A DNA stretch of 64,000 nt from Limonium bicolor (Eukaryota; Streptophyta; Magnoliopsida; Caryophyllales; Plumbaginaceae). The stretch covers positions 474,475,375 to 474,539,374 of the forward strand of contig CM041776.1 in assembly GCA_023374045.1 (NCBI GenBank), given 5' to 3'. Position numbers and translations under genes: made by a program. The notes beneath the pieces were generated by a model. That model was not told the DNA's origin and searched no databases. It was given only the letters and a program-made list of their open reading frames with translations. Shown here one piece after another: positions 1-64,000 of this stretch (position 1 is its first letter; each line of letters begins with the position of its first letter).

Positions 1-1298
1 TCTGAAGAGGCCTGTATGAGAATTGTCTGGGTGTGAATGTCCTTCACCAGGAAAAAGTCATGATGAAATTCGAAAAACACATTATTATCCAAACAACATT
101 GCCTGACCGATAGCAAGTTTCTAGTGATATTAGGAACATGAAGCAATTTTGAGAAAGAAAATAACGAGAGCTTGTAGATAGTTGTCCTAAACCATGATGT
201 TCAATAGGAAGCAGAGAGTCGTCGCCAATACTCACTGCATCTGTGCCATTATATGGTTGACAGTCTAGATTGAGGTGCGAGAGATCCCTAGTAAAATGAC
301 CAATAGTTACGGTATCCGGATACCAGGTAGTAGCATGAGCAACAGGACTTGTTGAAGGAGGTTTGTAGGTGCTGCTAAAACGATGGTAGTTGATAGATGC
401 ATCATGATTTGGTTTACCACATATTTGGCAAGAGATATGTTGTCTAGATATTTCAGTGAAGAAAGTGAAGGCAGTAGCGTTATTAGTCCCTACGTCCCCG
501 ATTAGAATACCGTCTTCCCCTACCACGTCGTCCATGACCACAGTGGTATGCTGAAGAATCCTGATTATTAGTGGGGGTAGAGGCGACATAAGTATTTGCA
601 CTGAGAGAGTGTTGAGGAGCTAGAGATGTGGATTGACTCTGAATCTGTTCTTCATAATGAAGAAGAGCAGTGGGAAGTGTAGGGAGTGGGATGGGTAAGG
701 GCAATGGTAGTGAGGGCATCATATTTTGTGCGAAGACCATGTAAGAGGAAGTTGGTAAAATCAGTATTGGTAAGAGGAGATCCAGCTGCAGAAAGTGTAG
801 TGGCAACACGACGGGCACGATTGAAGTAGTGGGTTATGGAGTCTGGTTGTTTTTTTAAAGAGAAAAGCTGGAAACGAAGTTGTTGGACTCTGGAGGCAGC
901 CTAAGATGCATAGATTTCACGCAACATTTTCCAGGTAGCAGCAGCAATTTCACAGCCCATAACTTGCCTGATAATATCATCAGTGAGAGCAGAATTTATA
1001 AGAGTTGTGACCATTTGATCTTGTTGTTTCCACTCTATATATTTTGGGTTTAAAACTCCATTCACGAGCTTTTTAGAGCTATGTCAGATCCATCAATTTT
1101 TCCAGACAGACCCAAGCCATGAATGTACGGCTTGATCTGGGGACACCAAGTAGGATAATTATCTTCGTTAAGTTTGGTAAAATTAGAAACATAACTTATA
1201 AGAGCTGGAATAGAAATAGAAGATGAAAAAAGGGGTGAAGATATTGAACTGGAGCTAGCTGGAGTAAAGCCAAAGCTCTGCTGTGATGCAACCGCCAT
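1..1298 (-). pseudogene. Ty1/copia gag-protease remnant
   Basis: This is a decayed copia polyprotein read on the minus strand from about 1298 towards 1. The N-terminal gag begins with a Ser-rich stretch and the segment KLNEDNYPTWCPQIKPYI, the usual start of copia capsid proteins. An Arg/Gly-rich tail follows around 490-560 in another frame, then a zinc-knuckle relic (CQICGKPNH, with the final Cys replaced by Asn) near 400-430, and a protease-like segment (WYPDTVTIGHF) in which the DTGA-type active site is altered. Frameshifts separate the pieces and the rest of the element is outside the window. A PBS and LTR lie directly upstream at 1329 and 1341. The family assignment is secure; no function remains. 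Confidence 0.85.
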
Positions 1299-1328
1299 TA
1301 AAAAGAAAGCTCATTTTCAAGAGGTGTC

Positions 1329-1340
1329 GCTCTGATACCA
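1329..1340 (-). other. primer binding site of the minus-strand copia
   Basis: On the minus strand this reads TGGTATCAGAGC, matching the 3' end of initiator tRNA-Met as in most plant LTR retrotransposons. It sits between the LTR (1341 onward) and gag (from 1298), which fixes the orientation. Confidence 0.85.
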
Positions 1341-1500
1341 TACAAAATTTAGAGAAAAAGACTGAACAGAATTGTACTATGAAGAATATATTGTATTCAT
1401 TCTGTTGTCGAAATATAGCAAACAACAATGCTATATATAATAAAAGGAATGACAAGGATAGCCAAGGATAGCAGGACACGTATATGCTGATAGCCTATCA
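1341..1500 (-). repeat. LTR of the minus-strand copia (outer edge uncertain)
   Basis: Sequence next to the minus-strand PBS. A TATA-like AT stretch (about 1430-1442, minus strand) fits a copia promoter. The LTR ends in TA rather than CA at the PBS. Its other edge meets the oppositely oriented copia LTR near the short palindrome TGATAGCCTATCA at about 1489-1501, and I could not place the boundary exactly. Confidence 0.55.
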
Positions 1501-1665
1501 GTAGTGGGCCGGTATATTTGGGCTTTAGTTACTAATATACCTATATTGAATAAAGGCCTTCTGATATATGTTCTAGTAGGTTCACCAGGACTAGTATAAA
1601 TACATATGTAATGCATCGATGATATACACAATCAATACAATGTCTCTAACTATACATGCTCAACA
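1480..1665 (+). repeat. 5' LTR of the plus-strand copia (left edge uncertain)
   Basis: The right end is clear: CA at 1664-1665 immediately before the PBS. A TATAAATA box at about 1595-1602 lies some 65 bp upstream of the LTR end. The left end is not resolved because this LTR abuts a minus-strand copia LTR head-to-head. Confidence 0.6.
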
Positions 1666-1677
1666 TGGTATCAGAGC
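1666..1677 (+). other. primer binding site of the plus-strand copia
   Basis: TGGTATCAGAGC directly follows the LTR end ...CAACA. It is followed by a leader of about 110 bp and the gag start at 1791. Confidence 0.9.
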
Positions 1678-1790
1678 TCTCCCTGGGATTGCTCATACAT
1701 TCTCAGATCGAGATCAATATCTAGATCTAAAACTTAGATCTCAAACAAACATTCCCTCACGTCTTCCTCTTTCATCATTCTGATCTCAAA

Positions 1791-2494
1791 ATGACACCAT
1801 CACCATCTCCTAAAACTCCTTCAAATGAATCTGGCATCGGCAATACTCTTGGAGCATCTGCAGCTGTTGTTCCTGCACGTAACAATACAACTAGTAGTCA
1901 GTCAATTATGACCGCTGCAGCACACTTGGTTAAACTCAAACAGAGTAACTTCAGGCTTTGGAAAGGGATGTTAATGCCATTTCTTAGAGGTAATGATCTC
2001 TATAAATACTTAGATGGCTCTACTCCTTGCCCCCTTAAAGAAGTCAATGGCGAAATCAATCTTGATGATCTGTTTTGGAAGTAACAAGATCAACTAGTTG
2101 TTTCAGTTTTATTCCTCTCCCTCACAGAAGAAATTGCCAGCCAAGTCATAGATCTAGAAACATCACTCCAGGTTTGGGAAGCCTTACATCACTCTTTTTT
2201 TGCCCAAACTGCTGCTCACCTTGGTCAATTACACCTACAGATGGCCAGCATTGCTAAAAAATCAGATGAAGATATCACTTCCTACTTTAACCGTGCCAAA
2301 ATTTTGTCATAATCCTATGCTATTACTGGCCATATTGTCTCAGATCGAGAATTCCAATCATACATTTTAAGAGGTTTACCTCGAGAATATGAGGCTGTAG
2401 TTGCCAATATCATTACTCTATCAGATATGTGTACCCCTTCCCAGATCTATAACTACTTGTTGATCTACAAAGATATCCTGTCTCAATCCAAAAC
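1791..2494 (+). pseudogene. Ty1/copia gag, N-terminal part (split gene)
   Basis: Copia capsid (retrotran_gag/UBN2-like) coding sequence starting with ATG at 1791. A Ser/Thr/Pro-rich N-terminus is followed by AAHLVKLKQSNFRLWKGMLMPFLRGNDLYKYLDG, the characteristic start of plant copia capsids. The frame has in-frame stops near 2082 and 2310 but otherwise reads on to 2494 through segments such as VWEALHHSFF and LRGLPREYEAVV. At 2495 a gypsy element is inserted. The reading resumes in the same sense at 27576, after the duplicated target AAAAC, with the gag C-terminus. It is therefore one old gene broken first by point mutations and then by an insertion of about 25 kb. No function is expected. Confidence 0.88.
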
Positions 2495-5305
2495 TGTAAC
2501 ACCCTAGATTTTACCTCAAATGATAGCTTATAAAAATACAAATCTAATGGTGCAAACGAGATCAAAAATGGACTTCAAACGAGTCTTAAAAGTGCAAATT
2601 AGTGTTGGTTGAACTTGTGTCCGGACATAGGAAGTTCGGACACAAGCCGAAGAAAAGAGACTGCAGAAAACCATTTGTCCGAACTTGTGTCCGGACATCG
2701 ACGTTTGGACACTAGTCGAGAGTTAGAAAACTGGAGGGCGACGATGTCCGAACTTGTGTCGGGACATTGACGTTCGGACACAAGTCGATACTTGAAAAAT
2801 CAGAAGACACACACGTCTGAACTCGTGTCCGGACTTCGAAGTTCGGATACAAGTCGAGTTTTTAAATTTTGTAAAATTCCTTACATGGTCTGAACATTGG
2901 TCCGAACTTGCAAGTTCGGATGTAAGTCGAGACTTGCAAGTTGGACTCGTCCTTGCATGCTGTCCGAACTTTGATGTTCGGACACCGCAAAACAACGAAA
3001 ACCTTTGAAATCTTTCGGGGCCTGTCCGAACAATGATGTCCGGACGGACGTTCGGACAGGTCCCTAAGTGCAATTCCGAGTGTGTAAACAGAGACCCAAA
3101 AACATCAAAATGTATATGTAAACCATAACAACAGTAAGGAAAACATTTGGATGGGTAAAGTTAACAATAAGTACCTCAGAATAATGCTCAAACTTCATAA
3201 GATCAATTCATAAACTATCAAGAATATGTTTAGTAAATACCATAATAAATGTAACATTAAAAACAGCAGCGGATCCAAAACATCCAGGGCATTACCGCCA
3301 CACCCAAACTCTTTGGGTGCTCAGGCTAATGAACTAATTAAAAATAACAAAATAAATGTTAACTCGAATTCAACTTATGCGGAAGCCAAAATAAATTACC
3401 AACATGTAAAATCTTAGAAAACAACATAACAATTCATAGACATTGTATTTCAAACTTTGTCTCAATATCTCTTAATTTCCTAAGCTAGGTGAGTGCGCAA
3501 TCCCGGTCCCCAAACTTAGTCATCCATACCTGCAATCATAAAACCATAGACAAAAACACAAAAAGAATCGCACAAATCAGAAAAACTTAGTAAACTCTAC
3601 CTCAATCTGTAAAATATGTAAACTCATTTGCCATTTGTCAATCAGATGAGAATGTTTTACTGAACATTAGATTAATTTTCCAGAAAACACATTTAACAAC
3701 GAGACCACAGTAGGGAGCTTCCAACAGGAGATAACCACAATTCCAAACACGGGGTCACCTACAGGACCCCAAACAATAATTCCAGGACAGTCAAACAACC
3801 ACCTCACCTTAAGTCCTTAAGTGTGCACACCCCCTATGAAACAGTAGTAACATAGAGTAGATCAAAGGGCTTAACTGCAACAATGTGTGCAGCACAAATA
3901 ATAATAATCATGGGGAGCACCTATGGGCTCCCAAACAATAGAATACATCCTACGAAAGACTGACCAAAGAAACCCACAATTTAAATATCACAACACAATC
4001 CAATTCTTCCTTTTCCAAAACATGGTAAACAATCCCAAAACTCAAAATCGCAACACACCAATCAAAAGACATGAGCATAGAATTTACCTGGATAATCAAT
4101 CCCCTCAAGAATCTACCTCCTCAGAATTTGCAGAAGCACTCGCCGGTGTAATTGAAGTCTAGATATATATATATATATATTCAGCAATCAGGCACTACTC
4201 ATCGTAATCGAATAAATTCATAAACTACCAAGTAGAAAAACTTTACCCAACGAATCTCTAATTGGCACTAGGGAAAGGAACTGTTAGGAGTAGGATGTAC
4301 CACGAGAATTTGCAAAGGACCGAGAAGACAGAAGTATGAGAATTTAGTTGGAAGTAGGAGCGTAATGGAGATGTGTGAATTTATGAAAAGGAAAGCGTGT
4401 CTGCAGAATGTTGAGGGTGAGGAGTAGTGGAAGTGATCGGCGTTTTAAATAGAAATAAATTACAAAATAGTAAGAGGTGCTATTAAATAAATACTTATCA
4501 ATCTTTCTTAAGGGAAGAGAAAATATTTATCAGTTTAAGAAGAGTTCTGGAAATCACAATTGTATAAATTTAAAAGATGTAAAAGATCACAACGTTAGGA
4601 AACATCAGCAGAAAGACTTGGGTAATTAAAATATCAATCTAGAAAAGGAAAACAAAATAAACTATAATTCGAATTAATAGGAGAATGTGGTTACACCGCT
4701 GCAACATTGATCATGATGAGAAGTAAATAATTAAGAAATTAATTATTAAACCTTTATTTGAAATCGGAAGGGATTAGAAATTAAATAAATTGGATAAGGC
4801 ATAATACATTTCCAGGGAAAGGTTTGTATAACGTTAAGGAGGGTTCTATAATTCCAACAACAAAATAAGAGAGGGATATATTATTATTTGAGGAAGTCAA
4901 AAGGAATTTGAACTCTTGCAATTAGAGATAATTAATAATAGAAGATAAAATCAGATTTGAACTCTAGAATCAAGTAAGTACGAAGGGAAAGTCAAATTGA
5001 ATTTGAACTCTAAGTATTCAGAATTAATAAGTTTGGAAAGAAAATTCTAGAATGGTATTTTGCGATTTAAATAATGTAATGAAGTTAGGAAGATGAAGTA
5101 ATATTTAAATAGTATAATATCTTAAATATAGCTAAGGTTAATAATGGAAAACGTTACAAGTAATTATAAACATTTTAAGGAGAATGATTAATTCAGAAAG
5201 TGATGTCGATTAATTCCCTAGGCCACCTTAATATTATTGCTACGGACTTATACTTTCTTACTATATATTATACTATTCCTAGATTCGAATTTCATGGGTA
5301 TTTCA
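2495..5305 (-). repeat. 3' LTR of element C
   Basis: A 2.8-kb LTR almost collinear with the copy at 10374-12621 plus 26529-27570. It lacks the MITE present in the other copy and keeps the uninterrupted target (attccaac near 4850). It contains a hairpin-unit array (2605-3065) and a short AT dinucleotide run (about 4163-4181). The ORFs inside it are not coding. Confidence 0.92.
2605..3065. repeat. Tandem hairpin-unit array in element C LTR (copy 1)
   Basis: Five to six degenerate units, each pairing a CTTGTGTCCGGAC-like arm with a GTTCGGACACAAG-like arm, so every unit can fold into a hairpin. The units are separated by roughly 35-50 bp of variable sequence. The same array is at about 10485-10950 in the other LTR. 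Confidence 0.85.
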
Positions 5306-5343
5306 TCTCATCCCCCTTAAAAGAAATCTTCGCCCTCGAAGTT
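5306..5343 (-). other. Polypurine tract and upstream stem-loop of element C
   Basis: On the element strand a stem-loop with arms AACTTCG/CGAAGAT is followed by CTTTTAAGGGGGATGAGA and then the LTR start TGAAATACCC. This is the expected place for plus-strand priming. The same layout recurs at 16878, 47784 and 52013 in the other elements. Confidence 0.8.
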
Positions 5344-5374
5344 AAAACTCATCCACATGGCGAACACTGCTAAA

Positions 5375-5884
5375 CTAGATATTGATTTGAGTGGTTACCT
5401 GATCGAAGAGCTGTGGGTACTTCTTCTTCATCTCCTCCTCTACCTCCCACGTAGCCTCTTTGGTTCCATGATTTGACCATAAGACCTTGACCATGCGAGT
5501 AGACTTCGATCGGGTCTCCCTGGTCTTAGTGTCCAATACTCTAATGGGATACTCCTCATAGGATAGGTTCTGCTCTAGCTCCAGGACCTCTGGCTGCAAC
5601 ACATGTGAAGGGTCGGGAACATACCGCTTCAGTTGGGACACATGGAAGACGTTGTGAACTTTCTCCAGCTCACAAGGAAGTGCTAGTCGGTATGCCACTT
5701 CCCCAATCCTCTCTAAGATCTCATAGGGTCTAACAAATTTGGGGCTGAGCTTTCCTTTCTTCCCGAACCGGGTTACTCCTCTCATAGGAGGTACCTTCAG
5801 GAAGACTCTGTCTCGCACCTCAAACTCTATCGGTCTGTGCTTGAGGTCGGCATAGGACTTCTGCCTGTCCTGGGCTGCGTTCAT
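5375..5884 (-). pseudogene. Element C integrase C-terminus with chromodomain
   Basis: This is the end of the gypsy pol. It contains the GPY/F-like region (SPKFVRPYEILERIGEVAYRLALP, then KVHNVFHVSQLKRY) and finishes with a chromodomain-like module (RMVKVLWSNHGTKEATWEVEEEMKKKYPQLF). In chromoviruses this tail directs integration into particular chromatin. It is in frame with the integrase core upstream at 5891-6118 but separated by a stop codon around 5888-5890. The stop at 5375 is the natural end of pol, close to the polypurine tract. Confidence 0.9.
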
Positions 5885-5890
5885 CCAACT

Positions 5891-6694
5891 CTAGATGATC
5901 CGGACCTGCTCCATGGTCTCTTCAATCAACTGATGCCCCAAAACAACAGTCTCACTGATGTCGCTCCAGCACAAAGGTATCTTGCACTTCCTTCCATACA
6001 GAGCCTCGTAGGGAGCCATCTTGATGCTGGCATGGTAACTATTATTATACGAAAATTCCACCAAGTGCAGCATATCAGCCCACGAACCCTGGAAGTCCAT
6101 CACACATGCTCGAAGCATGTCCTACAAGGTCTGGATGGTTCTCTCAGTTTGGCCATCAGTGGCTGGATGAAAAGAAGTACTCAACTTTAGCTTGGTGCCC
6201 ATCGCCTTCAGTAACTGCTGCAAGAAATGAGCTAGAAACCTCGAATCCCTGTCTGAAATGATGGTCTCGGGTACTCCATGATATCTCACCACGTTCCTGA
6301 TATAGGCATCCACCAACTGGCTCATGGACCACGTATTCTTCATGGGTATGAACCGTGCAGACTTAGTAAGTAGGTCCACTATCACCCAAATCTAATTGAC
6401 TCCTCCCTTCGCCGGTGGTAAGCCCGTCACGAAGTCCATGGAAATGGAGTCCCACTTCCACTTCGGGACCTCCAGCGGCTGCAGTAAACCTCCCATCCTC
6501 TTATGTTTGAATTTGACCATATGACAGGTAAGGCACTTCGACATGAATTCTGCCACTTCCCTCTTCATATTAGGCCACCAAAACATCTTCTTCAGGTCCT
6601 TATACAATTTATCACCACCAGGATGAACTGAATAGGGAGTATTATGGGCCTCCCTCATCAGTCTCTCCTTTACTTCCACACTCCTGAGGTACAC
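5891..6694 (-). pseudogene. Element C integrase zinc-binding and catalytic core
   Basis: Three consecutive pieces in one frame, broken only by stops at about 6119-6121 and 6389-6391. From the N-terminus: an HHCC zinc finger (HSVHPGGDKLYKDLKKMFWWPNM ... CLTC), the core with MDFVTGLP (first Asp), ISDRDSRF (second Asp) and GQTERTIQ (Glu), then SYNNSYHASIKMAPYEALYGR. All three catalytic acidic residues are still present. Integrase inserts the cDNA into chromosomal DNA; with stops in the frame no full enzyme can be made. Confidence 0.9.
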
Positions 6695-7654
6695 ACCATC
6701 GGCTTCTAAATCTCAGGCTGCCATCACTATGGATCTCGAAGCCCCCTGCTCTACCTGCCTTCATCTTCTCCTTGATGCGCTCCAGCTTCACATCACCAGG
6801 CTGCCCTTTGAGTATCTTGCCATAGATGTCGAAAGAGACACTCATGTGGTACAACCTCACCTCTCGCTCTACTCCTCCAGACTCCATCACCTCCAGGTTC
6901 AGTCTCTGAAAATCACGAGCAGCTCGTCTGGAAGAACCCACATAGAGTTCACTGAATGGCTCTTCTTCCAACTCAGAGCATCAGCCACCAGATTATACTT
7001 CCCTTCATGATATAAGATTTCCAAGTCATAATCCTTGATCAACTCCAACCATCTCCTCTGCCTCATATTAAGTTCCTTCTGCGTGAAGATGTACTTGAGG
7101 CTCTTGTGGTCGGTATAGATCTTGCAAGAGACACCGTAGAGGTAGTGCCTCCAGATCTTAAGGGCGAAGACCACTGTTGCTAGCTCTAAGTCATGAGTCA
7201 GATATCGGGTCTCATACTCCTTCAGCTATCTCAACGCATAGGCTATGACTTTCCCGTGCTGCATCAAGACACACCCTAAGCCATACTTGGAAGCGTCACT
7301 GAAAACCTCGAATCCGTCTGTCCCTGAAGGCAAGGTTAACACTGGAGCTGTGGTCAACCTCTCCTTCAACATCTGGAACGCCTTCTTGCAGTCATCATCC
7401 CACTGAAATTTGATTACCTTCTTCATGAGATTTGTGAGAGGTCTAGTAATCTTCGAGAAATCCTTCACAAATCTCCTGTAGTATCCTGCTAAACCCAGGA
7501 AACTACGAACCTCTGTCAGGTTGCTCAGTCTTGGCCACTCTTTCACTGCTTGGATCTTGGCCGGATCCACTGAGATTCCCTCCTTGGTGATGATGTGGCC
7601 TAGGAATGCCACTCGATCCAACCAAAAGTCACACTTAGACAATTTGGCATACAA
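6642..7654 (-). pseudogene. Element C reverse transcriptase thumb, RNase H and linker
   Basis: Read from 7654 downwards: the end of RT ([38 protein letters not shown]), then RNase H with [30 protein letters not shown] and a final ADALSW. A stop lies at about 7226 between two in-frame pieces, and frameshifts occur near 6970-6900 and 6700 before the integrase. RNase H removes RNA template during cDNA synthesis. Only its remains are here. Confidence 0.88.
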
Positions 7655-7686
7655 CTGCTGCTCCCTTAGAATCTGCAGGACTAGTC

Positions 7687-8328
7687 TCAGGTGCTCATCA
7701 TGCTCTTCCCTGTCCTTGGAGTGATGGGGATATCGTCTATAAATACCACCACAAACTGGTATAGATATGGATTAAAGACTCGGTTCATGAGGTCCATGAA
7801 GACTGCCGGCGCATTCCTCAATCCAAAGGGCATCACCAGGAACTCAAAGTGCCCATATCTGGTCTTGAAGGCAGTCTTCGGGATCTCCTTCTCTGCAACA
7901 CAAAGCTGGTGATATCCCAACCTCAGGTCTATCTTGGAGAAGACTCCTGCACCCTGGAGCTGGTAAAAAAGGTCATCGCTTCTGGGCAAGGGATACTGGT
8001 TCTTCACAGTGATCTGGTTCAGCTGCCGGTAGTCTATGCACAGCCTCATGCTCCCATCCTTCTTCTTTACAAACAAGACAGGAGCTCCCCACGGTGATAC
8101 ACTCAGTCGGATGTACCCTTTCTCTAAGAGGTCCTCCAACTGAACCTTCAGTTCCTTCAATTCTGACGGCGCCATACGGTATGAGGCCTTGGAGATAGGC
8201 ACTGCTCCTAGCACGAGGTCGACGCTGAACTCCACCTCTTTGCCTAGTGGCATGCCAGGAATCTCATCTGGAAAGACGTCATGAAAATCATTCACTACCC
8301 AATATCTTCTAATGTGCTGGGCTCTCAA
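7687..8328 (-). pseudogene. Element C reverse transcriptase palm/fingers
   Basis: Contains the classic gypsy RT order: [96 protein letters not shown], then VVVFIDD with both catalytic aspartates. A frameshift immediately after FIDD, around 7690-7730, shifts the rest of RT into another frame. The segment upstream of 8328 towards the protease is also frameshifted. Confidence 0.9.
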
Positions 8329-8516
8329 CTCAGGTCCTGGACATGGAAAAGGTATGCCTGCTGTCCCTTCCTCACCTGGGAGAGGATCGACATGGCTGAG
8401 ACTATCTTTACTCCCGGCTTCTTCTCCACACTCCGGTAGGAGACTCTTTGGCCCGATGGTCCTCTCAGGATGATTTTCTGCTCTCCACAGTCAATTTTTC
8501 CCTTGTACTTGCTTAG

Positions 8517-8825
8517 CTAGTCCATCCCCAAGATGATGTCGAAGTCGGGGAGGGTAAATTGGATAAGGTCAATTTCAAATGTTTCTCCCTTTATGTCTAT
8601 CCCCACATCTTTCAGTACATTATTACAAGAGATAAGCCGCTTTGAGGGTATAGATACTGCTATGGTAGGAGACTTACAAGTTACTAGACCCAGTTTCTTA
8701 ACAAAATTCTCAGAAATAAAAGAATACGAAGCTCCAGTATCAAACAAAACATGAGCAGAAGTACCATGAACAGAAAAGGTACCTGCTAACACCTCTGCTT
8801 CTGCCTCAGCCTCGGCCTGAATCAT
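8517..8825 (-). pseudogene. Element C aspartic protease
   Basis: Retroviral-type aspartic protease: GTFSVHGTSAHVLFDTGASYSFISENFVKKLGL with an intact DTGAS active site, and the downstream DFDIILGMD. The frame meets a stop at 8517 immediately after LGMD, and the RT frame downstream is shifted. The protease would have matured the Gag-Pol precursor. Confidence 0.88.
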
Positions 8826-9957
8826 AACGTTGATCCTCCTAGGAGCTCGACTGTTGTCTCGGTTCTCCCCTTGACCTCGGTTGCCTCCATTTCCACCCCC
8901 GCCATTACCACGCTGCGGAGCATCTCCGTGCTGGTTCTGACCCTGGTACTGATCTCCGCTATTTCTGCTGGTCTGTAGGTCCGATCTCCACTATTTCCCC
9001 TCTACTGAGTGCCTCCCTGAGGACTCTGGTACCACTCGAAAGCTCTATGGCCCTTTTGCCACACCGGAAGCACGCCACCAGGTTCCCTTCATAGTCTTTC
9101 CCCGGATGGTCTTTGTGGAATCTCCTATAGTGGAAGTGCCTGTCTTGCCCGGTCTCTCCCCTCTAAACCTGCCCCCGGGGTCTATCATTCCTCCTCTGGT
9201 CATTCCTCTGGTTCCCATCGAACCTCCTCTTGTCGTCTGAGTTAGGCCTCCACCTCTTCTCCTGGTTCGGCCTCTGCTGTCGGTCATCATGGCCCTGAGA
9301 TTCTTCCCCGTCCTCCATCTTCCTCTTCTGGCCCGCCTAGACCTCCCTCCTCTTCTGCTACACCCTATACAGGTTAGCAGCTTTTCCATAAGCGTCCTGG
9401 AGGGTAGGTATCGTCAATACGCTCAAGGCCTCCTGGAGACTCCAGTTGAGCCCCCCCTCCCACAAACCTCTGCACCTTCGACGCCTCGTTAGGGACCATC
9501 GTCGGCGTGAACCTCGCCAGCTCTAGGAACTTGGAGTGGTACTCCTTCACACTCTGGGCCTACTGCTTGAGCTCAGAGAACTCCAGGTATTTCTGCATCC
9601 GGACATGCTCGGGGTAGAATCGCCTTCGCATGGCCTTCTTTAATGATCGGATCCCACTAGAAGAGCGTCCTTGTTGGCAGACCACCAGATGTCAGCCTTG
9701 CTCTTGAAGTAGTAAATAGCGGCATTGATTCACCTGTCAGCAGGGCAGTTGACTGCCTCAAAGATTTTGTGAAACTCTCGCAGCTAATCCTCCAGCAATA
9801 TTGGGTCCTCCTCCCCCTTGAATGTAGTCGGCTTCAGATGGGCGATCCTTTTCGTGTAGTCCTCTGGCAAATTGTCTCGCTGGGCTTGGCGTTGCACAAT
9901 CTGGCCCAGGTTTAAGGCAAGCTTCTAGAGTTGTCTCATTGGGTCGTTGGCTGTCAT
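8826..9957 (-). pseudogene. Element C gag
   Basis: Gag reads in fragments from an ATG at 9957 (MTANDPMRQL) through a capsid region (LKPTTFKGEEDPILLED, FHKIFEAVNCP) to a very Arg/Gln/Gly-rich tail and a degenerate zinc knuckle near 9090-9040 (CFRCGK). At least four stops and several frameshifts break it, so the coordinates are approximate. Gag forms the virus-like particle in this family. Confidence 0.75.
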
Positions 9958-10360
9958 GATAGTCCTTCTGCTTCGACTTCTGGTGTTGTAGGAGGAATTC
10001 AGTCGGTCTGCCAGTCTACTCTACTCACGGTGGACTCCTAATTATGAGTCACAAATTCAAAGGAATTTAAATTCCTACAAATACCCTCTAAGTTCTACTA
10101 CGTTCATACTACCCTAATCCTCGGGTAGACAATTCAAATATATATATCTACAAACGAGTATAGTTTCCAACATATAATACACACATATGTGTAACTAGTA
10201 AACAATATTCCCTATATAATCTTCAAACACCACACAGAGGGGTCCAACATAACTCAGCAGATCACAATATACAATATAATCCAACATAACTTCCCCAAAC
10301 GGCCAATCCCCAAGTTTTTAATCCGGTTTACTCAAATTTTATCTTATTTCGAAAACACAC

Positions 10361-10370
10361 TCTGATACCA
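10361..10370 (-). other. Primer binding site of element C
   Basis: On the minus strand TGGTATCAGA begins 3 bp after the LTR end at 10374. It is the tRNA-Met-type PBS that marks 10374 as the 3' boundary of the 5' LTR. Confidence 0.85.
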
Positions 10371-10373
10371 CCT

Positions 10374-12621
10374 TGTAACACCCTGTATTTACCTCAAATG
10401 AAAGCTTATAAAAATACAAATCTAACGGCGCAAACGGGATCACAAACGGACTTCAAACGAGTCCTGAAAGTGCAAATTAGTGTTGGTCCGAACTTGTGTC
10501 CGGACATAGGAAGTTCGGACACAAGCCGAAGAAAACAGACTATAGAAAACCATTTGTCCGAACTTGTGTCCGGGCATCGACGTTCGGACACAAGTCGAGA
10601 GTTAGAAAACTGGAGGCCGACGATGTCCGAACTTGTGTCCGGACATTGACGTTCGGACACAAGTCGAGACTTGAAAAATCAGAAGACACACACGTCCGAA
10701 CTTGCGTCCGGACTTCGAAGTTCGAACACAAGTCGAGTTTTTAAACTTCGTAAAATTCCTTACGTGGTCCGAACATTGGTCCGAACTTGCAAGTTCGGAC
10801 GTAAGTCGAGACTTGCAAGTTGGACCCGTCCTCGCATGCTGTCCGAACTTTGATGTTCGGAGAGATGTTAGGACACAGCAAAACAACGAAAACCTTTGAA
10901 ATCTTTCGGGGCCTGTCCGAACAATGATGTCCGGACGGACGTTCGGACAGGTCCCTAAGTGCAATTCCCAGTGTGTAAACAGAGACCTAAAAACATCAAA
11001 ATGTATATATAAACCATAACAACAGTATGAAAAACATTTGGATGGGTAAAGTTAACAATAAGTACCTCAGAATAATGCTCAAACTTCATAAGATCAATTC
11101 ATAAACTGTCAAGAATATCTTTAGTAAATACCATAATAAATTTAACCTTAAAAACAACAGCAGATCCAAAACATCCAGGGCATTACCGCCACACCCAAAC
11201 TCTCTGGGTGCTCAGGCTAATGAACTAATTAAAAATAACAAAATAAATGTTAACTCGAATTCAACTTATGCGGAAGCCAAAATAAATTACCAACATGTAA
11301 AATCTTAGAAAACAACATAACAATTCATAAACATTGTATTTCAAACTTTCTCTCAATATCTCTTAATTTCCAAAGCTAGGTGAGTGCGCAATCCCGGTCC
11401 CCAAACTTAGTCATCCATACCTGCGATCATAAAACCATAGACAAAAACACAAAAGGATTGCAAAATCAGAAAAACTGAGTAAACTCTACCTCAATCTATA
11501 AAATACATTTTGTAAACTTATTTTCCATTTGTCAATCAGATGAGAATGTTTTACTGAACATTAGATTAATTTTCCAGAAAACACAATTAACAACGAAACC
11601 GCAGTATGGAGCTTCCAACAGGAGATAACCACAATTCCAAACCCGGGGTCACCTACGGGACCCCAAACAATAATTCCAGGACAGTCACCTATGGGACAGT
11701 CCAACAACCACCCCACCCTAAGTCCTTAAGTGTGCACACCCCCTATGAAACAGCAGTAACATAGAGTAGATCAAAGGGCTTAACTGCAACAATGTGTGCA
11801 GTGCAAATAATAATAATAATCATGGGGAGCACCTATGGGCTTCCAAAACAATAGAATACATCCTGCAAAAGACTCCCCAAAGACATCCAAAATTTAAATA
11901 TCACAACACAATCCAATTCTTCCATTTCCAAAACATGGGATACAATCCCAAAACTCCAAATCGCAACACACCGATCAAAAGACATGAGCATAGAATTTAC
12001 CTGGATAAACAATCCCCTCAAGAATCTACCTCCTCAGAATTAGTAGAAGCACTCGCCGGTGTAATTGAAGTCTAGATATATATATATTCAACAATCAGGC
12101 ACTACTCATCGTCATCGAATAAATTCATAAACTACCAAGTAGAAAAACTTTACCCAACGAATCTCTAATTGGCACCAAGGAAAGGAACTTTTAGGAGTAC
12201 GATGTACCACGAGAATTTGCAAAGGACCGAGAACACAGAAGTATGAGAATTTGGTTGGAAGTAGGAGCATAATGGAGCTGCATGAATTTTTGAAAAGGAA
12301 AGCGTGTCTGCAGAATGTTGAGGGTGAGGATTAGTGGAAGTGACCGGCGTTTTAAATAGAAATAAATTACAAAATAGAAAGAGGTGCTATTAAATAAATA
12401 CTTATCAATCCTTCTTAAGGGAAGAGAAAATATTAATCAGTTTAAGAAGAGTTCTGGAAATCACTATTGTATAAATTTAAAAGATGTAAAAGATCACAAC
12501 GTTGGGAAACATCAGCAGAAAGACTTGGGTAATTAAAATATCAATCTAGAAAAGGAAAACAAAATAAATAAACAATAATTCGAATTAATAGGAGAACGTG
12601 GTTACACCGTTGCAACAATGA
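10374..12621 (-). repeat. 5' LTR of element C, first part
   Basis: Collinear with 2495-4711 of the other LTR, including the hairpin array (about 10485-10950). It is interrupted at 12621 by element D, which duplicated AATGA. The remainder of this LTR is at 26524-27570. Confidence 0.92.
10485..10950. repeat. Tandem hairpin-unit array in element C LTR (copy 2)
   Basis: Same units as at 2605-3065, with CTTGTGTCCGGAC and GTTCGGACACAAG arms, slightly less decayed. The ORF-like readings on both strands here are a by-product of the repeats. Confidence 0.85.
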
Positions 12622-13424
12622 TGTAACACCCCAACTACAACCACAATACTTAACAAACGAACGCAGCGGAATTACAACTCACACTTGACTTAATCCTTGG
12701 GTGCTACACGCCGTTAGCCACCCACGTGGTTAACAAGGCTAATACATACACAACGTACCGGTCTGATGGACAAGATTACCAAGCATTACACCTTACATTA
12801 CCAACCGTTTCTAAACTGAACTACATACATTTACATTACGCCTGTACCGAGTCTATACCTTCATCTATCGATTATCAAACTTCGGTCTTACATCTCCTAC
12901 AACTACATAAACAACTAATAACTATCCATATTTATACAGCTACCCCATCCTACCTCGAACGGCTGCCAGCTCCATTGTACCTGTAAAGTAATAGGGGCCC
13001 CCAAAGAGGGTCAGCACCTTTGCTGGTATGGTAATCGAGCAGCCCGCATACTACCGGGCCACACACAACTATTTGTCGTCTAAGCATGTGGTTGATTATT
13101 TTTAAATCACACATAGAAACATATACACGTATCATCCTCATAATTAACACACATCCAATAAAAAGGATACGAACATAAGATTAACACATCACATTGGTTA
13201 GATCACCTTATTGTGTTTCTTGACCTATTGAGGGTTTCTGCCCTAACGAACTAAATACTTATTAGACGACACTTACCCATTTAATCGGGTTACAAGTAAT
13301 TACTTCTTGTATTAAATTTGGGTTGATTTCGGTTATCAACTTACACAACATCACCACACACATCCCGTAATAACATGTACACAACACATCACCGTTCTTC
13401 TTAGAGAACGTACACTTCACTTAA

Positions 13425-13770
13425 AGTGTGTCGGATTAAATATAGGTCCGCACACCGTACATATTTACCTTACTTAGATGTGTCGGTCTTAATATAGACC
13501 CGAGCACACCAATACACATAACGTTACTTAGATGTGTCGGTATTAATATAGACCCGATCACACCATACACAATTTCCCCCTAGCCCCAAATAATAATGAG
13601 GTAGGTAAGCCTTGGTTAAGCTTATGGGTGGTTGTAATCCAAGAAGGAAAAACAACCATAACATAACAGTATTCCCCCTAGCCCGAATAATAACGAGGTA
13701 GGTAAGCCTTGGTTAAGCTTGCGGGTGATTGTAATCCAAGAAGGAAAACAACCATAATATAGAGTGGGAG
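13425..13770. repeat. Tandem repeats inside element D LTR
   Basis: Three units of about 54 bp each containing gtgtcgg and tatagacccg (or taggtccg), then two units of about 101 bp beginning ttccccctagccc. The same arrangement is at about 23080-23430 in the other LTR. Confidence 0.8.
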
Positions 13771-14767
13771 TAAAACAACTGTAAACATCTACTCCCAAAC
13801 ACACGTGCATGACCGGGACTCCCGGATTCCTCACCTCCCATAATATATATATAGTTAGAAGTACCCTTATGGAACTTATCACATCACGACACCATTTGGT
13901 GTTACAACTTGGTTAAACACATAAGGGAGGTAACATCCCATTTGACAAACATGGATAACGGCGTTCGCTAAATAACAACATACCAACGAGGGCAACACAC
14001 AACACACACATCCACAATATACAACTAACGCACGGATAGCCGTAGTTAGAACATTCTCGTTGGTCGGGACATTTAATCCGAATACCAATCTCTTATGTGA
14101 TCCTAGAGTCAGTTAGTTACGGTTTAACACATAGTTGAGGTTAATCGGTAATTCGGTATCAGAATTATTTACAGCACATTAATGAATTATTGTAAACTCA
14201 TTTCATGCTTTATCTTGCAAGGTGGCAAACACACAGAAAAACACCACATTGGCATTCAAGCCGGTGTAATCCGGTAGGACACAGGTTGCAAGAAAACCAT
14301 ACCTGTCATCGCGGGGAATTACTTTACCGGGTGTCCTCACGTTCCTCGGTTCACACTTGTTCCGCATGTCTTACTCTTGAACCACTATTTACATGTCAAA
14401 TGGTTCAATTAATATTAAGGTGTTATGGTAGGTACATAATTGCTACTCCCGTACTTACCCCGTTATCCGGTTATTTTGGTTTAACTTTGTGTACTTAAAC
14501 TCACAACTTTCTCACATCCAACCTAACACTTGTTTACACTTTCTGAGGCCTTTACATGTCACCAAACAAGGCCTAAAATCATCAAAAACCATTGCCTACC
14601 AATCCCCAATTACATGTCATTTTATAACCTTAACATTTTAAATCATACTTACAACTAATCTCTTAAGTCCTTATATATTATCTTTCTAAACATCAATACC
14701 CTCTTAATGGCATACCACTAATACCACTTAACATTCTTAAAACTTAATTTTTAAATTTTTTTTTACA

Positions 14768-14895
14768 AAGGCCGAACGACCCACAGTAGGTAGGTCGCTT
14801 GGGTGGGTCGGCTGCAGAGAGCATCCGAGTTCACAGTTTAGCCCGACCGACCAGACTGGGGTCGGTCCCTGGGTAGGTCGGGCTGGAACCACTTC
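14768..14895. repeat. GGTCGG hairpin block, element D 3' LTR
   Basis: Paired CGACCCAC...GTGGGTCGG and CCGACCGACC...GGTCGG arms form imperfect hairpins. The counterpart in the 5' LTR is at about 24425-24548. Position and pattern parallel the arrays in the LTRs of elements C, F and G. Confidence 0.75.
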
Positions 14896-16860
14896 TAAAA
14901 ATGCCTATCTTATTCCAAACTCTTCCACAAGTTCCCTAATATGTTCTAACATCATTTGGGCACTTAAACACCCTCTTAAATCATCCATCAAACTCATTAG
15001 TTGACCCACCATCAAGCTCCTTGATCATTTACTCAAATTCGTGCAAAATTCCAAGTTACCAAGCATCATTATGCTACAGTTTTGCACTCTCTTATCTCCA
15101 TTCTCCATCTACCATATAAGGATACCATCCACCATCCAACACTACAAACACCTAGTTTTCTCCCATTCACCAAGTCGTCATCAAACACTCATTTCCTACC
15201 AAAATTTCGCCATAACCTCCCCATAAACCTTACACATCCATTTTCACCAATTCTCATCCTTTTCATTCCTAATCTAGCCACACCCTTTAAAGGGTCCAAC
15301 CAGCACATAATAAATCCTCAAAGTCCATCAACAACATAATCTCCAAAATCTCAATAAACCATAATATAAACAAACTCAAAACACTTGGCTCCAAGGCCCT
15401 TAATTCACAATCAATTTCACAAATCTCTCTCAAAAATCAACTAAACACAATTCCAACATGGATTGCAACCCATAATTTGGGTTCATTAATTTGTTTACCC
15501 ATCCCAACTCTAAAACAATTACAACAAAGTTTAAGGTAGATTTCTTACCTTAATTTCACAAGTTTCTCTTTAATTCTCCTCTTGCTCCTCCTCTTCTCAA
15601 ATTCGGTCAAGTGGGGATGAAGTTGCCAAACTCCATTCCAACATTCAAGAAACACAACATTTAACATAATTAAAATCCTAATCCTTAAAAGTACACTAAT
15701 CCAAAGCAAGGCATAAAACACCATAGTTAGGGTTTACCTTTTGGTGCTCTTTAAGAGGGGTTCTCACCCTTGAATCAAGAAGGTGGTTATCCCACCATTG
15801 GAGGGTTGAAGCAAAGCTCCAAAACAAGAGGAAAAACAAGGTAAGTGAGAGAGCAAAAATCGGTTATCCTAGGAGTGGAGAGAGAATGACTTTTTCTTGG
15901 AAATTTTTACCTTAGGAGGAAGAGGAGACTCCAAGCTACACATTGATGCCATTTTCTTTTCAAATGGGAAAACCCATGGAGATGAACTTCACCATTTTCA
16001 GATTTTGACAAGAGAGGAAGATAGAGGAAGATGAGAGGAAGAAGAATATATATTTTATTTTGCATTTGGAGCTTGTATGTAGCTAGAGCATGGAGAGAAA
16101 GAGGGAGTAGCCATGGGAGCTTGGTGAGAAAGCTCAAAAACGACAGCAACCAGAGGGAGAGGGGAGAAATCGCAAGGAAGGGGAAAAAGGAGGAAAGAGA
16201 AGAGGAAAGAAAATAAGGAAGAGAGAGAGGGAAAAGGGAATAAGTACCCTTTTCACTTTTTGCTTTTTGACCCATTTAATTAGCTAGTTGGTCAAGAGTG
16301 TATGTGAGGCTATTTTAAACTGTAAAAACCGGCCCCCTATTATAATACAAGCTGGAGCGTTTTTCGTTATTTATCGAAACGCTCGTTAACTTACCCGGTT
16401 TTGCACTATTCACTAACCGGGCCCGTTTTCCGGAATTTTCTCGTTTCTTTAATTTTTAATAGCTCTTAAGCTTCCATTAGTGTTTATTTATAGTTATTTG
16501 ATGAACAATAATTTTTTACGTGTTCATTTTACCACTTAAAGTCACGTTTTCGTGTTTTCTCGAAAAACACGTTTTAAGACTCCGTTAGCGTTTTAACACA
16601 TTATTTGGATCCGTTTTATTACGGAATTTTTCCCACATGTTCTCAGTGTATAAATAGGGTATAAAAATATATTTATAACCCCAGTGAAGGTTATATACCT
16701 CATAAAATAATTAAATACGCATTTTCACGTTCTGTGACTTTTACGCATTTTCTTTTTCTTTTTGGTTTTTATTTCTTCATCAATGATTTTAAGGACTTCA
16801 TTAGCCTTAGAAAATCATAATTATATAATTAATTAACACATTAAGGTTTAGGTTATTTCA

Positions 16861-16897
16861 ATCTACCCCCCTTAAAAGAACTTTGTCCTCAAAGTTC
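16861..16897 (-). other. Polypurine tract and stem-loop of element D
   Basis: On the element strand GAACTTTGAGGACAAAGTTC (8-bp stem, 4-nt loop, 16878-16897) is followed by TTTTAAGGGGGGTAGAT and the LTR start. It is the plus-strand priming site. Confidence 0.85.
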
Positions 16898-16974
16898 ACA
16901 ACTTCCCATGCATCCTTTAATTAGAATACCGGGTTTACTTGCAAGATACAACTTCCATACTAAAACGCACTTTT

Positions 16975-17155
16975 ACATAATAACCTCAGAGTTAACGGTC
17001 CGGGTAACATATCCACATCCATACATGACATACTTTACATAATAACCTCGGACTCAACGGTCCGGGTAACATAACAGCATTTGTACTTACATAATAACCC
17101 TCAGACTCTCAGGTCTGGGTCACAAAACAACATTCAGACTCATAGGTCTGGATAA
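16975..17155. repeat. GGACT/GGTCC minisatellite near the 3' end of element D interior
   Basis: Four degenerate units containing taacct, ggactcaacggtcc (a small hairpin) and gggtaacat. Equivalent units are at 47490-47705 in element F, with weaker traces at about 52105-52185 in element G. Confidence 0.75.
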
Positions 17156-18384
17156 TATTTATTACACATATCACAACATGTCTTAGCATGTATAACAAAC
17201 AAAAATACCTTTTCCATCTCTTCATGGGCTCGAGTCCCATGTTGAGTACATATACACTGTGATCTCGCAGAACCCGGTCACGATGGACACCTTCTGGTCC
17301 CCGTTCCTTTGGGAGATCAAAACAATCACATACATTTTTAAACTATACTTCTCATGCCACCGGTCCGAAGACAAAGGCTCATACATCCTCAGCTCGTGAG
17401 CAAGTAATACAAAAATATTCTTTATGGGGTTAAGTAGAACAAATCCTTTATTGGAAGGATACTAATTGAAAATCCTCTACAAGGTCAAGTAAAAGAAATC
17501 CTTCCTTTGAAAATACCATTTAAGAATTTTGGAAGTATTTATTGAAGTCTTGAAAGCACCAATTGAAAGTTTAAAAGAAAAAACACCAATTTGAAATTCT
17601 TTTTGATAACGTAATACAACTCCAAGTCCAATTTGTGCTAACTGCATCTTAATCTTAACGTGATTAATTGTGACCACTTATAGGGAGTTTCAAGAGTCAT
17701 CCAACTTTGATGTGATCAGCATCAGTGTTGAACTATCTCTCCACCCCAATTTGTGTTCGGTTTCCCTTGATCGCATGCAAATCAAGTTCCACCTCCCACT
17801 TCAATTTCAATCAAGCAACTACTTCAAACATTTACCATTTTCTATCTTTTGAATCCTTCTAGTCATAATCATAGAGCAGTACATCTTCAAAGGATGGAAC
17901 TCTGTCCATCAATTATCCTCAATTTGCCTAAAGTCAACTTACCTAGGGAATCCTATTCTCACTAAGTTCTTCATTGATTTCCTACTGATTCATACATCAC
18001 AATACTATGTATATATATATATTTTCACCAACACAATACACAATACTCTATATATATATATGTATATATTTTTTTAAAAATCACAATACACATCATTATA
18101 TTTGTCTCAAATAAAAGTATACTATCGGGGTTTTAGTTCCCCAGGAGTTTCTCTACTCCCATACACTCATATCCACACACCACTTATAACAATGGTATTC
18201 GCATCTTCTATGCGCAATTACCACGATTAAACCATGAATGCATACGTATGTTCATGCACCATACGCACCAATCATCAGAACAGAGTATTTTATATTATAC
18301 ATCACATCATAACAAATTATTTTGTGCTGTGCACAACATTGTTCACGTACACTTGTACGTAAACATTCACTAAGCGTTTTTGCG

Positions 18385-18405
18385 CTCTACCCCCCTTAAA
18401 AGGGA
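18385..18405 (-). other. Second polypurine-like tract, element D
   Basis: On the element strand CCCTTTTAAGGGGGGTAGAG, nearly the same as the tract at the LTR, about 1.5 kb upstream of it. It is conserved at 46425-46445 in element F and 52254-52275 in element G. Confidence 0.6.
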
Positions 18406-21320
18406 TTATGCCCGCGTAATCTACCATATGTTATTACTTAACATTGGTTTAAAATGTTCTGCCATCGTGAAGTGTTTTAACTTCCACGCGGTAAATTATA
18501 CAATGTGTTCCAGTCAGAGGACTTTAACCATATTGACGGTTTAGTCCCTGAACCAGAATTCTCATCGGAGTTTGTTTAACTCATCAACGGTTCCAGTTCA
18601 GGCCTGTGAGGATTCTAGGCGATAATAATTAGCCATTTACTCATATTCACTACGCACATTCAGTAGCTGAATCATTGGCTCACTAGTTACTGCCGCACGA
18701 CTCTGATATCTTGGGAGGTTAGTTTGCCCCACTCGTTATTCTTAAAGTATTGTACATCTCTTATTCATCATCTTTATCCTGGTAATAACAGTTTCTCAAC
18801 CGACGTGTGGTACCACTTACTGTGCGCGAATTCGGTGAGTTATTAAACTTCCCATCCACATCTCTGACAAATTACTGAGTATACTGCCATGTATTTCATG
18901 ACTATTCACTTTGCTTCTTCCGACTTACTGTCGGTTGAAGTCGAGCTACTACCTAATATGTAGTGCTCCCTTGGTTATTTCCAACACTTGAGGTATATTC
19001 CATACCAGTATTTGGTATTTAGTGCTCCTTTAGTCACTTATTCCTAGTCATGCCTCCAACTTGGTTTTGTACAAGTATTCCTTCATTTGTACGATCTTGC
19101 ATTTCCTATGCCTCGGTCCTTATAGCGTTATAAGTCCCTTTCTACTTCTACCACAATTAACATTTCCCCAAATTCCTAGCTATCCCACTCGATCATTGCT
19201 GCGCAAGTGCAATACCAAAACACTCAGTCATACAGAGTGCAGAGGCGTTAACCCTTGGCAGCAAATCTCTTATGCGATTGCACTAGGAATGAACATTGTT
19301 TCCTTGTTGTCCGGTCTGTCTACCATATTTATACATCAACTCCATCTTATTGTATGATTTATTCACATGTATTGGTCGATTGCTGCGCACCATGTTCTTA
19401 CTTCCTGTACAGCACTAACTTACATGACATCCACTTTCATATTAGCTTTCGCACATGTACTTCCATCATTCGTATTATGGTTCGTCATTTATTTGGATGA
19501 CTACTAAATACACTATTTTTCAAGTCATTTATGCTCCTTGAGGTTGTTTGCTCTACATTTAGCATCACACACCTATGGTGGTTGCTATTAGACTTATTAC
19601 TCTTCCGTTCTCCACAACTAGTACAAACACTTCTTTTCGTATTATTCTTATTCAAATCATTCTTGGGTAATAATGATATGGTCAATCCTTAACATACTTC
19701 TTGAACTTGGTTCACATAACTACCGCTCCCGCGGTTTCACAACATCGAGAGGTATCCCCACTCTTAAAGTAGTGGTTCGTTCTCCGCTTTATTTACTTGT
19801 ACAACATAAACTTTCAAAATCAATTAAATTTGCATAACACATTTGGTCTGTGGCTTATAAGCCTCGTTGCCTCGAGCTCTACTCATTATAGGATGTTCAC
19901 ACAAATTTACTTCTCCGTACACCATCGCATGGTTTGGAGGTTGTATTAGACTTCCTAAAAGGTCGTCGCATCATGCTTCCTTATATGGGATGCCCCTTAA
20001 GAATGTCCGTTTACCTCCTGACGACTTATGTTTAAACCGAGTATTAGCTTCAACTCTTGTGTTTCTATCACGACATTTCGTTCAACAATTGTTGACCCAA
20101 ACACCCTTCAGGACAACTCTGTGTGTTACTAGGTTATGCCATTACATCTGGCTTGTATACGTTTAGTTAACTACATCGCTTTGCGTTCTTTAATGGGTTT
20201 ACTATCCTCTTCTGTGAAGATCGATATTCCCTGGTAGTCTGGGTGATCATTCCGGGAGTTTCATCCCATTCGTTGCACATTAACATGTCCATACTAGGCA
20301 TTGGCCTTACTATGTATAGACTGGGTATTTGGTCCAGCTATCATGTTTTATTCCTCGGGATTCTTGAGACATATGTGATGTCTTCACTTACTAGTCAGTG
20401 CGCTCCACGCTTCTTGACTCATAAACCTTTCCTTGAAATGGATTCGCTAATTCTTTTAGTCTCGTTAAGTTAACTGAGTTCCTTTACTTCAACCATTCTT
20501 GGCAATTCATTGTTGTTGTTTAACTTTTACTGCTGACTGTAGTATGGAGTCGACTACTTCCCGCGTTCCTGACTCCACTCACATACATATGTGGGGTACT
20601 CTACTGATACATTGCTACTTACCCGACTAACCTATTAGTAGGTCTGTCAGGCCCGCAAGCTCCTATCGGAGTGCGGTCGTCCCACATTTCATTTTCGTAT
20701 ACTCGTAGTGTCCGTCACACGCCTATGTGAAGTATTCTGTTGTCAACTCCTCTTATATCATCCGATGATAATGCACCCTTCGTGCTTCCCGAACTAAATT
20801 AAGGGGAATTTATCCACCGTCTGTATTTAGTACGTGCTCAATTCATTCCTTCGGGTTGATACCCTCGGGTTGTAGGATTTTTCTAAGGTTGCTCGTAAGC
20901 AACTGGGTACAGCTTACCTACTGTGTGGCGCTGAGGCCGGTGTAGGTCTTCCGGTTGTGGTTTTAAAGAAAATCTGAAGTTTGAGAGAAACTTTGAGTTT
21001 AAAAGAAGGTTTGAAATAGCATACGTTTGGAAGAAAATTTGGTTTTGAAAGAGGGTTTGACATAAATATGAGTTTGGAAGAAAATTTAGGTTTAAAAGAA
21101 AATCCTTCACGGTATTTAAAATGCCTTCCTGCCTTGACCAAATCTAGCTTCTCGCTGATTGGTATATCCTCAAATACGTTGGTTAGGCCGCTAAGCCCTT
21201 ATAGAATTCACTTTTTAACTTCTTGGACTCGTGATTCTATAACTACTTCGTTCACCAGTACGGTACTCCACTAAGTACTTCATAGTCATTAAAATTTTCC
21301 CGAATAGTCCCGTTATAGCA

Positions 21321-21340
21321 GCACTTGCCATGGCAAGTGC
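21321..21340. other. 20-bp perfect palindrome, element D interior
   Basis: GCACTTGCCATGGCAAGTGC is its own reverse complement. The identical 20 bp recurs at 43696-43715 in element F, within otherwise diverged surroundings. Confidence 0.8.
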
Positions 21341-22245
21341 GCCCTGCTGGCTGATTATCGGTTCAATGCATAGTGGTTGTGGTACTACTTTAATCATTAC
21401 CGTGTTCAGTAGCCTTGTTGGCTCCTCCTTTGACCTTACAGTTTTGATAATAGAACATTCGAGCGACTCTCATTGGTCTTGACATGGTAGTCGTTAACTA
21501 GGGTGACTCTCCATTCACTTACTCTGTGTTCTTCCTTAATGTTTGTCCCCACACATTTGTCGTGGTTACCGAGACTTGATTCTTATTCAGGTACTACTTC
21601 GTAGTCCTATTGAAGTATGTTTCACTTATATTCCCATAGTGGTCTAAACTATGATAATCGGGTATTATAGCCTCTTTGGCGTTGTAGGTTTGGAATTATC
21701 CAACCTTGACTTGTTCCTTAGTCGGTTACTATATCATTGTCGGTATTATTTAACAATTGTGGTCCCGTAGACATGTGTCTCAGGTTTGTTGCTCCTCCAT
21801 TGTCCGCTTTGTGCACAGTTAGTGCTTCCTTTCTTGTTGGATGGGTTTTCCTCGACTGCTAGGCATGTCGACCCAGGTTGGCGGAAATTTCATTCTCCTG
21901 TAGATAGAGCTCTTCATTCTCCACTATTAAGTGTGGTTAACATCGTTCAGACAGAATCTGCCCCCGGGATTTCCCGTTCTGGGATCTAGCATACAACAGG
22001 TTTTAGTTATTACAAAAATAATTCATAACAGCCAGATCGGGTTGTTCCCGAGTGTGGGAGGACTTCCATCTATCTGGCGTTCTTTCCCGAGTTATAAAAC
22101 GGGGGTTGTGGAGGGCGGGATGGATGTTGTAGGTATCCAGCAAACACTTCTAATTCCTACTAGCGTATTTCACACTATCACTCAACCCTTAACCCAAATT
22201 ATTAAACTCCTAACTCGGTACTTCCTAAGCTCGGTATTTCCAGTC

Positions 22246-22273
22246 ATCAGAGCGATACTTCGCTATGATACCA
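22246..22273 (-). other. PBS and PBS hairpin of element D
   Basis: On the element strand TGGTATCATAG, a tRNA-Met-type PBS with one change, overlaps a potential hairpin (22246-22269) with about 10-bp arms around an AGTA loop. The same hairpin exists in elements F and G. Confidence 0.75.
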
Positions 22274-22278
22274 CTTTT

Positions 22279-25200
22279 TGTAACACTCCAACTACAACCA
22301 CAATACTTAACAAACGAACACAACGCAATTACAACTCAACACTTGACTTAATCCTTGGGTGCTACACGCCGTTAGCCACCCATGTGGCTAACAAGGCTAA
22401 TAAATACACAACGTACCGGTCTGATGGACAAGATTACCGAGCATTACACCTTACATTACCAACCGTTTCTAAACTGAACTACATACATTTACATTTCAAC
22501 TGTACCGAGTCTATAGCTTCATCTACCGATTATCAAACTTCGGTCTTATAACTCCTACAACTACATAAACAACTAATAACTATCCATGTTTATACAACTA
22601 CCCCGTCCTACTCTCGAACGGCTGCCAGCTCCATTGTACCTGCAAAGTAATGGGGCCCCCAAAGGGGGTCAGCACCTTTGCTGGTATGGTAATCGAGCAG
22701 CCTGCATACTACCGGGCCACGCACAACTATTTGTCGTCTAAGCATGCGGTTGATTATTTTTAAATCACACATAGAAACATATACACTATCATGCTCATAA
22801 TTAACACACATCCAATAAAAAGGATACAAACATAAGATTAACACATCACATTGGTTAGATCAGCTTATTGTGTTTCTTGACCCATTGAGGGTTTCTGCCC
22901 TAACGAACTAAATACTTATTAGATGACACTTACCCATTTAATCGGGTTACAAGTAATTACTTCTTGTATTAAATTTGGGTTGATTTCGGTTATCAACTTA
23001 CACAACATCACCACACACATCCCGTAATAACATGTACACAACACATCACCGTTCTTCTTAGAGAACGTACACTTTACTTAAAGTGTGTCGGATTAAATAT
23101 AGGTCCACACACCGTACATATTTACCTTACTTAGATGTGTCGGTCTTAATATAGACCCGAGCACACCAATACACATAACATTACTTAGATGTGTCGGTAT
23201 TAATAAAGACCCGACCACACCATACACAATTTCCCCCTAGCCCCAAATAATAATGAGGTAGGTAAGCCTTGGTTGAGCTTATAGGTGGTTATAATCCAAG
23301 AAGGAAAAACAACCATAACATAACAGTATTCCCCCTAGCCCGAATAATAACGAGGTAGGTAAGCCTTAGCTAAGCTTGCGGGTGGTTGTAATCCAAGAAG
23401 GAAAACAACAATAACATAACAGAGTGGGAGTAGAGCAACTGTAGACATCTACTCCCAAACACACGTGCACGACCAGGACTCCCGGATTCCTCACCCCCCA
23501 TAATATATATATATATAGTTAGAAGTCCCCTTATGGAACTTATCACATCACGACACCATTTGGTGTTACAACTTGGTTAAACACATAAGGGAGGTAACAT
23601 CCCATTCGACAAACATGGATAACGACATTCGTTAAATAACAACATACCAACGAGGGCAACACACACACACGCACATCCACAATATACAACTAACGCACGG
23701 ATAGCCGTATTTAGAACGTTCCCGTTGGTTTGGACGTTTAATCCCAATACCGATCTCTTATGCGATCCTAGAGTCGGTTAGCTACGGTTTAACACATAGT
23801 TGAGGTTAAACGGTTTCGGAATTATTTACGCCACATTAATGAATTACTTTAAACTCATTTCACGCTTTATCTTGCAAGGTGGCAAACACACAGAAAAACA
23901 CATTGGCATTCAAGCCGGTGTAACCCGGTAGGACACAGGTTGCAAGAAAACCATACCTGTCATCACGGGGAATTACTTTACCGGGTGTCCTCACGTTCCT
24001 CGGTTCACACTTGTTCCGCATGTCTTACTCTTGAACCACTATTTACATGTCAAATGGTTCAATTAATATTAAGGTGTTATGGTAGGTACATAATTGCTAC
24101 TCCCGTACTTACCCCGTTATCTCGTTATTTCGGTTTAACTTTGTGTACTTAAACTCACAACTTTCTCACATCCAACCTAATACTTGTTTACACTTTCTAA
24201 GGCCTTTACATGTCACCAAACAAGGCCTAAACATCATCCAAAACCATTGCCTACCAATCCCCATCATTACATGTCATTTTATAACCTTAACATTTTAAAT
24301 CATCTTACTTAACTTAATCTCTTAAGTCCTTATATAATTATCTTTCTAAACATCAATACCCTCTTAATGGCATACCACTAATACCACTTAACATTCTTAA
24401 AATTAAATTTTTAATTTTTTTTACAAAGGCCGACGACCCACTAGGTAGGTCGCCTGGGTGGGTCGGCTGCAGAGAGCATCCGAGTTCACAGTTTTAGCCC
24501 GACCGACCCAGACTGGGGTCGGTCCCCTGGGTAGGTCGGCTGCAGAACCACTTCTAAAAATGCCTATCTTATTCCAAACTCTTCCACAAGTTCCCTAATA
24601 TGTTCTAACATCATTTGGGCACTTAAACACCCTCTTAAATCATCAATCAAACTCATTAGTTGACCCACCATCAAGCTCCTTGATCATTTACTCAAATTCT
24701 TGCAAAATTCCAAGTTACCAAGCATCATTATGCTACAGATTTTGCACTCTCTTATCTCCATTCTCCATCTACCATTATAAGGCTACCACTCCACTCTACT
24801 CAACACTACAAACACCTAGTTTTCTCCCATTCACCAAGCCATCATCAAAACACTCATTCCCTACCAAAATTTCGCCATAACCTCCCCATAAACCTTACAC
24901 ATCCATTTTCACCAATTCTCATCCTTTTCATTCCTAATCTAGCCACACCCTTTCAAGGGTCCTACCAGCACATAATAAATCCTCAAAGTCCATCAGCAAC
25001 AACATAATCTCCAAAATCAATAAACCATAATATAAACACACACTCAAAACACTTGGCTCCAAGGCCCTTAATTCACAATCAATTTCATAAATCTCTCTTT
25101 AAAATCAACTAAACACAATTCCAACATGGATTGCAACCCATAATTTGGGTTCATTAATTTGTTTACCCATCCCAACTTTAAAAAAATTACAACAAAGTTT

Positions 25201-26523
25201 AAGGTAGATTTCTTACCATAATTTCACAAGTTTCTCTTTAATTCTCCTCTTGCTCCTCCTCTTCTCAAATTTGGTCAAGTGGGGATGAAGTTGCCAAACT
25301 CCATCCCAACATTCAAGAAACACAACATTTAACATAATTAAAATCCTAATCCTTAAAAGTACACTAATCCAAAGCAAGGCATAAAACACCATAGTTAGGG
25401 TTTACCTTTTGGAGCTCTTTAAGAGGGGTTCTTTCCCTTGAATCGTGAAGGGGGTTACCCCACCATTGGAGGGTTGAAGCAAAGCTCCAAAACAAGAGGA
25501 AAAACAAGGTAAGTGAGAGAGCAAAAATCGGTTATCCTAGGAAGTGGAGAGAAAATGACTTTTTCTTGGAAATTTTTACCTTAGGAGAAGAGGAGACTCC
25601 AAGCTACACATTGATGCCATTTTCTTTTCAAATGGGGAAAACCCATGGAGATGAACTTCACCATTTTCAGATTTTGAAAAGAGAGGAAGATAGAGGAAGA
25701 TGAGAGGAAGAAGAATATATATTTTATTTTGCATTTGGAGCTTGTATGTAGCTAGAGCATGGAGAGAAAGAGGGAGTAGCCATGGGAGCTTGGTGAGAAA
25801 GCTCAAAAACGACAGCAACCAGAGGAGAGGGGAGAAATCGCAAGGAAGGGGAAAAAGGAGGAAGAAGAAGAGAAAAAAATAAGGAAGAGAGAGAGGGAAA
25901 AGGGATAAGTACCCTTTTCACTTTTTGCTTTTTGACCCATTTAATTAGCTAGTTGGTCAAGAGTGCATGTGAGGCTATTTTAAACTGTAAAAACCGGCCC
26001 CCTATTATAATACAAGCTGGAGTGTTTTTCGTTATTTACCGAAACGCTCGTTAACTTACCCGGTTTTGCACTATTCCTAACCGGGCCCGTTTCCGGAATT
26101 TTCTCGTTTCTTTAATTTTTAATAGCTCTTAAGCTTCCATTAGTGTTTATTTATAGTTATTTGATGAACTATAATTTTTTACGGGTTCATTTTACCACTT
26201 AAAGTCATGTTTTCGTGTTTTCTTGAAAAACGCATTTTAAGACTCCGTTAGCGTTTTAACGCATTATTTGGATCCGTTTTATTCTGGAATTTTTCCCACA
26301 CGTTCTCAGTGTGTAAATAGGGTATAAAAATATATTTATAACCCCAGTGAAGGTTATATACCACCTAAAATAATTAAATACGTGTTTTCACGTTCTGTGA
26401 CTTTTACACATTTTCTTTTTCTTTTTGGTTTTTATTTCTTCACCAATGATCTTAAGGACTTAATTAGCCTTAGAAAATCATAATTACATAATTAATTAAC
26501 ACATTAAGGTTTGGGGTATTTCA
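22279..26523 (-). repeat. 5' LTR of element D
   Basis: 4.2 kb, TGTAACACTCC...GGTATTTCA as shown on the plus strand. It matches 12622-16860 throughout with scattered substitutions and small indels. A TATA-like TATTATAATAGG followed by GGGGCCGGTTTTTAC lies on the element strand at about 25988-26012 and is the best promoter candidate. Confidence 0.92.
25985..26015 (-). promoter_or_regulatory. Putative LTR core promoter, element D
   Basis: On the element strand TATTATAATAGG is followed at once by GGGGCCGGTTTTTAC. A comparable GGGGCCNNNGTTTTTAAGG segment follows an AT-rich box in the LTRs of elements F (38857-38890) and G. This is inferred from sequence only. Confidence 0.4.
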
Positions 26524-27570
26524 AATAATCAGGATGAGAAGTAAGTAATTAAGAAATTAATTATTACACCTTTATTTGAAATAGGAAGGGATTAGAAATT
26601 AAATAAATTGGATAAGGCATAATAAATTTCCAGGGAAAGGTTGTTATAACGTTAAGAAGGGTTCTAGAATTCCAACTAGGGGTGAGCATTCAGTTTGGAT
26701 ATTTTGGATTTATCCAAAAACTGAATTAACTGATTTTATTTTTTGGATTTTTAACAGAATTTTCATACCGAATTGAAAATTTCGGTTAACCGAATTATCC
26801 TAATTATAATTTCGTTTGGATTTGGTTTTGACTTTGTCTAATTTGGTTAACCGAATTATCCAAATTTTCTTTACAAAAGAATATTCTATCATCTAATTCT
26901 AGTCTTTAGTGGCAAATTGTCAAACACAAACCCTAAATTTTGGTAAGTTGAAATCCAAACTAGCTAAAATTTGGATTTCAGTTTGGATTTCGGATTTCAC
27001 TTTAAAAAAATTTGGATTTCAGATAATTTAGATAATGGTTAATTCGGTTTTGGTTTTAATTTGTATAATTCGGTTTTTAACCGAAATAACCGAATTATCC
27101 TAATGATCACCCCTAATTCCAACAACCAAACAAGAGAGGGATATATTATTAATTTAAGGAAGTCAAAAGGAATTTGAACTCTTGCAATTAGAGATAATTA
27201 ATAATAGAAGATAAAATCAGATTTGAACTCTAGAATTAAGTAAGTACGAAGGGAAAGTCAATTGAATTTGAACTCTAAGTATTCAGAATTAATAGTTTGG
27301 AAAGAAAATTCTAGAATGGTATTTTGCGATTTAAATAACGTAATGAAGTTAGGAAGATGAAGTAATATTTAAATAGTATAATATCTGAAATATAGCTATG
27401 GTCAATAAAGGCAAAACGTTACAAGTAATTATAAACATTTTAAGGAGAATGATTAATTCAGAAAGAGATGTCGATTAATTCCCTGAACCATCTTAATATT
27501 ATTGCTACCTACTTATACTTTCTTACTATATATTATACTATTCCTAGCTTGGAATTTCATGGGTATTTCA
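26524..27570 (-). repeat. 5' LTR of element C, second part
   Basis: Resumes the LTR after element D and matches 4712-5305. It carries the MITE insertion at 26677-27115. It ends with GGGTATTTCA at 27570, followed by the AAAAC target duplication. Confidence 0.92.
26677..27115. mobile_element. hAT-like MITE
   Basis: A 439-bp non-coding element with terminal inverted repeats TAGGGGTGAGCA and TGATCACCCCTA (one mismatch) and a perfect 8-bp target duplication ATTCCAAC (26669-26676 and 27116-27123). The interior is rich in TTCGGTT and AACCGAATTATCC motifs. The other element C LTR has the empty site with one ATTCCAAC near 4850, so the MITE arrived after element C inserted. The 8-bp duplication points to the hAT superfamily; no transposase is encoded. 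Confidence 0.92.
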
Positions 27571-27575
27571 AAAAC

Positions 27576-29071
27576 AACGGTGACAGAATCTGTTTGTTTA
27601 AATGTCACTGAGACCAATGCTGATTCCTACAAAAGGAATAATCAGTCAAAAGGCAGAGGTTTTTATCAGAACAACAGGGGAGGAAATAGGGACGTAATTC
27701 TACAAGAGGAGGTGGCCGTGGAGGTAGAGGAACCTATTTCAATGGCACAAATGATACACGACCTAGTTGTCAAATTTGTCAAAAGAAGGGGCATATAGCA
27801 GCTGTGAACTATCATCGGTTCAATCAGACTTATCAAAGTCATGCTCCTACTTCTTTTTCAGTTAATGCTACTGGGAATGCTAACTACTCAGAATGGCTGC
27901 CGGATACAGCTGCGAGCCATCACTTTTCTGGTGATCTGTCTAGATTGAACTTGGGGAGTTCTGAGTATACTGGTCATGACACAGTCACTCTAGGAGATGG
28001 ATCTGGGCTCCCTATCACTCATCAGGGCTCAGGTTTACTCACTTTCCCTCTGGGTGACTCTTTTTACAGAAGATTTATCACTCTCTTTACTCAATAAACA
28101 TTTAATCTCTGTTAGACGATTTTGTCTTGACAATAATGTTTATTTTGAGTTTTATGGTTCTGGATTTCTGTTAAAGGATCTTACAACCAGGAGACTTCTT
28201 CTACAAGAGCTGTTAAGGATAGGGTTTATGTAATACCTCAACCTTCCTTTGTCCAGGCTAATGCATCTAAGCTGACACCAGGAACCAAGGTTACTTCTAC
28301 TGTTTGGCATAGAAGATTTGGTCACCCCTCCAGTTTTATCACAAATAAAATCATTTCTGATTTTCATTTACCCTCTCTTGATACTAAGTACTGTGAATTT
28401 TGTAATAACTGTAGTGAAGGAAAGCATCATGCTCTTCCTCATTATCTCAGAGATACTAGGGCCTCTAAACCTTTTGATTTACTTTTCCTAGACGTTGGGG
28501 GACCAGCATATATTGCATCTATTGATGGATATAGGTATTTTTTGTTGGTTGTGGATGACTATTCAAAGTATATTTGGATATATCCGATAGTATACAAATC
28601 TGATGTCTACGCAATTTTTGAGGTGTTCTTGAAATTTGTTCAGACTCAATTTGCTACTTCTGTCAAAAGTATTCAGACAGTTGGAGGAGGGGAATTTACT
28701 ACCCTAAGGAAATTAACTACTGCAAATGGAATTGTTCATAGGTTCTCTTGTCCCTACTCACACCAGGAGAACGAGGTAGTTGAAATAAAAAATAGATATT
28801 TGTTGGATAAAGCCCTAACAATGTTATCACACTCTCAGCTCCCATTTACTTTCTAGTCACATGCTATTAAGACTGTTGTCTTTCTGAGTAACAGGACCCC
28901 AGCCAAACTATTGTCATACAAAACCCCATATGAGCTACCTTTTTAGGTTCCTCCTGACTATTCTATCCTACGTGTCTTTGGCTGTGCATGTTGGCCCAAC
29001 CTTAGACCTCAAAACCCTCACAAACTGTCCTTTAGATCCACACCTTGTGTCTTCATTGGCTATTCTCCTAG
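27576..29071 (+). pseudogene. Ty1/copia gag C-terminus, protease and integrase (split gene)
   Basis: Continuation of the copia gag at 1791-2494. In order: the gag tail with an Arg/Gly-rich stretch (27640-27730, one frameshift), a zinc knuckle CQICQKKGH whose last Cys is Asn (about 27775-27815), a protease with EWLPDTAASHHF (about 27890-27925), and the integrase HHCC finger and core (28300-28900). The integrase has LFLDVGG (first Asp), but the second catalytic Asp is Val (QTVGGGEF). The Glu region (ENEVVEIKNRY) remains. Stops interrupt it near 28855 and 28945. It ends at CVFIGYSPS, where another LTR is inserted at 29072. RT and RNase H are not in the window. Confidence 0.88.
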
Positions 29072-29098
29072 TGTAACACCCCAACCGGAAACCCAATA
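29072..29098 (-). repeat. First 27 bp of an outer long LTR
   Basis: TGTAACACCCCAACCGG is the usual LTR edge. After 27 bp it is interrupted by a solo LTR; the remainder continues at 33979. The 5 bp before it (CCTAG, 29067-29071) would be its target duplication, whose partner is not in the window. Confidence 0.75.
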
Positions 29099-32000
29099 TG
29101 TAACACCCTAACCCGAAATCCAATAACCTGTACGGCGATCACTCCCAAATAAAATACAACTGCAGCGGAAATAAATACAACAACCGGGCAGTATTACAAT
29201 GCCGTTGGCCACCCTTGTGACCAACAAGGCTAACTCCAAATACAATCTCCAAAAGTCACGGTCTGAATACGAATACAATCCGAGATACTAGAATCAAACT
29301 CAAATGTAAAATACTTAAGTAAAAACAAATATCTAGAAGGAGACTCCCATAGCTTGAATCTACCCCACCTACACTCGGTGTGGTAATCTTCTAACTTCAG
29401 GTACCTGAAAAATGGGGGTGCCCCCAAAGGGGCTCAGCAAACAATGCTGGTATGGAAAACGTGCAGCCCATCGTCTACCGGGCCACACCAACTACTTTGT
29501 CGAATACATGCAGTTCATTTTTATAAAGCTGTAAACAAGCATAGTGTGATAATAACAAGTATCCATACAAGGACAATAATGTCACATAGAACAAGACTGC
29601 AGAAGGTCAAGTTAGATGAACTGTAATCCTTTAATGATAGTCAGGTCCACACAATGGGACCGACAGGTATAAATGAACATCTCAAATAGTGGAGGTATAG
29701 TGACCTCGTTAAGATTGAAAGGTTGGGAAATTAGTCCCTCAGAAGAAAACGTAGTTAACTCCTGTACTGAGAAATGTGGGAATCGAACCCTCGAGAGGAA
29801 TGAAGTCTCCCTCTCCATTGAACTGTTGGGAATTGAACCCTCGAGAGGAATAAAGTCTTCCTCTCCACTGAAATGTTCCGTCGCGACGTATAACTGAATA
29901 GGAGACGACCTGAGACAGGTACAACTCCTGTAGCATGCATGGCCAGATCCAACTGGGCTCCTCGTTCTCGTAGTATAGAATTGTTAGGTGTCATAGAGGA
30001 CGTTAAACAAGAACACAATGTGTATTGTCAATTATCACGTTTAGGATAATGACGTTTGTTATGAAGTGAAGTTAGTGAGAAACTTGTGAACAAGTTCTCG
30101 GTACAATAAAGCGTAGGTATTTAATCCACTGGTATTGTAGTGTTGTATGCGTGGGACATACAAGTTGTAGTTAGTAACATTCACGCATATAAAATAACAC
30201 GACATGCTCAAGAGTAAAACAACATTTTACATTAACTATCTTGGTCGTTAATTCAAACAACAGATAGCACACAAGCCGGTGTAATCCGGTAGAAAACAGG
30301 TTGCAAGAATCCCATACCGTTCACCGTAGACTGTACTTGTTTAGTTCCCGGTCAACGTCTGGTCAAACAAGGTCCTAGAATAGGATTAACTGAGAGGGTT
30401 AATTTATGTTACCCTTATATAATAATTCTATTGGATCTTTTAACAAATCTCGTATCTGTTATTTCATGTGAGGTTTATTTCTTTTAATTACCTCATGATT
30501 TCATGTACAACTTATTTGTTATTCCTTTGATTTATTTATAAATCCTTTAATGTACATGTAAGTATTTATTTATTCATGTACTATGTTTGTTGTTTATTTT
30601 GATTGTCTAGGTGACATAACAACTTATAAATTCTTAACTATATTTCTATGTCATACATGGACATAATATCCTTATAGTTTTTATTATTCCTCCTTTAACC
30701 ATAAATTATAATTATTGGTTACCTTTAATTTCCTTATAACTATATAAGTCATAGTTTCATCTTCATAATTCCTTTAACCAAAATTCTTTCTTTCTAATTC
30801 CTCCAAAAATCCACATGGGACCTATATTTATTTAAATCTAAATTATTACCCTTATATTTCGGTTATTTATAAAACAACCACATTAATTCATAAACTTTAC
30901 ATTTAAATTCTAATCTCTTTAGATAACATAGTTTTAATTCCTTATTTAATTAAATCACAAAACTACCATTAATATTTTGGTATATACTTTTAAATATTGT
31001 AACTCTTGAAAATTACAACTTAGCCCCTCCAATTCTCGGCCTATATATATATATTTCTTATAATTGCAATTTAGCCACAAAATCTTATAATCTTTATATA
31101 ATGCCTTATAAACTATAGTTTTAAATTTTAATTCTCCATAAATGCCAAATATATATATATAAATTCTTAAATTACCAAACTAACCCCAAAGTAATTCGGC
31201 TTTGTCATTTATTTTTCCTTAATTAGATTTTTATCCCAAAACTTTATAATAGTTTCTTAATAACTTATAAACTATAGTCTAAATATTCAATTCCTCAAAA
31301 TTTTGAAGGTGAACCTAATAAATCTCTTAATTATGAATTCGCCCACTAATAAGTTCCAAACTTTCATAACAACTTTTATAAATTACATAATAGCCCAAAA
31401 CTTTATAAAATGTTATTTTAACACTTGTTTAAATTATCTAAAATTCATAAACTTAATTCCTAACCTTATATTATTATAATTACACCAAACAGACCCTTAA
31501 CTCTCGGTTTTCACATTAAACTCACCAAACTTTGTAAAAATTACATTTAAGCCTCATAACTTAATTAATTAGCCATTTAAGCTCTAATAAAATATTTTTA
31601 ACTCACCAAACTTTATAGTATAAGTTTATATACATAAGTAGCTCATAAAAATCTATTTTTCACTTAGACAATTCGGCCATAATTAAATAGCTACCATATA
31701 GTATATAAAAGTGGATTTATATGTCATAATAAATATACATAAATTCATATGAGTCATATAACTCATGTAAAAATTATTGTAATGTCTTATATGGATTCTT
31801 AGCTCAAAATAAAGTATTTTTGCCTTGACATTTCGGCTTGAATTTATATGTAACATAAATAAATTTTGTGACACAAAAATGTGTCTTAAGGTAAATATTT
31901 TCCATATATGTTATAGATTATATTTTTGGCATATAATACCATATAGTTTCGGTTTTAATTAACCTAGGAGATGTACATAATTTTTGTATAATTTTTAGAA

Positions 32001-33973
32001 GCTTAACAAAGCTTATAACATAAAGATTTACTTAGTAAACTTACTTCTTAACAAAGGTGGTTAAGTGCTTGAACTCTTCTTGAATCTCCAAGCTTTCTCC
32101 AATGAAATTTTGATGCTCCACTTCGGTTATATGCAAGTGGTGAAGGAGTTTAGGAGTTAGATCTTCAATAAAGATCTTAAGTAGATTTGTAAGTAGTTTT
32201 ACAAGAATTTACCTTAAGCTTTTCTCCTTAAAATTTCGGCTCACTTAAGGTGGATGAAGAACAAGTTTTCCTTCATGAAAATGAAGAAGAAAAGAGCCTT
32301 AGAAGAGATAGAAATCGGTTACCCAATAAAATGTGCTTTAAGGATTTTCAAGCTTGAAAACTACCTTAAGATAACCTTGAGATGCTCCTTGGTTTAATGT
32401 TGGTTTGGACAACCTCCTTGGAACAATAGTTGATGCCGAAATGCTATGGTGTGCTAGGAAGAGTTTTGCTTCAAGGCTTGACAAGAAATGCTATGAAATT
32501 ACCTTAAAGATGAAGATAGAAGTTAAAACTTCATTAATGGACTTAAGAGCTTCAAAGGAAGAAGATGAAGCAAGGAGAGAGAGGAGAGAGCCTTACCAAT
32601 TAGTGAGTGAAGTGTGCAAGGGGAAGAATGAGACTAAGCTCACGTAAGAAGAGAATGCAATTTGGAATTTGATTTTTGTTTTGTTAATTTTCAATGTCAA
32701 ATGACTATTATTTTTCCTTAGTTTATTACATGGGTTATTGGCACAATAAATGCCCATCTTTCCAGCATGTGTTCGGCCATAATGCAAGAAGGCAATGTGG
32801 AGGGAAATAATGGTGAGCTAAATGACAAGGTAAGAAAAGTAAGGTTTATTCTTTTGATTTTTCTAAGTCTTGCTTGTCTTCTTCTTCTCTTGTAGGTGAC
32901 CGAATTCAAAGCTCAAATGGAGGGTCTCAATCGGTGATGAAGAGCCAAGGAAGAGCAAAGGAAGTCACTTGAATTTTAAGAAAGCAAAAAGGTGGAATCT
33001 AGATCTACTTTTTTCCTTTTTCATTTTGTTTTTGTCTAGCCAACATGGCCTTGTTCCCTTGCATAATTTCGACATCTTGCTGGTCATATTAGACCTATAT
33101 TTCTTTGCCATTAAGTATTATAGCACATGGGTAGGTGAGTCATCATGTCTTATGCCTTTTATAAATTTTTAATGTAAGTTTTATACTAGTTTTTGGACAT
33201 AAAATCGGCCCCTATAGAGCACCTTGTTTGACACTGCCATTAATTTATTTAGAGGGTCATTTTAACCCTATTTAATATTCTTAATTCGTGGCTTGTCAAA
33301 AACTACAAGGTAGTTGCGTAAAACGCGTTTTTGTGACACCCGAAGGTGTGTTTTTGTGCTCTAAGGATATTTTGTAAAATAAATTGTTTTTATGAGTTCC
33401 AAGTGTTTATAAACACTTATTATAGTAAATAAACATACATTTAGATGTTACATTGAGTTATATGGGGTTACGTTAACCCGTGACATAATTTACGGGCCAT
33501 CGGGACACTCCTGGGCAAAAAGGAGCGCCAAGAAATCCTCCTGTGGTTTTTGTTGAATTTTGAGAAACCACTTCGTGGGTTCTCTTTAGAATGGTTAATA
33601 ATGATGTTAGGAACTCTAGGAATTAATTTTATAGGAGTTTGTGCCACCTCGGCACTCCTCCGGTCTTTTCGTGCTTTAAGGGGCGTGCGTGAGCACTCCC
33701 GAGCGTTTTGCGATTTTTGACTGAATATAGCCTAGAGAATATGTTTATATAATCATATAATGAGTGTGTGACCCTTTGGTTTAAGTTTTAGAAGGTCTTA
33801 CAAGGTCATGCTTGACCATATGTTTCTAAGGTGTTTTAGCGTTTATGGAGAAACGACTATTTTTACGTAACGTTCTCATGCATGGTTTGCATGCGTACGT
33901 GAAGTGACTTATATTTCGATTATTTTCCATTAAATAATGGTTTTATAATGTTAATTAGATTTGGGGTATTTCA
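29099..33973 (-). mobile_element. Solo LTR, 4.9 kb, inserted in a related LTR
   Basis: Begins TGTAACACCC and ends GGGGTATTTCA, flanked by a perfect 5-bp duplication CAATA (29094-29098 and 33974-33978). There is no PBS, interior or second LTR, so it is a solo LTR left by recombination. It shares with the LTRs of D, F and G the accaacaaggcta edge block, the ctggtatgg...gcagccca block (29450-29470) and the CCGGTGTAATCCGG block (about 30272-30310). No coding sequence is supported; long AT-rich stretches fill 30400-32000. A 50-bp tandem duplication lies at 29778-29877. Confidence 0.85.
29778..29877. repeat. 50-bp tandem duplication
   Basis: Two copies beginning gggaatcgaaccctcgagag and gggaattgaaccctcgagag, 50 bp apart. 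The related LTR at 34570-34620 has a single diverged copy. Confidence 0.8.
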
Positions 33974-36900
33974 CAATAAAAATAGCAGAATGAAGTCCCA
34001 AAACACACGGCGGAAATTATTACAAACAGTTGGTGCTACAACGCCGCCAGTCACCCACGTGACTAGCAAGACTAAAATCCAAATACAATCCAAACGTTAC
34101 AGTCTGAGTTCTGAATTCACACCGCTTATTTAAAACTCCAAAGCTACAAACAACAGTAAAGAAACTAAACAAACTGTAGTAGTCCCATATCCTGATCTCT
34201 ACCTCACCTACTCTCGGTCGGGTATTCACCTCTTCCTTCAGGTACCTGAAAAACATAGCCATCGAAATGGCTCACAAATAATGCTGGTATGAACCCTGCA
34301 GCCCATAAGCTAGCGGGCCACACACAACTACCTGGTCGTATACATGCGGTTCATTATTATCAAACAAATATAAACACGCATCAAATAATACATACAAGCA
34401 GTCTTACAAGGACAACAATATCCCACTGAGAAACATGACATCCATAGGTCAAGTTAGTAATTTCTTTTAAAGGGGTATGATAAACCCTTCAAACGGGTGA
34501 GACTCTCGCGCTAAAGGTCGGGTGATAAATCCTGTAGGAGAGAACGTAGTCAACTCCCGTGCTTAAATATGAGTGGGTATCGTACCCTTGAGAGAATAAA
34601 ATCCTTCTCCCAGCTTAAAATGTTTCGGTATTATCGCGGTGAGTGGACAAAGTCTACACCCAAAACCACCGTCATGACGTATACTGTATTTGAGGATGAC
34701 CTGAGACAGGTACAACCTCCATATTTGCATGCATGGCCAGAATACCTGGGCTCCTCGCTTCCCGTAGTAGAACAAGATCTGTGTCTCATAAGGACGTAGT
34801 CTATAAGGGAAGTTAGTTAGAAACTTGAGTGCAAGTTCTCGTACGTATACACGTAGGTATAGTTAGAATGGTTCACATACAATTATTAAACAATCACAAT
34901 GATACACAAAAATAAGAGCAATAAATTTTATGCAATTATCTTGGTCGTTTATTTCACACAACAGATAGCACACAAGCAGGTGTAATCCGTTAGCAAACAG
35001 GTTGCAAGAATCCATACCGTTCACCGTAGTTGTACTGTGAAAATCCCCGGACCACATCAGTTTAAGTATAGTCCTATAATTGAATTAACTGAGAGTGTCA
35101 TTGCAGGTTAACCTCGTATAAAATTCTTATGTACCATAAAGTGATACTTGGTCTCTTGTTATTTCATGTGGGATTTGTAGCCTTTGTTTATGGTAATTCT
35201 TTTCCCATTTCCAAGACCTCATTCACAATTCATTATTTATATAATCATTGTATATTACTATTTTTGATCTATTATTGCTCTCGCATTTCATATGTATATA
35301 TACATATATTTTTTGTTCCATGTTTATATCACTTGATAATGATTGTCCAAATGATATAATAATTCCCAAATTGTCATTAACCTTTATTGACCAAGCTTTA
35401 TTTAATTCTCCACATAAATTTTATTTATTATCTCATAACCTCAAATATTATTTAGTGTTTACAAATTAAATTCCTTTTACTCTTTAACCCATAGTTTTAA
35501 TTTCCATAATCCCTTTAATCTCAATTCTTTTTCTAACTCCTCCAAATGTCCACATGGGACCTATAATTATTTAAATCTAAATACTTACCCCTATATTCTC
35601 AGTTATTTACATAACAGTCCCATTAATTCATAAACTTAACATTTCACCACTAATTACATTTTACTATATAGTTTCAAGTCCTTAATTAATTAAATTATAA
35701 TTCCACCTCTATAATTTCATTAATCACCAAACGGTCACAAAAACTTTCAAAAATTATAGTTTGGCCACACTAAGTTTCGGCCTTGCTCCAAATTTTTCTA
35801 TAATTACATTTTAACCCCAAAAACTTTATAATAGTTATATATTAACTTATAAATTATAGTTTTAATATTTAATTTCCTTAAATTTCGAGTGGCACATAAA
35901 TCTCCATTAATTATGTTTCCACCCCCATTTAAATTCTAGATTTGCATATAAACTTTTATAAATTACAATTTCACCCCAAAACTTTTGTAATTTAATATTT
36001 TATGTCATAAATTATTTTATCCCAAAGTTTTCGGTCAACACTTTGACCAAAGCTCAATTTCATACTTATTACATTATTGTACCCATAAATTTATATATTA
36101 TTCGGCATTACACCAAATTTCCTAGAATTTACAAAATAGCCCCAAAACTTTATAAATTGTTATTTTAACTGCTAAACACTTATTTAATTCACCCAAAATT
36201 CATAATATTAATTCCTACCTTATATTATGTCATTTGTATGTCCAAGAAACATGTTGTTCTCGGCTATCACCAAAAATTCCCTTAACTTTCTAACAAATTA
36301 CATTTTTACCACATAACTTATTAAACTAGTCATTTAAACACTAGTAATTATTTTTAACTTACCCAAAACTCTTAATATAAGTTTATATGCTTATATAGCT
36401 CATTAAAACCCATATTACCCATAAGTATTCGGAAATAATAATTTATTACCAAATAGTTCCTAAAACTTGTTTTATAACTTATAATAATTATACATAAATA
36501 CATATGAGTCATATAACTCATCCAAAAATTATTGTAATGTCTTAGACATATTATTAGCTCAAAATAACACAATTTCCTCCAAGAACTTTCGGCCATAATG
36601 AACTTATCATATATGGTTTTTGTGACATAAAAACATACCTTAAGGTATTAACTTTGGTTTATAAACTATAATTGTTATTGTTGGAAATTAACCTCAATAT
36701 TCTCGGCCCTAATAATCTAGGGGTGTTTACATAGTTTTTTCATAATTTTTCGGAGCTTAAAACAAAGCTTATAACATTAAGATCTAGCTTAGAAATCTTA
36801 CTCTTTCAAAGATTGATTTCTCCTCCTAGCAACAACTTGTTCCCAAGTGTCTTCACGGTGGAAGAAGCTTCAAATTTTCGAACTTGAACAAGGCTTAAAA

Positions 36901-38181
36901 AAAAAATTACATTTAGGAGTTAGATATTGACATAGATCTTAAGTAAGATTTAGAAGTTAATTTTAAGGTATTACCTTGGATTTTTAACTAGTAATTTTTG
37001 GCACTACCAAGGGTGATTGTAGAACCAAGTTTACTTCATGAAATGAATGACGAGAATGGCTTAGAAAATCTAGGAATTTTCAGACACTTAGAAGAAGTAA
37101 AGGACTAGGTTTTTCTTGGCATTTTTCTTACCTTAATTTGATCTTGGTTGCTCCTTAAATTGTTGTAGATTTAATTAGGCTTCCTTGGAGATCAATTGAT
37201 GCCTAGAATGATTGATGAATAAAGCTAGGAATTTAACACCAAAAATGGAGATATAAGTTAGAACTCCATTAGTTGATTTAGGAAGTTCAAAGGAAGAAAA
37301 TGAGAGAAGGAAGGAGAAGACTTACCAACCGGCCAAGTGAGGCATGAAATGAAATGCCATGCTTGCCGATTGATTTGTAGGAAATGAGAACATTTGTTTT
37401 GTCAATTTTCTTATTGTTTACTTTAGTTAATTAATTAATTAATATTAGTACTAATCACCCCTCATTAACTTATTGAAATCGGCATTATTGTGCTGAGTGG
37501 AGATCAATTCCACCGAAGGGCGATGCTAAAATCATGTTGGAATTATTGTCATGTCACATGGGAATTGTTTATGTGTTTGCTTTCTCCTTGTCTATAAGTA
37601 ATTATTTATGTCATAGATTAGAGGTTGATTGCTCCAATTTTGACTCCCTTTTTGGCTAATGGTTTCTGCAATCAAAGAGCTAGGTAGAACTTTGATTCAA
37701 TTATGGAGAACACTTAGTAATTGTTTATATTTCTCTTAGAATAATTGAATAATCAATCAAGCCATTGTGACCTCTTTTAGCTCATTGATATCGGTACTTA
37801 TGGGTAGGATTTGGCTAATTAATTCTCATAGTGGTAAACATAAGATCATGGTAATGTTAGGTATGCATTTTTCTTTGAATTGTTGGCATCCAAAAATCCT
37901 CCATCAAGCTATAAATTCGGCACCTATGGCTGATAATGGAGGCATGTTGTCTTGCCTTTTTCTTTGTTTAATTGTAACATGTGAGTACTTAATATGTAGG
38001 TCTACTTACATTAGTTAATTCCCACTCATAATAAAGCTAAACTAACCTTGTTTTGTTGCAGAATTTTTTCGGTAATGGGAGCATATAACATTGGGCTTGA
38101 TCTTGTATTAATATTATATATTGGTGAGATGGTGACTCATAAAGCCTACATATTAAATAAGACATTTAAACCATGACTTAT
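33974..38181 (-). repeat. Outer long LTR, continuation
   Basis: Starts with the duplicated CAATA and continues the LTR begun at 29072. It is collinear with, but clearly diverged from, the solo LTR at 29099-33973: the same order of the cacgtgactagcaag edge, tgctggtatg, gacctgagacaggtacaac and caggttgcaagaatcc blocks. It stops at 38181, where element F inserted, so its end and the rest of the element lie beyond the window. No gene is seen in it; most is AT-rich. Confidence 0.78.
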
Positions 38182-38603
38182 TGAAATACCCCAAACCTTG
38201 ATATGTTGTTTAAATGTTAAACTATGGTATATAAAGGCTAAAAAGTGCCTTAGAAACATCAGTGAACAATTTAAACCATAGTAAAACACTAAGACACAGT
38301 TGGAGCAAAAACATGCTCTAAGCTCGGAGTGAACTTGGTTAGGACCCAAAGAGCCTACTAAGACTTTATAACATTCAATTATGACTTAAAAAGGCCAATT
38401 AAGTCCTTATGAAACTTTGGTAGACAATTAAACCAAACCAAACACGAATAAATACCTTAAAGCCAATATGGGCGAAAATGTGCTCTAAGCTTGGGATAAG
38501 TTTGGTTAAGGCCTAATAAGATTACCAAGACCTTATTTATATGCTAATGAACATGTTAAATCAATTACTAAAGAAAACCAAGCTTGAAAACAAGTTAAAA
38601 CAC

Positions 38604-38637
38604 AAAATGTGCTTTAAGGAGTCTTAAAGCACATTTT
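38604..38637. promoter_or_regulatory. Perfect 15-bp inverted repeat upstream of the putative promoter (element F)
   Basis: Arms AAAATGTGCTTTAAG and CTTAAAGCACATTTT around a 4-nt loop GAGT. Related single motifs (ATGTGCTCTAAG) lie nearby at about 38465-38480. The same structure is at 51697-51730, 62040-62073 and 62516-62549. A regulatory role is inferred from position and conservation. Confidence 0.5.
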
Positions 38638-38849
38638 TGAAAAATTGTCTTGTAAATGAGTTTTGAGTGGCTAAATGACCATCATGACTCTTTAATTAAT
38701 ATGTGTACTACTTAGTATCACATTAGGAAGTCTAAATCAATGGGAAATCAAAAATTTCACAAATATGTGCCTTGTTTTGTGAATAGTGCTCAAATAGTGC
38801 TAGTTTAAGTTATAAGTCAACATAAGTTGTTTAATTGGTCAACAAGGCC

Positions 38850-38895
38850 ATATATGTTATATATTGAAGGGGCCACGGTTTTTAAGGTGGGGAGT
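38850..38895 (+). promoter_or_regulatory. Putative LTR core promoter, element F
   Basis: TTATATATTGAAGGGGCCACGG is followed by TTTTTAAGGTGGGG. The AT box plus GGGGCC...GTTTTTA arrangement is shared with the LTRs of D and G. A CT-rich leader follows at 38975-39080. Confidence 0.4.
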
Positions 38896-40439
38896 CACCA
38901 ACCTAGTCATCCAACTAAAGAAAAAAATAAAGTAAAGTTACTATTTGCTTTTAAGCTTAAATATCTTGCAAAAGTGAGACCTCTCACCTCTCCTCTTCAT
39001 TTCCTTGCCTTCCCACCGTGTTCTTTCTCTATTCTCCCAACCAGAACCGAGCTTGCTACAGCCCCTCTCTTCTCTAACTTCAATTGCTCACCAAATGTTC
39101 ATTAATGCTCCAAATCAAATTCTAAGACCATGTTTGTCTTAGTTAGACCAAGCTCTTCACTTCTATCTTTACAAATCATCAAAAGATTAATTTCGGTGCC
39201 ATGAGATTCACCATTGAAGGAGCTTGAGCTCATATTTTCATGCCTTGTCATTCTCCTTTGCTTCAAGGTAAGGAAAATCAAAGAAAAACCAAGTTTCCTT
39301 TCATTTTCTTGTATAACCGAAAATTCACCTTACAATGGTGCATTACCTTTCTATCTTCTTAGCTTAATTCAAACTTAAAAGGGCTAGGAGGATCATATCT
39401 TGCCACTTGTTCAAGTTCTCTTTCAAATTCCAAAGGTAAATCAATTTTAGTGTTTTAAGACACTTATGTAAACCTAGGTTTAATTATGAGTTTAAGTATT
39501 AAACTTAATGCTCATTGCCCTTATATGTGTATTGGTTAGAAGATTGACAAGTGATAAAGCTCCTTGCCGATTTTCAATCAGGAAAAAAAATAAGAAAACA
39601 AGTGAGAAAGCTTGGAAACAAAGAGGTAAATGACCTCTCTTAATGTGGTTTATTGTACTAGGGAAATTGAGCTATATTTGCTTAATAAATAACCTAAAGA
39701 GCCATGGTAAATGAGCTAGAAAACTATCCACAAGTTGGACTAAAAGACATGGGAGCCTTATTGTGTGTATTTGCAGGTTGAAGGCATTTAAATGTGGGAA
39801 ATTCAGTGTTTAAGTTTAATGTTATTTAAGGGCCTAAGTGCCAAGCAATTTAAGTTTATGCACTATATTGTGATGTAGTGTAGTTTAAAGGATTAGTTGT
39901 GTGTAAAGAACTTTTCTTGAGAAGATGAATGTCTTTGATGGTTAAACATGAAAACAATATGTTTGTGTGTAAGGAATGTGTATTAATGGATTAAGTGTTC
40001 TTGATTGTCTAAAGGTGAAAACTATGTGTTTTGGTGTAAGGTGATACAAGAGAAGCTATGGCAAAATTTTAGTTGATAAACAAGGAAGTGTAATACCTTG
40101 TGAAGGATTAAGTATGAACTTGTGGGAAAGACTTGAGGAGTTTGTGAAAAGGAAGTGAGGATGCAAATGATGCTTAAGAGTGGTTATCATATTAAGAAGA
40201 AATGCCTTGGTTAGTCTAAGTTGTAGGTATGCATTACCACCTAGAAATCCAAGGAAAAATGTTGTAAGTGTTTGGAATTTTTGTAAGAATTGAGTAACAA
40301 GTTTGGTGATGATTAATGAGGTTTGGTGCATGTTTTAAGGTGTTTAAACATGTTGGAAACATGTGGGAAGAGCGTGGAATAAGTGGGAAAGATTGGGGTG
40401 AATTTGGAGTTCAAAATGAGGAGAAAACACTTTTTAAAA

Positions 40440-41110
40440 TGGGGTCTGCTGTGGACCGCCCCTAGGGACCGCCCCTGTGGGGAGGTCCAGCCGGAGAAGT
40501 AGTTTCTGTTGTGGACCGCCCCTGGGACCTCCCCAGAGGGGCGGTCCAGACCAGAGAAGAAAAAGATGTGTTTAAGGCTTCTAATGATGGGGGATTGGAT
40601 GGTGATGGTTTTAGATGATGTTTAGGCCTTGTTTGGTGACATGTAAAGGCCTTAAAATGTGTAAAGTGTTAGGAGGTTTGGCGAGTAAATGAGTGAGTGT
40701 TTAAGGACTTTAGAATAAGCTTGTACATGCATTTGGAGGATGTTATGTGAAGGTTTAAGTGTGCTAAATGATGTTAAGCTACTAGGATATGTAAGGTGAA
40801 GTTTGGAGTCAAATAAGCATTTTTAAACAAGGGTCTAGAGCAGACCGACCTTGGGGACCGGACTTGCAGGTCGGTCGGGCTTGAATTTTGTATACGGAAT
40901 ATGTCTCTGGAATAGACCGCCTTTTGGACCGGACTTGCAAGGTCGGTCGGGGTAGAATTTTTAAACGGTAAAAGTGTCCTGGAATGGACCGACCTTGGGA
41001 CCGGACTTGGCAAGGTCGGTCGAGGTGTAAATTTTTCAAACCTGGATGTCACTGGAATGGACAGACCTTGGGTAAGGTGGTCGGTAAGGTCGGTCGACCT
41101 AAAACTTGTA
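40440..41110. repeat. Hairpin-unit array in element F LTR
   Basis: Two units with ggaccgcccc...ggggcggtcc arms (40447-40553), then at 40840-41100 four units of GGACCGGACTTG...CAAGGTCGGTCG type, each preceded by tctggaatggaccg or similar. Each unit can fold back on itself. Confidence 0.85.
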
Positions 41111-42869
41111 AAAAAAAACAAACAAAGTGTGGCCTAGGTAGTTAACCCTAGGGGGGTATAATGAAGGTAATCAAGGGTAAGTTTAAGCATAAAACATGTC
41201 ATATAATCATGAAAAATGCTTAGTAAACCGGAAGCTAAAAAGGTAATTAACCGACGTTATTAATCATGTTTAGGAACTACGTTTGGCGGACTCGAACGCA
41301 GCAGGGACCAAGGTATGGTTTTCTTGCAACCTGTGTCCTACCGGATTACACCGGCTTGTATGCCAATGTGCTTTTCTGTATGTTTGCCACGTTGTAAGAT
41401 AAAACATGTAATGAGTTTATAGTAATTCATTTATGTGGCGTGTTCAATTCCGATACCGTTTAACCTCGAAAGTGTTATACCTTAGCTAATCAAATCTAGG
41501 ATCACATAAGAGAACGGTATCCGGATTTAACGACCCAAACCATGGGAACGTTCTAACCACGGCTATGCGTGAGTTGGTTGTGTGTTGTTTGTGCGTGTAG
41601 GTGTGTTTACCTCCCTTGTGTGTTTAACCGGTTGTAATACCTTATGGTGTGTGGATGTGATAAGTTCCATAATGGAGCTCTAACTAATTATTTATAAGTA
41701 CATATGTACTAATGGGGGGTGAGGAATCCGGTCGTTCCGGTCGCGCGTTGTGTGGGAGTGGGTATCCATCCTTGCTTTACCTTCCTCTCTGTTATGGTTG
41801 TTTTTCCTTCTTGGATTACATCTCCCACTAGCTTACTCCAAAGCTTAGCTATTCTGACTTATGATCGGTTTAGGGGGAACATGTGTTTGTGTGGTGTGTT
41901 CGGGTCACTATATCCGAACCATCTTAACTTAAGTTACTCGTCCGACTATTAGGACGGTAATGAGTGTTGTGTAACGAGCTTAACATGAGGGTAATATCAT
42001 TCTCTAGGCTCACAGGTGAATTAACTATGTTTGGGTCGGTTCCTAAGAGAACCGTTCCTGTTATGTTATGTGTTATTGTACTGCAATTCCCATTGCGATG
42101 TTATGTTATGTGCACGTTGAAACGTGAAAAGTGTTGTTATGTGGTGTATGTGGATCATGGATATGAATCCCAGTTTATAAAAGAGACGTTTATGGATAAC
42201 CCGATTATTGGGTAAGTGTCGTCTATTAAGGAAGTAGCTCCACTAGAGGAGAACCCTCTAGGGTTAATGAACACAATGAGTGACTTATCAAGCATGGATG
42301 TGTTATCTGTTTGTTGAGCCCATTGTGGTGGAATGTGATGTGTTGTGTGTTGATAGTTTACATGCATGATTCAAATATAATCAACCGCATGCTAAGACGA
42401 CAATTAGTTGTGCGTGGCCCGGTAGCATGCGGGTTGCGGGATTACCATACCAGCAAAGGTGCTGAGCCCCTTGGGGGCCACCCTTTCTCTTCTTTTCCTA
42501 TTTCAGGTACAAGGAGCTGGAAGCCGTTCGAGAGTAGGACGGGGTAGTCGTTTGTACATGGGTAATCATTTAAGTTGTATATGTACAGTAGGTGTAGTAA
42601 GACCAAAATTGTTATCGGTATTAGTTTGTGAATACTCGGTACAGTTGGAATGTATATGTATGTTGCTATCGTTAATGGAAAAGGATATTAATGTGTAGTT
42701 GCTCGGGAATCTAGTCCATCAGACTGATACAATGTATATGTATTAGCCTTGTTAGCCACGTGGGTGGCTAACGGCGTGTAACACCATTGAATTAAGTAGT
42801 GTGTTGAGTTAAGTTTTCCACTGCAGTTTGATGTTAAGTGTACGGTTATAGTTGGGGTGTTACAAAAAG

Positions 42870-42897
42870 TGGTATCAGAGTGAAGTATTGCTCTGAT
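42870..42897 (+). other. PBS and PBS hairpin of element F
   Basis: TGGTATCAGAG at 42870-42880 matches the tRNA-Met 3' end. ATCAGAGTGA (42874-42883), loop AGTA, TTGCTCTGAT (42888-42897) can pair, using two G-U wobbles, so the PBS lies in one arm of a hairpin. Confidence 0.75.
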
Positions 42898-43695
42898 GAC
42901 TGAATTACCGAGCTTAGGAAGTACCGAGTTAGGATTTTAGTACTTTGGGTTAAGGGTTGAGTGATAGCGTGAGAGATACGCTAGTTAGGAGTAACCAGTA
43001 TGTACTGGAAACCTACAGTGTCCAACCCGCCCTCCACAATCCCTGTTTTATAACTTGGGAAAGAACGCCAGAGAGATGGAAGTCCTCTCTTACTCGGGAA
43101 TACCCGATCTGGCTGTTATTAAGTACCACAGTGAGTACGGAGAACCTGTCATACGGTAGATCCCGAAAAGTGGGAATCCCGGAGACGGTTTCCATCTGAA
43201 CAATGTTAACCGCATTAATAGCGAAGAATGAAGAATTTCGTGTATAAGAGAATAGAATTTCCGGCAACCTGGGTCGACATGCCGAGCAGTCGAGAACAAC
43301 CAGTTTGCAACGCACCAACCGTGCAACAGGCAAGAAGTGAAGTAATGAAACCCGAGACGAGTGTCTACGGGACCACGATTATTAAATAATGTCGCCAACG
43401 GTATACCAACCGACTAAGGAACTACAACGTAGTACCCAAACAAGAGACAAGTCTCAGTGACCATGACAAATGCGTGGAACGGGCTACGAAGAAGATACGG
43501 TACTAAGTAAAAAGGGGTCTCCAAGAAAGGGAACGCCCTAGGTAATGATTATCATGTGAAGACAGTGAGAAGTCGCCCATAAATTTATTGTTAAGACTCT
43601 AAGACCAAGTGAGGGCCAACAAGGCCACTGATGACAGTGCGGGTAAAACAATACCGCAACCAGTATGTGTTGAACCGGTGGCCAATTAGCATGGC

Positions 43696-43715
43696 GCACT
43701 TGCCATGGCAAGTGC
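43696..43715. other. 20-bp perfect palindrome, element F interior
   Basis: Identical to the palindrome at 21321-21340 in element D. Confidence 0.8.
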
Positions 43716-46424
43716 TGCTACAACAGGGCTGTTCGGGAAATTTTTTAACAAATACAAAGTACTTAGTGAAGTAACATGAAGTTAAAGGAGATCATCATAA
43801 CCGTGGAAGGGCTTAACAGCCTAACCAATGTATGTGGGAATAAACCAGTTAGCAAGAAGCTGGGCTCAGTTAAGACAAGAAGGCATTGTAATACCATGAG
43901 GATTTTTCTTTCAATCGGATTTGTTTCAAACTCTTTTTCAAACCAAATTTTCTTTCCAACCCATGTTTATTTCTAACCTTCTTTTAAACCCAACCAGAGG
44001 ACCTACACCGGCCTCAGCGATTTGAATAACCGGACGGAAACCGGTAAACCCAAGGGTAATAACCCGAGGGAATGGATTGAGTTCATAGTAATACAACAGT
44101 GGATAGACTTTTCCTTGATTAAGTTCGGGAAGCACGGAATGCATATTGTCACAGGACAATATAAGGGAGTTGACAACTGAATACTTCACCTAGGCGTGTG
44201 ACGGACACTACGAGTGTACCAACTGTAATGTGGGACGACCGCACTCCGATAGGAGCTTGTGGGCCTGACAGACCTACTTATGGGTTAGTCGGGTAAGTAG
44301 CAATGTATCAGTATGGTACCCCCCATATGTATACGAGTAGAGTCCGGAACACGGGAAGTAGTCGACTCCGTACTACGGTCAACAGTATAAGTCAAACAAA
44401 TGCTAAGGATTACCACGAATGGTAGAAGTAAAAGAGCCCAGTTAAGTTAACAAGACTAAAGGAATCAGTGAATTCATTTCAAGGAAATGTATAAGAGTCA
44501 AGAAGTGCGAAGTGCACGGACTGTTATGTAAAGACATTGCATGTGTCTTAAGGATCCTCAGGGATGAACATAATAGCTGGAACGGTGACCCAGCCTATAT
44601 ATGGTAAGGCAGATGCCTGATATGGACATGTTAACGTGCAACGAACGGGATGAAACTCCCGGAATGAACACTTGGATTACCAGGGGATATCGACCTTCAT
44701 AGAAGAGGATAGTAAACTCGGCTAAGAACGCAAAGCGGCGTAGTTTATTGGACGCACCAATAAGTGTAAGCCAGAGGTAATGGCATAACTTAGTAACACC
44801 CAGGAGCAATCCTTGAGGGGTGTTTGGATCAACAATCATTGTACGAAATAACGTGACAGAAACGCAAAGGTTGAAACTAACACTGAGTTTAAACATAAGT
44901 CGTCAGGAGGAAGCCTGACATCCTTGAAGGGGCGTCTCATGAAAGGAAGCGTGATGCAACAACCTTGTCATGGAGCCCAATACTACCTCTAAACCATGTA
45001 ATGTTGTATAGAGAAGTAAATGTGTGTGGACAGCCTACCATGAGCAGAGCTTGAGCCAGTGAGGCTTATTCTAAACCATGTAATTTGATCGGTTACAATA
45101 GTATATGTTATATAAGTGAATAGAGCGGAGAACGAACCACTACTTTAAGAGTGGGGATACCTCTCGATATTGCGAGACCGGAAGAGTAATAAGTATAATA
45201 GCAACCACCATAGGTGTGTGATGCTAAATGTGTAGTGAACAACGCTCAAGGAGTATAAAGACTCGAAGAACAGCATATTCAAAAATCATCCAAATAAGTG
45301 GCCAAACCCAGTGTAATGGCGGAAGCTAATATAATAGCGGATGCAGTGTAAGTTGATGTTGTATAATGAGTGAGGATACGGTGCGCAATAAGCGACCATT
45401 GTATAAGTATTGTTAAATGATAAAATGGTGAATGAGCAGAGTTATGAGTTAAACCCAATGGAGATACAACAGTAAGTGATAGCAAACGAACCGAGCAGTA
45501 AGCCGGTAGCCAGTGTTATGAGATAAGAATCTCAGTGAAACACAGTGTAAATTCCTATTGCAATCGCATAAGAGATTTACTGTCAGGAGTTTACGCCTCT
45601 ACACTCTGTATGACTGAGTGTTTTGGTATTGCACTTGCGCAGTAATGATCGAGTGGGATAGATAGGACTTGGGAAATGTTAATTGTGGTAGGACAACAAA
45701 AGACCTATAACGTAATAAGACCGAGGCATAGGAAATGCCAGGTCGTATCAATGGAAGAGTACTGGTACAGAACCAGATGTGGAGGCATGATTAGCAATAA
45801 GTGACTGCAGTAACACAGAATGCCAAAAACCGGTATGGAATATACCTCAAGTGTGGGAAATAACCGAGAGAGCACTACACACAGGGTAGTAGCTCAATCT
45901 CAACCGACAGTAACTCGGAAGAAATCAAGTCAATCGTTGTGAAATACGTAGCAGTTTACGCAGTAAGTTATTAGAGAAGTGGATGAAAAGTTTTGAAACT
46001 CACCGAATTCATTCACGGTAAGAGATACCACGCGTCGGTTGAGAAACCATTATTACCAAGATGAAGGTGATAATTGGAGATGTATAATACAGTAAGAATA
46101 ACGAGTGGGGAAAACTAAGCTCTACAGTTATTAGAGTTGCACAGTAGAAACTAGTGAGCCAGTGATTCAAGTGTTGAATGTGCATAGTGAACATGAGTGA
46201 ATGGCTAATTATTAATGCCTAGAAGCCTCACAGGCCAGAACCGAAACCAGTTAAGAGTTTAAACAAACTCCAATGAGAATTCTCGGTTTAGGGACTAAAC
46301 CGCTAACATGGTTAAGATCCTCTAACCAGAACACATTGTATAACAGACCGCGTGGAAGTTAAAACACTTCACGACGGCAGAACATTTTAAGCCAATGTTT
46401 AGTGACTGATTACGTGGGTGTAAT

Positions 46425-46445
46425 CCCTTTTAAGGGGGGTAGAGC
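46425..46445 (+). other. Second polypurine-like tract, element F
   Basis: CCCTTTTAAGGGGGGTAGAG, about 1.4 kb upstream of the LTR-adjacent tract, conserved in position with element D. Confidence 0.6.
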
Positions 46446-47489
46446 GTAAAACCGCTTAGTGTGTTTTACCGTACAAGTGTACGTGAACTATGTTGTGCAT
46501 AACACAAAATAATTTGTTTGGATGATGGTGCGTGCGTTATATAAACATACGCATTCATTCATGGTTTAATTGTGGTAATTGCGCACAGGAGATGCGAATA
46601 CCATTGTGATAAGTGTGTTTATTTTGTTAACTGTTATGTGAGAGTACGGGTGTTAGGGAGCAGAGAAACTCCCGGGGAACTAAAACCCCAACAGTATGTG
46701 TTCGTATAATACTAAATGTAATACCGTGTATTGTATTTTGATAAAAGTATGTAAATATATAGTATTGTGAGTTATGAAGGGGTATGAAACCTATATAGAA
46801 CCTAGTAAGAATTAAATTCCCTAGGTAACTTGATTAAAGGTGAAATGGAGATAACTGATAGACGGAGTTTTATCCCTTGGAGATGTGGTGATTATGACTA
46901 GAATGATTTAAAAAGATAGAAAATTGGAAATGAGTGATTTACTTGATGCTTGAAATTGAAGTGGGAGGTGAAACTTGATTTTCATGTGATCAAGGGAAGC
47001 CAAACACAAATTGGGGTGGAAGGATAGTTCAACACTGATGCTGATCACATCCGGGTTGGATGATTCTTGAAGCTCCCTATAAGTGGTCACAAATAACCAC
47101 GCTAAGAAAAAGGATGCAAAGAGCATAAAATTGGACTTGGAGTTGTGTTGCGTTTTCAAAAAGGATTTTCAATTGGTATTTCCAAAACAGTCGATTAATA
47201 TTTTGAATAAAGGATTCTCTTATACTTAACCTAGTAAAGAATATTTTTGTAGTACTTGCTCACGAGCTGAGGACGTATGAGCCTTTGTCTTCGGACCGGC
47301 GACATGAGAAGTACATATGTTAAAAATTAAGTGAATGTTTTGATCTCCCAAAGGAACGGGGACCAGAAGGTGTCCATCGCGACCGGGTTCTGCGGGATCA
47401 CAGTGTATATAAAAGATATTTTTGGTTGATATACATGCTAAGACATGTTGCGTGGTATGTGTAATAAAATTATTTCTGACCTTGAGTCC

Positions 47490-47705
47490 TAATGTGGTTG
47501 AGTTACGAAAATTGTTATGTTACCTAGACCTATGAGTCTAAATGTTGTTATGTTACCCAGACCTAAGAGTCTGAGGGTTGTTATGTAAGTGTAAATGTTG
47601 TTAAGATACCCGGACCGTTGAGTCCGAGGTTATCATGTAAGTATGTTATGTTATGTTATGTATGGATGTGGATATGTTGCCCGGACCGTTAAGTCCGAGG
47701 TTGTG
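47490..47705. repeat. GGACC/GAGTCC minisatellite, element F interior
   Basis: Five degenerate units containing taccc, GGACCGTTGAGTCC (short hairpin) and gaggtt, ending about 80 bp before the terminal stem-loop. Confidence 0.75.
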
Positions 47706-47783
47706 ATGTAAAGTATGTTAGTTATGGAAGTTTTATTTTGCAAGTAATTCCCGTATTCTAGTCTAATGATGCGTGGGAAATGT

Positions 47784-47821
47784 GAACTTCGAGGACGAAG
47801 TTCTTTTAAGGGGGGGTAGAT
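47784..47821 (+). other. Stem-loop and polypurine tract of element F
   Basis: GAACTTCGAGGACGAAGTTC (47784-47803) is an 8-bp stem with a 4-nt loop, followed by TTTTAAGGGGGGGTAGAT and the LTR start at 47822. Compared with element D the stem has a paired change (T-A to C-G). Confidence 0.85.
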
Positions 47822-48081
47822 TGAAATACCCCAAACCTTGATATGTTGTTTAAATGTTAAACTATGGTATATAAAGGCTAAAAAGTGCCTTAGAAACATC
47901 AGTGAACAATTTAAACCATAGTAAAACACAATAAAACACTAAGACACAGTTGGAGCAAAAACATGCTCTAAGCTTGGAGTGAACTTGGTTAGGACCCAAA
48001 GAGCCTACCAAGACTTTATAACATTCAATTATGACTTAATAAGGCTAATTAAGTCCTTATGAAACTTTGGTAGACAATTAA
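47822..48081 (+). repeat. 3' LTR of element F, first part
   Basis: Matches 38182-38432 with few differences. It is interrupted at 48081 by element G, which duplicated ATTAA (48077-48081 and 62339-62343). Confidence 0.92.
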
Positions 48082-49429
48082 TGTAACACCCCTACTACGC
48101 ACATAACATTACTTGAAATCGTAGCGGAATTTAAACAACTAAACAGTAACTAAACGATCGGTGCTACAACGCCGTCAACCACCCACGTGGTTAACAAGGC
48201 TGAATAAATACAAGTGTATCTGTCTGATGATCAGACTCCCGAGCATAGAACTAATAACCACATATACATTAACATAAACCCGAGTGTTTACTTACATCCT
48301 TCACTGTATACTATCACTGTAAACTGTTCGCAACCAAAATATATAACGCCACGGGAGCACAGACGCATCCCGGGCCAACATCCAAAAGTAATCCAAAGTA
48401 AACCTGCATCCTAGAATCTAAAGCCATTCCGCTTCTTCGATCCTCATCCTACAGTAAAAGAAATATGGAGCCCCCGAGGGGGTCAGCAACCCTTGGCTGG
48501 TATGTTTAACGCGCAGCCCATCGGCTACCGAGATGCGCGCAACTAATTGTCATGATGACATGGCATTCATTTTAAAACACACAACTTATACATATATCAT
48601 AACATGGGTATTGTACACAACATCACACACATCACACAAGAACAATTCCTTTTAGGAAGAGAACCAACACAGTTAGTCCCCATAGAGAGCCTAGAGAATG
48701 TTGCCATGCTCATGCTAAGCTCGTTACATAACTCGTTACCGTCCTGTTAGATTAAACGGATAACTTAACACAAGGTGCCTCGGATATAGTGATCCAAACA
48801 CACCGAAATAACACATAGTATGCCCCTGTGGCCCGACGTGAGTCAGTAAAATAGCCTTGGTTAAGCTAAAGGGAATGTTGGAAACCAAATTGGAAAACAA
48901 CCATAACATACAAAGAGAATCGAACCGGTTATGACATCGACTCCCATACTCACACACGTGGCCGGAACAGACCGGACTCCTCACTTCCCCCATTAGCACT
49001 TGTTAGCAGTTCATTATTGAACACAATACACAATTCACAATAATAGGTCAAGACTTGTTTGTCACACACCAGGGAAAAAGAGTCATACTTAACATAATAA
49101 TATTTAACAACTGTAAACTCTTTACATGGTTTAATCTTACAGAGTCATAAACACACAGAAAAATACAACACACAAGCCGGTGTAAACCGGTAGGCAACAG
49201 CTGCAAGAAAACCATACCTTGGTCCTTGCCTCGATTTGTTTCCACCGTAGGCCACTCCTATACATAATTAATAACGTCGGTTAATTAATTTACTTAACTT
49301 CAAATTTACTAAGTGTAACATGATTATTTGACATGTTTTAAATGTCTGACTTACCCTAGGTTACCTTCATTATACCCCCTAGGTTAACTACATAAGTCAC
49401 ATTCTTTTCTATTTTTTTTCAAGTTTTGG

Positions 49430-49770
49430 TCCGACCGAACTTACCGACCGAACTTACCCAAGTTCGGTCCATTCCAGAACACATTTCCGTTTGAAAATTC
49501 TACCCCGACCGGACTTGCAAGTTCGGTCGCATGTTCGGTCCATTCCCGAGAGTTTCTCTCGTGGGAAATTTTAGCTCGACCGAACTTGCCAAGTCCGGTC
49601 CCATGTTCGGTCGATTCCAGAAACTTAATTCGTACACAAAATACAAGCCCGACCGCACTTGTAAGTCCGGTCCCCAAGTTCGGTCGGTTCCAGAAACCAA
49701 TTCTCGTAGGGTAAACTGGGCTCGACCGACCTTGGCAAGTTCGGTCGCAAGGTCGGTCTGCTCCAGACCC
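49430..49770. repeat. Hairpin-unit array in element G 3' LTR
   Basis: Five units of GACCGAACTTGCCAAGTCCGGTC type, separated by about 45 bp containing ttccagaaa or ttcccgaga. The copy in the 5' LTR is at 59760-60100. It is similar in design, but not identical, to the arrays in elements C, D and F. Confidence 0.85.
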
Positions 49771-51696
49771 TTATTTTCCATTGCCCATTTAACTCCAAAC
49801 TTCTCCTAAGGCCTCCTAATGTTTTCTAACATCATTTGGTACACTTATATCCTCATACAACATCCATGAAACTCCTTAAATCACCCACTAAAATCCTCCT
49901 CAAGCATTTACACAAATTCTTATAAAAAAGTTTACACTTATAATGTTTTTCACTAAGTTTCTAAGTGGTGTCTCATACCTATAACTCCCACTATTCCCAA
50001 ATGTTTTCTCACCACTACAACATCATCTCTCAAGCATCTTTCCTTCCTAAAACAACTCCTTGAACACCTTTTCGAGCTTATAACGCCTCATGCAACAAAT
50101 TACTTCATCCCTTTTTCACCAACAATGCTCAAGTCCTAAATACAATCTTTGGTATTTAAATCCTCTAAAACATTGCCTAAGCCCTTTTGACATCTTTAAA
50201 AAACTCAATGCATGTTTCTTCCACTAGTTGATCACCTTCCATATTAAACATTTCCTAGCTTACCAAACTCACTCTAATCCCTTAGAACTTCTTGCTTCTT
50301 ACCTAAATTTTGACATAGGTTCTCCTAGAACATTACTAAACCAAAACACATTGTTTTCTCCATTAAGCACACAAGAACACCTAAATTCACCAAGAACACT
50401 CTCACATACAAAGTTTCACCAAATTTACACTACATCACAATAGTGCATAATTTAAATTGCATGGCACTTAGGCCCTTAAAATGCCTGGCTCTTAGGCCCT
50501 TAAAGTGCTAACTCTTAAACACTGAATTTCCACAATATATATGCCTTTAACCTGCAATTACATACAACAACATATGTCCTTTTACTAGTCTCCTTGAGAA
50601 CATCTCACTAGTCATTTACCATTTGCTCTTTAGGTAGTTTTAACAAGCATTATAAGCTCATTTCTCCTAAGGCATTAAACACATTAGGTTAGCATGTTTA
50701 CCTCTTTTCACACAAACTTCTCTTGTTTCCTTGTTTAAAATCGGCTAGGTATTTGATTCCTTGTCAACTACTAAACAATATACAAGCAATGTAATGAGTA
50801 TACAAGCTCCAAGCTTAAACTCATTGTAAACCCTAGTTTCACATTGTTTCCAAAAACATTAAGATAGTTGTTTTACCTTAGCACTTGAAGAGAGTTTGAA
50901 TATCTATCAAGAGAGGACTCCACCTAGTCCTTGAAAGGTTGGAATGAAGCTAGAACAAAGCCATATAAAGAGCACCTTCAATGGGCATTTTCGGTCAACA
51001 ACAAAACATGGAGGAAATGAAGTTTTTATTTGAGATTCCTTACCTAGAAGCAAAGGGAACAATAATATGTAGAAATATAAGCTCAAGCTCCTTCAATGGT
51101 GGAACTCCATGGCACCGAAATGGTGGTCTTGAAGTTTTGAGAAGATAGGAATGGAGAGCTTGATGAGAGGAAGAGAATGGTGGTGTTTGTTTTTGATTTG
51201 GTTAAGTGAGCTAGGAGTTACAAGAGATCAAAGATGGAGTTTTGATGGAGGTGGTGTATTACCGTGAGAGAGAGCAAGGAAATGGAGAAGGTGAAGTGTT
51301 GGAGACGGTGGGAATGCAAGAAAGAATGAAGCAAATGAGATAAGTCTTGCTTTTAGAAGATATTTGTACTTAATAAAGTAAATAGTAACTAAGTAGTCAT
51401 CTTTTATTTACTTAACATATTAACAAGGGTGGTGAGTCACCACACCTTAAAAACCGGCCCCCAATAGTACTTAGGGGTACTTTAGTCTTTATTTGTCAAT
51501 TTAATTACTTATAATAACATATGTTACAAACTAGCTTATAAAAGTTACTATTCATAAAAACAAGGCACATAGAAGTGAAATTTTTATTTCCCATTGATAT
51601 AGACTTCCAAATGTGATACTATATAGTACACATGTTAATTAAAGAGTAATGATGGACATTTAGCCATTCAAAACTCATTTACAAGACAATTTTTCA

Positions 51697-51730
51697 AAAA
51701 TGTGCTTTAAGACTCCTTAAAGCACATTTT
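51697..51730. promoter_or_regulatory. 15-bp inverted repeat in element G 3' LTR
   Basis: Arms AAAATGTGCTTTAAG and CTTAAAGCACATTTT with loop ACTC. Additional single copies of the motif follow at about 51848-51860 and 51884-51896. Confidence 0.5.
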
Positions 51731-51995
51731 GTGTTTTAACTTGTTTTCAAGCTTGGTTTTCTTTGCTAATTGGTTTAATATGTTCATTAGTATATAAATA
51801 AGGTCTTGGTAAGTTCATTAGGTCTTAACCAAGCTTATCCCAAGCTTAGAGCACATTTTGGCCTTTATTGACCTTAAAGCACATTTTGTGTTTCCTATTG
51901 TTTAGATTTGTTTACTAATGCTTCTAAGACTCTTTTTAGTCTTAATATACCATATTTAAATGTTTAAACAACATAACTAGGTTTGGGGTATTTCA

Positions 51996-52032
51996 ATCTA
52001 CCCCCCTTAAAAGAACTTTGTCCCCAAAGTTC
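51996..52032 (-). other. Polypurine tract and stem-loop of element G
   Basis: On the element strand an 8-bp stem GAACTTTG/CAAAGTTC with loop GGGA (52013-52032), then TTTTAAGGGGGGTAGAT and the LTR. Same layout as elements D and F. Confidence 0.85.
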
Positions 52033-52253
52033 ATACTTCCACATATCCTAAATATTAGAACACGGAACACATATCAACAACACTTCCATAACAACATTAA
52101 CAACATCTTTACATTACATCGGACACAAGGTCCAAACAACAAAACATCACAACATCATTCAGACTCAGCGGTCTGTAACATAACAGGGTAACAACATAAC
52201 AACACAACACAGACAATGTATCCAAATACATGTCATACACATAACCGAAACGG

Positions 52254-52275
52254 CTCTACCCCCCTTAAATAGGGG
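52254..52275 (-). other. Second polypurine-like tract, element G
   Basis: On the element strand TATTTAAGGGGGGTAGAGCC, about 30 bp after the pol stop codon (52304) and 260 bp before the LTR-adjacent tract. Confidence 0.55.
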
Positions 52276-52303
52276 TACGCCCCGTACCCTATACATACAA
52301 ACA

Positions 52304-52490
52304 CTAAGAAGTAAACAATGACGGGTACTTCGCCTTCATCTTATCTTCCAGCTCCCAAGTGGCCTCCTCAACGTCCTGGTTAGACCAGAGAACCTTCACC
52401 AGTCTCACAGACTTATGGCGAGTGTCTCGAGTCTTAGTATCCAGAATCCGTACCGGAGTCTCCACTGATCGCATGGTCGGCTCTAAAGTT
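52304..52490 (-). pseudogene. Element G chromodomain tail of integrase
   Basis: Reads RSVETPVRILDTKTRDTRHKS, then RLVKVLWSNQDVEEATWELEDKMKAKYPSLF and a stop at 52304-52306. This is a chromodomain-like module typical of Tekay/Del-type chromoviruses. It is out of frame with the preceding integrase piece because one base is missing around 52489-52491, so the intact protein would not be made. This part of pol is too short and shifted to stand out as an ORF. Confidence 0.85.
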
Positions 52491-52908
52491 AGCCTTCAGG
52501 CTGAAGTACATGAGACGGATGAGACATATATTTCTTCAACTGGGACACATGAAATACATCATGTACCTTGCCCAGCTCGGCGGGTAAATCAAGTCTGTAA
52601 GCTACCGGGCCGATCCGCTCCGTCACAACATAAGGCCCCACATATTTCGGGCTCAACTTGCCTTTCTGGCCAAAACGAAACACTCCCTTCATGGGGGATA
52701 CTCTCAAAAATACCTGATCGCCCACGGCGAACTCCAGGTCACGTCTGCGCACATCTGCGTACGACTTCTGTCTATCCTGAGCTGTCTTCATGTTAGCCCG
52801 GATCTGGCGAACTTCTGCCTGAACTTGCTCCAGATACTCTGGTCCTATAATGACCGTCTCACTCGACTCATCCCAGCATAATGGCGTGCGGCATGGTCTA
52901 CCGTACAA
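52489..52908 (-). pseudogene. Element G integrase C-terminal region
   Basis: Contains LYGRPCRTPLCWDE-type sequence, QDRQKSYADVRRRDLEFAVGDQVFLRVSPMKGVFRFGQKGKLSPKYVGPYVVTERIGPVAYRLDLP and KVHDVFHVSQLKKY, i.e. the GPY/F module of gypsy integrases. It is separated from the catalytic core by a one-base deletion near 52918-52921, and from the chromodomain by another near 52490. Confidence 0.9.
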
Positions 52909-53355
52909 GGCCTGGAAGGAGACATCTTGATCGAAGCATGGTAACTGTTGTTGTAGCTAAACTCGATCAGATGTAACTTGTCAATCCAGCTGGTCTGAAA
53001 GTCAAGTGCACATGCACGTAACATATCCTCAAGTGTCTGGATGGTGCGCTCACTCTGACCATCTGTCTGTGGGTGAAACGCTGTACTCAATTTCAGTTCG
53101 GTACCCAATGCTTCTCGTGTAGACTTCCAATACCTCGATAAGAATCTGGTATCTCTGTCAGATACAATCGTTTTCGGTACCCCATGGTGCCGAACAATCT
53201 CTCTATCAAAGAGCTCTGCTAGTTTTGCCACTTTCCAGGTGTCCTTCATCGGTATGAATCGAGCCACCTTGGTCAGTCGGTCAACAACAACCCAAATCAT
53301 ATTCAGACCTCCCCTTGTAGGCGGAAGCCCTACTACGAAGTCCATAGAAATCATG
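52909..53355 (-). pseudogene. Element G integrase catalytic core
   Basis: [16 protein letters not shown] carries the first Asp, TIVSDRDTRF the second and DGQSERTIQ the catalytic Glu, followed by SYNNSYHASIKMSP. All D,D,E residues are present. A frameshift around 53353-53360 separates it from the upstream zinc finger and RNase H frame, and another near 52920 cuts it off downstream. Integrase would join the cDNA to the chromosome. Confidence 0.9.
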
Positions 53356-55416
53356 GAACTTCCACTCAGGCACTGGCATTGGCTGTACCATACCACCAGG
53401 CCGTCGGTGCTCAAACTTGACCTTCTGACAAGTGAGACACCTCAACACATAGTCATTCACATCCTTTTTCATTCCAGTCCACCAAAAATATCTTTTCATA
53501 CCCTTATACATCTTTGAAGCTCCGGGGTGAATCGAAGTAGTAGAACAATGGGATTCACTCAATATGCGCTCCTTCAACTCAGCGCTACTCCTCGGTATAC
53601 ACAGTCGGCCATTAAGCCTAATCAGGTCATCATCGTGGAGTCTGAAGTCATACTTCTGACCCTCGAATGTGCCATCAATAAGCTTCTGTCTAATCTCCAT
53701 CATGTACTGATCCGTCATCTGAGCACTCCGCACCTCTTCAACCAAGCTAGAATGAGAGACTAGCGAATGGAGAGAGTGTGCTCGGCGACTCAGTGCGTCA
53801 GCTACCACATTTGCCTTACCCTCCTTATATTGCAGATTAATGTCGTAGTCGTTTAGAAATTCAACCCACCTTCTTTGTCTCATGTTCAACTCCTTCTGAG
53901 TGAACAAGTACTTTAAACTCTTGTGGTCAGAATAAATCGTCACACTTACCCCATACAAGTGATGTCGCCATATCTTCAGTGCGAAGACAATGGCCCCCAA
54001 TTCTAAGTCGTGGGTAGGGTAGTTCTCTTCATGCTTCTTCAGCTGTCGGGAGGCGTATGCTACGACCTTCCCGTGTTGCATCAACACACAACCCATACCT
54101 CTGCCTGATGCGTCGCAATAGACCTCAAAACCATCTGGACCGTCTGGTAAAGTCAGGACCGGTGCAGATGTCAGAGCATCCTTGAGACTCTGAAAAGAAC
54201 TCTCACAGTCGACTGTCCACTCGAATGGTGCATCCTTTTTCATCAAGGAAGTCATCGGCTTCGAGACACTGGAGAAGTCCTTTACAAACCTCCTATAATA
54301 ACCTGCTAGACCGAGGAAGCTCCTGATATCGGTAACTGTCTTCGGCCTAGGCCAGGTACGCACTGCATCTATCTTTGCCGGATCAACAGCGATCCCGGCC
54401 TCAGAAATCACATGACCAAGAAAGGATACTTGGTTCAACCAAAACTCACATTTCGAAAATTTAGCATACAACTGATTCTTCCTCAATGTTTGTAACACAT
54501 TTCTCAGGTGGCTTTCATGCTCACCTCTCGATTTCGAGTATACAAGTATATCGATGAAGACTACCACTGACTTGTCCAACTGATCTTGGAACAAGCGGTT
54601 CATTAAGTCCATGAACTTAGCTGGTGCATTGGATAACCCAAACGGCATAACAGTAAACTCATAATGTCCATACCTAGTTCTGAATGCTGTCTTCTCGATA
54701 TCACTGTCACGGATGGCAATCTGATGGTATCCGGATCGTAGATCTATCTTGGAGAATACTGATGCTCCCCTCAACTGATCAAATAGATCGTCGATGCGTG
54801 GTAAAGGGTAACGGTTCTTCACCGTAACTGCATTCAGCTCTCGATAGTCAATACACAGGCGGAGGCTACCGTCCTTCTTCTTCACGAAGAGGACCGGCGC
54901 TCCCCATGGTGAAACGCTAGGGCGGATAAACCCCTTGTCGAGTAAGTCTCTCAGCTGCTCCTTGAGCTCTGTCATTTCTGCTGGAGCCATACGATAGGGC
55001 GCCTTCGCAATTGGTCCGGTGCCCGGAACCAAATCAATCTCAAACTCAACTTCCCGTGCTGGCGGCATGCCCGGCAGTTCCTTAGGAAATACATCAGGAA
55101 ACTCCGACACTACCGGCACATCTGGGCTAAACTCTGGATCTCTCTCTATGTCCTGGACATAGCAGAGGTATACATCACTCCCTCGTCGTAGTTCACGATA
55201 CATAGCCATGGCGGTGATGATCTGAGTCGAAGGCTCCCTGGGCCTCTGGCGGTAAGATATGGTAACCCCAGATGGACTCCGAAGAAGCAGACGATGCTCG
55301 GCACACAGGATTCTGCCCTTGTACCGCTCCAACCAGTTCATCCCGACAATCACATCAAAACCAAGTCCGTCGAACTCTATCAAGTCGATCGGAAACTTTT
55401 CACCTCTGACTCTCAC
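53356..55416 (-). pseudogene. Element G reverse transcriptase-RNase H-integrase zinc finger
   Basis: A long open frame of about 690 codons. It starts in the end of protease ([20 protein letters not shown]), then RT ([85 protein letters not shown]). RNase H follows ([37 protein letters not shown]), then the HHCC finger ([17 protein letters not shown] ... CLTC). The catalytic motif reads [12 protein letters not shown]: one of the two adjacent aspartates is missing, an in-frame loss of one codon at about 54549/54550. The reading frame is otherwise intact, but the enzyme is expected to be inactive. Confidence 0.93.
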
Positions 55417-55674
55417 AACAACATCTCGGTGGTAGCGGGTACACCTGATCCGCTCTTTCGACGGGAGTGACTAGGAAGTCTGGCATCTCATCACCGTCTA
55501 ACCCCAGCCTCTTTGCAAAGGATAGCGAAATAAATGTATGAGAGGCTCCGGAGTCGAACAAGATCGAAGCGTCCACGCCATTGACTGGAAAGGTACCGGT
55601 GAGGATTGCACCGCTCCTGCCGGCTTCTGCCTCATTGCAGACACTCATTATACCTCCCGTTCCGAGTGCACAGC
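55400..55674 (-). pseudogene. Element G aspartic protease (start of pol exon)
   Basis: Open from a possible splice acceptor (TTAG ending at 55675) through an ATG at 55648. It contains AILTGTFPVNGVDASILFDSGASHTFISLSFAKRLGL. The active site is DSGAS rather than the commoner DTGAS; Ser is tolerated in this family. A one-base insertion near 55450 shifts the frame before [10 protein letters not shown], where the next piece begins. The 5' end at 55674 is chosen because it is in phase with the gag exon-3 donor at 56740; translation from 55648 is the alternative. Confidence 0.8.
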
Positions 55675-55854
55675 CTAATTCATTGGCAAACTAATAAGTA
55701 TTGGGTAACAACACGGTTTATATGCTTCAAACAACTCCACTTTATTCATTAACACACTCTTTTTACAACATTCGTTGGCTTATACTGTCGCCATAATTAA
55801 CACTTACAACATCCTTAACATACACTGGTTCAACATCACATAATTATACAAGGC

Positions 55855-56612
55855 TTAAAACTGTCTGAAGGTCAAATTCAAACGTCCGGGTTTCATGTGT
55901 GTGGCATTGATCACTGCCGACGGTGCGGTATTCAGTTTGATCTTCCTGATGCCATGATATAGCATCCTTGACTGCCCACCCATGATTAACACATCTCCCG
56001 ATTTCAACACTAGCTTCTTTGCGAGATCAGCACGCTTCTGCTCGCCATACACAAACACTGCGGTATCACCAATGGACCAAGACACCACGGGTACTCCCTT
56101 ACTTAGAGACTCGGGTGACTCGTCCTTATCTTGGTGTAAACCTAACCGTCCACCTTTCTGGTAGAAGTTCACAATGCATAGATCTGCTTTCACATTTGGA
56201 ATTGAATCCGTTTCAACTTGTTGAGCAATTCCCACGGCGTGGTTAACGACCGCAAGGAACTCCTCAGGTATACTTGGTACAGTTGCTCCATCTTCAGCTC
56301 GCACTTCTTGATATGTCTTGGTGTAAGGGTTCCAGTCCTTACCCATGCACATCATCTTCAATTGCATTCTTGATCCGCTCGGGTATTCGGGTGTGTAGAA
56401 ACCTCCTGGTTTTGCTCCAAGTTTGTTGCATCGTCTGATGATATGGACTTGTGCTTCCGGCGTCAGGTATCCATTTAAGAGTACCATACCTGGTTGGATG
56501 ACCTGACATTGCTCCATTGAAAAGTCGGTGTTGCCGATGGTAGTTTCTTCAGGGTTTGGTGTGGGTGGGATTGGATAACATATATTGAAGGTTCCTTTAC
56601 GTTTAGAATTAC
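55855..56612 (-). CDS. AlkB-family 2-oxoglutarate/Fe(II) dioxygenase carried by a retrotransposon
   Basis: Uninterrupted ORF: 220 codons from ATG 56517, open back to a TTAG acceptor (exon start 56612). It resembles bacterial AlkB and plant ALKBH1-like proteins. Counting from the ATG, residues 41-75 (FYTPEYPSG ... KMMCMGKDWNPYTKTYQEVR) look like the nucleotide-recognition lid. NFYQKGGRLGLHQDKDES holds Fe ligands H128 and D130, YHGIRKI holds H188, and RLNLTFR (212-218) supplies the 2-oxoglutarate-binding Arg. All expected catalytic residues are present. Such enzymes oxidatively remove methyl groups from DNA or RNA. Here the substrate might be the element's own RNA or cDNA, which is inference. 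It lies between gag and pol on the same strand, with about 180 bp of non-coding sequence before the pol exon. The absence of introns suggests capture through cDNA or from one exon of a host gene. Confidence 0.92.
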
Positions 56613-56739
56613 CTAATTAGGTGACTTTCACACTATACTTTAATTGTTTACTCACATGGTTGTTTACTTAAACTCACTAACACACATGCATGAAATGCGG
56701 TATGCAAACACTTATTTCACTCAATAGTTTAGGCGGTAC
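56613..56739 (-). other. Putative intron 3 of gag (AlkB-joining form)
   Basis: Donor CCAG|GTACCG at 56740/56739 and acceptor CTAATTAG at 56613, 127 bp. It joins gag exon 3 (phase 1) to the AlkB exon in frame. The unspliced gag frame stops at 56729-56731. Inferred from sequence only. Confidence 0.55.
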
Positions 56740-57084
56740 CTGGTCTAGAAGAGGGCCCTGGCGCCTCAGACCGGTCCACCACATTCAGGGCGGCCTTGCC
56801 GGACCCCGACCCCTTCCCCTTCTGGGAATCTGTGTACCTCTGATCTGGGGGTGGCTGATTCGCCGTCTTCGGGCCATCGGTGGTCGCAGTGGCCTTACCC
56901 TTCCATTGCCCCTTGGGCCTGTAGTTTCTACTGTTCGGGTTCTGCCAGCACTCATAGTCGCGGTGACCCATCTTTTTGCAGTATCGGCACTGCACATCAT
57001 TACCCTTGCAGTCCTTGCCGGGATGGTCTCCGTTACACCACTTGCAGTAATAGTGGCGCTCCGGTCCAGAGCCCGTGCTAGCTG
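56740..57084 (-). CDS. Element G gag exon 3: double zinc knuckle (nucleocapsid)
   Basis: Encodes two zinc knuckles in tandem: CKWCNGDHPGKDC (CX2CX3HX4C) and CRYCKKMGHRDYEC (a canonical CX2CX4HX4C). A basic, Gly/Ser/Pro-rich tail follows. This is the nucleic-acid-binding nucleocapsid end of gag, which packages the genomic RNA. Its 5' edge is set by the acceptor TGTTAG|CAGC at 57085 and its 3' edge by the donor CCAG|GTAC at 56740; both boundaries are phase 1. The open frame extends slightly beyond both. No lesion is seen in this exon. Confidence 0.8.
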
Positions 57085-57163
57085 CTAACACATCACACAC
57101 TCAGTACATACTTCACAAGTTAATAACACACACTAGATTTCGGTATTGAAATTTGTTAATTAC
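57085..57163 (-). other. Putative intron 2 of gag
   Basis: Donor CAAGG|GTAATT (exon ends 57164) and acceptor GTGTTAG (ends 57085), 79 bp, AT-rich, phase 1 on both sides. Without removal, the exon-2 frame stops shortly after the donor. Confidence 0.6.
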
Positions 57164-57421
57164 CCTTGGGTGGGTAAGAACGTAGGGGCTTGGCCGCATA
57201 CGCATAGGTGAGCTGCAGAGGCTCCTCAGCAGTGGTGGTCTGGGTCTGGCCCTTGCCACCCTGTTGCTGTCCTTTCTGGGACTGGGGGTATGACTTCTTC
57301 TTCTTCCTCCCCATTGCCCTTGCGTGCCTTGGCCCTCGTTCATGGCCTTGCGCTTGAGCGCACTCTCCTCGTCCCTCAGACGGACGGTGATCTCCACAAT
57401 TGCAGCGGCATGGTAGCACTC
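57164..57421 (-). pseudogene. Element G gag exon 2 (one frameshift)
   Basis: Begins ECYHAAAIVEITVRLRDEESALKRKAMNEGQG, as expected for the segment between capsid and the basic linker. It ends in another frame with KKKKSYPQSQKGQQQGGKGQTQTTTAEEPLQL. The two frames differ by one base at the G/A-rich run around 57300-57316, so this copy has a frameshift. The acceptor ATATAG|GAGTGC (exon starts 57421) continues exon 1 in phase 0, and the donor at 57164 leaves phase 1. Confidence 0.75.
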
Positions 57422-57516
57422 CTATATTTAGGGTGTCAGTTATGCCCCGCCAAACAAATTCACATCACATTAACACATTGTACATACTTATTCACATCAC
57501 ACTGTAGTCCCATTAC
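57422..57516 (-). other. Putative intron 1 of gag
   Basis: Donor TTGCAG|GTAATG at 57517/57516 and acceptor TAAATATAG ending at 57422; 95 bp, AT-rich, phase 0 on both sides. The unspliced reading runs into a stop at 57460 after unrelated residues. Confidence 0.65.
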
Positions 57517-58188
57517 CTGCAAGGTATATCCAGTTGGCCCCATGCCATAGCGTAGGCGGTAGCTCAGTCCGTTGTAGAAACGGTTCACAAGAATCCGGTC
57601 TGAGTAACCCAGATCCGGTAACAGGTGGATAAGTCCGATGAAGGCTGAGTAGTACTCATCTACCGTCATCTTATCCCCTTGCCTCAGATTGTCCAACTCC
57701 AGGCGCTTGGCCTCTTGCACGTGTATCGGGTAGTACTTGGCTCGCAGCAGAGCCGTGTACTCCCTCCACTGAAAGGTCGGGTCAGCCACTCTGCCCTCCC
57801 GTACTAGCTTCCCTCAGCTCTGCGCCGAACCCTTCAAGTAGTATGCGGCAAGTCGAACCTTGACCTCCTCAGGCACCGCTAAGGTCTCGAAGGCAGTCTC
57901 CATCTCGGAGATGTATGCCCCCAGTTTACGAGGGTCGGTCTCCCCACTGAAAGATGGTGGCCTCAGATCAGCCAACGCCTTGACCCAGTTGGTCTCTCGT
58001 GGTGGTGGCGGTGGTGGTTGAACTCCGGGCTGTTGCCCTTGCTGCATCGCAGCTACAAGTTGGGGTACCATCTGGGCTACGGCGGCTGCTACTGCCTCAG
58101 CCATAACCTGAGCCGTAGTATTCTCGCCCTGGTCACCCGTATCTCCATTGCCGTGTCCACGGCCTCTACCTCTCGGTCGACCTGACAT
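57517..58188 (-). pseudogene. Element G gag exon 1: capsid domain (one stop codon)
   Basis: Starts MSGRPRGRGRGHGNGD at 58188. It has an Ala/Gln/Pro-rich N-terminus (MAEAVAAAVAQMVPQLVAAMQQGQQ), then FSGETDPRKLGAYISEMETAFETL, the beginning of the retrotransposon gag capsid domain, and later WREYTALLRAKYYP ... LRQGDKMTVDEYYSAFIGLIHLLPDLGYSDRILVNRFYNGL. A single in-frame TGA at 57814-57816 interrupts the domain, with the same frame continuing on both sides. The exon ends at the splice donor at 57517. Capsid protein assembles the particle in which reverse transcription takes place. Confidence 0.88.
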
Positions 58189-58407
58189 CTGAATTCACAC
58201 GAACATTCATTAGCAATATGCTTGCACGCTTATCGGTCCAACGGTTGTAACGCTTTTCCCGACCATAAGGTATTCCCACACTTAGTTAGTGGTTAACCTT
58301 TCCATAACTGTTCACTTAGGTAACTGTAGCTAGGTTTCCTAACTCGGTATATTCCTAAGCTCGGTATTCTAGTCATCAGAGCGATACTTCGCTCTGATAC
58401 CACTTTT
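58189..58407 (-). other. Leader of element G
   Basis: About 220 bp between the 5' LTR and gag. The first 80 bp (58330-58407), including tcctaagctcggta, closely match the leaders of elements D (22210-22278) and F (42865-42940). This is the expected place of an RNA packaging signal. Confidence 0.7.
58375..58402 (-). other. PBS and PBS hairpin of element G
   Basis: On the element strand TGGTATCAGAGC at 58391-58402 is a perfect tRNA-Met-type PBS. ATCAGAGCGA, loop AGTA, TCGCTCTGAT (58375-58398) is a perfect 10-bp hairpin covering most of it. Confidence 0.82.
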
Positions 58408-61400
58408 TGTAACACCCCTACTACGCACATAACATTACTTGAAATCGCAGCGGAATTTAAACAACTAAACAGTAACTAAACGATCGGTGCTACAACGCCG
58501 TCAACCACCCACGTGGTTAACAAGGCTGAATAAATACAAGTGTATCGGTCTGATGATCAGACTCCCGAGCATAGAACTAATAACCACATATACATTAACA
58601 TAAACCCGAGTGTTTACTTACATCCTTCACTGTATACTATCACTGTAAACTGTTCGCAACCAAAATATAACGCCACGGGAGCACAGGCGCATCCCGGGCC
58701 AACATCCAAAAGTAATCAAAGTAAACCTGCATCCTAGAATCTAAAGCCATTCCGCTTCTTCGATCCTCATCCTGTAGTAAAAGAAATATGGAGCCCCCGA
58801 GGGGTCAGCAACCCTTGGCTGGTATGGTTAACGCGCAGCCCATCGGCTACCGGTATGCACGCAACTAATTGTCATGATGACATGGCATTCATTTTAAAAC
58901 ACACAACTTATACATATATCATAACATGGGTATTGTACACAACATCACACACATCACACAAGACCAATTCCTTTTAGGAAGAGAACCAACACAGTTAGTC
59001 CCCATAGAGAGCCTAGAGAATGTTGCCATGCTCATGCTAAGCTCGTTACATAACTCGTTACCGTCCTGTTAGATTGAACGGATAACTTAACACAAGGTGC
59101 CTCGGATATAGTGATCCAAGCACACCGAAATAACACATAGTATGCCCCTGTGGCCCGACGTGAGTCAGTAAAATAGCCTTGGTTAAGCTAAAGGGAAGGT
59201 TGGAAACCAAATTGGAAAACAACCATAACATACAAAAAGAATCGAACCGGTTATGACATCGACTCCCATACTCACACGCGTGGCCGGAACAGACCGGACT
59301 CCTCACTTCCCCCGTTAGCACTTGTTAGCAGTTCATTATTGAACGCAATACACAATTCACAATAATAGGTCAAGACTTGTTAGTCACACACCAGGGAAGA
59401 GAGAGTCATACTTAACAACATAATAATATTTAACAACTGTAAACTCTTTACATGGTTTAATCTTACAAAGTCATAAACACACAGAAAAACATACAACACA
59501 CAAGCCGGTGTAAACCGGTAGGCAACAGACTGCAAGAAAACCATACCTTGGTCCTTGCCTCGATTTGTTTCCACCGTAGGCCACTCCTATACATAATTAA
59601 TAACGTCGGTTAATTAATTTACTTAACTTCAAATTTACTAAGTGTTTAACATGATTATTTGACATGTTTTAAATGTCTGACTTACCCTAGGTTACCTTCA
59701 TTATACCCCCTAGGTTAACTACATAAGTCATATTCTTTTCTGTTTTTTTTTACAAGTTTTGGTCCAACCGAACTTTCCAACCGAACTTACCCAAGTTCGG
59801 TCCATTCCAGAACACATTTCCGTTTGAAAATTCTACCCCGACTGGACTTGCATGTTCGGTTGCATGTCCGGTCCATTCCCGAGAGTTTCTCTCGTGGGAA
59901 ATTTTAGCTCGACCGAACTTGCCAAGTCCGGTCCCATGTTCGGTCGATTCCAGAAACTTAATTCGTACACAAAATACAAGCCCGACCGAACTTGTAAGTC
60001 CGGTCCCCAAGTTCGGTTGGTTCCAGAAACCAATTCTCACAGGGTAAACTGGGCTCGACCGACCTTGGCAAGTTCAGTCGCAAGGTCGGTCTGCTCCAGA
60101 CCCTTATTTTCCATTGCCCATTTAACTCCAAACTTCTCCTAAGGCCTCCTAATGTTTTCTAACATCATTTGGTACACTTATATCCTCATACAACATCCAT
60201 GAAACTCCTTAATTCACCCACTAAAATCCTCCTCAAGCATTTACACAAATTCTTATAAAAAAGTTTACACTTATAATGTTTTTCACTAAGTTTCTAAGTG
60301 GTGTCTCATACCTATAACTCTCATTATTCCCAAATGTTTTCTCACCACTACAACATCATCTCTCAAGCATCTTTCCTTCCTAAAACAACTCCTTGAACAC
60401 CTTTTCAAGCTTATAGCTCCTCATGCAACAAATTACTTCATCCCTTTTCACCAACAATGCTCAAGTCCTAAATACAATCTTTTGGTATTCTAAATCCTCT
60501 AAAACATTGCCTAAGCCCTTTTGACATCTTTAAACAACTCAATGCGTGTTCCTTCCACTAGTTGATCACCTTCCATATTAAACATTTTCTAGCTTACCAA
60601 ACTCACTCTAATCCCTTAGAACTTCTTGCTTCTTACCTAAATTTTGACATAGGTTCTCCTAGAACATTACTAAACCAAAACACATTGTTTTCTCCATTAA
60701 GCACACAAGAACACCTAAATTCACCAAGAACACTCTCACACACAAAGTTTCACCAAATTTACACTACATCAATATAGTGCATAATTTAAATTGCATGGCA
60801 CTTAGGCCCTTAAAATGCCTGGCTCTTAGGCCCTTAAAGTGCATAACTCTTAAACACTGAATTTCCACAATATATATGCCTTTAACCTGCAATTACATAC
60901 AACAACACATATGTCCTTTTACTAGTCTCCTTGAGAACATCTCACTAGGTCATTTACCATTTGCTCTTTAGGTAGTTTTAACAAGCATTATAAGCTCATT
61001 TCTCCTAAGGCATTACACACATTAGGTTAGCATGTTTACCTCTTTTCACACAAACTTCTCTCTTGTTTCCTTGTTTAAAATCGGCTAGGTATTTGATTCC
61101 TTGTCAACTACTAAACAATATACAAGTAATGTAATGAGTATACAAGCTCCAAGCTTAAACTCATTGTAAACCCTAGTTTCACATTATTTCCAAAAACATT
61201 AAGATAGTTGTTTATACCTTAGCACTTGAAGAGAGTTTGAATATCTATCAAGAGAGGACTCCACCTAGTCCTGGAAAGGTTGGAATGAAGCTAGAACAAA
61301 TCCATATAAAGAGCACCTTCAATGGGCATTTTCGGTCAACAACAAAACATGGAGGAAATGAAGTTTTTATTTGAGATTCCTTACCTAGAAGCAAAGGGGA

Positions 61401-62338
61401 ACAATAATATGTAGAAATATAAGCTCAAGCTCCTTCAATGGTGGAACTCCATGGCACCGAAATGGTGGTCTTGAAGTTTTGAGAAGATAGGAATGGAGAG
61501 CTTGATGAGAGGAAGAGAATGGTGGTGTTTGTTTTTGATTTGGTTAAGTGAGCTAGGAGTTACAAGAGATCAAAGATGGAGTTTTGATGGAGGTGGTGTA
61601 TTACCGTGAGAGAGAGCAAGGAAATGGAGAAGGTGAAGTGTTGGAGACGGTGGGAATGCAAGAAAGAATGAAGCAAATGAGATAAGTCTTGCTTTTAGAA
61701 GATATTTGTACTTAATAAAGTAAATAGTAACTAAGTAGTCATCTTTTATTTACTTAACATATTAACAAGGGTGGTGAGTCACCACACCTTAAAAACCGGC
61801 CCCCAATAGTACTTAGGGGTACTTTAGTCTTTATTTGTCAATTTAATTACTTATAATAACATATGTTACAAACTAGCTTATAAAAGTTATTATTCATAAA
61901 AACAAGGCACATAGAAGTGAAATTTTTAATTTCCCATTGATATAGACTTCCAAATGTGATACTATATAGTACACATGTTAATTAAAGAGTAATGATGGAC
62001 ATTTAGCCATTCAAAACTCATTTACAAGACAATTTTTCAAAAATGTGCTTTAAGACTCCTTAAAGCACATTTTGTGTTTTAACTTGTTTTCAAGCTTGGT
62101 TTTCTTTTCTAATTGGTTTAATATGTTCATTAGTATATAAATGAGGTCTTGGTAAGTTCATTAGGTCTTAACCAAGCTTATCCCAAGCTTAGAGCACATT
62201 TTGGCCTTTATTGACCTTAAAGCACATTTTGTGTTTCCTATTGTTTAGATTTGTTTACTAATGCTTCTAAGACTCTTTTTAGTATTAATATACCATATTT
62301 AAATGTTTAAACAACATAACTAGGTTTGGGGTATTTCA
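58408..62338 (-). repeat. 5' LTR of element G
   Basis: 3.9 kb, collinear with 48082-51995 and differing by scattered substitutions and small indels. It has the hairpin array at 59760-60100, the conserved CCGG block at about 59502-59522 and the 15-bp inverted repeat at 62040-62073. It ends GGGGTATTTCA, followed by ATTAA. Confidence 0.93.
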
Positions 62339-64000
62339 ATTAAACCAAACAAAACACGAATAAATACCTTAAAGCCAATATGGCCGAAAATGTGCTCTAA
62401 GCTTGGGATAAGTTTGGTTAAGGCCTAATAAGCTTACCACGACCTTATTTATATGCTAATTAACATGTTAAATCAATTACTAAAGAAAACCAAGCTTGAA
62501 AACAAGTTAAAACACAAAATGTGCTTTAAGGAGTCTTAAAGCACATTTTTGAAAAATTGTCTTGTAAATGAGTTTTGAGTGGCTAAATGACCATCATGAC
62601 TCTTTAATTAATATGTGTACTACTTAGTATCACATTAGTAAGGCTAAATCAATGGGAAATAAAAAATTTCACAAATATGTGCCTTGTTTTGTGAATAGTG
62701 CTCAAATAGTGCTAGTTTAAGTTATAAGTCTACATAAGTTGTTTAATTGGTCAACAAAGGCCATATATATGTTATATATTGAAGGGGCCACGGTGTTTAA
62801 GGTGGGGAGTCACCAACCTAGTCATCCAACTAAAGAAAAGAAAAAGAAATAAAGTAAAGTTACTATTTGCTTTTAAGCTTAAATATCTTGCAAAAGTGAG
62901 ACCTCTCACCTCTCCTCTTCATTTCCTTGCCTTCCCACCGTGTTCTTCCTCTATTCTCCCAACCAGAACCGAGCTTGATACAGCCCCTCTCTTCTCTAAC
63001 TTCAATTGCTCACCAAATGTTCATTAATGCTCCAAATCAAATTCCAAGACCATGTTTGTCTTAGTTAGACCAAGCTCTTCACTTCTATCTTTTCAAATCA
63101 TCAAAAGATTCATTTCGGTGCCATGGAGATTCACCATTGAAGGAGCTTGAGCTCATATTTTCATGCCTTGTCATTCTCCTTTGCTTCAAGGTAAGGAAAA
63201 TCAAAGAAAAACCAAGTTTCCTTTCATTTTCTTGTATAACCAAAAATTCACCTTACAATGGTGCATTACCTTGCTATCTTCTTAGCTTAATTCAAACTTC
63301 AAAGGGCTAGGAGGAGTCCTATCTTGCCACTTGTTCAAGTTCTCTTTCAAATTCCAAAGGTAAACATCAATTTTAGTGTTTTAAGACACTTATGTAAACC
63401 TAGGGTTTAATTATGAGTTTAAGTATTAAACTTAATGCTCATTGCCCTTATATGTGTATTGGTTAGAAGATTGACAAGTGATAAAGCTCCTTGCCGATTT
63501 TCAATCAAGGAAAAAAAATAAGAGAAAACAAGTGAGAAAGCTTGGAAACAAAGAGGTAAATGACCTCTCTTAATGTGGTTTATTGTACTAGGGAAATTGA
63601 GCTATATTTGCTTAATAAATAACCTAAAGAGCAAATGGCAAATGAGCTAGAAAACTATCCACAAGTTGGACTAAAAAGACATGGGAGCCTTGTTGTGTGT
63701 ATTTGCAGGTTGAAGGCATTTAAATGTGGGAAATTCAGTGTTTAAGTTTAATGTTATTTAAGGGCCTAAGTGCCAAGCAATTTAAGTTTATGCACTATAT
63801 TGTGATGTAGTGTAGTTTAAAGGATTAGTTGTGTGTAATGAACTTTTCTTGAGAAGATGAATGTCTTTGATGGTTAAACAGTGAAAAATAATATGTTTGT
63901 GTGTAAGGAATGTGTATTAAGGGATTAAGTGTTCTTGATTGTCTAAAGGTGAAAAACTATGTGTTTTGGTGTAAGGTGATACAAGAGAAGCTATGGCAAA
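62339..64000 (+). repeat. 3' LTR of element F, second part (runs off the window)
   Basis: Starts with the duplicated ATTAA and matches 38433 to about 40065 of the 5' LTR, including the 15-bp inverted repeat (62516-62549), the TATA-like region and the CT-rich leader. The LTR is not finished at the window end. Confidence 0.92.

Follow-up and report, generated by a model that had tools for sequence, protein, structure and literature searches.

An ALKBH1-like domain kept by an abundant chromodomain Ty3/gypsy retrotransposon of Limonium bicolor and probably joined to Gag by splicing

Why would a plant LTR retrotransposon carry an AlkB-family demethylase between its gag and pol genes? The question is raised by a 64,000-nt stretch of the Limonium bicolor genome, here called the window, in which an initial annotation had noticed an unbroken AlkB-like reading frame on the strand of a chromodomain Ty3/gypsy element. 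Our data show that the frame is as it was described: window positions 56517..55855 on the minus strand encode 220 amino acids with no stop, PF13532, the AlkB (2OG-Fe(II)) domain, covers them end to end (E 4e-49), the gag zinc knuckle and the protease lie on either side, and HxD at residues 128-130, the distal His188 and a C-terminal RLNLTFR supply the HxD...H and RxNxTxR motifs that, with the PF13532 domain, define the AlkB/ALKBH1 family. The open frame reaches upstream to ~56616, close to the start at 56612 that had been proposed, and we prefer 56594-55855 as the extent of the coding exon, with its start upstream of the ATG. Across the whole 64,000-nt window, no AlkB was found outside the 55855-56612 region.

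The element that carries this frame spans window positions 48082-62338 on the minus strand (14.3 kb), and its LTRs, target site duplication, primer binding site and polypurine tract are all present. Comparison of the LTR pair together with the end letters places the 5' LTR, in element orientation, at 58408..62338 and the 3' LTR at 48082..51995; the two are 97.9% identical, with TG..CA ends. Each LTR also contains repeats (49459-49767 and 59792-60100), the offset positions of which are ~71-72% identical. Read on the letters, the duplication ATTAA stands at 48077..48081 and 62339..62343, the polypurine tract AAGGGGGGTAGAT adjoins the 3' LTR at 51996..52008, and the primer binding site TGGTATCAGAGC lies at 58391..58402; we take the latter to be of the tRNA-iMet type. 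The protease, RT, RNase H and integrase occupy 52845..55653, followed by an SH3-like C-terminal segment of the integrase (52489..52908, PF24626 1.6e-27) and the chromodomain (52307..52495), all on the minus strand. PF00385 scores the chromodomain at 25.6 bits, above the cut-off of 25.1, and its counterpart in P0122, a pol relative of 75% identity, at 17.8 bits, under that cut-off. The element thus has what characterizes a chromovirus (Ty3/gypsy), namely gag, protease, RT, RNase H and integrase in the usual order between LTRs on one strand, a chromodomain at the C-terminus of the integrase, and a tRNA-Met-type primer binding site with a 5-bp target site duplication, and the initial annotation had classified it correctly. 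tRNA-Met priming is described for most chromoviruses in the consulted portion of PMC6317226. Placing the element in the Tekay clade would be a guess. Elsewhere in the window, another chromodomain gypsy element, its gag and pol degenerate, lies at 5375-9852 on the minus strand (pieces 40-71% identical to P0122), and old LTR sequence at 38180-42934, ~71-79% identical to the LTRs of the AlkB element, is perhaps a decayed relative of it.

Although its AlkB is open, the window copy is broken in gag and pol, with one in-frame gag stop, four pol frame changes, a shortened RT motif (FIDILV versus FIDDILV in P0122) and a gag exon 2 one base below the commonest length (258 versus 259). The LTR distance of 0.0145 (K2P), or ~1.45%, gives an insertion age of about 0.6 million years at an assumed rate of 1.3e-8. 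As the LTRs are just 1.45% apart, a frame under no selection could still be open, so that the open frame of this copy proves little when taken alone. Judged from this copy alone, the AlkB could be a functionless passenger, a host fragment riding on a successful element; in favour of a later insertion into a single copy, or of an assembly artefact, we found nothing.

The active-site motif G(L/F)HQDKDE, searched as a degenerate pattern across the 2.92 Gb host genome, has 16,627 exact matches, compared with 0 for the reversed-pattern control. If each match stood for one element, the AlkB element would make up, very roughly and by our own estimate, ~6-8% of the genome. PF13532 gave 38,325 candidates at first look, of which 150 were scored; all 150 span the whole profile, one of them with an internal stop. 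From these we sampled 28 copies, 20 of them hand-picked. The list behind all 28 is ordered by AlkB HMM score and so is enriched in conserved copies, which makes the dN/dS within subfamilies come out too low. All 28 contain the zinc knuckle, AlkB and pol in the same order, with AlkB between the zinc knuckle and pol, and gag was detected in 26, the exceptions being the copies L080 and L095. Because the list was ranked by AlkB score, we also made a check that starts from gag. On host contig C1, positions 1-11.43 Mb, eight of nine gag-motif sites are followed on their own strand by the AlkB motif, 1404-1434 bp further downstream (positions compared by hand). The ninth is truncated: half of its zinc knuckle is left, and AlkB and pol are both missing within 3 kb. 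This check covers these nine sites, and the gag motif likewise picks conserved copies. Genome-wide the gag motif has 1,217 matches, a count that is not comparable with the 16,627 of the AlkB motif since a longer and more variable pattern had to be searched for gag, which is why positional co-occurrence was used instead.

Relatives were also present in our protein collection, where the nearest AlkBs are six proteins of 57-71% identity and P0241 is the single gag match among 2,586 candidates (~61-62% identity). Two contigs (lengths 26,561 and 26,621) appear from their matching sizes to pair the family AlkB with pol (P0122) or gag (P0241), respectively. These observations support AlkB as a family-wide trait of an abundant retrotransposon. 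The initial annotation had named absence of the domain from every other copy as grounds for abandoning its proposal; with the same arrangement in 28/28 other copies, 16,627 motif matches and the two contigs that seem to pair AlkB with gag or pol, it is instead the single-copy insertion and the assembly artefact that we reject, as having next to no chance of being right. A later insertion into this one copy, which the annotation had named as its second ground, is excluded by those other copies. On contig C1, AlkB motifs also stand in a row on one strand at ~10.4-10.6 kb spacing near 1430340-1461739 and 7387134-7418992, as expected of tandem elements with common LTRs.

The 28 copies and the window fall into two subfamilies, A (22 sequences, including the window) and B (7), which are ~72% identical in AlkB and allow selection on the domain to be estimated. 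Pooled by the Nei-Gojobori method over the 22 x 7 A-B pairs, AlkB has a dN of 0.191 and a dS of 1.89, giving a ratio of ~0.10 that is approximate because dS is near saturation, while off-frame readings of this DNA yield 0.96 and 1.75. The A-B ratios of the zinc-knuckle exon (0.23) and of the first 55 protease codons (0.21) are both above that of AlkB. Within subfamilies the AlkB ratio is 0.16 for A and 0.12 for B, both biased by the ranking of copies on AlkB score. The motif count set against its control of 0, together with a low dN/dS in the AlkB frame alone, excludes chance as the source of the reading frame, and the catalytic residues are invariant in those relatives that cover them. The captured AlkB has thus almost certainly been maintained by selection in the element. 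A functionless passenger, for which the youth of the window copy was the argument, is refuted by these ratios unless the two subfamilies were mis-identified, and we regard it as extremely improbable.

What kind of enzyme has been kept? By sequence the reading frame is nearest to rice ALKBH1 (2e-70) and then to E. coli AlkB, and a profile of seven element AlkBs searched against PDB chains ranks OsALKBH1 (5e-82) ahead of E. coli AlkB (~3e-24) and animal ALKBH1 (~8e-14); ALKBH5, ALKBH2, ALKBH3 and FTO are absent among the 25 PDB sequences that this search returned at E up to 10. An AlphaFold model (pLDDT 94.3) has its nearest fold in OsALKBH1 (PDB 5xeg/5xoi; TM 0.95 and 0.92, 49-50% identity), and ALKBH5 first appears at rank 49 among the fold matches listed. 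Sequence, profile and fold comparisons therefore agree with the ALKBH1-like label of the initial annotation, and the domain is closer to ALKBH1 than to the other ALKBH subfamilies. In a tree of 49 rows the seven AlkBs from elements group in a single clade (99/96) that adjoins 29 plant ALKBH1-like rows (99/97) and lies apart from 12 bacterial-type rows. The plant rows comprise 25 from named angiosperms and four that we assigned ourselves, as we did the bacterial-type grouping; one long-branched row (P0062), initially grouped with the plants, falls outside both groups. This position bears out the earlier suggestion of a capture from a plant, and the donor was most likely, as judged from the tree, a plant ALKBH1-type gene acquired before or outside the sampled angiosperms. 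A recent bacterial origin was considered and rejected, as the best of 70 bacterial loci in prokaryote genomes is 44% identical. In viral contigs we found no close AlkB relative, one search giving none and another three matches at 28-32% identity.

The element enzyme differs from plant ALKBH1 in forming a clade of its own, in having no counterpart of the long host N-terminal extension of many plant rows, and in residue 162 (window 56032-56034, minus strand). This residue is Arg in 7/7 element rows and 25/25 bacterial-type rows, and in none of 23 plant rows, where Asp (19) or Asn (3) is found in 22 and a gap in one; its aligned counterpart in E. coli AlkB is Arg161, which contacts the base. E. 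coli AlkB is only ~31% identical and the tree places the element AlkBs with plants, yet the fold is shared, and its Fe, 2OG and base-contact residues are conserved in the element rows that cover them. It is possible that Arg162 is a substrate switch or an ancestral state, and since it is the residue of bacterial-type AlkB, the element enzyme may keep an AlkB-like, repair-type substrate range. Judged from its residues and the predicted fold, the element AlkB is probably an active demethylase.

How the enzyme might be expressed is indicated by the gag region, which is interrupted by intron-like gaps in an alignment of the 28 copies with the window, 29 sequences in all (L095 is without that part of gag). 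In the window, on the minus strand, gag exon 1 (57517..58188) is placed by Retrotrans_gag (PF03732 3e-12 on its second part), by the reading frames and by P0241, and is followed by intron 1 (57422..57516, 95 bp), with a GT donor and an AG acceptor in 28/29 sequences, all except L095. Exon 2 (57164..57421) has 258 nt in the window copy. Intron 2 (57082..57163, 82 bp) has its GT donor in 27/29 sequences and its AG acceptor in 21/22 of subfamily A; the acceptor aligned in 0/7 of subfamily B, for which this intron is therefore inferred from the donor alone. Exon 3 (56740..57081) holds the CCHC zinc knuckle, which scores under the Pfam cut-off (zf-CCHC_3, E 0.0026). From its end two routes are available. 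A 145-bp intron (56595..56739), with a donor kept in 28/29 and an AG|GA acceptor in 29/29, would lead to the AlkB terminal exon (55855..56594), which could be translated in all 29 sequences. If gag is spliced to the protease instead, at an acceptor AG also present in 29/29, the intron becomes a long one of 56739-55654, which includes the stretch from the AlkB stop to the protease acceptor (55654..55854). The gag-pol region of a chromovirus here has several introns (57516-57422, 57163-57082 and 56739-55654, minus strand); few intron-bearing plant LTR elements are described in the sections of PMC12786077 available to us.

The splice sites are conserved across both subfamilies despite A-B differences at 48-61% of intron sites (computed with L095 excluded), compared with 30% in the AlkB exon. 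The commonest lengths of gag exon 2, 259 nt (13/22 in A) and 241 nt (5/7 in B), share one phase. The zinc-knuckle exon likewise ends in the same phase in both (..VVDRSEAPGPSSRP|G in A and ..VMDRSDEAGPSTNP|G in B), a phase that joins AlkB and also the protease in frame in A and B, lesion-bearing copies aside. One of the 28 copies, L084, is without intron 2, the 82 bp being lost precisely at the splice points, and is 98.6% identical to the intron-bearing L086; the simplest reading of this loss is a spliced RNA that was copied back. We predicted the Gag-AlkB junction first and then searched for it in the host genome, where it has 10 exact sites, against 0 for the control. In seven of the eight loci fetched, one of them degenerate (L105), the zinc-knuckle exon runs directly into the AlkB exon; the remaining locus, L106, was rejected because it looks unspliced, with a chance match. 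The seven form five similarity groups and may reflect fewer events. Two of them, L102 and L108, are 98.6% identical to each other and have no detectable AlkB body after the junction. As read from these genomic copies, AlkB is very probably an alternative terminal exon, and a Gag-AlkB fusion would be made by splicing. The gag introns and the Gag-AlkB splice had been missed by the initial annotation and are the more novel part of this work.

A fusion is not the only conceivable route, as AlkB might be a free protein made from its own ATG on an unspliced or subgenomic RNA, which erases m6A on element or cell RNA in the cytoplasm as the ORF2 protein of an orchid retrotransposon might. Most subfamily A sequences do have an ATG after 26 exon codons that could serve alone, although it is altered in the A copies L092, L097 and L098. 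In subfamily B, by contrast, there is no in-frame ATG until after 76 exon codons, inside the AlkB domain (7/7 copies), and a whole AlkB in this subfamily therefore needs an upstream exon. The 26 codons before the ATG position are also conserved as protein between A and B (dN/dS 0.17), although the ratio within B, 1.31 on few changes, indicates no constraint. The orchid protein is active on m6A in single-stranded RNA in vitro, according to the portion of PMC9289625 consulted, but the Limonium domain is ALKBH1-like rather than ALKBH5-like. On balance we consider a free protein unlikely and favour the spliced fusion.

Taken together, we propose that a chromodomain Ty3/gypsy element acquired a plant ALKBH1-type gene long ago and has retained it as a working part. 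In both subfamilies, splicing of gag exon 3 to the AlkB exon would give an in-frame Gag-AlkB protein, and skipping of the AlkB exon would join gag to the protease in frame and give Gag-Pol, so that one transcript with two acceptors could let splicing set the ratio of Gag-AlkB to Gag-Pol. Gag may then bring AlkB into the particle, where the enzyme could demethylate packaged RNA, single-stranded cDNA or an RNA:DNA hybrid (m1A/m3C lesions, 6mA or m6A), and this would either aid reverse transcription or let the element escape host marks. Reverse transcriptases are stopped by Watson-Crick-face methyl groups such as those of m1A and m3C, and their removal by AlkB would therefore benefit the element directly; alternatively, AlkB might erase m6A or 6mA that act as host marks. 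The counter-defence role suggested by the initial annotation is conjectural. As an overall explanation of the sequence data, a captured ALKBH1-type gene, a splice-made Gag-AlkB and action in the particle appears the best one and is reasonably likely to be correct, while the particular step in which AlkB acts on the element's own nucleic acid within the particle is put forward tentatively.

The competing location is the nucleus, where AlkB could act on DNA or chromatin (6mA, R-loops or histone marks) and so sustain expression of the integrated element or of its target site. Rice ALKBH1, the nearest fold, removes 6mA from single-stranded DNA and R-loops and influences H3K27me3, as stated in the part of PMC10469495 that was available. 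The splice, on the other hand, couples AlkB to Gag, a particle protein, and Arg162 in place of the plant Asp/Asn means that the element enzyme may have a different substrate from rice ALKBH1. We therefore hold a nuclear role to be improbable and keep action in the particle as the preferred, if provisional, reading.

An AlkB domain in an LTR retrotransposon is not without precedent. The initial annotation had known of no described family of this kind, but a Phalaenopsis gypsy family was published in 2022 (PMC9289625). From the text of that paper accessible to us, 121 angiosperm genomes were screened, and only two Phalaenopsis species had gypsy elements with AlkB (2-ODD). The orchid element, Gypsy_Pa_2799, resembles ours in being an abundant plant Ty3/gypsy element with a captured AlkB-superfamily enzyme that was kept through diversification of the element. 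It belongs, however, to a Tat lineage sister to Ogre, is 25.5 kb long, has a tRNA-Arg primer binding site and gag-pol in one ORF, and carries a separate ORF2 that ends in an AlkBH5-type (paALKBH5-like) domain (PMC9289625, same extract). The Limonium element differs in its chromodomain, its 14.3 kb length, its tRNA-Met-type primer binding site, the position of an ALKBH1-type domain between gag and protease, and an intron-bearing gag with fusion via splicing. It thus has neither the separate AlkBH5-type ORF2 nor the Tat/Ogre character, lack of a chromodomain and tRNA-Arg site of Gypsy_Pa_2799, and because gypsy lineage, AlkB subfamily, position and expression all differ, it does not belong to that family, and an independent capture is the best reading. 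LTR retrotransposons with AlkB are thus already known from Phalaenopsis; the present case differs in its lineage, the ALKBH1 subfamily, the position and the expression route.

In the literature searched, judged by title and start of abstract (with bioRxiv outside and subscription papers sparse), we found no AlkB-bearing LTR element beyond the orchid case. A December 2025 review mentions the orchid case alone in its excerpted text (PMC12786077), and PMC11963269 cites it in the reference list. According to the same excerpt of the review, introns set the Gag and Pol products of Ogre and EVADE, a likeness to the Limonium element, although no extra enzyme is joined to Gag in those elements, while the Limonium element has several introns and an alternative terminal exon. 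Some plant RNA viruses carry AlkB domains and are, like the element, mobile, RNA-based and equipped with AlkB. Such viral AlkBs are named in the consulted part of PMC9289625.

Taken as a whole, a reading in which alternative splicing yields a particle-borne Gag-demethylase that cleans or unmarks RNA or cDNA, and which represents a second independent recruitment of AlkB by a plant gypsy element from a different subfamily, is plausible to us but falls somewhat short of even confidence. If it is true, two plant gypsy lineages with different AlkB subfamilies would mean that selection has acted repeatedly on methylation of the nucleic acids of retroelements. The Gag-AlkB arrangement would further give a testable site of action, the particle, and predict which nucleic acid is treated. 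With its thousands of copies, Limonium bicolor would be a ready system for probing m1A, m3C, 6mA and m6A as possible limits on retrotransposition.
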